Shown: one piece after another, positions 1 through 64,000 of the stretch
Numbering within the stretch: the first letter of the stretch is position 1
How the letters are laid out: each line of letters opens with the position of its first letter
Assembly: GCF_029227915.1 (NCBI RefSeq)
Contig: NC_079878.1
Coordinates: 1,734,001 to 1,798,000 of the forward strand
Length of the DNA: 64,000 nucleotides
Origin: Hydractinia symbiolongicarpus
Lineage: Eukaryota > Cnidaria > Hydrozoa > Anthoathecata > Hydractiniidae
Direction of reading: 5' to 3'
Position numbers and translations under genes: made by a program
The notes under the pieces: model-generated
Told to the model about the DNA's origin: nothing
Databases searched by the model: none
The model's input: only the letters and a program-made list of their open reading frames with translations

Positions 1-859
1 TTCAAATTTGTCTTTACAACATCTGCTGTCATTTTAGCAATAGTATCGTTAAGTTCCTTCAAGAAAGATTGTTTTCGCTTCTTGTTAATTTCCTCTTTTT
101 GGATTGTGTATAAGACCTTTACATACGCTTCAATAATCTTGCTATTAAAATCAATTCTCTTGGTAAGCTATAAATAAATGCAAAGAAATGGAATTTTAGT
201 AATTAATAATAAATAAGGAAGTTAAAACCGTATTTCCTCTTGAAGGAAAGTAATACATCGTTATTTTCTAATAATCACTAAAATGGCTTTACAAATTAGT
301 TTTTGCTACGTACATGAAATTTTTGAAATATTTCTGTTGAATCGACGTACGCTGCAGCTAATTGACAGCCATTCTTCTTCCTTCTTTGTTCAGAATAAAT
401 AATGCTTATCAATTATTTCTACTAATACTCGCGCTTCTACGCCGCCTAGGTAGCGTTAGGAAAATGGTATATTTTTAAATAAATGATACTATGATGGTGA
501 AAGACTTTGTAAGAAAAGGCAAGTTTCGTTAAAATTTCTTAATTTTGCTTTTTAGTGCTGTTTGTCTCATATTATGGAACAAATTTTAACTTACAAGTTT
601 TTTCTTTAATTTTGTGATCGACTGTAACGTGTTCATCGTACGAGTGAACAAGTGTTCCATATAGGTTTTTAAATGACATTTTCTGTTATTTTTAGCTGGC
701 TTCTCTGATCAGATTTGATTCCACTAAACACACTAACCCAACTAAAAATAAATGAAATTTCATGCAGTTACCATCTTTCACCATCAGTAGTCTTTAATAA
801 AACATGCATTGTTAGCATGATTTTCACTCACCGAGAAAGACGATTTTCAAAACAACCAT
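1..859 (-). pseudogene. Outer-left copy of five-exon secreted helical protein gene, broken
   Basis: Exon 1 is 832-859 and its donor GTGAGT is intact. Exon 2 is about 595-741, exon 3 about 314-404, and exon 4 starts at 167 and runs off the window. Three lesions are visible. Exon 2 is one base longer than in the other copies, which shifts the frame and brings TAA codons into frame. About 100 bp of intron 2 is missing against the right outer copy, removing the normal pyrimidine-rich acceptor. The 5' end of exon 3 is lost with it. Exon 3 otherwise lacks the stop codon seen in the right outer copy, so the two outer copies died by different routes. Exon 5 lies beyond the window. The κB/TATA promoter (906-970) is still present. 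Confidence 0.7.
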
Positions 860-899
860 GGTTATTGTAATATTTTACAATGGCTTCAGAAATATTCGG

Positions 900-972
900 T
901 TGGGATTTTATAGGTGCGAATTTTGATTGACAGTTTCAGTATTATATAATACGGTTAAAAGGGATATTCCAT
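900..972 (-). promoter_or_regulatory. kappaB/TATA promoter of outer-left copy
   Basis: On the minus strand, GGAATATCCC (961-970) is followed by a GAAACTG core and a TATAAAA box (about 906-912), 47 bases before the exon 1 ATG. The decamer read in reverse, GGGATATTCC, fits the NF-kappaB consensus GGGRNNYYCC exactly. Confidence 0.55.
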
Positions 973-1154
973 ACTTGATTCAAAGAAATTTCAGTATTTC
1001 CTGACAAATGTAAACTTTCTGGAAAGCTTTTGTTTATTTAGAACTTTTTTTGTTAACGCATTATTTTAATAATGACGTTAGTAACAATCTTCACTTTCGC
1101 TGTTATTATCTTCCAGCATTAAAACTTTAATAGGTATTTAAACGAGTTCATAAA

Positions 1155-1400
1155 TTGTCCTGGAAATATACTGCGGTAATCAGTTGCTGTATGTTGCCAC
1201 TTTCTATATTAGACAATTGTGACAAAAGAGCGCCCATAAATGGGGTCGCAACACAGGAGCGCTTCCAACAATTCAGTACTCGTTTTCCACTTAACAATGC
1301 TTTTTCGAAGCATGGCGCAGATTGCAATAAGATTGAATTAAAAGTTAGGTTGTTAGGCTCTGCAGTATCTTTAATTTTTTTTTCAGTGATTGCATTTTGA
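1155..1400 (+). other. 81-codon open frame conserved in both arms, no ATG at start
   Basis: The frame opens at a TTG codon and ends with a hydrophobic stretch (LLGSAVSLIFFSVIAF). The mirror frame in the right arm (36437-36682, minus) is also open with few changes, but the paralogous sequence of the inner unit (around 7690-7850) is not. It lies just upstream of the outer promoter, on the opposite strand. The first in-frame ATG would leave about 69 codons. It is more likely promoter-flanking sequence than a gene, but it could be a divergent short transcript. Confidence 0.15.
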
Positions 1401-1803
1401 GAGTCCTTTCGTCTTTTCGTTTTTAAATTTTTTATGATTTATTTTTTAAGTAAATATACGACCTGGTGTCTATTTTCTTTTTTCTTTATGATGAGCTGAC
1501 AAATTGTTGAGATATTTATTTATATTGAATATATTTCTAGATTTGTATTAATTGTTAAAAAAAAATACGAGCACAAAAATTACCGCAACAAAAGAATGTA
1601 CAAATGTTTCTTTTTCAAATAACATGATAAGACACCTTTCCAACAAGTTTCGATATGATATAGGAAGCATAATGGTAAGATGTATTAGCGCTGTCTAAGA
1701 CTCAGTTTCTTTTAATATACTACATAACTTCTTAAATTACTTAGTCTCGCATCATTCATATTTTATTATTCCCTGCTCTTATTTTACAACGGAAATCAAC
1801 TCG

Positions 1804-1923
1804 CATAACAGGAAACAGTTGATACAAAACTGCACGTGTTGTTGTCCTTTAAAACTTTATCCTTTGCTAATGTACTTTTTGCAAAACTGATGTCAAGTGT
1901 GGGGGAATTTGAATGTACACTTG
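1804..1923 (+). promoter_or_regulatory. Composite upstream module, copy 1
   Basis: Ordered elements: CATAACAGGAAACAGTTG (ETS/Myb-like), GCACGTGT (E-box), then TGATGTCA (CRE/ATF-like) about 85 bases from the start. It lies about 0.85 kb upstream of the outer-left κB promoter. One of ten copies in the window. Confidence 0.5.
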
Positions 1924-3389
1924 AGTGTCACACACTAACAAAGCAGAAAATATTTTCTAACCATCTGCAATTTTAATGGAAAACATTTATTAATTTGCAA
2001 TCTTTGAATTATTTGGAGACAATTAGTTTCATCAATGTATTTTTGGATTCTTTTTCAACAGATATGCAGATATTTACTTCCTTAATTCTGCGGAGTAAGC
2101 TTCAAAATGGGTATTTTTCAATAAATTAAACTTGACCAGAATCACATAATAATATATATTTTGTTACCCTCAACACAGACAGTTTTTGCAACTCCCGCTC
2201 GAAGAGAAAGAAGGAAAATAAATTCTGACTAAATCCAAATATCTTAATTATCTACAGTATGTAAAGTCAACAGTCTTCCAGAATATTTTATCTTCACATT
2301 CCAAATGTTTTTGGTTGGACACTTTAACACTGTAAAGTGTACAGAAATCAATACTTGTAATTACTGTCATATTTATTTTATATTAAATAAAGATATTTAG
2401 GTATGTTTTGGTTAATGTTAGTTAAATGACAACTTTATCATTATGAAACAGAATTATAATAGATGGAAAAGGTTTTCGGACTATAAACAATTAGAATATA
2501 TCTCTTATATAAAATTTAAATTAGATTATTGCAATAATCATAAATAAGTCGCCCACATTTTTTACTTTAATGGCAATGTTCTACGCCGTAGATTGGGAAT
2601 GTATTTAAGTAACGTCAAATGTCTCTGTTTCCCAAAAATTTAATACCGTGAAACGCTGCTAATATGTTTTCATTTAAACACATATAATTGTGAATGTAAA
2701 TGCATTGGCAATGTATTTTCCTTGCTAAAGCCCCTTTATCTACTTTTCATAAAGCATATACAACATTCATATAAGAATTAAGATACCAGCACATTAATCA
2801 GGGAAAATTCTTTTGTTTGTAAAAGTCTAAAAAATAAATGCAAAAAAGGTTTTTTTTTATGCGCAGAAACTGAACTTAGAGTTTCCATTTTGAATGGAAA
2901 CGCTAAGTATTTGAAACTAAACGCTGAGGAACGTTTCTTGATAAATATAATTTTTGATAAAACGTAGCAAGTGTTTATTCAACACTTTCTGCGTAGTATC
3001 ATATCGGTTTCTTCTTTAGCCTAAATACAATTCAAAACAAGTTCATGCTTTCGTTCATTAAAATAAACTTTATTGTTTTGTATTGATAAATAGCGACCCA
3101 GAAACTCACTCAAACCGAAAACGATGTAATTGTGTGCACGTAAATGTAACGTAACTTTAGAAGATGGTAAATTTTACTAATTTGGAGACACCGTCCTATA
3201 AAATATTGCATGAAAAAAGAAGAATTATTTTGTTTCTTGTTTCAATTTACCTAATTTTAAAATACGACATTTGAAAGCGTTTATTTAACAGTTTCGTACC
3301 TGCGTCATAATTTCACTGCTTGTTGATCTGAAGTAAACAATATATCAGCAGCTCAGATAACATACAATTCAGCAAATAAAATCAACTAA
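1924..3389. other. AT-rich intergenic stretch of left arm
   Basis: No gene seen. From about 1975 to 2250 there is homology to the corresponding flanks of the inner and third units. Around 2947-2995 lies an imperfect version of the hairpin that is near-perfect in the right arm at 34858-34902. Confidence 0.5.
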
Positions 3390-3512
3390 CATAACAGGAA
3401 ATTGTTGATAAGAAACTGCACGTGTTAATGTGCCTTTAAAATCCTTAATGCTTCGCGTAAGCGCTTTGTGCAAAAATGATGTCAAAGGGTTGTGAAGTTA
3501 TACATGTATTTG
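3390..3512 (+). promoter_or_regulatory. Composite upstream module, copy 2
   Basis: CATAACAGGAAATTGTTG, CACGTG and AAAATGATGTCA occur in the same order and at similar spacing as the other copies. It sits about 2.3 kb beyond the 3' end of the inner-left gene, not at a κB promoter, so it belongs to a different sub-repeat (shared with 10.8 and 39.6 kb). Confidence 0.45.
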
Positions 3513-4594
3513 TTTTGTTAAGCAACGACAGTAATGCAATAATATAAAATAAATATAAGGAAAGCTGTTGTGTAAATGCACATGCTTTTTTAAGTGTAAT
3601 GGCTAAAGCAAGATTTAATTCGAGACGGTGGTAACTTTAAGCAAACAGCTTAGGCTTTGATTGACCTTTGTTATGTTTTAAAGCCGCACTTCTTTCTTAT
3701 TTTTACGGTATCTTCGCTTTTTTTATTTTATTGTCATATTTCACCTTTGATTAGTTGTTTATTGACAAAAACATATTTTAAAGAAGGAAAACTACAACCA
3801 AATAATTCTAAAAAGCACTTTAAAATATTCTATGAAGGAAAACTTTTCCTGGTTTACTCTTTCACGGAAAACTGCAAAGTGAGTTATTGCAGCTACTTCA
3901 TGATGACTGGGAAATCATTTAATAACACTGCTGTGTAATTCACGATTTGACTTTTTAAATGCAAAAAACGCTAGCTCATACGTTTTAGACCTACTCTTGT
4001 AGGCGGTTTTAATGAAATGAGTAACTCATTGACCAGTAAGAATAGAAGTTCAAGGAAGTTTATTCCTTTAACTAATGCTGAATATACACTAATACTAGAA
4101 GGATTATGATTTAGACAACTCAAACTATGACAAGTACACTTTATATGTTGTAAGTTAAAACTTTAGCAAAAAGTAGATAGTGTTTTTATATAACTTTATA
4201 GGGGAAGCAGAAAGTAAAACTACTGATAGGACTTATTGCGGCAAAAAACTACTAAATATTACATTTCTTTAATGCTAGAAAGTAACATATTATGTTTAAA
4301 GATTTAAGTCCATCGATCAAAACTGAATCATCACTTAGCACCATGTCTAGCATAAATTATTCGTTTTCAAAGATGGTGCGCCATTTATCTGAATATAATA
4401 ATGTTCCTAAATGTTTCAGTAGGTGGTTGAGAAAAATTATTAAAAATAAAAAAGGTCATGGAAAGTTAGTTAAAAGTCAATAAGTATTAAAAACAATTTT
4501 ATACCTAAATAACTATCCTTCTCGGTATATCAACGACGACAAACATTGTGGAAGATATTTTATTAAAGCATGATAAATAAAAAGTTCACAACAG
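3513..4594. other. Flank sub-repeat; no firm gene
   Basis: About 3310-4040 is homologous in the same orientation to about 39480-40200, and partly to 10700-11180. A 93-codon frame at 3657-3938 opens at TTG and is not maintained in those relatives. A 63-codon ATG frame at 4292-4483 (begins MFKDLSPSIKTESS) is interrupted by a stop in the right-arm copy near 33.5 kb. Neither is called as a gene. Confidence 0.4.
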
Positions 4595-4729
4595 ATGCTT
4601 ATAGAAAGAAGGGCTAACGGTAAAAAGCAACGATTTGATCGACGTTTAAAAAGGAATAAAGGATGCAGACAGTTGATTTGCATTTGTTGTTACATCAGCG
4701 ACACAAAGAAGTCTAACGTACAAGTCTAA
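4595..4729 (+). CDS. Short basic cysteine-containing ORF (44 aa), left copy
   Basis: An ATG-to-TAA frame rich in K/R (RRANGKKQRFDRRLKRNKGC) with a CxCC-type cluster near the C-terminus. The mirror ORF in the right arm (33101-33235) is also intact, with about five replacements. Arm similarity is high everywhere, so an intact mirror is weak evidence. It converges on the inner-left secreted-protein gene. No family is recognised. Confidence 0.2.
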   Translation: MLIERRANGKKQRFDRRLKRNKGCRQLICICCYISDTKKSNVQV

Positions 4730-5669
4730 CTGGATCCATGATCTTTAAAGCATTTGGCAAGCTGTTATTCAAGTTATAATTATTAGTAACATTTCTGTTG
4801 GAAATATTGTGTCTATTAGAACTAATGCTGATCAGTAAGCGGTTGATATTGTCGTCCATTAAATACCCTGTAAGTTATTAACTGTTAATTTCGTGACCAA
4901 TAATATTGTGCCCCGTTAATTTCCTTGAATAAAGTATGTAATGTAATGCGTCTTTTCAAAACATATCTTTTAACATGTCCACAATTGTTTCTACAAGTCT
5001 TTAACATAGCAACATTGTGTCACTTCAACCGAAGTTGTTTGTCGATGGCTTTCTTGCCTAAATTAACTTTTTCAATTCCATTTGACCCTTTTTCTCGCAA
5101 TTTTCCCTATCTAGGTGTAGCTTAGCTGAATATTATTTTGTGTTATAATGTATACTCTGTGGGAACATAATTTATAAAGAATGAAGATATTTCACAGGTT
5201 GATACTACGGTTGTTAGCGTGTTGCAATATTAATCTTGCATAAAAACTATGCAGAATGTATAAACAGCGGTGTAAGAACCTTTTATTTTTAAGGTGGCTG
5301 TTACCTAAAGAAAGAGCTATCAGGACTGTCAAACCAAATTTTCTACATTCACACTCACATACCTAGTAAATGAAGTGATCAGGAGGTAGATATGTTTACT
5401 ATTTACATTAAGCATTCGGCAGTACTTTGTATACATAATAATAAATACAAAAAAAAACATACTAATACAACAACATAATATAAATTTAATAAATTTAATA
5501 TGTCGGCAATTATGCGGCGACAATGTTTTTTTTTATTAAGATATAAGTGAAATAATTTCTACATAGGCGAAAACAAAGAAAATGTGTACAGACCATCGAT
5601 TAAAAAATGTTGCATTTGAAATCACATAACGAATAAATAAATTTTGTGTAATAATCCCTATTTTTGATT

Positions 5670-7387
5670 CTATTTCTTCGTTCTAAAATAAAAATGTCGA
5701 AGATCAGCATAAATAGCAGCAATATCTTGAACTATGGTGAGAATTTCGTCATCTTGATTTCTGTTGCATGGAGCACGCTTCGCGTTTGGATAGGCTGGGA
5801 CGAATCGTCTCCATAACGTGACAGTGTCATCACTTCCAAGACATGGGTAAGTCATTAATTTCTGAAAAAAAAATAAAAGAAATCATGCAAATAATCTTAA
5901 GCGATGTTATTAACTCTGTTCAGGCGAGGGAAAGGCGGTTGGTGTTCTCAGAGAACTAGGCTGTTTAACTAGTAGGGTTTTATTGAAAAAAGCAACTTTG
6001 TCTAATGTAAGTATGCGATTATATATTTACAACCTGTAAGTCAATATGGGAAACATTAGGCAAAACAGAAAATTTTTGAATAATAATAACGTCATGATAT
6101 ATATATTTTTTATGTTTCAGAAATAGTTTTTCTATTTTGCCAAAATTATTCCTTTAAAATCATAATTTCCAACAACAAAACAGACGTTGCTTATATCGTC
6201 AACATATCTGCAACATATTGTTGCAGTTTCATATAGAAATAGAAAATCTTGTGAAACTACTTTATTTTCTTTTTATATTGCATTATTGCATTTGCTCTGA
6301 CACATAAAGTCCATTATAAATTTTAGAATCAAGCAAAGGTTCTTCAAAAACATTCCTTACAAAACATATAGAAATGTGCGTTTTTACCTTTCGTTTCAAA
6401 TTTGTCTTTACAACATCTGCTGTCATTTTTGCAATAGTATCGTTAAGTTCCTTCAAGAAAGATTGTTTTCGCTTCTTGTTAGTTTCCTCTATTTGTATTG
6501 TATATAAGACCTTTACATACGCTTTAATGATCTTGCTATTAAAATCAATTCTCTTAGTAAGCTATAAATAAGTGAAAAAATTGGAATTTCAGTAATTGTT
6601 AATAGTTAAGGAAGTTATAGCCGTATTTCCTCTTGAAGGAAAGTAACACATCGTTATTTTCTAATAATCACTAAAATGGTTTTAACAAATCAGTTTTCTC
6701 TACTTACATGAAATTTTTTAAATGTTTCTATTGAATCGACGTACGCTGCAGCAAATTGACAGCCATTCTTCTTCCTTGTTTGGTCAGAATAGATAATGCC
6801 TAACTAAAATATATGTCTTATAGTACAGTACTTTCTCGACTTTTTTCGTTGAGATTACTCACAAGATATATTCTTAAATCACCGTTTCCTTCCATTTATT
6901 AAGTACTGCTACTCGCGTTTGTACCCCTTCTGGACAACATTAAGAGAAAGATATATTTTCAAATAGGTAATAATATGCTGATGAAAAAAGAGCTTGTAGA
7001 AAAAATACTTTCCTTTAAATTTCTTAACTTAGCTTTGTATTGCGGTTTCTCTCATATCATTAAGCTGTTCGCTAAGACATTTACATGCTTAGATAATAAG
7101 AACAAAGTTTAACTTACAAGCTTTTTCTTCAATGTTGTAATCGACCTTAACGTCCTCACAGTATGAGTGAACAAGTGTTCCATATAAGTTTCTAAATGAC
7201 ATTCTCTGTTATTCTCAGCAGCGTCTTTGATCAGACTTGATTCCACTAAACACGCTAACCCAACTAAAAAGAAATGAAATTTCGTGCAGTTACAATCTTT
7301 CACCATCAGTAGTCATTAAAAAAACATGCATTGTTAGCATGATTTTCACTCACCAAGAAAGGCAATTTTCAAAACAGACATGTCCAT
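5670..7387 (-). CDS. Secreted four-helix-type protein, inner-left copy (5 exons)
   Basis: Exons on the minus strand: 7354-7387, 7118-7263, 6708-6803, 6388-6561 and 5670-5861. All introns begin GT and end AG, and the phases are 1-0-0-0. The joined frame is open for about 213 residues. Residues 1-24 form a signal peptide (MDMSVLKIAFL from exon 1, then VGLACLVES from exon 2). The mature part has four cysteines: RECHL in exon 2, NGCQF in exon 3, and YPCLG and APCNR in exon 5. Exons 2, 4 and 5 each hold a long predicted amphipathic helix, the last being near the C-terminus (EILTIVQDIAAIYADLRHF). Eight replacements against about five silent changes separate it from the inner-right copy. A κB/TATA promoter lies 50-110 bases upstream. 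No homologue is recognised. The five-exon 1-0-0-0 plan and helix content resemble class I helical cytokines; that role is inference. Confidence 0.72.
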
Positions 7388-7430
7388 TGTTTTCTTTTTT
7401 ACAATGGCATTAGAAATTTACAGCTGGGTT

Positions 7431-7500
7431 TTTATAGGTGCTAATTTTAATTGACAGTTTCAGTGTTATATAATACGGTTGAAAGGGATATTCCATACTT
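7431..7500 (-). promoter_or_regulatory. kappaB/TATA promoter of inner-left copy
   Basis: Read on the minus strand: GGAATATCCC (7485-7494), ACCGTATTATATAA, a GAAACTG core, then TATAAAAA (about 7431-7436), 45-50 bases before the ATG at 7387. The order and spacing match the other intact copies. Confidence 0.6.
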
Positions 7501-8295
7501 AATTTAAAAAAAAATTCAGTATTTCCGGACAAATGTAAACTTATATTTTCTGGAAAGCTTTTGTTTGTTTAGAACTTTTTTTGTTAACGCATTGTTTTAA
7601 TAAGGACGTAAGTAATAATCTTCACTTTCGCTGTAATTATCTGTCACTATTGAAAATTTGAAAGATATTTAAATGAGTTCACAAATTTCTATTTCCCGGA
7701 AATATACTGCGGTAAACAGTTGCTGTATCCTGCCACGTTTTATATTATATAATTGTAACCAAAAAGCGCCCATGAGTGTAATTGCATAGATCACAACACA
7801 GGAGCACTCACAACAAATTTACCTATTCGCTGTTGCCCATATAATAAAGTTTTTCAGGAGCAAACTAGTATGTTCTTTTGTTAATTCTTTTTTTCATTCT
7901 CCCATATGATGAGCTGAAAACTAGTTTTAATATTTAGATTCCTTATGTGAAAATATTTCGGCGTTTGTATTTACATTCAATATTAATAAATATGTTCATG
8001 CTATTTATTAGAATTACAATTTAGTTAAAAAAAATTACCAATGAGAAGAAAGTAGTCACAACGAAAGAATGAACAAAAGAATGTGCAAATGTTTCTTTTT
8101 CAGTTAAAATAATTATTAAGAGACGTTTCCAATAAGTTTCGGTATGATATAAGAAGCTTAAGGGTAAGATGTATTAAGACTGACTAAGACTCAGTTTCTT
8201 CCAAAATACTACATCAATTCGTCAATTTCGTAATCTCGCCTGATGTGCATGCGTATTTTATAATTCCCTAATAACCCTAACAAAGAAAGTCAACT

Positions 8296-8410
8296 GACAA
8301 ACAGGAAACAGTTGATGGGAAACTGCATGTGTTATTGTCTTTTAATGCCTCGCACATGCACATTCTTACAAAAATGATGTTACGTGAGAGGAAATTTAAA
8401 TGTACAGTTG
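8296..8410 (+). promoter_or_regulatory. Composite upstream module, copy 3
   Basis: ACAGGAAACAGTTGATG is followed by GCATGTGT (a degenerate E-box here) and AAAATGATGTTA. It lies about 0.8 kb upstream of the inner-left promoter, as for the outer unit. Confidence 0.45.
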
Positions 8411-8589
8411 TTTTCTCATGCACCTACAGTAACGCAATAAATATTCTTAATTATTCGCAGTTTTAATGGCAAACATAATAATGTAACAACTCACAATGAT
8501 TTGCTTTGGATTTTTGGGAGACATTCTTTCTGTTTCTTTATAAGCACAGCGGTTAAAAACAAAATAAATTTCACCGACTGGTGAATTAT

Positions 8590-8828
8590 TTGTGAAGTAA
8601 TCTATTTCAACGGATATGCAGCTGTTTACTTCTTTAAGAAGAATAATGATGAACTACTGGGTGTACCGGTGTATTTGTCAATAAATTTAACGTGGAAAGG
8701 AAAATATAATATCATAAATTTCATTGGCCTTACCACGGTCACTTTTTGCTACTCTCGATGGAAAAGTAAGAAGGAAGAGAAGAAAAAGTCATTAGAAAAA
8801 ACTTCTTCTTCAATCCAAATCTCTTAAT
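8590..8828 (+). other. Open frame with basic C-terminus, conserved in both arms
   Basis: About 76 codons are open in both arms (mirror 29005-29235, minus). The end is strongly basic (RWKSKKEEKKKSLEKTSSS). There is no ATG at the left end, so it would have to be an internal or last exon. The paralogous sequence of the outer unit (around 2060-2240) has lost the frame. It points away from the κB promoter, so a divergent gene is possible but unproven. Confidence 0.2.
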
Positions 8829-10433
8829 TATCTAAAGAACAACTTCCTGGAAAATCAATTTTCTTGGCGTTTTTTTAGCTTTCTTTAATTGCCTTCCGAA
8901 GTGAAAAGAAATGCCTGCCTCTTGAAAACATCTATAAGTGTAACGTTTTTATAATTATTTAGATGTCCATAAAAAACAACGCTTTAAAAATTATAAACAA
9001 TGTTTTTATGCTCTGTTTTATTTTGCAAAATATTACAAACATTCTAAACTTCTGCTCTGTTTTTTAAACTGTAGTACGAGCCTCTCAAAGAAAACCTATT
9101 GCATTGCATTATGCAAAGGAATGTTTTACTTCCGCAGGAAAAGCAACTAACCCATTTCTGTTTCATGCTTAAAAATAACGATTTTCTTTGAATCTGCCAA
9201 ATCAATTTAATTAGCCTATTTCAATATGCATTTTCATTTCGCAAAATACACAGCCTGAATAGACATACCAACATGAAGACAAGGTAAGTTTACAGAAATT
9301 TTGTTTTTCCAGCGAAGTAATGCACATATAGCTTTTCTACCTTTATTATTTCTCAAATTAACTTGTCAAATGGCCAAATTATGAACTTTTGGTAAAAAAT
9401 GAAAAAATGGCATTTATTTTAGACCTATTGGGGTTATTAAAGTTGCTGGTTTACATTTATTTCTAGTGTTCAACTAGCTAAGGTTGATTGATTTGGATTT
9501 TATATTTAACTAGCTACACTACAATCTAGTTGCGCAAATTTAAGTCCAACAGCTTACAATATCAAACATAAAACCAAAAAAGCAAATATTTCTATGATAC
9601 AATGTTTTAAAACACAAATAATTTCTTTTAAAAACCTTATCAACCAAATCTAACAATTCCCCAAAAGAACTTTTAGATCTTTTTTATGAACTCAAAAGAA
9701 ACAAATCCAGAGCGTCAAATCTTGATGATTGAAGTTATAAAATTTAGATTCATGATTTGTTTAATATTCGTGTGCAGTAAGAATATATCGCATTTGCCAT
9801 TTACATTACGTTAAGATATCAAACTAATAAATATTATTAAATATCATTAATACAGAGATGACCTTTGCCGGACTTATTTAGTTGGTGTCACCAAACATTT
9901 CTCAGAACTTATTAGGAGGATATATTTACCTCCTACTTACCACTTATTAAATTCTGCGAAACTAAATAATAATTACTGTAAATAAAGAAAACAGGAAACA
10001 GTTTGGGGTAAGTGCTGCTAATCACGAGACAGCATATATCACAAGAAATAGATCAAGGCATTAACACCGCCGATAAAAAGTTAAAGCTGTTAACTCATAC
10101 TAATCAAAGAAGAAAGTAGCATCTCTTAAAACGCTACAACTAAATTATTTTACGTCGCCCATAAGCAGAAGCATCTATAAATTTTTTAACCATAATATGT
10201 TTTTAGGCAAGTTGCAATCCGGTTTAAAGTAATCTCCCCGAGTTTTTATTGTTGATATGCGGTCTCTTTCAGAGTTCCTGGGAGCAATTTTTGGGCTAAT
10301 CCACACACAATTAACACTGGCTGTAAGGAAAATGAGGCAAATTTTTATTAATGTCGCAAAATCCGTTTATCTATTCATAACGAATTAGAGATAATTTCAC
10401 AACGACTTTTATCACTTACGCCGTCAGTTATGG
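8829..10433. other. AT-rich stretch without recognised gene
   Basis: I see no supportable coding exon. The right-arm mirror (about 27.4-29.0 kb) is equally featureless. A 22-codon tail ending in IEPMLQQLPEVNE precedes a stop at 10438 on the minus strand and is also kept on the right (27.34-27.40 kb). It may be a last exon of something I cannot reconstruct. Confidence 0.4.
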
Positions 10434-10699
10434 TTACCTATTCGTTTACTTCTGGAAGTTGTTGCAGCATAGGCTCTATAACTTTGAATAATGGGTTAAA
10501 TAGTACCTTTGGCAAAAAGTAAAATAGTGGATAAAAAAAAGAAAAACATAATAAGATAGAGAGATAAAAGAAAAAATATGTTTTCATGGAAGCTTTTGAT
10601 ACAGTGTAGTCGCATTTTGTAAATGTTACCAAAATCGTCAGATTATTTATGCTGTAAAGCTAGGAGACTGTGAAAGATTTTGAAACTATTGTCTAATTT

Positions 10700-11280
10700 C
10701 TTTACTTGTTTATCTAAAGTAAACAATATATCACTGTGTCAGTTGTTTAGGTAACAATAAATTGCATTTTACTAATGACTTACTTTAATTAAGCAAAAGA
10801 AATAAACTAACATAACAGGAAACTGTTGTTGTAAAACGTGTTAATGTCTTTTAAAAAATTTTATGATTAGTTTATGTAATTTTTGCAAAAACGATGTCAA
10901 TTGAGAAAATTGTATCGAAGATATATGTACACTTGTATGTCACTCATCCACAAAAATGCAATGAAAGTTAAATAAACATAACCAAACTATACTGAACTCG
11001 TTAGGCAGATGTGTGCGTTTTTGTTTATTACACAAGTGTAATGGTTATTCCCAATTAAATTTTCAAATGGTGTCAACATAAGCACACAGCTTAGACTTTT
11101 TTGGGAATGATTATTGAGTTTTGTTGTGTGTTAAAGCAGCTCTTTTTTGCTTTATATTATAAGGTGTTTAATTTGAAAACGCACAATTTGGTGTTTTTAT
11201 GTCAATCAAATATCACATTTGATCATTTTGAAAATATTTTGAAAAAATAAAGGGCCGCTACATACACTAGAAATTGCTCG
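10700..11280 (+). repeat. Left-arm-only segment related to 3.3-3.9 and 39.5-40.1 kb
   Basis: The left arm has about 580 bp between CTAATTTCT and GGTTTACAACTG that the right arm (around 27140) lacks. The segment is homologous, in the same orientation, to the flank sub-repeats at 3.3-3.9 and 39.5-40.1 kb. No clear target-site duplication is visible, so it is either an insertion on the left or a deletion on the right. Confidence 0.65.
10811..10940 (+). promoter_or_regulatory. Composite upstream module, copy 4
   Basis: CATAACAGGAAACTGTTG is present, the E-box is reduced to AACGTGTT, and ACGATGTCA replaces TGATGTCA. This is the most degenerate copy, and it lies inside the left-only segment. Confidence 0.35.
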
Positions 11281-11389
11281 GTTTACAACTGAGAGAGACA
11301 TCGACTTTATCAAAACAGGATAAATGTGTTGTCAGGACACTTTTTTTCCTCTTTTATGATCAAAATGACCATCACCAGATGTTTTCACA

Positions 11390-11450
11390 ATGTGAGGTTT
11401 TGAATGACAGTTTCACTATTATATGATACGGTTACAAGGGATATTCCATA
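11390..11450 (-). promoter_or_regulatory. Orphan kappaB promoter, third left unit
   Basis: GGAATATCCC (complement of 11438-11447), ACCGTATCATATAA and a GAAACTG core are conserved. The TATAAAA box and exon 1 of the secreted-protein gene are not found downstream. The promoter proximal part therefore persists without a recognisable gene body. Confidence 0.45.
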
Positions 11451-12253
11451 CTTGATGTCAAAAACTTTTTAGTATTTCCTGATAAACAATAAAAATTTAT
11501 ACTTTCTGGAAATTCTTTGTTTTCTTCTACATTTATTTTTGAGGCATTCTTGTAATGATGACATAATTATTGCAAATTTGATAGATATTTAAATGAGTTC
11601 ATAAATTCTTGATTTCCCGGAAATATACTGCGGTAAACAGTTGCTGTATGTTGCCACGTTTCATATTAGACAATTATAACAAAAGAGCGCAACAGATTCA
11701 TTGCTTGGTCGTTGCCCATATATCGATATTCTAACAAAATTCGATTAGAAAAGAGGGTTCGTTTAGAAGGATCTACAACTTATGGATCAAAAAATTTAAT
11801 TGGTATTAATTAACGCACAAGTGATAGTCACAACGTAAGCAATCATGAACGACATGTACAAAAGTTGCTGTTTTGAATGACATAGTTATATGTTTCAATA
11901 ATGTAGGAAGTGTAAGACAAAGATGTTCTAACGCTGACTAAGATTTTTTTTCGAATTATTTACATATCGTTACACTACTCATTTTGTTTGCTTCTTCTTT
12001 TTTGCCACAGAAGATCATACAATCGGTAATTTTACTTTTCAAGTTTCAGATCGACAGAATTTGATGCATTTATTTTACAACACAATAAAAGGGAAGAGAG
12101 TTGAGCTGCTACTAACAGATTATATCAAAAAAGCAACGAGAAATATTTTAGTTAACGTGAAGGAAAATGAATTTGTCAACACTTTATCACAACGTTCTGA
12201 CGTCACGCAATCTTGTCATTCCCTATCGATACTCTGCAAATAAAGTGAAGCCA

Positions 12254-12380
12254 CATAACAGGAAACTGTGGACGCAAAACTGCACGTGTTATTGTCCTTA
12301 AGAAACTCTTCATTCCTCGCTCATCCACATTCTTACAAAAATGATGTCATGTGTAAGGAAATTTAAATGTACACTTGTTT
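12254..12380 (+). promoter_or_regulatory. Composite upstream module, copy 5
   Basis: CATAACAGGAAACTGTGG, GCACGTGT and AAAATGATGTCATGTG, followed by an AAATTTAAATGTACACTTG tail shared with copy 3. It lies about 0.8 kb upstream of the orphan third promoter. Confidence 0.45.
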
Positions 12381-12699
12381 GTCACTGCCGACGGTAATGT
12401 AGTGAATATTTTCTAACCGTCTGCAATTTTGATGAAAAACATTTTAAATTTAATAACTTACAATGATATATGTTTTCGATTTCGGGGACAGTGTTTTTAT
12501 CTCTTTAGAAGCACATCGCTTATAAGCAATGTAAGGTTCATAAACGGTTTTAATTTAGAATTATCAATCACTGTGTTTAGTGCAGTGGTCTGTTTTTTTA
12601 ACGAATATTAAGCAGTTTTAATTCTGGGGAATACTTACCTGATTTTGTGCTTATCAACAAAATAACCTTGTTGACAGAAATATATATGTTACCCTTACT

Positions 12700-15600
12700 A
12701 CATTCATTTTATATGTCTTTGTTGTGTATTGTTTGTTAACTGTTTAACTGGCTCAAACCTATGTTCAGTATAAATTAAGTTAGGTAGTAGTGGATAAATA
12801 CACCTGGGTATAATAACTTCAATTATGCTAATATTTAGGAATATAAAAAATATATCTAAATATATATTTATAAACACGAAGTAATTTTTAACGCAATTAC
12901 AAACAGAGTGCTCAATGTATAACAGAGCAGTTATATTATTTTTAAATATATATATATAGATGTATAAATAAATATATACGCTTCTCTCTTCTCGTTATGT
13001 TGCCCGAACGTCTAAATGTCTATTGCATTTTCAGCATGGTTTTTTACATAAACACAGGATGAGATTTACCCGAAATGAGGTTTTAAATCACTATGAATAA
13101 TTTTTGTGTTTACATTGAGTTTTAACTTTGTACACATACGCAGTAACTTATTGAACAAGCGTAAGAGCTTTGTACACATCTGGAATGGTTTCATTTTGGG
13201 TAAATCGTGTTACATAAATGTATTTTAAAGCCGGAAATGAAATCAACACTGAAATGCTTTAATTTCGCCTGAAATCATGTAAACAATTTTAAATGCTAGA
13301 CAAGGCACAGAAATGAAACTTTTATTTTCCCCCTCAAAATGAAAATTCATGTAAAAGCTGCTTTACTGTACTGTGCCAATTTGCACAGTAAGCGTACTAT
13401 TTTTTGAATTGAATTCATTTCAATATCACTGGTGACACTGGTGATATTGAAATTGTTAATTTTCATGTTCACCAAACGTTTTTTTATCCTTCGCATGCAG
13501 AAAAGGTTTTGCTTTAAGGGTATTCGCTGAGGAATTTTTTTCCAACTGACCCGATTTCTTGGTAGCAAATGCTACTAAAAGTTGTACAATCAAAAAATTA
13601 GTTATTTTAGTTTTAATAATTTCCTTCTGAATTGAAAAGAGTTCTATGAATATGCAAGCATTTAATTGTTTTCTCTTTGATTCGCGGCTATGAAGGTTAT
13701 GCCGTTCGAATTGGTATGTCGGTTTTTATTTATCTTTTTTTCTACTTCAATCTTTTGTTTGAAATAACTTGTTCTTTAACTTTTTACGGATAAAGATAAG
13801 TAAGTCATTGTTTTTTAGCAATGTATAAATCGTGCAAATAAAACAAACCAATGTAAAAATATTGGCTCCTAACGCAGATTTTAAAGGAGCATGCTACATC
13901 TAATTAGCCAGCTAACGTTATTGTTTCAATTTTTTTAAGGTTTTTTATTTAGTTTGCTATAACTGCTTTTTATCCTAGGCATTCGTATTCCTTCTTTTTT
14001 GTGTTATCTTGCCCAATCCGACTTGTAATTATCCGTAACTTGGGTTGTGGCTACCTGACTTTTAGCTGCATTTAGATTAAACGTAAAAGTAGTCAAATAC
14101 CAGTTGGCTAATATAAACTTTGGCCACAATCCTAAGTTCATACACAACGATTAACAGACAACAGTATCAACCAATGATAGTAAGCTAGCTAGGGTGTTTT
14201 ACCTACAATTATTACGTAACAATTTCCTTTACAATGCATTTTTATTTAAAATGACAATGAATCTAGGAAAAGAATTTTTTGAAAAAGTATTACACGGTTG
14301 CTCGATATGGTTTACCTGTAGTAAGTAGTCATTCTGTTGTTCCGAATAATCGTTAAACTTTAATGGTATTTTCCCGAAATAAAGAAATGGTAACAACTCC
14401 TTCGAGGTGCCTCAAAAGATGATTAATTAAATTTAATACAGTCATGTTCCCCTTGGGATTATCGTCTACGTGCCTTTTATGTCCATATCGCATATATCTT
14501 CTCTGTTGTATCGCTAATGTTAGGTTAGATGATTTCTGTGGGGTATCATGTGAGTTTGTGTATATTGTTGCTTCTTAGTTCTCTGTGCTTTCAGTTGTGT
14601 TTATTCTACTCGGTTCTCTTTTTTATAAGTTTCTGCGTGTGTTTTTAGTTCTTGTTGCTATAATTGTCTATGTTTCCAGCGCCCGGTATTTTGTATTTAT
14701 TTAGCTAAGTGAACATCGAGCAAATCAAGTGTGTTGTTGTTTGTGTGTTTCATGCTTGGATCACCCAACCATAATAGGTATAAACATACCCAAAACGTTA
14801 TAACACTGTCCGCTTTTCTGGATTTGCAATATACCTATATCCTTATTACAACGAAGTAGCTCGTGGAAAAAATTAAAAAAAACTTAATTACAAGCAAACA
14901 CTTCTTAAAAATGTATTACAAAGGACATCGTTCACGAGTTTGCGCTACAATGCCTTCAGTAATAATAGTTATGGGTTTTAAACATGTGCCTATTGTGTTG
15001 GCGTCGTGGCGTAACGTCCAAAAAGTTAACAAATCAATAGCTTTAGAGACGAATGAACACATTTACTTTGCTTCTTACACCTTTTCTATATTATCATAAT
15101 GGAACATGTGTATATAAGCACTAAATTACCTTTCATGTACAGAAATAGACCGTAGCCATGTCTGGAAGTACCAAATTCGGTAGAAGCTTTCTTTTTATTA
15201 AGGAACAGGGTTTATAAGTCATTAAACACTGCAAAAATTTTCGATGGTTTATGCAAATTATGTATTGTTAAATCACTTCAAAAAAATCTTTAATATGTTT
15301 TGCAACATATCCTAACGTCATTTCGTAAAAAAAAAAATATGAAGCTCTTCCGTAAGACGAGCAGATGTTAATGTTTCATCTTGACACGTACTCACTGGCC
15401 GTTTATTTTCAGGGATTAAAATGATTAACGTGGTCGAATAACTGCATGTCATAGCTTCCCTGAACTTTAGCGAAACGATTTGCCTTCTTTGTGTAGATTA
15501 CAATGTTTATTCATCACATTCTACTTACACAGCTACGTAAGTTTTAATTGAGATGATGTTCACAATAATTAAACATGGTTGTTACATTGTGTAACAAGCT

Positions 15601-16485
15601 ACTACACTGTTTATAAGAATGAAAACAACTAGCTTTTTTGCATCACAAACTTTAGATATACAAGAGTTTAACGTTGGAGATGTAGAATATCACTACTGCA
15701 ATACCTCTTCCATTGATAATTTGAATTACTTCTTTTCTGATCAGTAAAATAAGGTTATTTTAAAGTGAATGAAGTCAAATTTCTTATTCCTAAAACACGT
15801 TAAAGTAGACATTATATACTTTGTCTTTTAATAGATTATGGCTCCTCGTTGTCAAAATATATTTATTTTCCCATCACAGATGTTCACGTGTGTGTAATTT
15901 CTTATAAAATTTATGGTTTAAGTTTCCTCTTATTTTTTTTCTCTTTTCGTTCTTTGCATTGGTCTTTGGATTAAGGTTATTGTTATTTGGCAAGATTGCA
16001 ACTTATGATACTTATGTTGTTGCTTGCTTAGGTTACTATTAGCAAAGGGCCTTTCAATTAAATAAAGCCACACATTATAAATAATTTAAACCAATTTTTT
16101 AGTCCACAGAACCCAGAATCAAAGTGACCCGTGAACCTTGTTGGCCAAAAGACGCAATGCTTTCCCTTAGAGAAATTTTAATATATGTAGAAGAAAATAT
16201 TCTAAATTTATTGAAATTTTTTTTATATTACTGCAGCAAATGCAACATGTTCCAACACAGCATTAGGTTTCTAAAATTCGACGTCTTTCTCATCAGGTCC
16301 ATATGTTCGAAACCTCTAAATGTTGCAAGGTTTTACTGCAATACTGCAATACACCTAAGGAAACAGTTTGCACCATGTTTAATATCTTTCCAACTGTTTA
16401 TACCTGTATTAACTGCGTGTCAATCCAAACATGACATTTTTTGGCCTTTTACAATATTTCTTTAGCACAGACATACTAGTTTAAA
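12700..16485. other. Inner left arm, no firm gene
   Basis: AT-rich sequence with scattered frames that are interrupted in one arm or the other (for example 13347-13568, which gains a stop on the right). A 13-bp-stem hairpin lies at 13417-13453 and is absent from the right arm. About 14.99-15.29 kb is left-only sequence. I see no RNA gene. Confidence 0.4.
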
Positions 16486-16881
16486 TTAAGGCACATGTAA
16501 CGCTTGGACTTCTTTTTTTGAGAGATCCGATGCATATTTAGTAAGAAAAGCAAAACGTGTTTCAGCGTCAAGACTTATACAATAACGAATGGACAGCAAT
16601 AAGACAAATAATTGTTGAAGACAGTTAGATAAAAGTTACGGATATGAAGGCATTCTCTGGTTTCTTAGACCAAAAAACAGCCGATACCATGATTTTAAGA
16701 AACATGTATCTACGAAAAATAGTTCAACAAGTAACTTCTGAATATTTTGAAAATTTAAATTTACAAATTGGTAGCACTCTGCTGAATTTTTGTTTGGAAT
16801 TGAGAAACGTTTAGGCATTACCAAGGAAAAAATAAGAATGTCTAGTACAAAAACAATGACAAAATATTTAGTATGTACCAT
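16486..16881 (-). CDS. Candidate small secreted protein (two exons), left copy
   Basis: The ATG at 16881 opens a hydrophobic leader (MVHTKYFVIVFVLDILIFSL). Residues 23-81 contain two cysteines (AECYQF, VDTCFL) and helical stretches. The frame runs to TAA at 16636. A donor at TATCC|GTAACT (16639) and an acceptor ATAAG at 16574 would remove a 66-bp phase-2 intron and join a second exon (16486-16573) reading LDAETRFAFLTKYASDLSKK to a TAA, for 109 residues in total. The right-arm copy is broken by a 1-base loss in the leader, a 29-base loss and a 5-base gain. The split model is inference; no homologue is recognised. Confidence 0.35.
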
Positions 16882-16952
16882 ATATATGTCACTACCTTAT
16901 TGGAAATAAAGATATCTATCAGGTCTCGTTTTAGTCTCATTCTATGTACTTA

Positions 16953-17400
16953 AAACTCTTAAAGTTTTGATGATATAGCATTTGCTTGACTGTTCGGTAT
17001 ATCTTCATCAGACTGAAGTGGATTTATCCTAGCGAAAAAATAAACAGTTGCCCCATTTTATGCACGTATACATGCACAACATAAAAGAAGTCAATTAAAA
17101 AAGGCATATTCAATTTTCATTAAAATGTCAAGTTGCATTAGTCTTCAGAATTTCGATCCTTGTGTACGTATGTCAAACTTGGTGATTCTATTGATTAACT
17201 GAATCTGACTGGACGAACTCTTGTTCTGGTATCAAAGTGTTCAATTCATGCTAAACTTACATCCTCTGGTGATGGTAGGGATTCAGAAAAGGCTTCTTCA
17301 GTTTGAGAATCATTCTCAGGGGAAACTTGCAATGATTTTTAAAATTTATTGTTCTCCAGAGATCTTTCAAAGACATGCATGCAATGGTTTGTCCATATAT
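16953..17400. repeat. Left-arm-only segment (about 450 bp)
   Basis: Between CTATGTACT and ATATTAAAC the left arm carries about 450 bp that are absent at the matching right-arm site (around 21160). The ends show no clear terminal repeats. A 60-codon frame inside (17221-17403) opens at TTG and is not called. Confidence 0.6.
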
Positions 17401-17812
17401 TAAACATTACGTCGAGATACAAATAATACGAATTTTCATTCTGAAAAAATATCGTCACTTTTAATAAACCTATCAAATAGAATAGAATTACTTGATATAA
17501 TGGTAGATGAACTTTAATTTTGAAATCGAAATTGAGAAGCTAGTGTCCTTATTTAATGTTTTTTAGAATGGTGATTGAAAACCATTAAGGATTAATTGTA
17601 AATTACAGGGGCGGATCTAGCCAATTTTTTTACTATGTCAGAGAGTTGAATATAAAAAAATCAAATAACAATGTTTGGCGTGTTCTACGCCATTGCTTCG
17701 GAAGCTTTTCTTACTAAAACAAGTTTTACGCACACTAATCCGCCAAGTTGTTTTTCTCAACAAGGTCGTGACACAAGGGAAAATATTAAGCCGTATCGAG
17801 GTTAAGTTTTAT

Positions 17813-18082
17813 TTAAGTCTTAGTAATACATCTTTCTCTTAAAAAATATTCTTGAACATTTTCATCGGCAGAGTTGAGTTTCTCCAGCATCTTTTTCGTT
17901 GCTGTACCTAAAAAATATAAAACACATTTTTGTATGTCGCAAGTGTTTGCTGCATTTTCTATACAGAAATGCAAAATCAGCGATCGAAAAACAGGCACAT
18001 TGTTTATTACATTAGACACGGTTGATCCGCTATAGCATTGTTTCTTAAACAATTCAGCTTGATTTTCAGCTTGATTTTTCAT
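17813..18082 (-). CDS. Hypothetical 89-aa protein, left copy
   Basis: An ATG-initiated frame beginning with a repeated motif (KNQAENQAE) and containing four cysteines. It is intact in both arms with only two replacements (K/R and E/K in ATKKMLEKLN). A pyrimidine-rich TTTTTAG inside the frame could instead be a splice acceptor. No domain is recognised. It lies among the best-preserved inner arm sequence, so conservation is weak evidence. Confidence 0.28.
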   Translation of the reverse strand: MKNQAENQAELFKKQCYSGSTVSNVINNVPVFRSLILHFCIENAANTCDIQKCVLYFLGTATKKMLEKLNSADENVQEYFLRERCITKT

Positions 18083-18299
18083 AACAAGCCTTTTTAATCC
18101 ACATGTGAGAGAAGAAACGTTTTTGATAACTAAATTTAATTTTATTTGAAAAGTAAAATCACTATAAGGCTTATAAAAAGGCTAACAAAAACAAACAAGA
18201 AATCTTGACGGTTTAAAACACTCGTCGTTTCTGTATATGTGCATGTTCATGAGTATTCTATTACTTATATTTTGCGAAATAGCGACAAAATCGCTAAAT

Positions 18300-18450
18300 G
18301 GACATATAGCTTTACGGCCGTAGTTCAGCGGGCGCGGGTTCAACTACCAAGTGAAAAGTTTTGTTCATCGGACGGACGATCATATATATTGCGCAATATC
18401 CTCAGATTGCTCAGAGCGCGCGTTCAAATACCCATGAACCGGCTTCGCAG
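18300..18450 (+). other. tRNA-derived-looking segment (SINE-like?)
   Basis: GTAGTTCAGCGGG followed by GCGCGGGTTCAACTACC resembles polymerase III A and B boxes, and a second B-box-like GCGCGTTCAAATACCC lies at about 18417. No cloverleaf can be folded with an anticodon arm, so this is not called a tRNA. The mirror is at about 20110-20260. Confidence 0.2.
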
Positions 18451-18963
18451 CTGTGCTATTCGTTAAGCACCGTCTCACGTCTCCGTAACACGTGACTATC
18501 CACACATAACTGTCTCATACTACGTTTCCCCGAGGCGACTATCCATACATCACCGCTGTCTTCGCGCTACACTTTCCTAAGGCTGAGAACGTTTCAATGC
18601 GTTGTTTTCACGACACATCGTGATCGAGATTTTCGAAAGAAAAATGATTTGAGAAATTTCAAAACAAAATGCGCATACCTGAAACTTTCTCACACCAATG
18701 TGTCATGGATTAGGCAATAGAAATAATTAAGCGAGTAACTTATTGCATCAACCAATCACAAGACTTGAAAACTTATCCGCGTAGAGAGATTTACCCATGG
18801 TTTCACAAATCGATTATAAATTTCATGATTAGTACGCAAATAATTTTGAGTCATAAATATTGTTTCGAATAATGCATTAATACATAAAAAATTAATACAA
18901 ACATTGTTCCGCTGACGTTTTCACGAAGTAGCAACCTGCTCCACAAGATTGTTCTATAACATT

Positions 18964-19150
18964 CTGCATGTCAATCGTATATGTCCCAGCATAGAACGTA
19001 ATGCGTTTTCTTTTCATTATAAGATTAGGCAAGTCTGCATGTGAATCGTATATGTCCCAGCATGGAACGTAATGCGTTCTTTTTTATTATAAGATTAGGC
19101 ATGTCGCCATGTGCATCGTATATGCCCCAGTATAGAACGTAATGCGATTT
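18964..19150. repeat. 71-bp tandem repeat in spacer, about 2.6 copies
   Basis: Copies begin at 18964, 19035 and about 19105. Each carries a CATGTGNATCGTATATG-like core, then CCCAGCATAGAACGTAATGCG and an AT-rich tail with TTATAAGATTAGGCA. The third copy is partial. The period is 70-71 bp. The block sits directly upstream of a TATA box, so it could be an enhancer-like array. That role is inference. Confidence 0.85.
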
Positions 19151-19159
19151 CTAAATTGC

Positions 19160-19240
19160 CTGATGGATTAATGCTCACGTGATGGTTCAGACGAATATAA
19201 AGGCTGCATACGATCTGTGTAGTCTTCAGTTGCACTCGCG
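19160..19240 (+). promoter_or_regulatory. Candidate TATA/initiator promoter in spacer
   Basis: TATAAAGG begins at 19196. A TCAGT initiator-like sequence lies at 19226-19230, so the A of the initiator is 32 bases from the first T of the TATA box, which is canonical core spacing. An E-box CACGTG lies just upstream at about 19177. The transcribed product is not identified; the first downstream ATGs open only very short frames. Confidence 0.4.
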
Positions 19241-19278
19241 TGACTGTTGTAGCAAATGACAAGCATTAGAGAAAAGCT

Positions 19279-19386
19279 ATGAATGAGAACAAACAATTTT
19301 CAAAACAAGAAAAAGTATCGTTTCAGCAGTTCATAGGTTTAAATAACAACAAAATACTTTTGAGGTTCATTATTGCAAAACAATGA
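19279..19386 (+). CDS. Short ORF (35 aa) downstream of spacer promoter
   Basis: ATG at 19279, TGA ending at 19386. The product begins MNENKQFSKQEK and is polar and lysine/glutamine-rich, with no recognised domain. It is included only because it is the first substantial ATG frame after the spacer TATA/initiator pair. It could equally be the 5' part of a spliced transcript or noncoding. Confidence 0.15.
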   Translation: MNENKQFSKQEKVSFQQFIGLNNNKILLRFIIAKQ

Positions 19387-20478
19387 AAAAAAAATGAAGC
19401 TTATCTTAGTGTATGAACTAAATATTTTCTAGCCAAGATAGGGTCATTCGTCGGAAACTTTATTACAAAATAATTGATATGGCTTACCAAAATATGACGA
19501 CTTGGACATCAAATAGTTGCGAGGTCATTGGTGTGATACACTTGCGCTGATGATTGCAATTACTTTCAAACGAATGAGGTTGAACAGTTTTAGGTGTAAT
19601 ACAGCACACCAACATTCTTTGAAAAACCTAATCCAAAATAACAGAACATGAGAAGAAATTCATACTGTAGACAACCATCTTGTTGATAGTAGAACAATGT
19701 GATTTTGGTGGTTGATTAACTTCAGTGAGCATATTATTCACTTACTGCATTGTCGCATAAATACAAAAGGTATATATACAACGGATAAGTTTTCAAGTCT
19801 TGTGATTGGTTGATGCAATAAGTTACTCGCTTAATTATTTCTATTGCCTAATCCATGACACATTGGTGTGAGAAAGTTTCGGGTATGCGCATTTTGTTTT
19901 GAAATTTCTCAAATCATTTTTCTTTCGAAAATCTCGATCACGATGTGTCGTGAAAACAACGCATTGAAACGTTCTCAGCCTTAGGAAAGTGTAGCGCGAA
20001 GACAGCGGTGATGTATGGATAGTCGCCTCGGGGAAACGTAGTATGAGACAGTTATGTGTGGATAGTCACGTGTTACGGAGACGTGAGACGGTGCTTAACG
20101 AACCGCACAGCTGCGAAGCCGGTTAATGGGTATTTGAACGCGCGCTCTGAGCAATCTGAGGATATTGCGCAATATATATGATCGTCCGTCCGATGAACAA
20201 AACTTTTCACTTGGTAGTTGAACCCGCGCCCGCTGAACTACGGCCGTAAAGCTATATGTCCATTTAGCGATTTTGTCGCTATTTCGCAAAATATAAGTAA
20301 TAGAATACTCATGAACATGCACATATACAGAAACGACGAGTGTTTCAAACCGTGAAGGTTTCTTGTTTGTTTTTGTTAGCCTTTTTATAAGCCTTATAGT
20401 GATTTTACTTTTCAAATAAAATTAAATTTAGTTATCGAAAACGTTTCTTCTCTCACATGTGGATTAAAAAAGCTTGTT

Positions 20479-20748
20479 ATGAAAAATCAAGCTGAAAATC
20501 AAGCTGAATTGTTTAAGAAACAATGCTATAGCGGATCAACCGTGTCTAATGTAATAAACAATGTGCCTGTTTTTCGATCGCTGATTTTGCATTTCTGTAT
20601 AGAAAATGCAGCAAACACTTGCGACATACAAAAATGTGTTTTATATTTTTTAGGTACAGCAACGAGAAAGATGCTGAAGAAACTCAACTCTGCCGATGAA
20701 AATGTTCAAGAATATTTTTTAAGAGAAAGATGTATTACTAAGACTTAA
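20479..20748 (+). CDS. Hypothetical 89-aa protein, right copy
   Basis: Mirror of 17813-18082 with the same ATG and stop. The two frames point away from the palindrome centre. There is no TATA box of the κB-promoter type upstream. Confidence 0.28.
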   Translation: MKNQAENQAELFKKQCYSGSTVSNVINNVPVFRSLILHFCIENAANTCDIQKCVLYFLGTATRKMLKKLNSADENVQEYFLRERCITKT

Positions 20749-21215
20749 ATAAAACTTAACCTCAATACGGCTTAATATTTTCCCTTGTGTCACGACCTTG
20801 TTGAGAAAAACAACTTGGCGGATTAGTGTGCGTAAAACTTGTTTTAGTAACAAAAGCTTCCGAAGCAATGGCGTAGAACACGCCAAGCATTGTTTTTTGA
20901 TTTTTTTATATTCAACTCTCTGACATAGTAAAAAATTGGCTAGATCCGCTCCTGTAATTTACAATTAATCCTTAATGGTTTTCAATCACAATTCGAAAAA
21001 ACATTAAATAAGGACACTAGCTTTTCGATATCGATTTAGCAATAAAAGTTCATCTACTATTATATCAAGTAATTCTATTCTATTTGATAGGTTTATTAAA
21101 AGTGACGATATTTTTTCAGAACGAAAAATTCGTATTATTTGTATCTCGACGCAATGTTTAATATAGTACATAGAATGAGAGTAAAACGAGACCTGATAGA
21201 TATCTTTATTTCCAA

Positions 21216-21796
21216 CTAGTCGATAAAGCCCGTGGAAAATCCACTAAAGCAGGATAAAAATTTTGATGTTAATGAGATATAAGGATTTAAAGATTTTGCT
21301 GACGTCAGCAATGGCCCCGTCAAAACCGATAAGTTTTTTTTAGAAATTTGTATACCTGTTGCCTCTATCGTATAGATCTTGAAACGCTGATCAAGAAAAT
21401 GTATAGGATTATGTACTTTTGACAAACGATTGCAGAGATATTAGGGTTTAAAGGTTTTTTGATGACGTCATCAACCCACCCATTCCGAAACGGATTTGGG
21501 GACCCAGGTTTGGGAAACTTACCCAAATTGGTCCTAGGTGGTCCCTAGTTACCCACGCGGGAGATGACGTCAGTTATTTCCACCCGTTTTCATGTTATTA
21601 AGCCTTAAATTTAAAAGTGCAATGCAATGGCTTCACTAATCTTAATATACTTTCCTTTGACGTCAATATTGCTTTAACGTCAAAGTTTGCTAATTTACAG
21701 AACAAATTTATAGGCGATGTTTTATAGACTTTATCAACGAAAATTTAATCCGCTTTGCAAAAGTCACAGACAGAAGCTCCGTATTATTATAAGAGA
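21216..21796 (-). mobile_element. Non-autonomous Helitron (581 bp)
   Basis: On the minus strand the element begins TCTCTTATAATAATACGG and ends CGACTAG, with the hairpin GTGGA-TTT-TCCAC about 11 bases before CTAG. It sits exactly between A and T, the Helitron target rule. The left arm has the empty site (CCTTA|TTGG at 16899/16900). No Rep/helicase coding remains. Several TGACGTCA-type motifs occur inside. The insertion postdates the separation of the two arms or has been lost cleanly from the left. Confidence 0.82.
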
Positions 21797-21814
21797 TAAG
21801 GTAGTGACATATAT

Positions 21815-22192
21815 ATGGTACATACTAAATATTTTGTCATTTTTTTGTACTACACATTCTTATTCACTTCCTAGTAATGCCTAAACGTTTCTCAATTGCA
21901 AACAAAAATACAGCAGAGTGCTATCAATTTGTAAATTTGAATTTTCAAAATACTTTCGTAGACACATGTTTCTTAAAATCATGGTATCGGCTTTTTTTGG
22001 TCTAAGAAACCAGAGAATGCCTTCATATCCGTAACTTTTATCTAACTGTGTTTAACAATTATTTGTCTTATTGCTGTCCATTCGTTATTGTATAAGTCTT
22101 GACGCACAAATGAAACACGTTTTGCTTTTCTTACTAAATATGGATCGGATGATTCTCTCAAAAAAGAAGTCCAAGCGTTACATGTGCCTTAA
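21815..22192 (+). pseudogene. Right-arm broken copy of the small secreted-protein candidate
   Basis: Compared with 16486-16881, the leader lacks one base (frameshift to TAG TAA), 29 bases between QN and FVDTCF are missing, and exon 2 has five extra bases after GACGC. The exact positions of the lesions make decay of this copy clear. A Helitron ends 18 bases upstream. Confidence 0.4.
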
Positions 22193-25100
22193 TTTAAACT
22201 AGTATGTCTGTGCTAAAGAAATATTTTAAAAGACCAAAAAATGTCATGTTTGGATTGATTAATACAGGTAAAAACAGCTGGAAAGATATTAAATATGGTG
22301 CAAACTGTTTCTTTAGTTGTATTGCGGTATTGCGATAAAACCTTGCAACATTTAGAGGTCTCGAACATATGGACCTGATGAAAAAGACGTCAAATTTTAG
22401 AAACCCAGTGCTGTGTTGGAACATGTTGCATTTGCTGCAGTAATGTGAACAAATTTTCAATAAATTTAGGATATCCTCTTCTACATATATTAAAATTTCT
22501 TTGAAGGAAAGCATTGCGTCTTTCGGCCAACAAGGTTCACGGGTCACTTTGATTCTGGGTTCTGTGGACTAAAAAATTTGTTTAAAATATTTATAATGTG
22601 TAGCTTTATTTAATTGAAGGGCCCTTCGCTAATAGTAACCTAAGCAAGCAACAAATATCATAAGTTGAGATCTTGCCAAATAACAGTAACCTTAATTCAA
22701 AGACCAATGCAAAGAACGAAAAGAGAAAAAAAAAAATAAGAGGAAACTTAAACTATAAATTTTATAAGAAATTACACACACGTGAACATCTGTGATGGGA
22801 AAATAAATATATTTTGACAACGAGGAGCCATAATCTATTAAAAGACAATGTATATAATGTCTACTTTAACGTGTTTTAGGAATAAGAAATTTGACTTCAT
22901 TCACTTTAAAATAACCTTATTTTACTGATCAGAAAAGAAGTAATTTAAATTATCAATGGAAGAGGTATTGCAGTAGTGATATTCTACATCTCCGACGTTA
23001 AACTCTTGTATATCTGAAGTTTTTGATGCTAAAAAGCTAAACAGTGTAGCAGCTTGTTACACAATGTAACAACCATGTTTAATTATTGTGAACATCATCT
23101 CAATTAAAACTTACGTAGCTGTGTAAGTAGAATGTGATGAATGAACATAATGTACACAAAAGAAGGCAAATCGTTTCGCTAAAGTTCAGGGAAGCTATGA
23201 CATGCAGTTATTCGACCACGTTAATCATTTTAACCCCTGAGAATAAACGGCCTGTGAGTACGTGTCAAGATGAAACATTAACATCTGCTCGTCTTACGGA
23301 AGAGCTTCATATTCATTTTTTTACGAAATGACGATGGGATATGTTGCAAAACAAATTAACTATTATTACTGAAGGCATTGTAGCCCACTTTAGGCAAACC
23401 AAATTTCCCCCAAAAAATATTTTTGTATATTATCTAACAACAACGATGTCCTTCGTTTCTTTTGTACTTCGTTGTAATTAGGACATAGGTATATTGCAAA
23501 TCCAGAAAAGCGGACAGTGTTATAACGTTTTGGGTATGTTTCTTCCTATTATGGTTGGGTGTTCAAAGCATGAAACACACAAACAATAACACACTTGATT
23601 TGCTCGATGTTCACTTAGCGATAGGCTAAATAAATATAAAATACCGGGCGATGGAAACATAGACAATTATAGCAACAAGAACTAAGAACACACGCAGAAA
23701 CTTATAAAAAAGAGAACCGAGTAGAATAAACACAACTGAAAGCACAGAGAACTAAGAAGCAACAATATACACAAACTCACATGATACTCCACAGAAATCA
23801 TCTAACCTAACACTAGCGATACAACAGAGAACTTATATGCGATATGGACATAAAAGGCACGCAGACGATAATCCCAAGGGGAACATGACTGTATTAGATT
23901 TAATTAATCATCTTTTGAGGCACCTCGAAGGAGAGCGCAATGCTTCATGTGTTGTCTACACACGACAGCAACACTTCTACAAAAAATTCTTTTTTGCAGC
24001 TTTAGTTAAAATAAAAACACACCTGTTGTTACCATTTTTTTATTTCGGGAAAATACCGTAAAAGTTTGACAATTATTCGGGACAACAGAATGACTGCTTA
24101 CTACAGGTAAACCATATCGAGCAACCGTGTAATACTTTTTCAAAAAATTCTTTACCTAGATTCATTGTCATTTTAAATGAAAATGCATTGTAAAGGAAAT
24201 TGTCACGAAATAATTGTAGGTAAAAAACCATAGCTAGCTAACTATCATAGGTTTATACTGTTGTCTGTTAACCGTTGTGTATGAACTTAGGATTGTGGCC
24301 AAAGTTTATATTAGCCAACTGGTATTTGACTACTTTTACGTTTAATCTAAATGCAGCTAAAAGTCAGGTAGCCACAACCCAAGTTACGGCTAATTACAAG
24401 TCGGATTGGGCAAGATAACACAAAAAAGAAGGAATACGAATGCCTGGGATAAAAAGCAGTTATAGCAAACTAAATAAAAAACCTTAAAAAAATTGAAACA
24501 ATAACGTTAGCTAGCTAATTAGATGTAGCATGCTCCTTTAAAATCTGCGTTAGGAGCCAATATTTTTACATTGGTTTGTTTTATTTGCACGATTTATACA
24601 TGGCTAAAAAATCAATGAGATACTTATCTTTATCCGTAAAAAGTTAAAAAACAAGTTATTTCAAACAAAAGATTGAAGTAGAAAAAAAGATAAATAAAAA
24701 CAGACATACCAATTCGAACGGCATAGCCTTCATAGCCCCGAATCAAATAGAAAACAATTAAATGCTTGTATATTCATGGAACTCTTTTCAATTCAGAAGG
24801 AAATTATTTAAACTAAAATAACTAATTTTTAATTGTGCAACTTTTAGTAGCATTTGCTACCAAGAAAACGGGTCAGTTGAAAAAAATTTCCTCAGTGAAT
24901 ACCCTTGAAGCAAAACCTTTTCTGCATGCGAAGGATAAAAAAACGTTTGGTGAACATGAAAATTAACAATTTCGCCAGTGTCACCAGTGTCACCAGAAAT
25001 GAAATCAATTCAAAAACTAGTACGCTTACCGTGCAAATTGGCACAGTATAGTAAAGCAGCTTTTACATGAACTTTCATTTTTGAGGGGGAAAATAAAAGT

Positions 25101-25439
25101 TTTTTTTCTGTGCCTTATCTAGCATTTAAAATTGTTTACATGATTTCAGGCGAAATTAAAGCATTTCAGTGTTGATTTCATTTCCGGTTTTTAAATATAT
25201 CACGATTTACCTAAAATGAAACCATTCCAGATGTGTACAAAGCTCTTAGGCTTGTTCGATAAGTTACTGCGTATGTGTACAAAGTTAAAACTCAATGTAA
25301 ACACAAAAATTATTCATAGTGATATAAAACCCCACTTCGTGTAAATCTCATCCTGTGTTTATGTAAAAAACCATGCTGAAAATGCAACAGACATTTATGA
25401 CGTTCGGGCAACATAACGAGAAAAGAGAAGCGTATATAT

Positions 25440-25480
25440 TTATTTATACATCTATATATATATATATATATATTTAAAAA
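25440..25480. repeat. TA microsatellite
   Basis: TATATA run, shorter in the left arm mirror (around 12950-12960), consistent with replication slippage after the arms separated. Confidence 0.7.
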
Positions 25481-26040
25481 TAATATAACTGCTCTGTTAT
25501 ACATTGAGCACTCTGTTTGTAATTGTGTTAAAAATTACTTCGTGTTTATATATATATTTATATATATTTTTTATATTCCTAAATATTAGCATAATTGAAG
25601 TTATTAGACTCAGGTGTATTTATACACTACTACCTAACTTAATTTATACTGAACATAAGTTTGAACCAGTTAAACAGTTAACAAACAATACATAACAAAG
25701 ACATATAAAATGATTGTAGTAAGGTAACAACATATATATTTCTCTCAACAAGGTTATTTTGTTGATAAGCACAAAATCAGGTAAGTATTTCCCAGAATTA
25801 AAACTGCTGAATATTCGTTAAAAAACATACCCATGCACTAAACACAATGATTCATAATTCCAAATTAAAACCGTTTATGAACCTTACATTGCTTATAAGC
25901 GATGTGCTTCTAAAGAAACAAAAGCACTGTCCCCGAAATCGAAAACAAACACCATTGTAAGTTAATAAATTTAAAATGTTTTCGATCAAAATGAAAAACG
26001 GTTAGAAAATATTCACTACATTACTGTCGGCAGTGACAAA

Positions 26041-26165
26041 CGAGTGTACATTTAAATTTCCTCACACATGACATCATTTTTGTAAGAATGTGCATGAGCG
26101 AGGAATAAAGAGTTTTTTAAGGACAATAACACGTGCAGTTTTGCATCCACAGTTTCCTGTTATGT
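26041..26165 (-). promoter_or_regulatory. Composite upstream module, right mirror of copy 5
   Basis: Read on the minus strand it gives ACAGGAAACTGTGG, GCACGTGT and AAAATGATGTCATGTG. Same relation to the orphan promoter at 26972 as on the left. Confidence 0.45.
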
Positions 26166-26971
26166 GGTTTCACTTTATTTGCAGAGTATCAATAGGGAAT
26201 GACAAGATTGCGTGACGTCAGAACGTTGTGAAAAATTATTGACAAATTCATTTTCCTTCACGTTTACTAAAATATTTCTCGTTGCTTTTTTGACATAATC
26301 TGTTAGTAGCAGCTCAGCCCTCTTTCGTTTTATTGTGTTGTAATATTAATGCATCAAATTCTGTCGATCTGAAAATTGAAAAGTAAAATTAACGATCGTA
26401 TGATCTTCTGTCGCAAAAAAGAAGAAGCAAACAAGATGAGTAGTGTAACGATATGTAAATTATTCAAAAAAAAAATCTTAGTCAGCGTTAAAACATCTTT
26501 GTCTTACACTTCCTACATTATTGAAACCTTTAACTATGTCATTCAAAACAGCAACTTTTGTACATGTCGTTCATGATTGCTTACGCTTTGACAATCACTT
26601 GTGCGTTAATTAATACCAATTAAATTTTTTGATCCATAAGTTGTAGATCCTTTTAAACGAACCCTTTTTTTTTAATCGAATTTTGTTAGAATATCGATAT
26701 ATGGGCAACGACCAAGCAATGAATCTGTTGCGCTCTTTTGTTATAATTGTCTAATATGAAACGTGGCAACATACAGCAACTGTTTACCGCAGTATATTTC
26801 CGGGAAATGAAGAATTTATGAACTGATTTAAATACCTATCAAATTTGCAATAATTACGTCATCATTACAAGAATGCCTCAAGAATAAATGTAGAAGGAAA
26901 CAAAGAATTTCCAGAATGTATAAATTTTTATTGTTTATCAGGAAATACTGCAATTTTTTGACATCAAGTAT

Positions 26972-27012
26972 GGAATATCCCTTTTAACCGTATCATATAA
27001 TAGTGAAACTGT
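26972..27012 (+). promoter_or_regulatory. Orphan kappaB promoter, third right unit
   Basis: GGAATATCCC (26972-26981), ACCGTATCATATAA and GTGAAACTG. Downstream there is no TATAAAA and no exon 1, as in the left arm mirror, so the loss predates the palindrome or has been homogenised. Confidence 0.45.
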
Positions 27013-29422
27013 AAACCTCACATTGTGAAAACATCTAGTGATGGTCATTTTGATCATAAAAGAGGAAAAAAGTGTCCTGACAACACATTTATCCTGTTTT
27101 GATAAAGTCGATGTCTCTCTCAGTTGTAAACTGAGAAATTAGACAATAGTTGCAAAATCTCTCACAGTCTCCTTGCTTTACAGCATAAATAATCTCACGC
27201 TTTTGGTAATATTTACAAAATGCGACTACACTGTGTCAAAAGCTCCCATGAAAACATATTTTTTCTTTTATCTCTCTATCTTATTATGTTTTTCTTTTTT
27301 TTTATTCACTATTTTAATTTTTGCCAAAGGTACTATATAACCCATTATTCAAAGTTATAGAGCCTATGCTGCAACAACTTACAGAAGTAAACGAATAGGT
27401 AACCATAACTGACGGCGTAAGTGATAAAAGTCGTTGTTAAATTATCTCTAATTCGTTATGAATGGATAAACGGATTTTGCGACATTAATAAGAGTTTGCC
27501 CTATTTTCCTTACAGCCAGTGTTAATTGTGTGAGGATTAGCCCAAAAATTGCTCCCAGAAACTCTGAAAGAGACCGCATATCAACAATAAAAACTCGGGG
27601 AGATTATTTTAAGCGGGATTGTAGCTTGCCTAAAAACATATTATGCTTATAAATTTTATAGATGCTTCTGCTTATGGGCGACTTAAAATAATTTAGTTGT
27701 AGCGTTTTAAGAGATGCTACTTTCTTCTTTGATCAGTATGAGTTAACAGCTTTATCTTTTTATCGGCGGTGTTAATGCCTTGATCTATTTCTTGTGATAT
27801 ATGCTGTCTCGTGAGTAGCAGCACTTACCCCAAACTGTTTCCTGTTTTCTTTATTTACAGTAATTATTATTTAGTTTCGCAGAATTTAATAAGTGGTAAG
27901 TAGGAGGTAAATATATCCTCCTAATAAGTTCTGAGAAATGTTTGGTGATACCAACTAAATAAGTCCGGCAAAGGTCATCTCTGTATTAATGATATTTAAT
28001 AATATTTCTTAGTTTGATATCTTAACGTAATGTAAATGGCAAATGCGATATATTTTTACTGCACACGAATATTAAACAAATACACAAATCTAAATTTTAT
28101 AACTTCAATCATCAAGATTTGGCGCTCTGGATTTGTTTCTTTTGCGTTCATAAAAAAGATCTAAAAGTTCTTTTGGGGAATTGTTAGATTTGGTTGATAA
28201 GGTTTTTAAAGGAAATTATTTGTGTTTTAAAACATTGTATCATAGAAATATTTGCTTTTTTGGTTTTATGTTTGATATTGTAAGCTGTTGGACTTAAATT
28301 TGCGCAACTAGATTGTAGTGTAGCTAGTTAAATATAAAATCCAAATCAATCAACCTTAGCTAGTTGAACACTAGAAATAAATGTAAACCATCAACTTAAC
28401 CCCAATAGGTCTAAAATAAATGCCATTTTTCATTTTTTACCAAAAGTTCATAATTTGGCTATTTGACAAGTTAATTTGAGAAATAATAAAGGTAGAAAAA
28501 CTATATGTGCATTACTTCGCTGGAAAAACAAAATTGTCTGTAAACTTACCTTGTCTTCATGTTGGTATGTCTATTCAGGCTGTGTATTTTGCGGAATGGA
28601 AATGCATATTGAAATAGGCTAATTAAATTGATTTGGCAGATTCAAAGAAAATCGTTATTTTTAAGCATGAAACGGAAATGGGTTAGTTGCTTTTCCTGCG
28701 GAAGTAAAACATTCCTTTGCATAATGCAATGCAATAGGTTTTCTTTGAGAGGCTCGTACTACAGTTTAAAAAACAGAGCAGAAGTTTAGAATGTTTGTAA
28801 TATTTTGCAAAATAAAACAGAGCATAAAAACATTGTTTATAATTTTTAAATCGTTGTTTTTTATGGACACCTAAATTACTATATAAATGTTACACTGATA
28901 GATGTTTTCAAGAGGCAGGCATTTCTTTTGACTTCGGAAGGCAATTAAAGAAAGCTAAAAAACGCCAAGAAAATTGATTTTCCAAGAAGTTGTTCTTTAG
29001 ATAATTAAGAGATTTGGATTGATGAAGAAGTTTTTTCTAATGACTTTTTCTTCTCTTCCTTCTTACTTTTCCATCGAGAGTTGCAAAAAGTGACCGTGGC
29101 AAGGCCAATGAAATTTATGATATTATATTTTCCTTTCCACGTTAAATTTATTGACAAATACACCAGTACACCCAGTAGTTCACCATTATTCTTCTTAAAG
29201 AAAAAAACAGCTGCATATCCGTTGAAATAGAACACTTCACAAATAATTCACCAGTCGATAAAATTTATTTTGTTTTTAACCGCTGTGCTTATAAAGAAAC
29301 AGAAAGAATGTCTCCCAAAAATCCAAAGCAAATCATTCTGCGTTTTTACATTATTATGTTTGCCATTAAAACTGCGAATAATTAAGAATATTTATTGCGT
29401 TACTGTAGGTGCATGAGAAAAC

Positions 29423-29534
29423 AACTGTACATTTAAATTTCCTCTCACGTAACATCATTTTTGTAAGAATGTGCATGTGCGAGGCATTAAAAGACAATAA
29501 CATATGCAGTTTCCCATCAACTGTTTCCTGTTTG
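29423..29534 (-). promoter_or_regulatory. Composite upstream module, right mirror of copy 3
   Basis: Mirror of 8296-8410, about 0.8 kb upstream of the inner-right κB promoter. The E-box is CATATG here, and the CRE-like part is TGATGTTA. Confidence 0.45.
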
Positions 29535-30337
29535 TCAGTTGACTTCCTTTGTTAGGCTTATTAGGGAATTATAAAATACGCATGCACGTCAAGCGAGATT
29601 ACGAAATTGACGAATTGATGTAGTATTTTAGAAGAAATTGAGTCTTAACCAGTGTTAATACATCTTACCCTTAAGCTTCTTATATCATACCGAAACTTAT
29701 TGGAAATGTCTCTTAATAATTATTTTAACTGAAAAAGAAACATTTGCACATTCTTTTGTATATTCTTTCGTTGTGAATACTTTTTTCTCATTGGTAAATT
29801 TTTTTAACTAAATCGTAATTCTAATAAATAGTATGAACATAGTTATTAACATTAAATATAAATACAAATGCCGAATATTTTCACATATGGAATCTAAGTA
29901 TTAAAACTAGTTTTTCAGCTTATGATATGGGAGAATGAAAAAAAGAATTAACAAAAGAACATAGCAGTTTGCTCATGAAAAACTTAATTATGTGGGCAAC
30001 AGCGAATAGGTAAATTTGTTGTGAGTGCTCCTGCGTTGTGATCTATGCAATTACACTCATGGGCGCTTTTTGGTTACAGTTGTATAATATGAAACGTGGC
30101 AGGATACAGCAACTGTTTACCGCAGTATATTTCCGGGAAATAGAAATTTGTGAACTCATTTAAATATCTTTCAAATTTTCAATGCTGACAGATAATTACA
30201 GCGAAAGTGAAGATTATTACTTACGTCCTTATTAAAATAATGCGTTAACAAAAAAAGTTCTAAACAAACAAAAGCTTTCCAGAAAGTATAAGTTTACATT
30301 TGTCCGGAAATACTGAATTTTTTTTTAAATCAAGTAT

Positions 30338-30403
30338 GGAATATCCCTTTCAACCGTATTATATAACACTGAAACTGTCAATTAAAATTAGCACCTATAA
30401 AAA
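30338..30403 (+). promoter_or_regulatory. kappaB/TATA promoter of inner-right copy
   Basis: GGAATATCCC at 30338-30347, ACCGTATTATATAA, CACTGAAACTGTCAAT (IRF-half-site-like GAAAC), and TATAAAAA at 30396-30403. The exon 1 ATG is at 30445, implying a 5' leader of only about 20 bases. Confidence 0.6.
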
Positions 30404-30444
30404 CCCAGCTGTAAATTTCTGATGCCATTGTAAAAAAGAAAACA

Positions 30445-32161
30445 ATGGACATGTCTGTTTTGAAAATTGCCTTTCTTGGTGAGTGAAAATCATGCTAACA
30501 ATGCATGTTTTTTTAATGACTACTGATGGTGAAAGATTGTAACTGCACGAAATTTCATTTCTTTTTAGTTGGGTTAGTGTGTTTAGTGGAATCAAGTCTG
30601 ATCAAAGACGCTGCTCAGAATAACAGAGAATGTCATTTAGAAACTTATATGGAACACTTGTTCACTCATACTGTGAGGACGTTAAGGTCGATTACAACAT
30701 TGAAGAAAAAGCTTGTAAGTTAAACTTTGTTCTTATTATCTAAGCATGGAAATGTCTTAGCGAACAGCTTAATGATATGAGAGAAACAGCAATAAAAAGC
30801 TAAGTTAAGAAATTTAAAGGAAAGTTTTTTTCTCCAAGCTCTTTTTTCTTCAGCATATTATTACCTATTTGAAAATATATCTTTCTCTTAATGCTGTCCA
30901 GAAGAGGGAACAAACGCGAGTAGCAGTACTTAAAAAATGGAAGGAAAGGGTGATTTAAGAAAATATCTTGTGGGTAATCTCAACGAAAAAAGTCGAGAAA
31001 GCACTGTACTATATGACATATATTTTAGTTAAGCATTATCTATTCTGACCAAAGAAGGAAGAAGAATGGCTGTCAATTTGCTGCAGCGTACGTCGACTCA
31101 ATAGAAACATTTAAAAAATTTCATGTAAGTAGAAAAAACTGATTTGTTAAAACCATTTTAGTAATTATTAGAAAATAACGATGTACTACTTTCCTTCAAG
31201 AGGAAATACGGCTATAACTTCCTTAACTATTAACAATTACTGAAATTCCAATTTTTTCATTTATTTATAGCTTACTAAGAGAATTGATTTTAATAGCAAG
31301 ATCATTAAAGCGTATGTAGAGGTCTTATATACAATCCAAAAAGAGGAAACTAACAAGAAGCGAAAACAATCTTTCTTGAAGGAACTTAACGATACTATTG
31401 CGAAAATGACAGCAGATGTTGTAAAGACAAATTTGAAACGAAAGGTAAAAACGCACGTTCCTATATGTTTTGTGAGGAATGTTTTTGAAGAACCTTTGCT
31501 TGATTTTAAAATTTATAATGGACTTTATGTGTCAGAGCAAATGCAATAATGCAATATAAAAAGAAAATTAAGTAGTTTCACAAGATTTTCTATTGCTATA
31601 TGAAACTGCAACAATATGTTGCAGATATGTTGACGATATAAGCAACGTCTGTTTTGTTGTTGGAAATTATGATTTTAAAGGAATAATTTGGCAAAATAGA
31701 AAAACTATTTCTGAAACATAAAAAGTATATATCATGACGTTATTATTATTCAAAAATTTTCTGTTTTGCCTAATGTTCCCCATATTGACTTACAGGTTGT
31801 AAATATATAATCGCATACTTACATTAGACAAAGTTGCTTTTTTTTTAATAAAACCCTACTAGTTAAACAGCCTAGTTCTCTGAGAACACCAACCGCCTTT
31901 CCCTCGCCTGAATAGAGTTAATAACATCGCTTAAGATTATTTGCATGATTTCTTTTATTTTTTTTTCAGAAATTAATGACTTACCCATGTCTTGGAAGTG
32001 ATGACACTGTCACGTTATGGAGACGATTCGTCCCAGCCTATCCGAACGCGAAGCCTGCTCCATGCAACAGAAATCAAGATGACGAAATTCTTACCATAGT
32101 TCAAGATATTGCTGCGATTTATTCTGATCTTCGACATTTTTATTTTAGAACGAAGAAATAG
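30445..32161 (+). CDS. Secreted four-helix-type protein, inner-right copy (5 exons)
   Basis: Exons 30445-30478, 30569-30714, 31029-31124, 31271-31444 and 31970-32161. Donors are GTGAGT, GTAAGT, GTAAGT and GTAAAA; every acceptor ends in AG, with TTTTTTTTCAG before exon 5. Phases are 1-0-0-0, with coding lengths of 34, 146, 96, 174 and 192 bases including the stop, giving 213 residues. The signal peptide spans exons 1 and 2. Mature cysteines are in RECHL, NGCQF, YPCLG and APCNR, so two disulfides are possible. Helix-rich segments: ETYMEHLFTHTVRTLRSI (exon 2), AAAYVDSIETFKKF (exon 3), KIIKAYVEVLYTIQKEE and LKELNDTIAKMTADVV (exon 4), and a C-terminal helix in exon 5. No transmembrane segment follows the leader. 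The family is not recognised. The gene layout is that of class I helical cytokines (inference). Confidence 0.75.
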
Positions 32162-33100
32162 AATCAAAAATAGGGACAAATTATTATACAGAATTTATTT
32201 ATTCGTTATGTGATTTCAAATGCAACATTTTTTAATCGATGGTCTGTACACGTATTTCTTTACTTTCGCCTATGTAGAAATTCTTTCACTTATATTTTAA
32301 TAAAAAAAACATTGTTGCCGCATAATTGCCGACATATTAAATTTATATTATGTTGTTGTATTAGTATGTTTTTTTGTATTTATTAATATGTATACAACGT
32401 ACTGCCGAATGCTTAATGTAAATAGTAGGCATATCTACCTCACTAACACTTCATTTACTAGGTATGTGAGTGTGAATGTAGAAAATTTGGTTTGACAGTC
32501 CTGATAGCGCTTTCTTTAGGTAACAGCCACCTTAAAAATAACAGATTCTTACACCGCTGTTTATACATTCTGCATAGTTTTTATGCAAGATTAATATTGG
32601 AACACGCTAACAGCCGTAGTATCAACCTGTCAAATATCTTCATTCTTTACAAATTATGTTCCCACAGAGTATACTTTATAACTCAAAATAAGATTTAGCT
32701 AAGCTACAACTAGATAGGGAAAATTGCGAGAAAAGGGGTCAAATGGAGTTAAAAAAGTTAATTTAGACAAGAAAGCCATCGACAAACAATTTCGGTTGAA
32801 GTGACTCGATGTTGCTATGTTAAAGACTTCAATTTATAGAAACAATCGTGGACATGTTAAAAGATATGCTTATAAAAGACGCATCACACTACATACTTTA
32901 TTCAAGGCAATTAACGGGGCACAATATTATTGGTCACGAAATTAACGGTTAATAATTTGCAAGGTATATAAAGGAGGACAATATCAACCACGCACTGATC
33001 AGCATTAGTTCTAATAGACACAATATTTCCAACAGAAGTGTTACTAATAATTATAACTTGAACAACAGCTTGCCAAATGCTTTAAAAATCATGGATCCAG

Positions 33101-33235
33101 TTAGACTTGTACGTTAGACTTCCTTCTTTCGCTGATGTAACAACATTTGCAAATAAACTGTCTGCATCCTTTATTCCTTTTTAAACGTCGATCAAATCGT
33201 TGCTTTTTACCGTTAGCCCTTCTTTCTATAAGCAT
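33101..33235 (-). CDS. Short basic cysteine-containing ORF (44 aa), right copy
   Basis: Mirror of the 4595-4729 ORF with the same length. The C-terminal part reads CKCCYISERRKS where the left copy has CICCYISDTKKS. Function unknown; it may be the end of a longer spliced gene or chance. Confidence 0.2.
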   Translation of the reverse strand: MLIERRANGKKQRFDRRLKRNKGCRQFICKCCYISERRKSNVQV

Positions 33236-34330
33236 CTGTTGTGAACTTTTTATTTATTATGCTTTAATAAAATATCTTCCACAATGTTTGTCGTCGTTGA
33301 TATACCGAGAAGGATAGTTATTAAGGTATAAAATTGTTTTTAATACTTATTGACTTTTAAATAACTTTCCATGACCTTTTTTATTTTTATTAATTTTTCT
33401 CAACAACCTACTGAAACATTTAGGAACATTAATATATTCAGATAAATGGCGCACCATCTTTGAAAACGATTAATTTATGTTAGACATGGTGCTAAATGAT
33501 GATTCAGTTTTGATCGATGGACTTAAATCTTTAAACATAATATGTTACTTTCTAGCATTAAGGAAATGTAATATTTAGTAGTTTTTTTGACGAAATAAGT
33601 CCTATCAGTAGTTTTACTTTCTGCTTTCCCTATAAAGTTATATAAAACACTATCTACATTTTGCTAAAGTTTTAACTTACAATATATACAGTGTACCTGT
33701 CATAGTTTGAGTTGCCTAAATCATAATCCTTCTAGTATAAGTGTAAATTCAGCATTAAGACTTAAAGGAAATAACTTCCTTGAACTTCTATTGTTGCTGG
33801 TCAATGAGTTACTCATTTCATTATAACCGACTGCAAGAGTAGGTCTAAAACGTATGAGCTAGCGTTTTTTGCATATCGAACATTTAAAAAGTCAAATCGT
33901 GAATTACACAGGAGTGTTATTAAATGATTTCCCAGTCATCATGAAGTAGCTGCAATAACTCACTTTGCAGTTTTTCTTGAAAGAGTAAACCAGAAAAGTT
34001 TTCCTTCATAGAATATTTTAAAGTACTTTTTAGAATTATTTGGTTGTAGTTTTCCTTCTTTAAAATATGTTTTTGTCAATAAACAACTAATCAAAGGTGA
34101 AGTATGACAATAAAATAAAAAAAAGCAGAGATACCGTAAAAATAAGAAAAAAGTGGCGCTTTAAAACATAACAAAGGTCAATCAAAGCCTAAGCTGTTTG
34201 CTTAAAGTTACCACCATCTCGAATTAAATCTTGCTCTAGCCATTACACTTAAAAAAGCATGTACATTTACATAACAGCTTCCCTTATGCTTATTTTATAT
34301 TATTGCATTACTGTCGTTGCTTAACAAAAC

Positions 34331-34453
34331 AAATACATGTATAACTTCACAACCCTTTGACATCATCTTTGCACAAAGCGCTTACGCGAAGCATTAAGGA
34401 TTTTAAAGGCACATTAACACGTGCAGTTTCTTATCAACAATTTCCTGTTATGT
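34331..34453 (-). promoter_or_regulatory. Composite upstream module, right mirror of copy 2
   Basis: Minus-strand reading CATAACAGGAAATTGTTG, GCACGTGT and AAGATGATGTCA. It mirrors 3390-3512. Confidence 0.45.
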
Positions 34454-34857
34454 TAGTTGATTTTATTTGCTGAATTGTATGTTATCTGAGCTGCTGATAT
34501 ATTGTTTACTTCAGATCAACAAGCAGTGGAATTATGAAGCATGCACGAAACTGTTAAATAAACGCTTTTAAATGTCGTATTTTAAAATTAGGTGAAATGA
34601 AACAAGAAACAAAATAATTCTTCTTTTTTCATGCAATATTTTATAGGACGGTGTCTCCAAATTAGTAAAATTTAGCATCTACGAAAGTATTCGTCTTCTA
34701 AAGTTACGTTACATTTACGTGCACACCCTTACATCGTTTTCGGTTTGAGTGAGTTTCTGGGTCGCTATTTATCAATACAATACAAAAAAGTTTATTTTAA
34801 TGAACGAAAACATGAATTTGTTTTGAATTGTATTTAGGCTAAAGAAGAAACCGATAT

Positions 34858-34902
34858 GATAAAACGTAGAAAGTGTTGAATAAACACTTCCTACGTTTTA
34901 TC
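34858..34902. repeat. Near-perfect hairpin
   Basis: GATAAAACGTAG-AAAGTGTT pairs with AACACTT-CCTACGTTTTATC around a short GAATA-type loop, giving a stem of about 20 bp. The left-arm mirror (about 2947-2995) and the third relative (about 39110-39160) have degenerate versions. Confidence 0.6.
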
Positions 34903-35914
34903 AAAAATTATATTTATCAAGAAACGTTCCTCGGCGTTTAGTTTATGAAAAATGGAAACTCTAAGTTCAGTTTCTGCGCATAAAAAAACCTTTTTTGCAT
35001 TTATTTTTTAGACTTTTACAAACAAAAGAATTTTCCCTGATTAATGTGCTGGTATCTTAATTCTTATATGAATGTTATATGCTTTATGAAAAGTAGATAA
35101 AGGGGCTTTAGCAAGGAAAATACATTGCCAATGCATTTACATTCACAATTATATGTGTTTAAATGAAAACATAGTAGCAGCGTTTCACGGTATTAAATTT
35201 TTGGGAAACAGAGACATTTGACGTTACTTAAATACATTCCCAATCTACGGCGTAGAACATTGCCATCAAAGTAAAAAATGTGGGCGACTTATTTATGATT
35301 ATTGCAATAATCTAATTTAAATTTTATATAAGAGATATATTCTAATTGTTTTCAGTCCGAAAACCTTTTCCATCTATTATAATTCTGTTTCATAATAATA
35401 AAGTTGTCATTTAACTAACATTAACCAAAACATACCTAAATATCTTTATTTAATATAAAATAAATATGACAGTAATTACAAGTATTGATTTCTGTACACT
35501 TTACAGTGTTAAAGTGTCCAACCAAAAACATTTGGAATGTGAAGATAAAATATTCTGGAAGACTGTTGACTTTACATACTGTAGATAATTAAGATATTTG
35601 GATTTAGTCAGAAATTATTTTCTTTCTTTCTCTTCGAGCGGGAGTTGCAAAAACTGTCTGTGTTGAGGGTAATAAAATATATATTATTATGTCTTTCTGG
35701 TCAAGTTTAATTTATTGAAAAATACCCATTTTGAAGCTTACTCCGCAGAATTAAGGAAGTAAATATCTGCATATCTGTTGAAAAAGAATCCAAAAATACA
35801 TTGATGAAACTAATTGTCTCCAGATAATTCAAAGATTGCAAATTATTAAATGTTTTCCATTAAAATTGCAGATGGTTAGAAAATATTTTCTGCTTTGTTA
35901 GTGTGTGACACTCA

Positions 35915-36033
35915 AGTGTACATCCAAATTCCCCCACACTTGACATCAGTTTTGCAAAAAGTACATTAGCAAAGGATGAAGTTTTGAAGGACAACAACAC
36001 GTGCAGTTTTGAATCAACTGTTTCCTGTTATGC
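35915..36033 (-). promoter_or_regulatory. Composite upstream module, right mirror of copy 1
   Basis: Minus-strand reading CATAACAGGAAACAGTTG, GCACGTGT and AACTGATGTCAAGTG, about 0.85 kb upstream of the outer-right promoter. Confidence 0.5.
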
Positions 36034-36436
36034 CAGTTGATTTCCGTTGTAAAATAAGACCAGGGAATTACAAAATATGAATGACGCGAGACTAAGTAAT
36101 TTAAGAAGTTATGTAGTATATTAAAAGAAACTGAGTCTTAGTCAGCGCTAATTCATCTTACCGTTATGCTTCCTATATCATATCGAAACTTGTTGGGAAG
36201 ATGTCTTATCATGTTATTTGAAAAAGAAACATTTGTACATTCTTTTGTTGCGGTAATTTTTGGGCTCGTAATTTTTTTTTAACAATTAATACAAATCTAG
36301 AAATATATTCAATATAAATAAATATCTCAACAATTTGTCAGCTCATCATAAAGAAAAAAGAAAATAGACAACAGGTCGTATATTTACTTAAAAAATAAAT
36401 CATAAAAAATTTAAAAACGAAAAGACGAAAAGACTC

Positions 36437-36682
36437 TCAAAATGCAATCACTGAAAAAAAAATTAAAGATACTGCAGAGCCTAACAACCTAATTTTTAAT
36501 TCAATCTTATTGCAATCTGCGCCATGCTTCGAAAAAGCATTGTTAAGTGGAAAACGAGTAATGAATTGTTGGAAGCGCTCCTGTGTTGCGACCCCATTTA
36601 TGGGCGCTCTTTTGTCACAATTGTCTAATATAAAAAGTGGCAACATACGGCAACTGATTACCGCAGTATATTTCCAGGACAA
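36437..36682 (-). other. Mirror of the 81-codon open frame
   Basis: Right-arm counterpart of 1155-1400, differing by a few residues (for example SR for SC and ITR for STR). The same caveats apply: non-ATG opening and no recognisable domain. Confidence 0.15.
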
Positions 36683-36869
36683 TTTATGAACTCATTTAAA
36701 TACCTATTAAAGTTTCAATGGTGGAAGATAATTACAGCGAAAGTGAAGATTGTTACTAAAGTCATTATTAAAATAATGCGTTAACAAAAAAAATTGAAAA
36801 CAAACAAAAACTTTCCAGAAAATTTAAATTGTTTGTCAGGAAATACTGAAATTTCTTTAAATCAAGTAT

Positions 36870-36935
36870 GGAATATCCCTTTCAACCGTATTATATAATA
36901 CTGAAACTGTCAATCAAAATTCGCACCTATAAAAT
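36870..36935 (+). promoter_or_regulatory. kappaB/TATA promoter of outer-right copy
   Basis: GGAATATCCC at 36870-36879, ACCGTATTATATAA, ACTGAAACTGTCAAT, and TATAAAAT at about 36929-36936. Promoter elements are intact although the gene downstream is broken. Confidence 0.55.
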
Positions 36936-36980
36936 CCCAACAGTATATTTCTGAAGCCATTGTAAAAGATTACAATAACC

Positions 36981-38718
36981 ATGGTTGTTTTAAAAATCGT
37001 CTTTCTCGGTGATTGAAAGTCATGCTAACAATGCATGTGTTATTAATGACTACTGATGGTGAAAGATTGTAACTGCACGAAATTTCATTTCTTTTTAGTT
37101 GGGTTAGTGTGTTTAGTGGAATCAAGTCTGATCAAAGACGCTGCTGAGAATAACAGAGAATGTCATTTAGAAACTTATATGGAACACTTGTTCACTCATA
37201 CTGTGAGGACGTTAAGGTCGATTACAACATTGAAGAAAAAGCTTGTAAGTTAAACTTTGTTCCATATTATGAGACAAACAGCACTAAAAAGCAAAATTAA
37301 GAAGTTTTAACGAAACTTGCCTTTTCTTACAAAGTCTTTCACCAGCATAGTATCATTTATTTAAAAATAAAACATTTTCCTAACGCTACCTAGGCAGCGT
37401 AGAAGCGCGAGTATTAGTAGAAGTAATTGATAAATAGCAGGAAGTTTAAGATTATACCTTAGGGTGGATGTCAACGAAAAAACTCGAGAAAGCACTGTAC
37501 TATGATATATATTTTAGTTAGGCATTATCTATTCTGAATAAAGAAGGAAGAGGAATGGCTGTCAATTAGCTGCAGCGTACGTCGATTCAACAGAAATATT
37601 TCAAAAATTTCATGTACGTAGCAAAAACTAATTTGTAAAGCCATTTTAGTGATTATTAGAAAATAACGATGTATTACTTTCCTTCAAGAGGAAATACGGT
37701 TTTAACTTCCTTATTTATTATCAATTACTAAAATTCCATTTCTTTGCATTTATTTATAGCTTACCAAGAGAATTGATTTTAATAGCAAGATTATTAAAGC
37801 GTATGTAGAGGTCTTATATACAATCCAAAAAGAGGAAATTAACAAGAAGCGAAAACAATCTTTCTTGAAGGAACCTAACGATACTATTGCCAAAATGACA
37901 GCAGATGTTGTAAAGACAAATTTGAAACGAAAGGTAAGAATAGACAATTCTGTTCTTTTTATAAGTAAATGTTTCAGAAGGACCATTATTTAATTGCTAA
38001 CAATTTTAATCAACCTTATGCCTCAAAGTTGATGCTATAAAATATAAAAAGGACATAAATAAAATGTCTTACCTTTCAGAAAAAAAATAGTTTCACAGGA
38101 TTTTCTACTTCTATATGAAACTACAATAACATGTTGCAGGTATGTTGACGATATAAGCAATGTCTATCTTATCGGTTGAAATTATGATTTCAAGGGAACT
38201 AAAATCTATATCTGAAAAATAAAAATAAAAAATTATAATACCGTTGTTATTTATAAGATCTTGTGGTTACCTAATGTTCCCCCTAATAATTTACAGGTTG
38301 TTTCAGGACAGAATTGTAAGTAAAAGCAATGATACGTAACGTTTACATGACGCAAAGTTCATACATATTCGTATACTTACATTAGGCAAAATTAATTTAT
38401 TTCGTAAGACCCTAATAGTTTAATAGCATCAGTTCTCTGAGAACACCAGCCGCCTTCTGCCAGCCTGAATAAAGTTAATATCATCACTAAAGATTATTAG
38501 TTTGATTTATTTCATCATTTTTTCAGAAACTAATGACCTACCCATGTCTTGGAAGTGATGACACTGTCACATTATGGAGACGATTCGTCCCAGCCTATCC
38601 AAACGCGAAGCCTGCTCCATGCAACAGAAATCAAGATGACGAAATTCTTACCATAGTTCAAGATATTGCTGCGATTTATTCTGATCTTCGACATTTTTAT
38701 TTTAGAACAAAGAAATAG
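36981..38718 (+). pseudogene. Outer-right copy of secreted four-helix-type protein gene, likely truncated
   Basis: Exons 36981-37008, 37099-37244, 37518-37613, 37760-37933 and 38527-38718, all with the same lengths as the inner copies except that exon 1 starts at a later ATG (28 bases). Exon 3 has TAA at its eighth codon (GAA TAA where the outer-left copy has GAA CAA), which would end the protein after about 65 residues. The intron 1 donor is GTGATT instead of GTGAGT, and exon 4 has a proline where the inner copies have leucine (KEPND). Exon 2 matches the inner-right copy with one mismatch over about 220 bp including intron flanks, unlike the surrounding introns. That points to gene conversion into an otherwise decaying copy. 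Confidence 0.65.
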
Positions 38719-38989
38719 AATCAAAAATAGGGACAAATTATTATAAAAAAATTATTTATTCGTTATGTGATTTGAAATGAAGATAATGGGAGCATTTTTT
38801 CATAGCTGATTTGTAAAATTATCCTTTGTAGCATTTATATCTGTTATTTACATCTGCCGCACACTCGCCGACATATTATATTTAAAATTATTTCAAAGTT
38901 TTTACTGTATTAATATGAGTTTTGTTGTGTTTTTTCGTATTTATTATTATGTGTATAAAATACTGTTGAATGCTCAATACATATAAAAG

Positions 38990-40200
38990 AAATTTACAGA
39001 CTATACACAATTATATGGCGAAACACAAATGCAATTTTTTTGAGTTGAAACAGAACTTAAAGTTACCATTTTGAATTAACTAAACGTCGAGAAATGTTTC
39101 TGGATAAATACAAGTTTCGATATAACATAGGAAGTGTTAAATAAAAATTTTGTAGCGCTGAAAACATCGTTCCACCGAACCACGACAAAAGAATAATCAT
39201 TTAGAATATTTTTTGTGTCGGTTTCTTTTTTAGTTTAAATACAATCCAAAACAAGTTACAAATCTTAAATTTCAATACACTGTATTGATAATTAGCACCA
39301 TTGCCCGCAAACATACTCCAGTAAGAGCGTCCATAAATTGTTTTCTCTCTAAAGTTAAATGTTGCATGGAAAGAGGAGGATTATTTTGTTTTTTGTTTCA
39401 TTTCACGTAATTTTAAGAAACAAAATTTAAAAGCTTAAGGATTCCGGTTTCGTGACTACTTCATAATTTCCCTGCTTGTTGATCTAATGTTAACAATTTA
39501 TCACTGTGTCAGTTGTTTAGGTCAAAACAAATTGCTTTTTTTACTGATGACTTACTTTAATTAAGCGAAAGAAATAAACTAACAAAACAGGAAGCTGTTG
39601 ATGCAAAACTGCACGTGTCGTTGTCTTTAATGTTTTTATGTGCTTTGTGAAAAAATGATGTCAAGTGTTATACATGTACATGTACATGCACATTTGTTTG
39701 TCATCCAGGGATAGTAATGCAAAAAAAAACAAAATAACAATAAGCATTTTTAATAGAACTCGTTACGTAGATGTGCATCCTTTTTATGTGAATTAACTAA
39801 AGCAAGATTTATTTCAAAATTTTGGCATTCTAAGTAAACAGCTTAAGATTTGATTAATGACTTTTGTTATGTGTTAAAGCTGCTTTATTTGCTTTATGCT
39901 ATAAGACATATTGTCGTATTCCATTCTCAATCATTTCCTTGTTAACAAACATATTTTAAAGAAATGAAAGAACAGTTACAAACAAATAATTGAAGATTCT
40001 AAAAAATTTTACAAAGAAAATTTTTTTCTCGTTCCTTCTTATAAGAAATACTGCAAAATGAGATATTGCAGCTAATTCATGATGACCGGGAAATATTTTA
40101 ATAAAAGTCCTGCGTAATTTACGTTTTGACCTTTCAAATTCTGAATATATCCTACAAATACTAATTCATATCATTACCAGCACTTACAGTTGTTTATAGT
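38990..40200 (+). repeat. Inverted extra copy of flank sub-repeat
   Basis: Homologous in the same orientation to left-arm 2.84-4.04 kb, hence inverted relative to right-arm 33.8-35.0 kb. It flanks the outer-right gene with a smaller inverted pair. Divergence is clearly higher than between the two arms, so it is older. It carries a module copy at 39580-39695 and continues across the Harbinger insertion at 41690-41820 (matching left 4160-4300). Confidence 0.7.
39580..39695 (+). promoter_or_regulatory. Composite upstream module, copy 6
   Basis: AACAAAACAGGAAGCTGTTG, GCACGTGT and AAAATGATGTCAAGTG in the standard order. The nearest upstream gene end is the outer-right copy at 38718. Confidence 0.45.
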
Positions 40201-40513
40201 AAAATGAGAAACTCACCCACAAGTAAAAATAGAAAACCTAAAAATCAAAGAAGTTATTTCCTTAAAGGCACGTTTCCACTCATGAAAATTTTCCTCGGAA
40301 AAGAAATATTTCCGAATTGCACATGCGCAGTATATCAAAACAAAGGTGGTTCTTTTTTGCCGCTGGAAACGTTGGAACAAAAATAAAAGTTGAAAATTTT
40401 CAACTATTTTTTTCAACAGATAATTTGTAGCATTGGACAACCAAGAACACCACAGATACGTGTGCGATATCCTGTCCTTTCTGCTGTGATGATCCCTTCA
40501 GCACAAGCAGCTA

Positions 40514-40813
40514 GTGCCACAGTCACATCTCCCCTTTCATCAACCGTATCTTGTTTCTGGCATTATGAGTCCTGACATTGTTTCTGGCATTGCAAGTCCT
40601 TCAGTTCCAAGTGCCCAAGAGAATGCTGATGACTCAGAACAGCAGCAAGATCTTGCTGATAAATCTTTTTGGGAAGAAGAACGTGAAGAACTCTCTGTGC
40701 ATAAAAAGTTAGTAAACCTAATGCCAGAGTACTCGTGCATATGGAAAGTGTACTCAACAGAATACAAAGACAAAGACAGAAAAATAAGGTCCTTGGAGGA
40801 AATTTCAAAATGA
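40514..40813 (+). CDS. MADF/Myb-like protein of Harbinger element
   Basis: The frame ends in a MADF-like pattern: LVNLMPEYSCIWKVYSTEYK followed by DKDRKIRSLEEISK (residues about 66-99). This matches the L-x-P-x-[LI]W..Y.D...R..[AS]W.EI layout, with the second tryptophan replaced by leucine. An acidic, serine-rich stretch precedes it. The frame stops right after the motif, so the protein is either truncated or missing its later part. Such DNA-binding partners help Harbinger transposases act on the element ends. Confidence 0.45.
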   Translation: MPQSHLPFHQPYLVSGIMSPDIVSGIASPSVPSAQENADDSEQQQDLADKSFWEEEREELSVHKKLVNLMPEYSCIWKVYSTEYKDKDRKIRSLEEISK

Positions 40814-40994
40814 TTGGGAGACATTGATGGTAAGCTAGTTTAGCTACTAGCTACCTTTTTTGCTTAGTTTATACAAAACTAAAAAATATTTTCCAGTTGT
40901 AGCTGTGTAGGTCTACATGTACTTTCAAATTTCCACGAATTAATGTTGTGGGTTTTATTTTTGCAAATAGTAGCTATATCTTAAGAAATTTATT

Positions 40995-41651
40995 TTATTT
41001 CTCTATAACCCTTCGTGCTCGAGAAAAGCGGTAGTTACATATTCTTTTTTGGCTATTAAAATTGGTTCTAGCATATGGTTTCATCATAAATCACTTGAGG
41101 AGAAATGCTTCATCGCCCACAAAAACATATGGGAAATTCTCTTGAGTTCCACGAAGTATTGTTGCATTAGGAATGCCCAACGTTTGATCGTTTACTGCCG
41201 TTCTAAGGCCACTATTTAAAAACACTCCTCCATCGCTATTCTGTCGTGACTGACCTACGTCCACTAGCGTAAATTCCTAAGTGGCATTATATACAGATAA
41301 CAGAACTATGCAGTGATGCTTTTTTATAATTAAAAAAGAAGAGCCATATGATGCAGGTGCTTGCATCATAACGTGTTTACCATCAATTGCACCTACACAG
41401 TTTGGAAAGTTCCATAATTCTTCAAACTTTTGGGATATTTTTTTCCACTATTCACTCGTTGCAGGACATTTCAAGTAGCGTTCTTTCAATAACATCGTCC
41501 AAAGAGCTTCGGACGTTTCTGCAACTATGCGAGTAACTGATATCAGACTTACGCGATAACTACATGCAATGGATACTTGAGAATCACCAGTCACTAGATA
41601 GCGTAATGTTACACAAAGTCCTTCTGACGGACTAATTGCCCTGGGCAATGA
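40995..41651 (-). pseudogene. HARBI1-like (PIF/Harbinger DDE) transposase relic
   Basis: One continuous minus-strand frame reads RAISPSEGLCVTLRYLVTGD, then ALWTMLLKERYLKCPATSE, then WNFPNCVGAIDGKHV (first catalytic Asp), LVDVGQS..NSDGGVF (second acidic block), VGDEAFLLK, MMKPYAR and FSRARRVIE. These are the ordered HARBI1 landmarks. In-frame stops are at TAG after ATSE, TAG after YNAT, TGA after FLLK and TAA at the 3' end, so it is dead. The N-terminal region and the end of the domain are missing. Confidence 0.85.
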
Positions 41652-41819
41652 ACATTTCGTAATAATTAGGTATATTTAAAATTTAGTAAAGTGTAGATAG
41701 TGTTTTATATAACTTCATATGGGAAGTAGAAAGTAAATCTACTAACCGGACTTATTCCCTCCAAAAAAGGTAAATATCAAACTTCTGTTATGCTAGAAAG
41801 AAACATTTTATAACCATAT

Positions 41820-43260
41820 ACTAAAGTTCATGCAAAGATTATGTCGATATGATACCGATCTAGATATTAATAAAAAACAATAATCTGCGTTTCCAATTGC
41901 ATCACTTGCATGTCCGTAAATTGCTAAAGGAAGGGGAACAAAATTCAAACCAAATTGTTTATAAAACTAATTAGAACATGGTGTGTCAAAAGAGGGAGAA
42001 AAGGTAGCTAAGAATGAACCCAACCTCTGACCTGTTGATTAAGATTTTTAAAAATGCGCTACGAGGTTGTCAAACTTACGGCATGCTTTAAATTTTTATC
42101 AAATATTCTTATTACTCCTGACAAAAGCTTTCTTTTAAAAATACATTGTTTTTGTAAGCAAGCTTTGTCCTCTGCGCGTGAGACCTCACTTAAAAAAATA
42201 TGCAGAAAGAAAGCAAAACCGACAAGAAGCCAAGGGGCTTGAAGATTTCCACCATTAGCCTGAAAATTTTGAAGTAGACGGAGAATTATTGGGTAAATAA
42301 ATCATTAAGTATTCAACTACAATAAATAAAAACTTTACATAGCTATATGAAATATATATTCTAAAATAATAGTTAAAACTTTAACTGGATATTTTTAAAA
42401 CTGATCAGGAAAATTCTGAAAATTTCAGAATACAAATCTTGTTATGTTTTAACTTGACGATTCAAATATAATAAGTTCTGAACGAGCTCAATTTGAAGGA
42501 TGAAATAATTCATTGTTAATTAATCCAGCAATAAGCATTTGATTATTTCAGTATTTAGGCCTTCAAAATTTACTCTCTTGTTGAGAATCGTTTGAAAATG
42601 CTAATGGTGCATGGTTTGATAACAGCTGATCTGAAAAAGAAAGCACGTTTAAAAAATGAGAAACAAGAATACAAATTTGTCAAAAACTGAAATAACATAA
42701 AAATTGTTAATTTATGAGCTCTTTAACCTCTCTTTGTCTCTTTAACTTGGAAAGGGATTTATTAAAAAGATATAAATTAATGCCATGTAATGCAAAACGT
42801 ATATTATATATAGAAATGTATGTATATAAATTTATTCAATCCGGCTTTTGATATCTGTCTTAAAGAAGTAACATATTAAGCGGGCAATACATGATTTTCA
42901 AACCTGTGGAAAAAACAGGATTTTTTTTGTTGAGATCGATTATTGAATTAAAAAAAAATTTGATTGTTTATTATCGTTTTTCGATTCGAATTTTCGAATT
43001 AAAATTTCTTTCGAGGTAAACTTTTTGAGGAAACTGATTGGTCATTGTCTCCACAAATCCAAAAAGCGAACTTCTAACAAATTGAATTCAACAAGTTTAA
43101 ACAAAAGAGGGTAAACACACAATTATTAACTTTGCGGATTTGATAAATCGATAGTCTTTTATGTGAGATATCTAAAAAACAAGTTTTAATATTTTGTGTT
43201 ACTTTGGGTGAGTTCTAGAAATTTTTTGCAAGCAAACTAGGCACTTAAAGAGAACGGATA
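41820..43260. other. AT-rich stretch without recognised gene
   Basis: Nothing supportable. A 62-codon frame at 42054-42242 (begins MRYEVVKLTACFKF) has no relatives in the window and no splice borders that help. Confidence 0.4.
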
Positions 43261-43264
43261 ATGA

Positions 43265-43375
43265 GCCAGTAACGTTGATAATGAGGTGACAAAACAGTTG
43301 GTTGTAATGATAATACTTGTCTAATGACAAACGGTAGGAAACTGTAGAGGTCCAAACCCCTAAATGTTTTGCATC
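43265..43375. repeat. Dispersed repeat A, copy 1
   Basis: Shares GATAATGAGGTGACAAAACA, then GTAATGAT.ATACTTGTCTAA and a TAGAGGT..CCCCTAAA tail, with 44250-44345 and 50170-50265. Confidence 0.65.
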
Positions 43376-43930
43376 TAACCTTATTACAAAGATTTTAATT
43401 AAATAAACAATTAACCATAGCAGGACAACATTAGGAGCACAATACAAACATTTATAAAAAGAATAGACACAGCAACAAAAAGGAAATTCAAAGCGAAGCA
43501 AATAGGTACATATAAAAAAAATACATTTAAAAAAAAAATAAAATAAAATAAGAAAATAAATAAAACTTATCAAAACTAAGGTATCCTAAAACGGAGAAAA
43601 TTTGAAATGAATCTTAAAGAATGTAAATTGAAATAATCAACTATCTGTGCGCCAGGACTTGTGAATCTAGCCGTAGCTTTCCACATGTGTTGCAGGCACC
43701 CAACACTCAGCCTTACACATATAGTTGTTACGGTGGGCCAGCCATAGGAGAGTACCAGACTTTCATAACAGGAGTGATGTCTCAAAATGGTAGATAACAA
43801 GGACAGACATAGTAGATTATAACCCCAAAAGGCTACTTAAACAATGACTCATGGCAGCAGGATCGTCAATCTTGTAGACAAAGCGAGCAAACTGTGCTTC
43901 CCTACTGAACTGGGGTAACAAGTGGGATCG

Positions 43931-44230
43931 TTAGCCCCAAAGACAAGACAAATTGTCAAGCCCCTTGCTATGCTTCTTGTAGGCAACAGTAGTGTAATAG
44001 CCATTGTTCAAATTTCCAGAGTGGTTGATTACAGCCCTTAAGTTGTAGTGCTTGCGACAAGAGACATCACTTTTTACAGTGATAGGTATAGAAAGGGTGC
44101 CCGGGTAAGATGTGACAGGAGAACAAACCTTAGACACAAGACCTTTGTTATAGGCAAAGCGGTTTAATTGCAGAATCAAAAGTGAACTGCACTCTGCGAC
44201 CTCTTTTTTAACTGTCGCAGTTTGGTAACT
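43931..44230 (-). pseudogene. Ubiquitin-specific-protease-like C-terminal fragment
   Basis: The frame reads KKEVAECSSLLILQLNRFAY, then IPITVKSDVSCRKHYNLRAV, then INHSGNLNNGYYTTVAY. This follows the USP pattern L-x-L-x-RF ... Y-x-L-x-A-V-I-N-H-S-G ... G-H-Y-T. The catalytic His position in GHYT is a Tyr here (GYYT). Flanking repeats and a second partial copy at 62662-62820 indicate a dispersed, probably mobile, origin. Confidence 0.6.
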
Positions 44231-44249
44231 ATTGCAGTATTGACAGAAG

Positions 44250-44345
44250 TACGATGATAATGAGGTGACAAAACAGCAAGCTGTAATGATATTACTTGTC
44301 TAAAGACAGGTGGTTATGACTATGTAGAGGTTATGCCCCCTAAAG
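44250..44345. repeat. Dispersed repeat A, copy 2
   Basis: Same block as 43265-43375, with GATAATGAGGTGACAAAACA and GGTTATGCCCCCTAAAG. It lies just upstream of the USP-like fragment in the fragment's own reading direction. Confidence 0.65.
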
Positions 44346-45110
44346 ATTCCGAAATAATCGTTAACGCCTGACAATAATTGTTCGCTATCCAAAAAGTTAT
44401 CTACTGACAATTGTAAAGTCCATGTTAAGGGCAGTTGAAGAAATGAACTTACTTGCTCAGAGGTACTAATATTTTTGCAAACGTTTCGAGTAGTACAAAT
44501 TCTCACACGAGTGTTGAATAATCTACCAAAGAAAGGAAAGGCTAAAGACAACTCTGGTATGAGATACTCAAGAATCTGTAAGGAATCTTGCTGAGTGAAC
44601 AGATTAAAAATAGTGTCCCTTGCATTACAAACATAACCTTTTAATGCATTTAGAAATATAAAGGGTTCACTAAAACCTTGGAGGAGGATAATTTGCGTAG
44701 AATGCTTACAAAACTTCTACCTATCGCCACATTAGAATCATTTGCAAAGATGGCTGTGGCGACTGTCGGCAACACATAAAACATTGCTTTGTTACGCCCT
44801 GGGGATTCGTGTCCTTAAAGATAGTGGTCGAAGTTGCCAATATTCAAAGGTGAGGAAAATGATACAAATCTTTTCATTTCAACTATTATGTACAAAATAA
44901 TATAATTATATATAATGAAATATATAATAACGAACGAATCTTTACCATTATAGGTGTTTCTCCTGCATGTCAGTTTGAAACTTGTCACAAAAAGCTGGTC
45001 ATTATTTTTGTTGGGATTGTGGAATATTTGCAGAAATGTCAAATGTTTTAGATTATGTATTTAATCTAAGATATAGTGATTGGGAACAAAATTTTTCATT
45101 ACACTACAAA

Positions 45111-45746
45111 TATGTCGACAAAAGACACTGATTTACGTGAGGGTGACGTCAAACTGCAATTTAAAACCAAAAATGAAGACTATATGAAATTGCTTAATCG
45201 TACATTGAAGGGTGCACAACGTGCTCCGGCTTTGATGTACCAAACAACAAGTTCTTCTACGAAAGAGCTGAACTTGGCCAATTATGAACTTCTTCCATGC
45301 GAACCACTGCATGACAGTAGTGGACACATTAAAAAGCTTTTGCATGAACTCCCGTATCATCTAAACAAAAGTGAACGGAAGCTGTTAGAGCAAACAATAA
45401 ACGCGTCATTTAGTGGAAAAGAAGCCAAACGGGGTGCAGACTACAGATTATGTTTAATTGACTGTACACAATATTTGTATGGAAAGATCGATCAAAATGT
45501 AATCGATCTTGTGTCAACTGCTTTTGAGATACAAGATAGTCAGTACAGACCGGATCATTGTCGTGCACCAAATCCATTCTGCGTTTACACAACGTGACAT
45601 TTCTCCATGGAATAAAATTATGTAAACATACTACCTGTTCAAGGTCGTTGACAAAACAAGAGTTATACGGGCATTCATTGATAGCTCATGCACCAGAACA
45701 ATACCGGCTGCTTTCCGGTCCAGCAACAAACACTGGAAATGAATAA
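45111..45746 (+). pseudogene. Unclassified mobile-element-type protein relic
   Basis: The first frame (45111-45597) has PLHDSSGHIKKLLHELPYHL, KRGADYRLCLIDCTQYLY and YRPDHCRAPN. A frame shift near 45560 leads into SILRLHNVTFLHGIKLCKH, TKQELYGHSLIAHAPEQYRL and GPATNTGNE. Further relics continue to about 46.1 kb (NTLIPYHSIK-like, then WLYQSHLERIANYFLIPEF). I associate these motifs with repetitive uncharacterised proteins in cnidarian genomes but cannot assign a transposon class. Frame breaks show it is dead. Confidence 0.45.
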
Positions 45747-46321
45747 AGAATTTTAATTTTTTAAAAACAGTATCCACATTGACATCGAACCACCACCCAG
45801 CTAATGTAATTTTAAATGCGTTTTTGAGATTACAAGTCAAGGAAAGCACATTTAAATACCATTATTGAGGCTGGTGTGTCAAACAAGATTGGAAAACACA
45901 GTAAAAACTTAAAGGCACCAACCAACACTTTGATACCATATCATTCAATAAAAAGAAACCATGGTTATACCAATCGCACTTAGAAAGAATTGCTAATTAT
46001 TTTTTGATTCCAGAATTTTGAAGGGAAAGCGACAGTGGTATAGAATTTCTGCACACTGAAAAAAATTTGACACACTGAAAAGTATTCACCCCTTCAGAGA
46101 GTATACGATCAAAACAGAAAAAAATTATTTGGCTATCTATTGGAAAAAATGTTTACAAAACCCTACATTTAAAGTCAAAATCTAAGTCAACAATGAAATA
46201 CTTACTCAACAGCTAGATACTATAAGCTTTGCCCAAACTATGTGGCAGAAAGATGATATACATACCAATAAATAAGATTGAGTTTAAATTCTCGAGCCAG
46301 TGAAGTTAGAATCTTTTATGA

Positions 46322-46588
46322 ATGTTTCCACAGGTGAGGAAATTGATACCACTGATCTTGCTAAAGGAGCAGTTTTTCCATCTAATAGGGTCATCCATTA
46401 TAGCTCCAAATGAAGACATGCCTGAAATTGCTCATGTAACCAGCACACCAATTCAAAAGTCTGTGACTGATATTAGCACCATTTTGACAGGACTGTCTGA
46501 AGAGACTACTTCAAAGGCTTTAACATACGCGGCAAAGAAATGCACGGTTACTGTAAAAAAAAAAACAGAAAAAATTAGTAAAACTTAG
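46322..46588 (+). other. Open frame of unknown nature (88 codons)
   Basis: The middle is serine/threonine-rich (VTSTPIQKSVTDISTILTGL) and the end lysine-rich (KKKTEKISK). It follows the relic at 45.1-46.1 kb and may belong to the same element. No domain is recognised. Confidence 0.2.
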
Positions 46589-47394
46589 TAAAAATTAGTA
46601 AAAATTACTAGGTCAATGTGACCTGGTTACAAAATATGGCAGCAAAAGAAAGAAACTTTAAGCAGCATTCTAACACATACCGAAACGAATTAAGTAATTT
46701 GTCAGCACAAATCGCAGTGTAACTGTCCATAGAAAAAGAAAACTTGAAACAAATGCTGCGGAAACTGAACTATACCATTTAAATTCGCAAAAAGGCATTA
46801 TCACAACCTCATTCCCAGGGCATTTTGCCTCGTTAATGAAGTTGATAGCGGCGAAAAGGCCCTGCAACAAGCTGGTCACATGATCGCTTATCATTTATTA
46901 TAATTGTACCCAAACACGGATTTATTAACATTTATTGTTGCCCTGCAAAAAGTTAAATCTACCCAGCGCGGGAATTTTACGTAAACAAGAATACAACAAA
47001 TATGGCGGTCAGTTATTGTGTAGCGTGTATAGAAAGACTGCCTAAAGTTTTGCATTAATTGTAGGGAGACTCTTTAAAGAAACATGTTAGAAAAAGATAC
47101 CATTTTTAGTTGAAAAAGGTTTACATTACAGCAAGCTGTACTGAAGTATTTTGTCTACAGGACTGTGGATGCGAATAAAATTGGGATTAGGCTCCCAGAA
47201 GAAGGTGCTGAGTACACTTTGTTGCTGTCCAACTGTCCAACTTGGACCCATTACTAATCTTTGAGAAAATCTTACAGAGAAAAACCAATCCTTCTATCAC
47301 AAAAATACGACACAGGACAAAGCTAACAACATAAACGAACTGGTTACAGAACAAACACAAATAGAAAAATTGTATATGTCAAAAATATATAATA

Positions 47395-47660
47395 TAAAAA
47401 AAGCTCTCCTATGCACCAGAACTTGTGACTCCGGTTGTAGCTTTTCACATGTGTTACAGGTCCCCAACAGTCAGCCTTACACAGGAGGTTGTCATGACAA
47501 GACCAGCCTGTACATATTTTGACTAAGGACAGCAGGGTTGTCAAGCCTGAAGACCAAGTTAGTAACATGGGCACCTTACTGAACTGGGATAAAAAGTGGG
47601 GTTACACCCAAAGACAAGCTGAAAGCAAACAAACCCCCTTGCTAAGCTTCTTATGAATTA
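47395..47660. repeat. Dispersed repeats B and C, second copy
   Basis: GCACCAGAACTTGTGACT and CCCAACAGTCAGCCTTACAC correspond to 43645-43720. TTACTGAACTGGGAT and CCAAAGACAAG..CCCCTTGCTA correspond to 43900-43980. A third C copy is at about 48998-49055. Confidence 0.6.
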
Positions 47661-47699
47661 CCAGAGAAGAGTGACCTGAACTCTTTACCCTCTGGGTAT

Positions 47700-50160
47700 T
47701 GACGGTAAACTGGTTGGAAATGATATCAAATGTTGTCCCTTTTACGAAATAAGATCTTGCAAAATCCATAAATATTACCGGCAAAAAAAAGAACTTCTTG
47801 TCCTGCTGACAGTTTAGATATATAGATAAAATTAAGAACAACATGGCAAAAGTTTACATTTTAAAACTGATAGGAATGGAGTTTATAATTCTCGGGCCTC
47901 GGTTAGATCATTATAAAAGGGAAAACAAAAAAGTTTTAGAGAAAATGAGTTGCACATTTGGATTTACAGCATAAATTATATATGGTAGGAAATTTGGAAT
48001 AGTATATGATCATAAAAACAGGCTTTATTATGTTTTAAATTTTATACTGTAGTGAACCATTTTCACTGCAGTTAATTTGTGTGGTCATTTCATCATAATT
48101 AAATGTTTTGCTACTAACAGGGGCAGTTTGCTTAGTGCATATACTTGAAAAATGCAGGATTCCATAATTTTTTATGCAAAATTTAAATATGTTGGCCATT
48201 TTTGTTAAAAATTATGAGAAAATGTCAAGCATGTTAACCCAGCTTTGAGAATTATCCACAAATACACTACAACTTATCCTTCTTAGTTTTGATTTTAAAA
48301 AGAGGAAAAATTGTTGTACATATTTTAAAAAAATTGTGTGCAACTAGAGTACCCAGCTCTTCTCATGCAATTTCTAACGAATTATCAACAAAATCACCAA
48401 CCTGGTAATTATAGGCATTGAACATGTCGTTTATAAATGTGTGGTTATGTAAACTGTCCCAGGAGGATGTCACGTTAGCTAGCAGGGTTCCTATTTAGTG
48501 CACAGCTCAGTTAGCTACAGCTCATGAATAATCAAGCTAAGCCAGATCAATAGAGTAAAGTCAGTAACGTTCTGACAATTTTGATCTCATTGACAAAAAC
48601 GTTTCTTTGATGGTGTGTCTTTTTTCGCCCGCCATCTCTGAACAAAGAAAGAAAATTGTGAACATTGCGGCAAGGCACAATGAAATACTTAACCTGTTAC
48701 GTTTTAGGGTTAAATTGTAGGTTTTGTTCCTCCAAAGTTACTGCCACAAAGACAGTTAAACTTCCTTTTCGCATGAAACACAATATCAGTGAAATAAAAC
48801 ACACAAAAAACACACCCATACAACAAAGATTGCACAATACGAACCTTGACACCAAACAGTTTCGCCCCAAAGCCTCAACCAAGGGGTGTCAGAATTCTAG
48901 CCTAGGCACCTCAAATCTGAGGTCTAATAGGTGGTCATCAGGAGGCCCTGGAATCTTCTTCTGTCATCAAATGTTCTCCGTGCAATCTATTGCAATATAA
49001 AACAGGGTTGACTGCGGTAATAAGTGGGGTCGTCACACCTAAAGACAAGACTTGTATTAAGGCGAATGCCAAATTTGCATCTCATTATCTTTGGAATTGC
49101 AAAAATGTTCAGTATATCTGGGCTTTCTGTATCACATAACCACCCTGTTCAACAGTCATTGCTGTCCACTCCGTAATAACGGCTCAGGGGCCACAAGACC
49201 CTGGGGAAGAGGTTTGTATTAATATTGTGAATGAAAAAAAATGAAGAACAACAAAATTGTAAATCAAATTTGAAAAAACTGGCCATCATCAAAAAGTTGG
49301 AGAACCATTTTCAAACTGCGAAGAACCAATGACTTCCATATCTAATTTTATTGATCAAAGGTTTTTTTGATTTGGAATTGGTAAATAACGGAATGCGTCG
49401 AGCCTTCTTTATTTTTTCCCCACGTGAAGTTTTTTTTTCCTTTTCCAGTTTCTTTGACGTGTAAAAAGAAACCAGTTTCTTAACGTGTAAAAAGAAATAA
49501 AGCTAACTAACAACATGGAAGGTTTCTCTGAAAACACGATGCTGTTTAGTCTACAAGACGTAAATTCACCCGCAGCTAGCTAACACTTTTTTTCTATTTT
49601 GTTTTGTTCCGTGCATACGAAAAATGTTCCAATCTTTCATTTATTATGTACCGAAATCTTGATGTACTAGATTAAACGAGCAAATTAAAAAATGTATGTC
49701 ATAACTTGTGTGCTAATAGCTAAGAAAAATTAACTATACTATGAATAAACTTCCATCCACACCGGGAAGATTCTGGCCATTACTTCCTATCAATTTTTCT
49801 GTTATCTTCTAAGATCTTCAAGCCTTTTTTAAAAAAATCAAGGACTTCTTTTTCAAGAAATTAACAAGTTTACTTTTGTATTGTTTTAAAAACTTTTACT
49901 TCCAAACTTCTTCTCTTCTAATGAAAAATTTATATCATGTGCAAGCGAGTTTATGATTTCCTTTGGAATGGTACAGGGTTCGCGGTAACCTTGTTCCTAG
50001 GGCTATTTTCTTTTTGGCGAATTTAATAGCGGCGAAAAGATACTCTTAGTCACTCTGCAAAAACTAAACAATGGGACGAGGATGAATTCCCTATGGGTTA
50101 AAAAAGTCAAAAAAAGAAGAACATTTTTCTCTCCAAAAAACGCTCTGAGGCCCCTAAAAC
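47700..50160. other. Repeat-rich stretch without recognised gene
   Basis: Apart from the C-type repeat near 49.0 kb I see only scattered short frames (for example 48665-49000, rich in K/T/S) without domains or splice support. Confidence 0.35.
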
Positions 50161-50169
50161 GGCTTCTGA

Positions 50170-50265
50170 TGACGAGGTGACAAAACAGCTAGCTGTAATG
50201 ATATTTCTTGTCTAATGACAGCAGGTTCTACTATAGTTATAGGTAGCAACCCTCTAAAGATTTTT
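50170..50265. repeat. Dispersed repeat A, copy 3
   Basis: GACGAGGTGACAAAACAGCT, GTAATGATATTTCTTGTCTA and CCCTCTAAAGATTTTT, matching the copies at 43.3 and 44.3 kb. Confidence 0.6.
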
Positions 50266-50506
50266 CAAAAAACATTCACAGTAAAGAGGCAGAAAAATAC
50301 AACCGTGACAGAACACAACACATAACAATAAATATTAAAGCAATGGGAAATGAATTACTTTGAAATTTATTGTATTTAAAAAAAGTAAAAAAGTGGGGGG
50401 AAAAGTCCCCGCCACCTACCCACCCAGCCCCGTGACCCATACGTACAGTAGCGGAAGATTTGATAACTCATTTTTAATTTATTTTAATTTAATTTTCGCT
50501 TTCTAG

Positions 50507-50980
50507 TTACCTTTTGGACCATTAGAAGTATTTATTACCACAGAACTGGATGAAGTGTTGGATGTTTCACATCTTTCGGAAACATACATTGTAGACAATA
50601 GCGATGACTATCACGCTTTGAAAAATACTGCAAACATGTTTCACATAGCAGCACCAAACATCACTATTTCCAGATTTGAAAATTCGCTGATCGTCGCAGC
50701 TGAACAGATACCTGGTTACGCTTCATTACCAGATCCGGTCATCAATATTCTTTTAGAATATGGCAAAAATTTTATTGTGAGTATCTCTTTAAAAACCACC
50801 TTAGGTAGGATTTGGAAATTCACATAGACAGTACTATACTTAACCAATTACACTATATCAAGTTCAATATCCATTCAATAGAGACAAGTATCCAGATATG
50901 GACAAGATGCATCAGTATCTGACGAAGCTCATTCTACTAACAGAGCAATGGTATATGAATTTTGCGCACTACGCTTGTAA
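50507..50980 (+). CDS. Unidentified gene, two or more exons
   Basis: Exon 50507-50776 is 270 bases, flanked by TTTTCGCTTTCTAG and GTGAGT, fully open in phase 0. It reads LPFGPLEVFITTELDEVLDV through DPVINILLEYGKNF. An acceptor CAATAG leads into 50882-50980 in the same phase (RQVSRYGQDASVSDEAHSTN to a TAA), if the next donor-like ATG|GTATAT is not used. A further open segment (50998-51121, MPIKDVEDSTKRMANRQQKK) ends at a donor GTAAGC, so more exons are likely. No family is recognised. It could be a host gene or part of the surrounding repeats. Confidence 0.4.
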
Positions 50981-51129
50981 TATTATTAATTAAAATATGC
51001 CGATTAAAGATGTGGAAGATTCAACAAAAAGAATGGCAAACCGGCAACAGAAGAAAGAACTTCATGCCATATATTTAGGCAAGAAAATACAGGATGAGCT
51101 AACTATATCAACAATTTCAGGTAAGCTGG

Positions 51130-54100
51130 CTTCAACTTTTAAACGATTCAAGAAATAGCACCGACATTTACCTTTTTAGTTTTTCTAGACTAAGAATAAT
51201 TTAGACTATAAATTTGAAATTTATACTTTAAATATGCAAATTTTGTGTAGACTTCTTGTAGACCCAGTTTCATGGCACAGAAGGAGCGAGGACAGGAGAA
51301 CTCAGCATATTGATACATTTCTTTCCTTCAAACCCTAATCATCCTTGCTATATCGAAAGCTGGAAAACGTAGGGAAAAAGCCAAACCAATCGACTAGAAA
51401 AAGACCTTGTGAAACAACGAGACGATGATTTTGATCACAACGAGTTGCCTCTCTTGTTGTGATCAAAAAAAAAGAAAAATTGAGATTATCATTGCACATA
51501 AACAGATCCTCCAGTTGACTTGAATAGGCTTAATCGGAAAAAAACTTCAGAAAATATTATGACACTACGTCTCAAATCTAAACATAAAATGGTTTCAAGG
51601 TTTGTACCTGCACTTTTATTTTCCTCTTACTGTACACGTCAGGTTTATTAATTTGGTGCATGCTCAACTGTGTAAGTAACAGATGAAACAAAAAGTGCTA
51701 CAAAGCAATAACAAATGATGATTATGATTTGATTGTGCAAATAGAAGGAGTAGTCCATTGACAAAGCTGGTACTTTCAGAAAGCGACAGGGAAGGATTTA
51801 GTTACATTTCTTGGAATCCTGTTTGAAAATTTTCCAATCCCGATTCCAATTCCGATTTTAACTATACATGAAAATCACCGTTCAAGAAGATACGAAAAAG
51901 TTATTGAAGAAGGAATAAAGAGAATATTTAGAAACTCTAGGTATAAAGATTTAAAACATCATATCAGTGCCCAACATTTTGTATAGTTAGTTAATAATTA
52001 TTTTATTGCATTATGTGACAAAACAAGGAGCGTAGTTTTGTATAAAGTGTATATACACGTTTTTTTTATAAAAGAGCAGTTTTATAAAAACACAACCCTC
52101 AGATTTTGCCAAAAAAAGTAAGAACAAAAGAAGAACAGCGTCAGACTTAAACCATTGTGTTCAAAACCAAGAACAACGCAAATCATAAAATAAGAACAAT
52201 GCAGGAACAATTATGTGCCGAGAATATTACGTTACAAAAATGAGAACAAAATGAGGCTAAATTCAGAATTTGTGTTTTTATTATTAAAAACAAAATAAGA
52301 GCAAATTCTTGAACTTAGCTTGATATATGATAATCCATCGATGAATACTACCCCAATCAGTTTTGTTTCCCACCGCCGAAGTCTGCTTCTATTTCACTGG
52401 CCGTACGCTATCATTTAATATAAACCACTGACTGGCAGCACTCCACCGTAAAGTTTTTTATGATAAGCGCCCGTGCTCCTTTTTATTTAATTCAATAATA
52501 TTTAATTATAATTCTACAACTTATAATACTGATATTTCCTATGAATCCTGCACATTTTCCATATAATTCATTTTTCTCTCCATACAATTCAATTTCAATC
52601 ATGTGTTGTTGCCAATTTGTCAGTTGTAAATTCAATAGCTTCTGTCCCAGCGCCCTTCCTTAAATATTTTTCAATTGTTATTACAAGACAAGGATGTCGA
52701 TGAGCCCTAGAAGTTCTTGCATTGGTGGAACACCACCAGGCAGATTTTAGACTATTGTTTTCGCTGCTTGATAAGTGTTCCGTTTGTTCTCACATAGCCG
52801 GCACATAACATCTTTAACTTTGAGAATTATAAATGAAGCTAATTTATTTTGTCGTTTTTTTTGCAAGTTCATATTATAAATTCATCAGTGTGGTTGCTCA
52901 TAGTTTGGTTACATTGCACAGAGTCTATACTTTTATCTTATGTAATAGTACAAAGTGTATGGGACGGTCATAGTGGATGTGTTCATCTCCTTTTCAAGTC
53001 GCCAAAATTTTCTTTAAAGTTGCCGAAAAATTATGTCCATTTTGCTAGCGGGTTTACTTTGTTTACATCACGTGATGAAAACGACTCAATTTGACTTGCT
53101 AAAATAAATGGTGTCCTCTCGTCACAAAAAAAAACACAAAAGAACCATCTATTTATCTTGAAAAAGTAAAAAAAGTGGTTCAAAAAAGCATATTTAAAAA
53201 GAAAAAAATGAAAAAGTGAGAAGTGGAGCTAGATGTAAAGTAAAGTTAGAAGTAGTAAATAAAGGCGTTTCAAGTGGATTTAAAATCACAAATAGTAAGA
53301 ACTATGATATTTTTAGACGTTTGGTTTTTATGTCGCTGATGCAAGCACACTAGCATTTTCCAGAAAAAAGCCACTTACCTAGCCAGCATATTTGTTTGCA
53401 GCATTTTGTTGCATAATTAATGTATCCCCTGGCGCGTAGCTAATACATTTGTCCTAAAATTTAAATATAAAGCTGTGGGATTTTATTTTTGGGTTTGTGA
53501 CTTTATTTTAATTTATGAGAGGATGGTATGGCTGTTCCTGTTTTTGTTGCAAACTGCTGTTTTCTAAAATTTTGTGTAAACTTTTGTGGGAAAAAGACCA
53601 CATGCAATACACTAATAAAACAAATTTTTGTGGAATTGGACTCCACTGAAGACTGTTGTGTAAGCTAATGGCTTTTCATATTTCGTATTACGAACTTTTG
53701 TTGGGGAAAACTAAACTGTATGTGATGTCATTTTTGCTGGAAGGAAATTCCATGTACGTTTTTGTAAAGAGTTTTAAAATTGTAGTAATAACTGTGCTTG
53801 GTGATGATAAAAAAATTATAAAACTTTCTCAAAAGCTGTTCGATGCGTTGATTGTGGGTGCTTTTCCCTGTTAACACATTGCCTCCATTTTGCCCTCGCT
53901 GTTCAAAAATATAGCTTACATCTAGAACATCCTTATTCCCGTATCCGAACGCACAGGCATCGGCGAACCAAATTAATTCTCTGCTTAAGGAAGATTTTTA
54001 AAACCGTTTCTGCCCTATTATCCCACCCCCTTAAATTAATAAAATACTTCTTAATTCTCCTAAATAAATCTAAAAAATTGAGACTTCTCCTCAAAACATA

Positions 54101-54590
54101 TTGTTGTAACCCATTGAAAGTACCAAAATCTGGCTACAGTAATGAGAATAATTTTATCATTGTCAAGCCTCTGTGGAGAGGGGTTTTAGTGTGAACAAGG
54201 CAATTGCTTGTTCAAAATATGTCAGTTCGCTGCTCAGCAAATTGTTCACGATCACAAGAATGACAACAACCTACACAATAAATATCACTTTAGCATTGCG
54301 CCGTTGGGTGAAATTACTCAGATAAAATCATCAGAAACGTCTTTAAGATCAGGTGAAAAGGAGAAACAAAAAATTATTGAAGCAGAATAGTATTAATGAT
54401 GAGATTGATAATCAAAGAAGAGTAAAAACAATACTAAAGGAAGCAGACTTTTGTTATAGATTACTTGAAAGAATTTAAGCAATTGACTAAACTTAAAGAC
54501 AGCTTAATGTCACGTTGTGCCTTTTTATTGTAAGTGAAATGTTTGGGGTTTTTACTAGTCATTCTATGCAATTGATGGAAATATTCGCCT
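51130..54590. other. AT-rich stretch without recognised gene
   Basis: Several 60-80 codon frames exist (52849-53094, 53656-53874, 54208-54390), but none shows a domain, conserved start context or repeat partner. I call nothing here. Confidence 0.35.
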
Positions 54591-54591
54591 A

Positions 54592-55340
54592 AACCCTATT
54601 CAATCCGGGGGGTGGGGGGGGGGGGGGGGGGTGCCTGACGGTATTTTTTAATAACTCCTGATTGCTTTCTTACATGGCTATGATACTTACTGAGTTTCAA
54701 CATTTATCTATTAGACACCTGCACGCTAAATTTGTAGGTCCCATTCCTTTCAGAAGCTTTAATATTGGCCATTACTCGAAACTACCCCTAAAATCTCTAT
54801 GAAATCCTTATAATGGGGAAAATATAATAACTCCTGTTAGGATTATCCTTAGAACTTGAAACTTGCAACACAACTTTGTTTCATCAAGAAGAATCATTTT
54901 GAATAATTTTGACACGTGACTAATTTGATTTCCCGATGTTGTCGGATTTTACCCGAAAATCGAAAAAAAAACGGATTTTCGGGCAATTTTTGGCGATTAT
55001 TTATCCGATCCATGTAAAAACCGGAAGATATGTTAAACAAAATTTATTTAGCTTTCAGAAACTTCAAACAGAATGTAAAAACTCGCTCTAGAACAAAAGT
55101 AATTATATTTTAAGCAGATAGTGGCATTTTTAACAATGTTCAAGCTTCTGATGACGTCACAGAAAATGTGCTGACGCAAGCAAAAATTCATTGCCGCCAT
55201 TTTGTTCCTTTTATGACGTACTATAAGTGTGCCAAGTTTGATTCAATTTGAGCAATCCTATGAAAAGTTATTGAGGGGGGGCGGAATCCCCCCCCCCCCG
55301 GTCATAGTATGTTCGAAAAACCTCGGACGTAATAGGGTTA
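54592..55340. mobile_element. TIR element, non-autonomous (about 750 bp)
   Basis: It starts TAAACCCTATTCAATCCGGGG and ends CCTCGGACGTAATAGGGTTA. The ends are imperfect inverted repeats sharing AACCCTATT...TCCG. The start runs into a long G tract (54606-54632) and the end carries a G-run/C-run pair (55274-55300). No coding is seen. Its 3' end is carried along in later satellite blocks (57644 and 58902). Confidence 0.6.
54606..54632 (+). repeat. Long poly-G tract
   Basis: G6-T-G20-type run, a likely quadruplex-former on the plus strand and prone to length error or polymorphism. Confidence 0.8.
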
Positions 55341-57643
55341 ATTTGTCGGAGAAGGTTTTTGTGGATTTAGAGATTTAGAAAAAGGCATGGTTTTCATGTC
55401 TCGAAAGGTAAACTCCTTAAGTTTCAAAAATAAGGTTTTTTAAGGCTATAACAGTAATTACTTGGATATACTTTTCAAGGGTCATAATAATGTACTTTTC
55501 AAGGGTCGTGTCCAGGGAATTTTATACGTCTTTCTTGAAAACTCGGAAAATGTTTAGAAATCTTCTATAGAAAGAAACTGAAATAATATGTTTTGAATTA
55601 TATTTAGGGCACAGAAAAAAAACTATGGCGAAAAATTATCAGACTTAAGCATGGCAGCTTGGGTGTCACAAGCATTGAAGACACCAAAAGGTGTGTTTGG
55701 GCACATCTCCTTGATGTAGTGTGGAGAGAAAGGCTTTTTGTATGCCCAAATAGATATCGTGAGCTTTTTATTAAATTTAATTTTCAATCGTGGTTTGGCA
55801 CTCAACATAGTGGGATGTAATACTATTTAAAGTAATGACTTTTCAGCTTAATGTCACGTTGTGTCTTTTTATTGTAAGTGAAATGTTTGGGGTTTTTTCT
55901 AGTCGTTATATGCTAATGGAGATATTCGCTTAGTTTGTCCGAGAAAGTTTTTGTGGATTTAGAAAAAGGGATGGTTTCATGTCTCAAAATGTGAACTATT
56001 TACAGTTCAAAAATAAGGTTTTTAAAAGCTATATACATTCGTTGACGCTCGCTTTAACAGTAATTACTTGGGAGATCCAGTGAAAACGATAGGTTTTTTA
56101 TGTCAACCAGAGAAAATAATATACTTTTCAAGGGTCGTAGTAATATACTTATCCAGGGTCGTGTCCAGGGAATTTTATACGCCTTTCTTGAAAACTCGGA
56201 AAATTTTTAGAAATCTTCTAGAGAATACCTGCTATATTTTTTTCAAGAAATATGTTCTATCTAAAAAGAAACTGAAATAATATATTTTGAATTATATTTA
56301 GGGCACAGAAAAAAAACTGTGGCGAAAAATTATCAGACTTAAGCATGGCAGCTTGGGTGTCACCAGCATTGGAGACACCAAAAGGTCTGTTTGGGCATAT
56401 CTCCATTATAAGTAAAATGTTTGGGTTTTTTCTAGTCGTTTTATGCAATTGATGGAGATATTCGTCTTAAATTGTCGGAGAAGGTTTTTGTGGATTTAGA
56501 AAAAGGGATGGTTTTCATGTCTCAAAATGTAAACTATTTACAGTTCAAAAATAAGGTTTTTAAAAGCTATAACAGTAATTACTTGGATATACTTTTCAAG
56601 GGTCATAATAATGTACTTTTCAAGGGTCGTGTCAAGGGAATTTTATACGTCTTTCTCGGAAACTCGGAAAATTTTTAGAAATCTTCTATAGAATACCTGC
56701 TATATTTTTTTCAAGAAATAGGTTCTATCTAAAAAGAAACTGAAATAATATATTTTGAATTATATTTAGGACATGGAAAAAAAACTGTGCCAAAAGAATT
56801 ATCTGACGTAAGCATGAAAACTTGGGTGTCACCAGCATTGGAGACACCAAAAGGTGTGTTTGGGCATATCTCCTTGATGGAGTGTGGAGAGAAGGCTTTT
56901 TGTATGCCCAAAAAGATATCGTGAGCTTTTTACTAAATTTAATTTTCAATCGTGGTTTGGCACTCAGCATAGTGGGATGTAATACTATTTAAAGTAATGA
57001 CTTTTCAGCTTAATGTCACGTTGTGTCTTTTTATTGTAAGTGAAATGCTTGGGGTTTTTTCTAATCGTTATATGCAAATGGAGATATTCGCCTAGTTTGT
57101 CCGAGAAAGTGTTTGTGGATTTAGAAGAAGGGATGATTTTCATGTCTCAAAATGTAAACTATTTACAGTTCAAAAATAAGGTTTTTAAAAGATATAACAG
57201 TAATTACTTGGGAGGTCCAGTGAAAACGATAGGTTTTTTTATGTCGCCCAGAGAAAATAATATACCATTCAAGGGTCGTAATAATGTACTTTTCAAGGGT
57301 CGTGTCTAGGAAATTTTATACGTCTTTCTTGAAAACTCGGAAAATTTTTAGAAATCTTCTATAGAATACCTGCTATATTTTTTTCAAGAAATAGGTTCTA
57401 TCTAAAAAAAACTGAAAAATATATTTTGAATTATATTTAGGACATGGAAAGCAACTGTGCCAAAAGAATTATCTGACTTAAGCATCGCCGCTAAACAAAT
57501 TCTGCAAACGGGAGACACACATCACTCCAAGTCTACATTCTACGTAGCTCGGCGAGTCCCACGAAAGACCTGGAAGACAGTCACTGACGCTTGGAATGGC
57601 TTTCAGTGTCCCACTTCGTAAATCAGATCGTCATCTTACGATA
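55223..57643. repeat. Satellite higher-order block A (four monomers)
   Basis: Monomers begin near 55345, 55936, 56474 and 57097 with TTGTC(G/C)GAGAA. Each carries TTCAAAAATAAGGTTTTT, CTTTTCAAGGGTC, a GAATTATATTTAGG box, and in full monomers CCAGCATTGGAGACACC. The block ends in a 156-bp reverse-transcriptase fragment (57485-57640). Frames repeated here are satellite by-products, not genes. Confidence 0.85.
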
Positions 57644-58901
57644 ATAAGTGTGCCAAGTTTGATTCAATTTGAGCAATCCTATGAAAAGTTATTGAGGGGG
57701 GGCGGAATCCCCCCCCCCCGGTCATAGTATGTTCGAAAAACCTCGGACGTAATAGGGTTAATTTGTCGGAGAAGGTTTTTGTGGATTTAGAGATTTAGAA
57801 AAAGGCATGGTTTTCATGTCTCGAAAGGTAAACTCCTTAAGTTTCAAAAATAAGGTTTTTTAAGGCTATAACAGTAATTACTTGGATATACTTTTCAAGG
57901 GTCATAATAATGTACTTTTCAAGGGTCGTGTCCAGGGAATTTTATACGTCTTTCTTGAAAACTCGGAAAATGTTTAGAAATCTTCTATAGAAAGAAACTG
58001 AAATAATATGTTTTGAATTATATTTAGGGCACAGAAAAAAAACTATGGCGAAAAATTATCAGACTTAAGCATGGCAGCTTGGGTGTCACCAGCATTGGAG
58101 ACACCAAAAGGTGTGTTTGGGCACATCTCCTTGATGTAGTGTGGAGAGAAAGGCTTTTTGTATGCCCAAATAGATATCGTGAGCTTTTTACTAAATTTAA
58201 TTTTCAATCGTGGTTTGGCACTCAACATAGTGGGATGTAATACTATTTAAAGTAATGACTTTTCAGCTTAATGTCACGTTGTATCTTTTTATTGTAAGTG
58301 AAATGTTTGGGGTTTTTTCTAATCGTTATATGCAAATGGAGATATTCGCCTAGTTTGTCCGAGAAAGTGTTTGTGGATTTAGAAGAAGGGATGATTTTCA
58401 TGTCTCAAAATGTAAACTATTTACAGTTCAAAAATAAGGTTTTTCAAAGATATAACAGTAATTACTTGGGAGGTCCAGTGAAAACGATAGGTTTTTTTAT
58501 GTCGCCCAGAGAAAATAATATACCATTCAAGGGTCGTAATAATGTACTTTTCAAGGGTCGTGTCTAGGAAATTTTATACGTCTTTCTTGAAAACTCGGAA
58601 AATTTTTAGAAATCTTCTATAGAATACCTGCTATATTTTTTTCAAGAAATAGGTTCTATCTAAAAAAAACTGAAAAATATATTTTCAATTATATTTAGGA
58701 CATGGAAAGCAACTGTGCCAAAAGAATTATCTGACTTAAGCATCGCCGCTAAACAAATTCTGCAAACGGGAGACACACATCACTCCAAGTCTACATTCTA
58801 CGTAGCTCGGCGAGTCCCACGAAAGACCTGGAAGACAGTCACTGACGCTTGGAATGGCTTTCAGTGTCCCACTTCGTAAATCAGATCGTCATCTTACGAT
58901 A
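57644..58901. repeat. Satellite higher-order block B (two monomers)
   Basis: A shortened version of block A (shift 2421, then 1258 bp to the next block). It retains the first and last monomer of A with the middle two missing, and also ends in the 156-bp RT fragment (58745-58898). Confidence 0.85.
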
Positions 58902-61370
58902 ATAAGTGTGCCAAGTTTGATTCAATTTGAGCAATCCTATGAAAAGTTATTGAGGGGGGGCGGAATCCCCCCCCCCCCCCCCGGTCATAGTATGTTCGAA
59001 AAACCTCGGACGTAATAGGGTTAATTTGTCGGAGAAGGTTTTTGTGGATTTAGAGATTTAGAAAAAGGCATGGTTTTCATGTCTCGAAAGGTAAACTCCT
59101 TAAGTTTCAAAAATAAGGTTTTTTAAGGCTATAACAGTAATTACTTGGATATACTTTTCAAGGGTCATAATAATGTACTTTTCAAGGGTCGTGTCCAGGG
59201 AATTTTATACGTCTTTCTTGAAAACTCGGAAAATGTTTAGAAATCTTCTATAGAAAGAAACTGAAATAATATGTTTTGAATTATATTTAGGGCACAGAAA
59301 AAAAACTATGGCGAAAAATTATCAGACTTAAGCATGGCAGCTTGGGTGTCACCAGCATTGGAGACACCAAAAGGTGTGTTTGGGCACATCTCCTTGATGT
59401 AGTGTGGAGAGAAAGGCTTTTTGTATGCCCAAATAGATATCGTGAGCTTTTTATTAAATTTAATTTTCAATCGTGGTTTGGCACTCAACATAGTGGGATG
59501 TAATACTATTTAAAGTAATGACTTTTCAGCTTAATGTCACGTTGTGTCTTTTTATTGTAAGTGAAATGTTTGGGGTTTTTTCTAGTCGTTATATGCTAAT
59601 GGAGATATTCGCTTAGTTTGTCCGAGAAAGTTTTTGTGGATTTAGAAAAAGGGATGGTTTCATGTCTCAAAATGTGAACTATTTACAGTTCAAAAATAAG
59701 GTTTTTAAAAGCTATATACATTCGTTGACGCTCGCTTTAACAGTAATTACTTGGGAGATCCAGTGAAAACGATAGGTTTTTTATGTCAACCAGAGAAAAT
59801 AATATACTTTTCAAGGGTCGTAGTAATATACTTATCCAGGGTCGTGTCCAGGGAATTTTATACGCCTTTCTTGAAAACTCGGAAAATTTTTAGAAATCTT
59901 CTAGAGAATACCTGCTATATTTTTTTCAAGAAATATGTTCTATCTAAAAAGAAACTGAAATAATATATTTTGAATTATATTTAGGGCACAGAAAAAAAAC
60001 TGTGGCGAAAAATTATCAGACTTAAGCATGGCAGCTTGGGTGTCACCAGCATTGGAGACACCAAAAGGTCTGTTTGGGCATATCTCCATTATAAGTAAAA
60101 TGTTTGGGTTTTTTCTAGTCGTTTTATGCAATTGATGGAGATATTCGTCTTAAATTGTCGGAGAAGGTTTTTGTGGATTTAGAAAAAGGGATGGTTTTCA
60201 TGTCTCAAAATGTAAACTATTTACAGTTCAAAAATAAGGTTTTTAAAAGCTATAACAGTAATTACTTGGATATACTTTTCAAGGGTCATAATAATGTACT
60301 TTTCAAGGGTCGTGTCAAGGGAATTTTATACGTCTTTCTCGGAAACTCGGAAAATTTTTAGAAATCTTCTATAGAATACCTGCTATATTTTTTTCAAGAA
60401 ATAGGTTCTATCTAAAAAGAAACTGAAATAATATATTTTGAATTATATTTAGGACATGGAAAAAAAACTGTGCCAAAAGAATTATCTGACGTAAGCATGA
60501 AAACTTGGGTGTCACCAGCATTGGAGACACCAAAAGGTGTGTTTGGGCATATCTCCTTGATGGAGTGTGGAGAGAAGGCTTTTTGTATGCCCAAAAAGAT
60601 ATCGTGAGCTTTTTACTAAATTTAATTTTCAATCGTGGTTTGGCACTCAGCATAGTGGGATGTAATACTATTTAAAGTAATGACTTTTCAGCTTAATGTC
60701 ACGTTGTGTCTTTTTATTGTAAGTGAAATGCTTGGGGTTTTTTCTAATCGTTATATGCAAATGGAGATATTCGCCTAGTTTGTCCGAGAAAGTGTTTGTG
60801 GATTTAGAAGAAGGGATGATTTTCATGTCTCAAAATGTAAACTATTTACAGTTCAAAAATAAGGTTTTTAAAAGATATAACAGTAATTACTTGGGAGGTC
60901 CAGTGAAAACGATAGGTTTTTTTATGTCGCCCAGAGAAAATAATATACCATTCAAGGGTCGTAATAATGTACTTTTCAAGGGTCGTGTCTAGGAAATTTT
61001 ATACGTCTTTCTTGAAAACTCGGAAAATTTTTAGAAATCTTCTATAGAATACCTGCTATATTTTTTTCAAGAAATAGGTTCTATCTAAAAAAAACTGAAA
61101 AATATATTTTGAATTATATTTAGGACATGGAAAGCAACTGTGCCAAAAGAATTATCTGACTTAAGCATGAAAGCTTGGGTGTCACCAGCATTGGAGACAC
61201 CAAAAGGTGTGTTTGGGCATATCTCCTTGATGGAGTGTGGAGAGAAAGGCTTTTTGTATGCCCAAATAGATATCTTAAGCTTTTTATCAAGTTAAATTTT
61301 CAATCGTGGTTTTGGCATGCAATATAGTGGGATGTGTGTAATGCTATTTAGTTCTCTAACGGGTCAGTCA
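58902..61370. repeat. Satellite higher-order block C (four monomers plus tail)
   Basis: Block A repeated at a shift of 3679-3683 bp; the difference is C-tract length. It is near identical to A over more than 2.2 kb. Instead of switching into the RT fragment at GACTTAAGCAT it continues through a full monomer (61164-61370) before unique retroelement sequence. Confidence 0.85.
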
Positions 61371-61389
61371 GTCTCTTGCAATACCATGA

Positions 61390-62645
61390 TCTATGTTAGG
61401 CGGGATGTAAAATCATTATGCCTTTCGTATGATACAATGCTGGACCTCGGCATTTTGAATTGAGAATTTCCACAAGTTGGTATGTTTTCAAACCCACCAA
61501 AGGATGATGGGCATTGCTCAGGAGATACCAACACTACCAGGAAGAATGATGATATGCGGTGCCACGAAAGAGGATGGAGGCATTTGTGATTGCCCAAGTG
61601 GACACTTGTATCTGCCGACCTGACTAAATTCCATTCCCCTGCACCCCTGAGAACAATGGTAGAATGGAAGCATGGCTTCGGGAACGTTACAAGTGCTCCA
61701 CCTTTAACAGATGCCCACATCAAAACTTACCCACCATGACCACCTGTGGAGATCCATCTAAAAGACGAAGTAGAACTATCCGCATGCCAAAAAGCGACCC
61801 CCATACCAATTCACTGGCAAGACAAGGTCCAGTCTGATTTAAAACGAGATGAAGCTCTTGGGGTGATCAAACGAGTCCAGTTTGGGGAACCGGTGGAATG
61901 GTGCCACAGGATGGTGATCAGGAGGAAAGCTGATGGATGTCCACAAAAGACGGTGGACATATCGCCGCTAAACAAATTCTGCAAACGGGAGACACACATC
62001 ACTCCAAGTCTACATTCTACGTAGCTCGGCGAGTCCCACGAAAGACCTGGAAGACAGTCACTGACGCTTGGAATGGCTTTCAGTGTCCCACTTCGTAAAT
62101 CAGATCGTCATCTTACGACTTTTATAACATCGTTTGGTTGTTGGTGGTACAAACCACTTCCCTAAGAATTCCTTTCTTCGGGGGATGGCTATAACAGACG
62201 TTTTGATGCTGTAATCATTGATTTTTGAGAGAAAGGAGCGAAATGTCAATGACACTCTCCACTACGACACAGAGCTGGACAAGCATTGGGGAGGCTGGTA
62301 TCACATTGCACCCCGACAAATTACAGTTTGCGCAACAAGAGGTCAACTTTGTTGGATTTCATATATCGGAGGAACGCATAGACCTGTTACCCAAATTCTT
62401 TGATACAATCCAACATTTTCCAACTCCGACTTCCACGACAGACATATGAAGCTGGTTTGGCCTAGTCAATTAAGTCGCCAATTATGCTCAGCTTCGGACC
62501 TATATGAAACCTTTCCGTCCGTTCTTGTCCTCACGTTGTCAATTCGAATGGACTCCAGAGTTGGATGCCGCGTTCAAGCTATCAAAACAATCCATCGTTG
62601 AAGCAATCAGAGAGGGTGTAGAAATTTTCGATCCTGAGAGACCCA
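61390..62645 (+). pseudogene. Ty3/gypsy-type pol relic (reverse transcriptase region)
   Basis: Pieces in at least three frames. Around 61.8-62.0 kb: ATPIPIHWQDKVQSDLKRDE, ALGVIKRV, EWCHRMVIRR and SPLNKFCKRETH. Around 62.04 kb: PRKTWKTVTDAWNGF. Around 62.26 kb: NDTLHYDTEL, where the YVDD catalytic box is altered. Around 62.3-62.6 kb: FVGFHISEERIDLLPKF and FPTPTSTTDI, then sequence like the RNase H lead-in. Deletions and frameshifts make it non-functional. A pre-RT stretch lies at 61.39-61.74 kb. LTRs are not seen. Confidence 0.75.
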
Positions 62646-62661
62646 CATGTATGTTTACCGA

Positions 62662-62825
62662 TTGGTTTTGGTTCTGCAATTAAAGCGCTTTGCCTGTAAC
62701 AAAGGTCTTGTGTCTAAGGTTTGTTCTCCTGTCACATCTTACCCTGGCACCGTTTCTATACCTATCACTGTAGACAGTGAAGTCTCTTGTCGCAAGCACT
62801 ACAACTTAAAGGAGTGGTTCAGTCA
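62662..62825 (+). pseudogene. Second ubiquitin-protease-like fragment
   Basis: Reads LVLQLKRFACNKGLVSKVCS, then IPITVDSEVSCRKHYNLK, closely matching the 43931-44230 fragment before breaking off. It is joined directly to the pol relic within the segment for the RNase H lead-in. Confidence 0.6.
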
Positions 62826-63065
62826 AAAAATTTTTTTTAAAATTCATGTGTAACTGATTCTGTTAACGTAAAGAAAACAAAAAAACTTTTACTAAAGTAA
62901 TAAATAATTCATAACAATTGATCTTTTGAACCAATTTCATAAGCTATTTTTTTTGAGCCTTTTTTTCTGACGTCATCGAGGCACATGTGTTAATGTTTAA
63001 GAAAGAAATGTGCTGAAAAGAGTTTAAAAACAGAAAACAACCCACACTTAAACTATACTTAAAAA

Positions 63066-63680
63066 ATGTCTGACTCAGAAAATTTTTCAAATGATGAAAT
63101 ATTTTTTGAACAAGAAAGTGAAGATGAAGATGTTGAAAAAATGGAAGGAATGATGAAGTCGTTGAAACCATATCTTTTTGAACCAGAAATAGATATCTCT
63201 TCCTCTGAGTCAGCAGCTTCAGATGAGGAAGAATTTTTAGATTTAACTAATGATGAAGTTTCAGCAGAAGAAAAGACAAGAACTGGAAATACAGAGTGGT
63301 GCACCTGTGGAAAATGTAAAGTAGAGCAAAGAGATATTGATTGTTTGTGTTGCCAAGAAGTTGGGGCTTTGCAAGACAAAATTGAACAGCAACTATGTGT
63401 AACACAATTAGACCAATTTAAGACACTCTGTTTGAATGCAGACGTTTTAAAAAATGTTCTTGTTGGATTACACGAATCAAAAGGAGACCATTTAGAAGAA
63501 AACATAAAAAATAGGTCAATGCGATATGCTGCATACAAACAGTTTACATGGTGGCTGTACCAACATTTGGGGAAAGGAAATCGACGTGTTATTCCGTCTT
63601 GTGCCTTGTGGGAAATACGAAACTTATATCCAGAGCTTGATAATAATTATGTTCCTTACTCCGAAGGAAAGAAAGACTAA
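63066..63680 (+). CDS. P2X7 C-terminal-domain-like protein (204 aa, single exon)
   Basis: ATG at 63066, in AAAAAATGTCTG context, to TAA. Residues 1-75 are acidic and serine-rich. From about residue 78 come WCTCGKCKVEQ, CLCCQEVGALQDKIE, CVTQLDQFKTLCLNADVL, then RYAAYKQFTWWLYQHLGKGN and RRVIPSCALWEIRNLYPE. These are the landmarks of the intracellular P2X7 'ballast' domain, a Cys-rich zinc-binding module, here without any channel domain. Stand-alone versions are abundant in cnidarians and some fishes and often repetitive. The reading frame is intact. Likely intracellular. Its 3' end is 77 bases from the end of the convergent gene. Confidence 0.8.
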   Translation: MSDSENFSNDEIFFEQESEDEDVEKMEGMMKSLKPYLFEPEIDISSSESAASDEEEFLDLTNDEVSAEEKTRTGNTEWCTCGKCKVEQRDIDCLCCQEVGALQDKIEQQLCVTQLDQFKTLCLNADVLKNVLVGLHESKGDHLEENIKNRSMRYAAYKQFTWWLYQHLGKGNRRVIPSCALWEIRNLYPELDNNYVPYSEGKKD

Positions 63681-63756
63681 CATGGAAATTTAAGACTTGT
63701 GTCATCTTTATATTTAATATGTTGAATTAAATATAAATGTCTTTAAAAAAATAGTT

Positions 63757-64000
63757 TTATTTCTGAAATCTGGAGACCTGGTTTGTGATCAGCTCTTTTT
63801 TGTTCGGCTTGGGAGTTTTAGCAATGTTCTTTGGCAGGTTTTGTAGCACTTTTGGAAGCTCTAGTGTCAATCCGTTTGAAGCGCATTCAAGGGTCTGTTC
63901 AACCATTTTGTGCAAATATGAATTGTTTTTATCAGCTTTAATTGGTTTTGATGACCATGTTCCAGTGATTTTGGAAAAATTAACATTATATCTTTTTTCT
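63757..64000 (-). CDS. 3' end of an unidentified minus-strand gene (partial)
   Basis: The minus-strand frame is open from the window edge to TAA at 63757-63759. It reads NFSKITGTWSSKPIKADKNN, then SYLHKMVEQTLECASNGLTL and PKVLQNLPKNIAKTPKPNKK before the stop. AATAAA overlaps the stop. The W-S-S-K-P-I context reminds me of repetitive transposase-associated proteins found near P2X7-C ORFs, but this is a weak recollection. The N-terminus is outside the window. Confidence 0.45.
   Translation of the reverse strand, partial: EKRYNVNFSKITGTWSSKPIKADKNNSYLHKMVEQTLECASNGLTLELPKVLQNLPKNIAKTPKPNKKELITNQVSRFQK

What the first reader, a model, noticed from the sequence alone, without database searches (positions are those of the whole stretch)
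30445..32161. Cryptic five-exon secreted protein family with class I helical-cytokine gene architecture
Joining five short exons gives a 213-residue secreted protein with four mature cysteines and helical segments in exons 2 to 5. Exon 1 encodes only the start of the leader, and the intron phases are 1-0-0-0. Established knowledge: growth hormone, erythropoietin, IL-6 and G-CSF genes share exactly this five-exon, 1-0-0-0 plan, with helix A in exon 2 and helix D in exon 5. I recognise no sequence homologue. Whether this is descent, convergence or coincidence is open. A cytokine-like family in a non-bilaterian would be new to me.
Basis: partly seen in the sequence, partly recalled or inferred. 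Interest (0 to 1): 0.88.

Follow-up and report, generated by a model that had tools for sequence, protein, structure and literature searches.

The report
Orphan secreted gene, cytokine-like exon plan
This looks like a real, recently duplicated animal gene for a small secreted helical protein with no relatives found so far, whose exon layout resembles that of vertebrate cytokine genes, but nothing yet shows that it is a cytokine.

Summary
Five GT-AG exons at 30445-32161 (+) join to a 642-nt frame: 213 residues, intron phases 1-0-0-0, a split leader, four cysteines after it. It is one of four copies: C is also intact (96% identical protein); B and D are broken. A/C and B/D are mirror pairs of a ~19-kb inverted duplication. 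Between A and B, exons 2-5 differ at 20 of 608 sites, introns at 226 of 1017. All 5 exon-5 differences are synonymous (P=0.00075). Exon 2 identity is due to gene conversion. I take it as a real gene; no transcript was available.

The cytokine reading is plausible, not shown. No sequence relative was found. AlphaFold gives only helices at very low confidence (pLDDT 43 and 52), so the fold test is inconclusive. The phase pattern alone is weak evidence. The host, hence 'non-bilaterian', is unconfirmed; the own-genome search did not complete in 12 attempts. I put a cytokine-like secreted ligand at 0.35, and common descent with vertebrate helical cytokines at 0.12.

The parts
30396..30401 (+). TATA box (TATAAA), 49 nt before the ATG; TATAAAA is present at the aligned place in all four copies
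30445..30478 (+). Copy A exon 1: start of the leader; intron 1 is phase 1
30569..30714 (+). Copy A exon 2: rest of the leader, Cys33, predicted helix 35-49 and start of the next
31029..31124 (+). Copy A exon 3: Cys75, predicted helix about 68/73-90
31271..31444 (+). Copy A exon 4: two predicted helices, about 93/96-117 and 121-149
31970..32161 (+). Copy A exon 5 with stop: Cys157 and Cys182, long loop, last helix about 184-210; all 5 differences from copy B are synonymous
32299..32304 (+). Candidate polyadenylation signal AATAAA
36975..38718 (+). Copy B: older tandem paralogue, broken by an in-frame TAA in exon 3; its exon 2 was overwritten by A-type sequence
5670..7387 (-). Copy C: intact mirror copy of A, 213 aa, 96% identical protein
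1..865 (-). Copy D: mirror copy of B, cut by the window start; one-base insertion in exon 2 and loss of the exon 3 acceptor
26730..27015 (+). Third promoter-like block, 73% identical to 30063-30381 upstream of A; tblastn found no coding remnant after it. Mirror copy at 11398-11690 (-)

Best explanation
A real protein-coding gene of an unidentified animal, in a small, recently duplicated cluster. It encodes a secreted, cationic, helical protein of about 193 residues after the leader. The mechanism that I think most likely is that of an extracellular signalling ligand: the leader sends it out of the cell, cysteine pairs (33-75 and 157-182 would be the natural guess) tie the crossover loops of a compact helical bundle, and the surfaces of the first and last helices bind receptors, as in helical cytokines. 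Shown by sequence: exons, phases, leader-like start, cysteines, copies. Weakly shown: purifying selection (exon 5). Predicted only: helices. Inferred: expression, disulfides, bundle topology, receptor binding.
For: Open five-exon frame with GT-AG introns and phases 1-0-0-0; TATA box, stop and AATAAA in proper order; second intact copy C. A:B dN/dS 0.365 (Fisher P=0.017), B:C 0.42 (P=0.029), A:C 0.37 (P=0.09, not significant). A:B exon 5: 5 of 5 differences synonymous, P=0.00075; exons 2+4+5 together 8 of 11, P=0.0013. Predicted helices in both models fall at 35-49, 51-64/66, 68/73-90, 93/96-117, 121-149, 161-170 and 184-210/212, which can be read as A (exons 2-3), crossover with a minor helix (exon 3), B and C with a short turn (exon 4), long loop, D (exon 5). 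Size, split leader and exon plan match what I recall for IL-6 and growth hormone genes. A class I type receptor without a known ligand (CRLF3) is reported from cnidarians to mammals (PMC6797617, passages).
Against: No sequence relative at all, so nothing ties it to a cytokine. Model confidence is too low to read a topology. The predicted links 65-67/72 and 91-92/95 are short, so an up-down-up-down bundle of five helices fits as well as up-up-down-down. Phase-1 introns are the commonest kind in genes with signal peptides (PMC1626468, passages), which makes half of the pattern cheap, and PMC2654155 itself warns that fold-and-gene-structure searches for helical cytokines give many false positives (passages). 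All four differences that A and B show in exons 2-4 outside synonymous sites cannot be pooled as selection: exon 3 of B has 7 replacement changes, 1 stop and 1 synonymous change, and exon 2 of D shows 12 replacement to 8 synonymous changes (P=0.15). Part of the exon identity is gene conversion. Two of four copies are broken.
Confidence: 0.35

Rival explanations
1. A lineage-specific cationic defence protein: secreted, lysine- and arginine-rich, amphipathic helices that bind microbial surfaces or nucleic acid. The cytokine-like intron plan is coincidence.
For: pI 9.7 and net charge about +15 over 193 residues; several predicted helices are amphipathic (shuffle P 0.012 for 35-66, 0.045 for 121-149, 0.047 for 73-90). 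Duplication, gene conversion and loss of copies are common in defence genes (general knowledge). The cytokine IL-26 is itself described as cationic and amphipathic (PMC6379347, abstract start in the listing), so the two roles can overlap.
Against: Amphipathicity is not significant for 96-117, 161-170 and 184-210 (P 0.21-0.25). Too large for a classic antimicrobial peptide; exon 5 is conserved at protein level.
Confidence: 0.25
2. Another kind of secreted helical protein (carrier, matrix, gland or venom component) of one lineage; the exon plan is coincidence.
For: No homologue in any search made. The closest structural alignments of the model are three-helix arrangements over residues 72-193 of the mature chain, which only shows that it is helical. 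With many orphan secreted genes per genome, a few will show phases 1-0-0-0 by chance: with recalled phase frequencies I estimate 2-3% of five-exon genes.
Against: Size, leader split, helix placement and phases all agree with one known gene plan at once.
Confidence: 0.2
3. Not a functional gene now: a decaying duplicate cluster, or a frame kept open only by recent origin and gene conversion.
For: B and D are broken; B's exon 2 was overwritten (19 of 19 informative sites A-like); synonymous A:B changes in exons 2-5 are far fewer (9) than expected at the intron rate (34.7), so exon identity is not due to protein selection alone.
Against: A and C are both intact after 14 coding differences; exon 5 A:B changes are all synonymous; splice sites of A and C are intact.
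Confidence: 0.08

Closest known systems
Class I helical cytokine genes (IL-6, G-CSF, growth hormone/prolactin, erythropoietin)
   Same: Five coding exons, first exon only the start of the leader, phases 1-0-0-0, about 200 residues, four cysteines, helices expected in exons 2 to 5 (vertebrate details recalled; this gene). From memory human IL-6 has 212 residues and coding exons of about 19/191/114/147/168 nt, against 34/146/96/174/192 here.
   Different: No sequence match; bundle topology not established; cysteine positions match no family that I can recall; host and receptor unknown.
Type III interferon / IL-10 family genes
   Same: Helical cytokines with a five-exon plan; IFN-lambda-2/3 carry a short first exon that splits a codon after its first base, lie as inverted near-identical copies, and share only coding and regulatory DNA with IFN-lambda-1 (PMC2654155, passages), much like A/C versus B here.
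   Different: In those genes the remaining introns are four, not three, and the five-exon members have no split codon (same passages); no sequence similarity.
Lineage-restricted (orphan) secreted protein families
   Same: Secreted, small, helical, tandem-duplicated, no homologue found.
   Different: The exon plan and helix placement follow a known ligand gene plan, which most orphans would not.

Membership tests
Class I helical cytokines | Secreted single domain of about 150-200 residues with N-terminal leader | tested here: met
   213 aa with hydrophobic residues about 4-18; cleavage not tested
Class I helical cytokines | Five coding exons with phases 1-0-0-0, leader split by intron 1 (plan of the IL-6/GH/EPO type, recalled) | tested here: met
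   intact second copy with the same plan; no transcript
Class I helical cytokines | All-helical fold | tested here: inconclusive
   helices only, apart from single bridge residues, in both models, but pLDDT 42.8 and 52.1
Class I helical cytokines | Up-up-down-down four-helix bundle with two long crossovers | tested here: inconclusive
Class I helical cytokines | Sequence match to a curated cytokine family | tested here: not met
   Pfam-A: two families only, E 0.055 (DUF5638) and 0.077 (Speriolin_C), both below cut-off; distant cytokines often fail this test too (general knowledge)
Class I helical cytokines | Binding to a class I cytokine receptor and JAK-STAT signalling | not testable with these tools
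   needs experiment; receptor search in the own genome was not possible
Orphan secreted gene family | Intact secreted frame in several copies, no homologue outside | tested here: inconclusive
   copies; no homologue, but these searches hold few or no spliced animal genes, and sister species were not searched

The most novel reading that the evidence does not exclude
A genuine helical cytokine gene in an early-branching animal that shares descent with the vertebrate IL-6/growth-hormone type, recognisable only by gene structure and fold, and possibly the missing ligand of an ancient class I receptor such as CRLF3.
Probability: 0.12. Interest if true: 0.9.

Novelty: new member of a known kind. 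Interest (0 to 1): 0.45.

Why it matters
If it is a helical cytokine in a non-bilaterian, the ligand side of class I cytokine signalling would be far older than sequence searches show: a 2026 survey found IL-6 only in vertebrates and traced IL6R to molluscs (PMC13203501, passages), while CRLF3 is reported from cnidarians to mammals without a known ligand (PMC6797617, passages). Gene structure would then be a way to find such ligands where sequence fails. If not, it is one more orphan secreted gene, and a good example of how a recalled exon plan can mislead. Either way the candidate is precise enough to test.

Tried and rejected
Homologues. The spliced protein found no match with E <= 10 among 124 candidates in the 5.8-billion-protein collection. 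Exon 5 alone (61 residues) had no candidate sharing three words. The control is mixed: the same collection does hold a contiguous ORF of this very assembly (63066-63677, contig of 35,952,230 bases), but it did not return the exon 5 ORF, so it cannot be relied on for spliced or short animal genes. Scans of viral and prokaryote contigs used two short peptide patterns each; 106 and 163 stretches matched a pattern and none encodes a relative. PDB sequence searches: best E 0.11 and 0.12, adenosine kinase, taken as chance.

Selection. I first took exon/intron identity as selection alone; rejected, since B exon 2 is A-like at 19 of 19 informative sites while intron 2 is D-like at 50 of 53, and synonymous changes in exons are far below the intron rate.

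STAT site. TTCCGGGAA lies upstream of A (30131), mirrored at C (7693) and at the third promoter block (26798, 11614), and is changed in B and D. TTCNNNGAA occurs 34 times in the window against 26.7 expected (5 of 100 shuffles reach 34), so I do not count it.

Host.

Literature. Nine searches listed no paper whose title or shown abstract reports a helical cytokine of a cnidarian or other non-bilaterian; only open-licence PMC papers are held, and searches 17 and 32 alone demanded all their terms together with 'cnidaria'.

Full report
Gene model. All four introns begin with GT and end with AG; donors are GTGAGT, GTAAGT, GTAAGT and GTAAAA. The frame is 642 nt, 213 residues, phases 1-0-0-0. A TATA box lies at 30396 and an AATAAA at 32299. 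The start is hydrophobic; after a leader of about 20 residues (assumed) 193 residues remain, pI 9.7, net charge about +15, one N-glycosylation motif at Asn132.

Copies. tblastn of the protein on the window finds four copies; the next best hit has E 0.68 (first 40 rows printed). Copy C (7387 down to 5670, minus strand) is intact, 213 residues, 96% identical. Copy B (36975-38718, plus) has an in-frame TAA in exon 3 and its first ATG shifted by two codons. Copy D (865 down to the window start, minus) has a one-base insertion in exon 2 and lacks the exon 3 acceptor. Self-comparison explains the layout: bases 1-18779 are an inverted copy of 19782-37926, in pieces of 91-98% identity, so C mirrors A and D mirrors B; A and B are an older tandem pair (80.6%). 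Where D still has CAA at the place of B's stop, the stop in B arose after the inverted duplication or was not passed to D (alignment).

Is it coding? For: 0 gap columns in exons against 143 in introns between A and B; 20 of 608 differences in exons 2-5 against 226 of 1017 in introns; identity falls sharply at the 3' ends of exons 2 and 4 and rises at exon 5. dN/dS is 0.365 for A:B (P=0.017), 0.42 for B:C (P=0.029), 0.37 for A:C (P=0.09). With base-change rates taken from the introns, exon 5 has 5 of 5 synonymous A:B differences (P=0.00075), exon 4 3 of 5 (P=0.11), exons 2+4+5 8 of 11 (P=0.0013), exons 2-5 9 of 20 (P=0.04). Against a simple selection story: introns 1 and 3 are 95.6% and 90.3% identical and exon 1 only 73.5%; exon 3 of B carries 7 replacements, a stop and 1 synonymous change; exon 2 of D has 12 replacements and 8 synonymous changes (P=0.15); A:C differences are 6 synonymous and 8 replacement. 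Synonymous A:B changes (9) are far below the number expected at the intron rate (34.7), so something besides protein selection keeps the exons alike. Gene conversion is visible: of sites where A and C agree and D differs, B follows A at 19 of 19 in exon 2 and 4 of 5 in intron 1, but follows D at 33 of 43 upstream, 8 of 8 in exon 1, 50 of 53 in intron 2, 5 of 6 in exon 3, 12 of 13 in intron 3 and 3 of 5 in exon 4. My conclusion is that A and C are real genes or were until very recently, with transcripts as the missing proof.

What kind of protein? Sequence searches found nothing: no protein with E <= 10, no Pfam family above cut-off, nothing below E 0.1 in the PDB, no relative in viral or prokaryote contigs, nothing for exon 5 alone. 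These nulls are weak for an animal gene, because the collections hold few or no spliced animal proteins. AlphaFold was run twice, on the spliced A and C proteins whole and without leader, only two near-identical sequences each. Both models are helical (pLDDT 42.8 and 52.1, pTM 0.31 and 0.40). In full-length numbering the helices of the second are about 35-49, 51-64, 68-90, 93-117, 121-149, 161-170 and 184-212. This can be read as a class I bundle: A in exons 2-3, a crossover with a minor helix in exon 3, B and C with a short turn in exon 4, a long loop tied by Cys157/Cys182, D in exon 5. It can equally be read as an up-down bundle of five helices, since the links at 65-67 and 91-92 are short. 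Fold searches settle nothing.

How strong is the exon plan? [quoted passage not shown] With recalled phase frequencies I estimate 2-3% of five-exon genes to show 1-0-0-0, and a genome has many orphan secreted genes, so the pattern alone is expected somewhere. PMC2654155 (passages) used gene structure to support helical-cytokine assignments and also states that such methods give many false positives. The agreement of size, split leader, cysteines and helix placement raises the odds, not to certainty.

Mechanism. Most likely, in my view, a secreted signalling ligand of helical-bundle type (0.35); next a cationic defence protein (0.25), another secreted helical protein (0.20), or no function (0.08). 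Shown: gene structure and copies. Supported: some protein-level constraint. Predicted: helices. Inferred: secretion, disulfides, receptor binding.

Relation to known systems. I do not file it as a class I cytokine: sequence membership was tested and not met, topology is undecided, receptor use untested. It may still work like one. A 2026 survey reports IL-6 only in vertebrates and IL6R from molluscs on; it says JAK was not detected in Coelenterata in its own data while citing work in which JAK and STAT co-occur in Cnidaria (PMC13203501, passages). CRLF3 is reported from cnidarians to mammals, absent in sponges, placozoans and ctenophores, endogenous ligand unknown (PMC6797617, passages). Sea squirt has two class I receptors (PMC1963337, passages).

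Limits. The host was not identified; the window lies on a contig of 35,952,230 bases and its other ORFs are transposon-like where they match anything. The own-genome search failed to answer 12 times. The inverted duplication could in part be an assembly fold-back of two haplotypes; A and C might then be alleles.

Noticed in passing
1-37926: Inverted duplication with arms of about 19 kb (1-18779 and 19782-37926), pieces 91-98% identical, around a spacer of about 1 kb that holds a 70-bp tandem repeat (18967-19146). Real palindrome or assembly fold-back of haplotypes is open.
   Followed up: partly
37009-37244: Gene-conversion tract in copy B covering exon 2 and most of intron 1, with exon 1 and intron 2 left unconverted.
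   Followed up: yes
25889-27015 (mirror 11398-12529): Third copy of the upstream region of the genes (two blocks, about 73% identical) with no detectable coding part behind it: probably a lost third tandem gene.
   Followed up: partly
   Followed up: no
63063-63677 (+): ORF with a P2RX7_C domain (Pfam E 8.2e-24), 60 homologues with E <= 1e-5 among 156 candidates, 4 member sequences in its own cluster: looks like a mobile or multicopy gene.
   Followed up: partly
43934-44299 (-) and 62638-62850 (+): Piece of a ubiquitin carboxyl-terminal hydrolase domain (UCH, E 1.8e-10) at the first place; a similar stretch (LQLKRFACNKGLVSKVCSPVTSYPGT) is visible in the ORF list at the second, not scanned.
   Followed up: no
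30131-30139: Palindromic TTCCGGGAA (STAT-like) about 310 nt upstream of A's ATG, kept in C and in the third block, changed in B and D; the motif class is not enriched in the window (34 found, 26.7 expected).
   Followed up: partly
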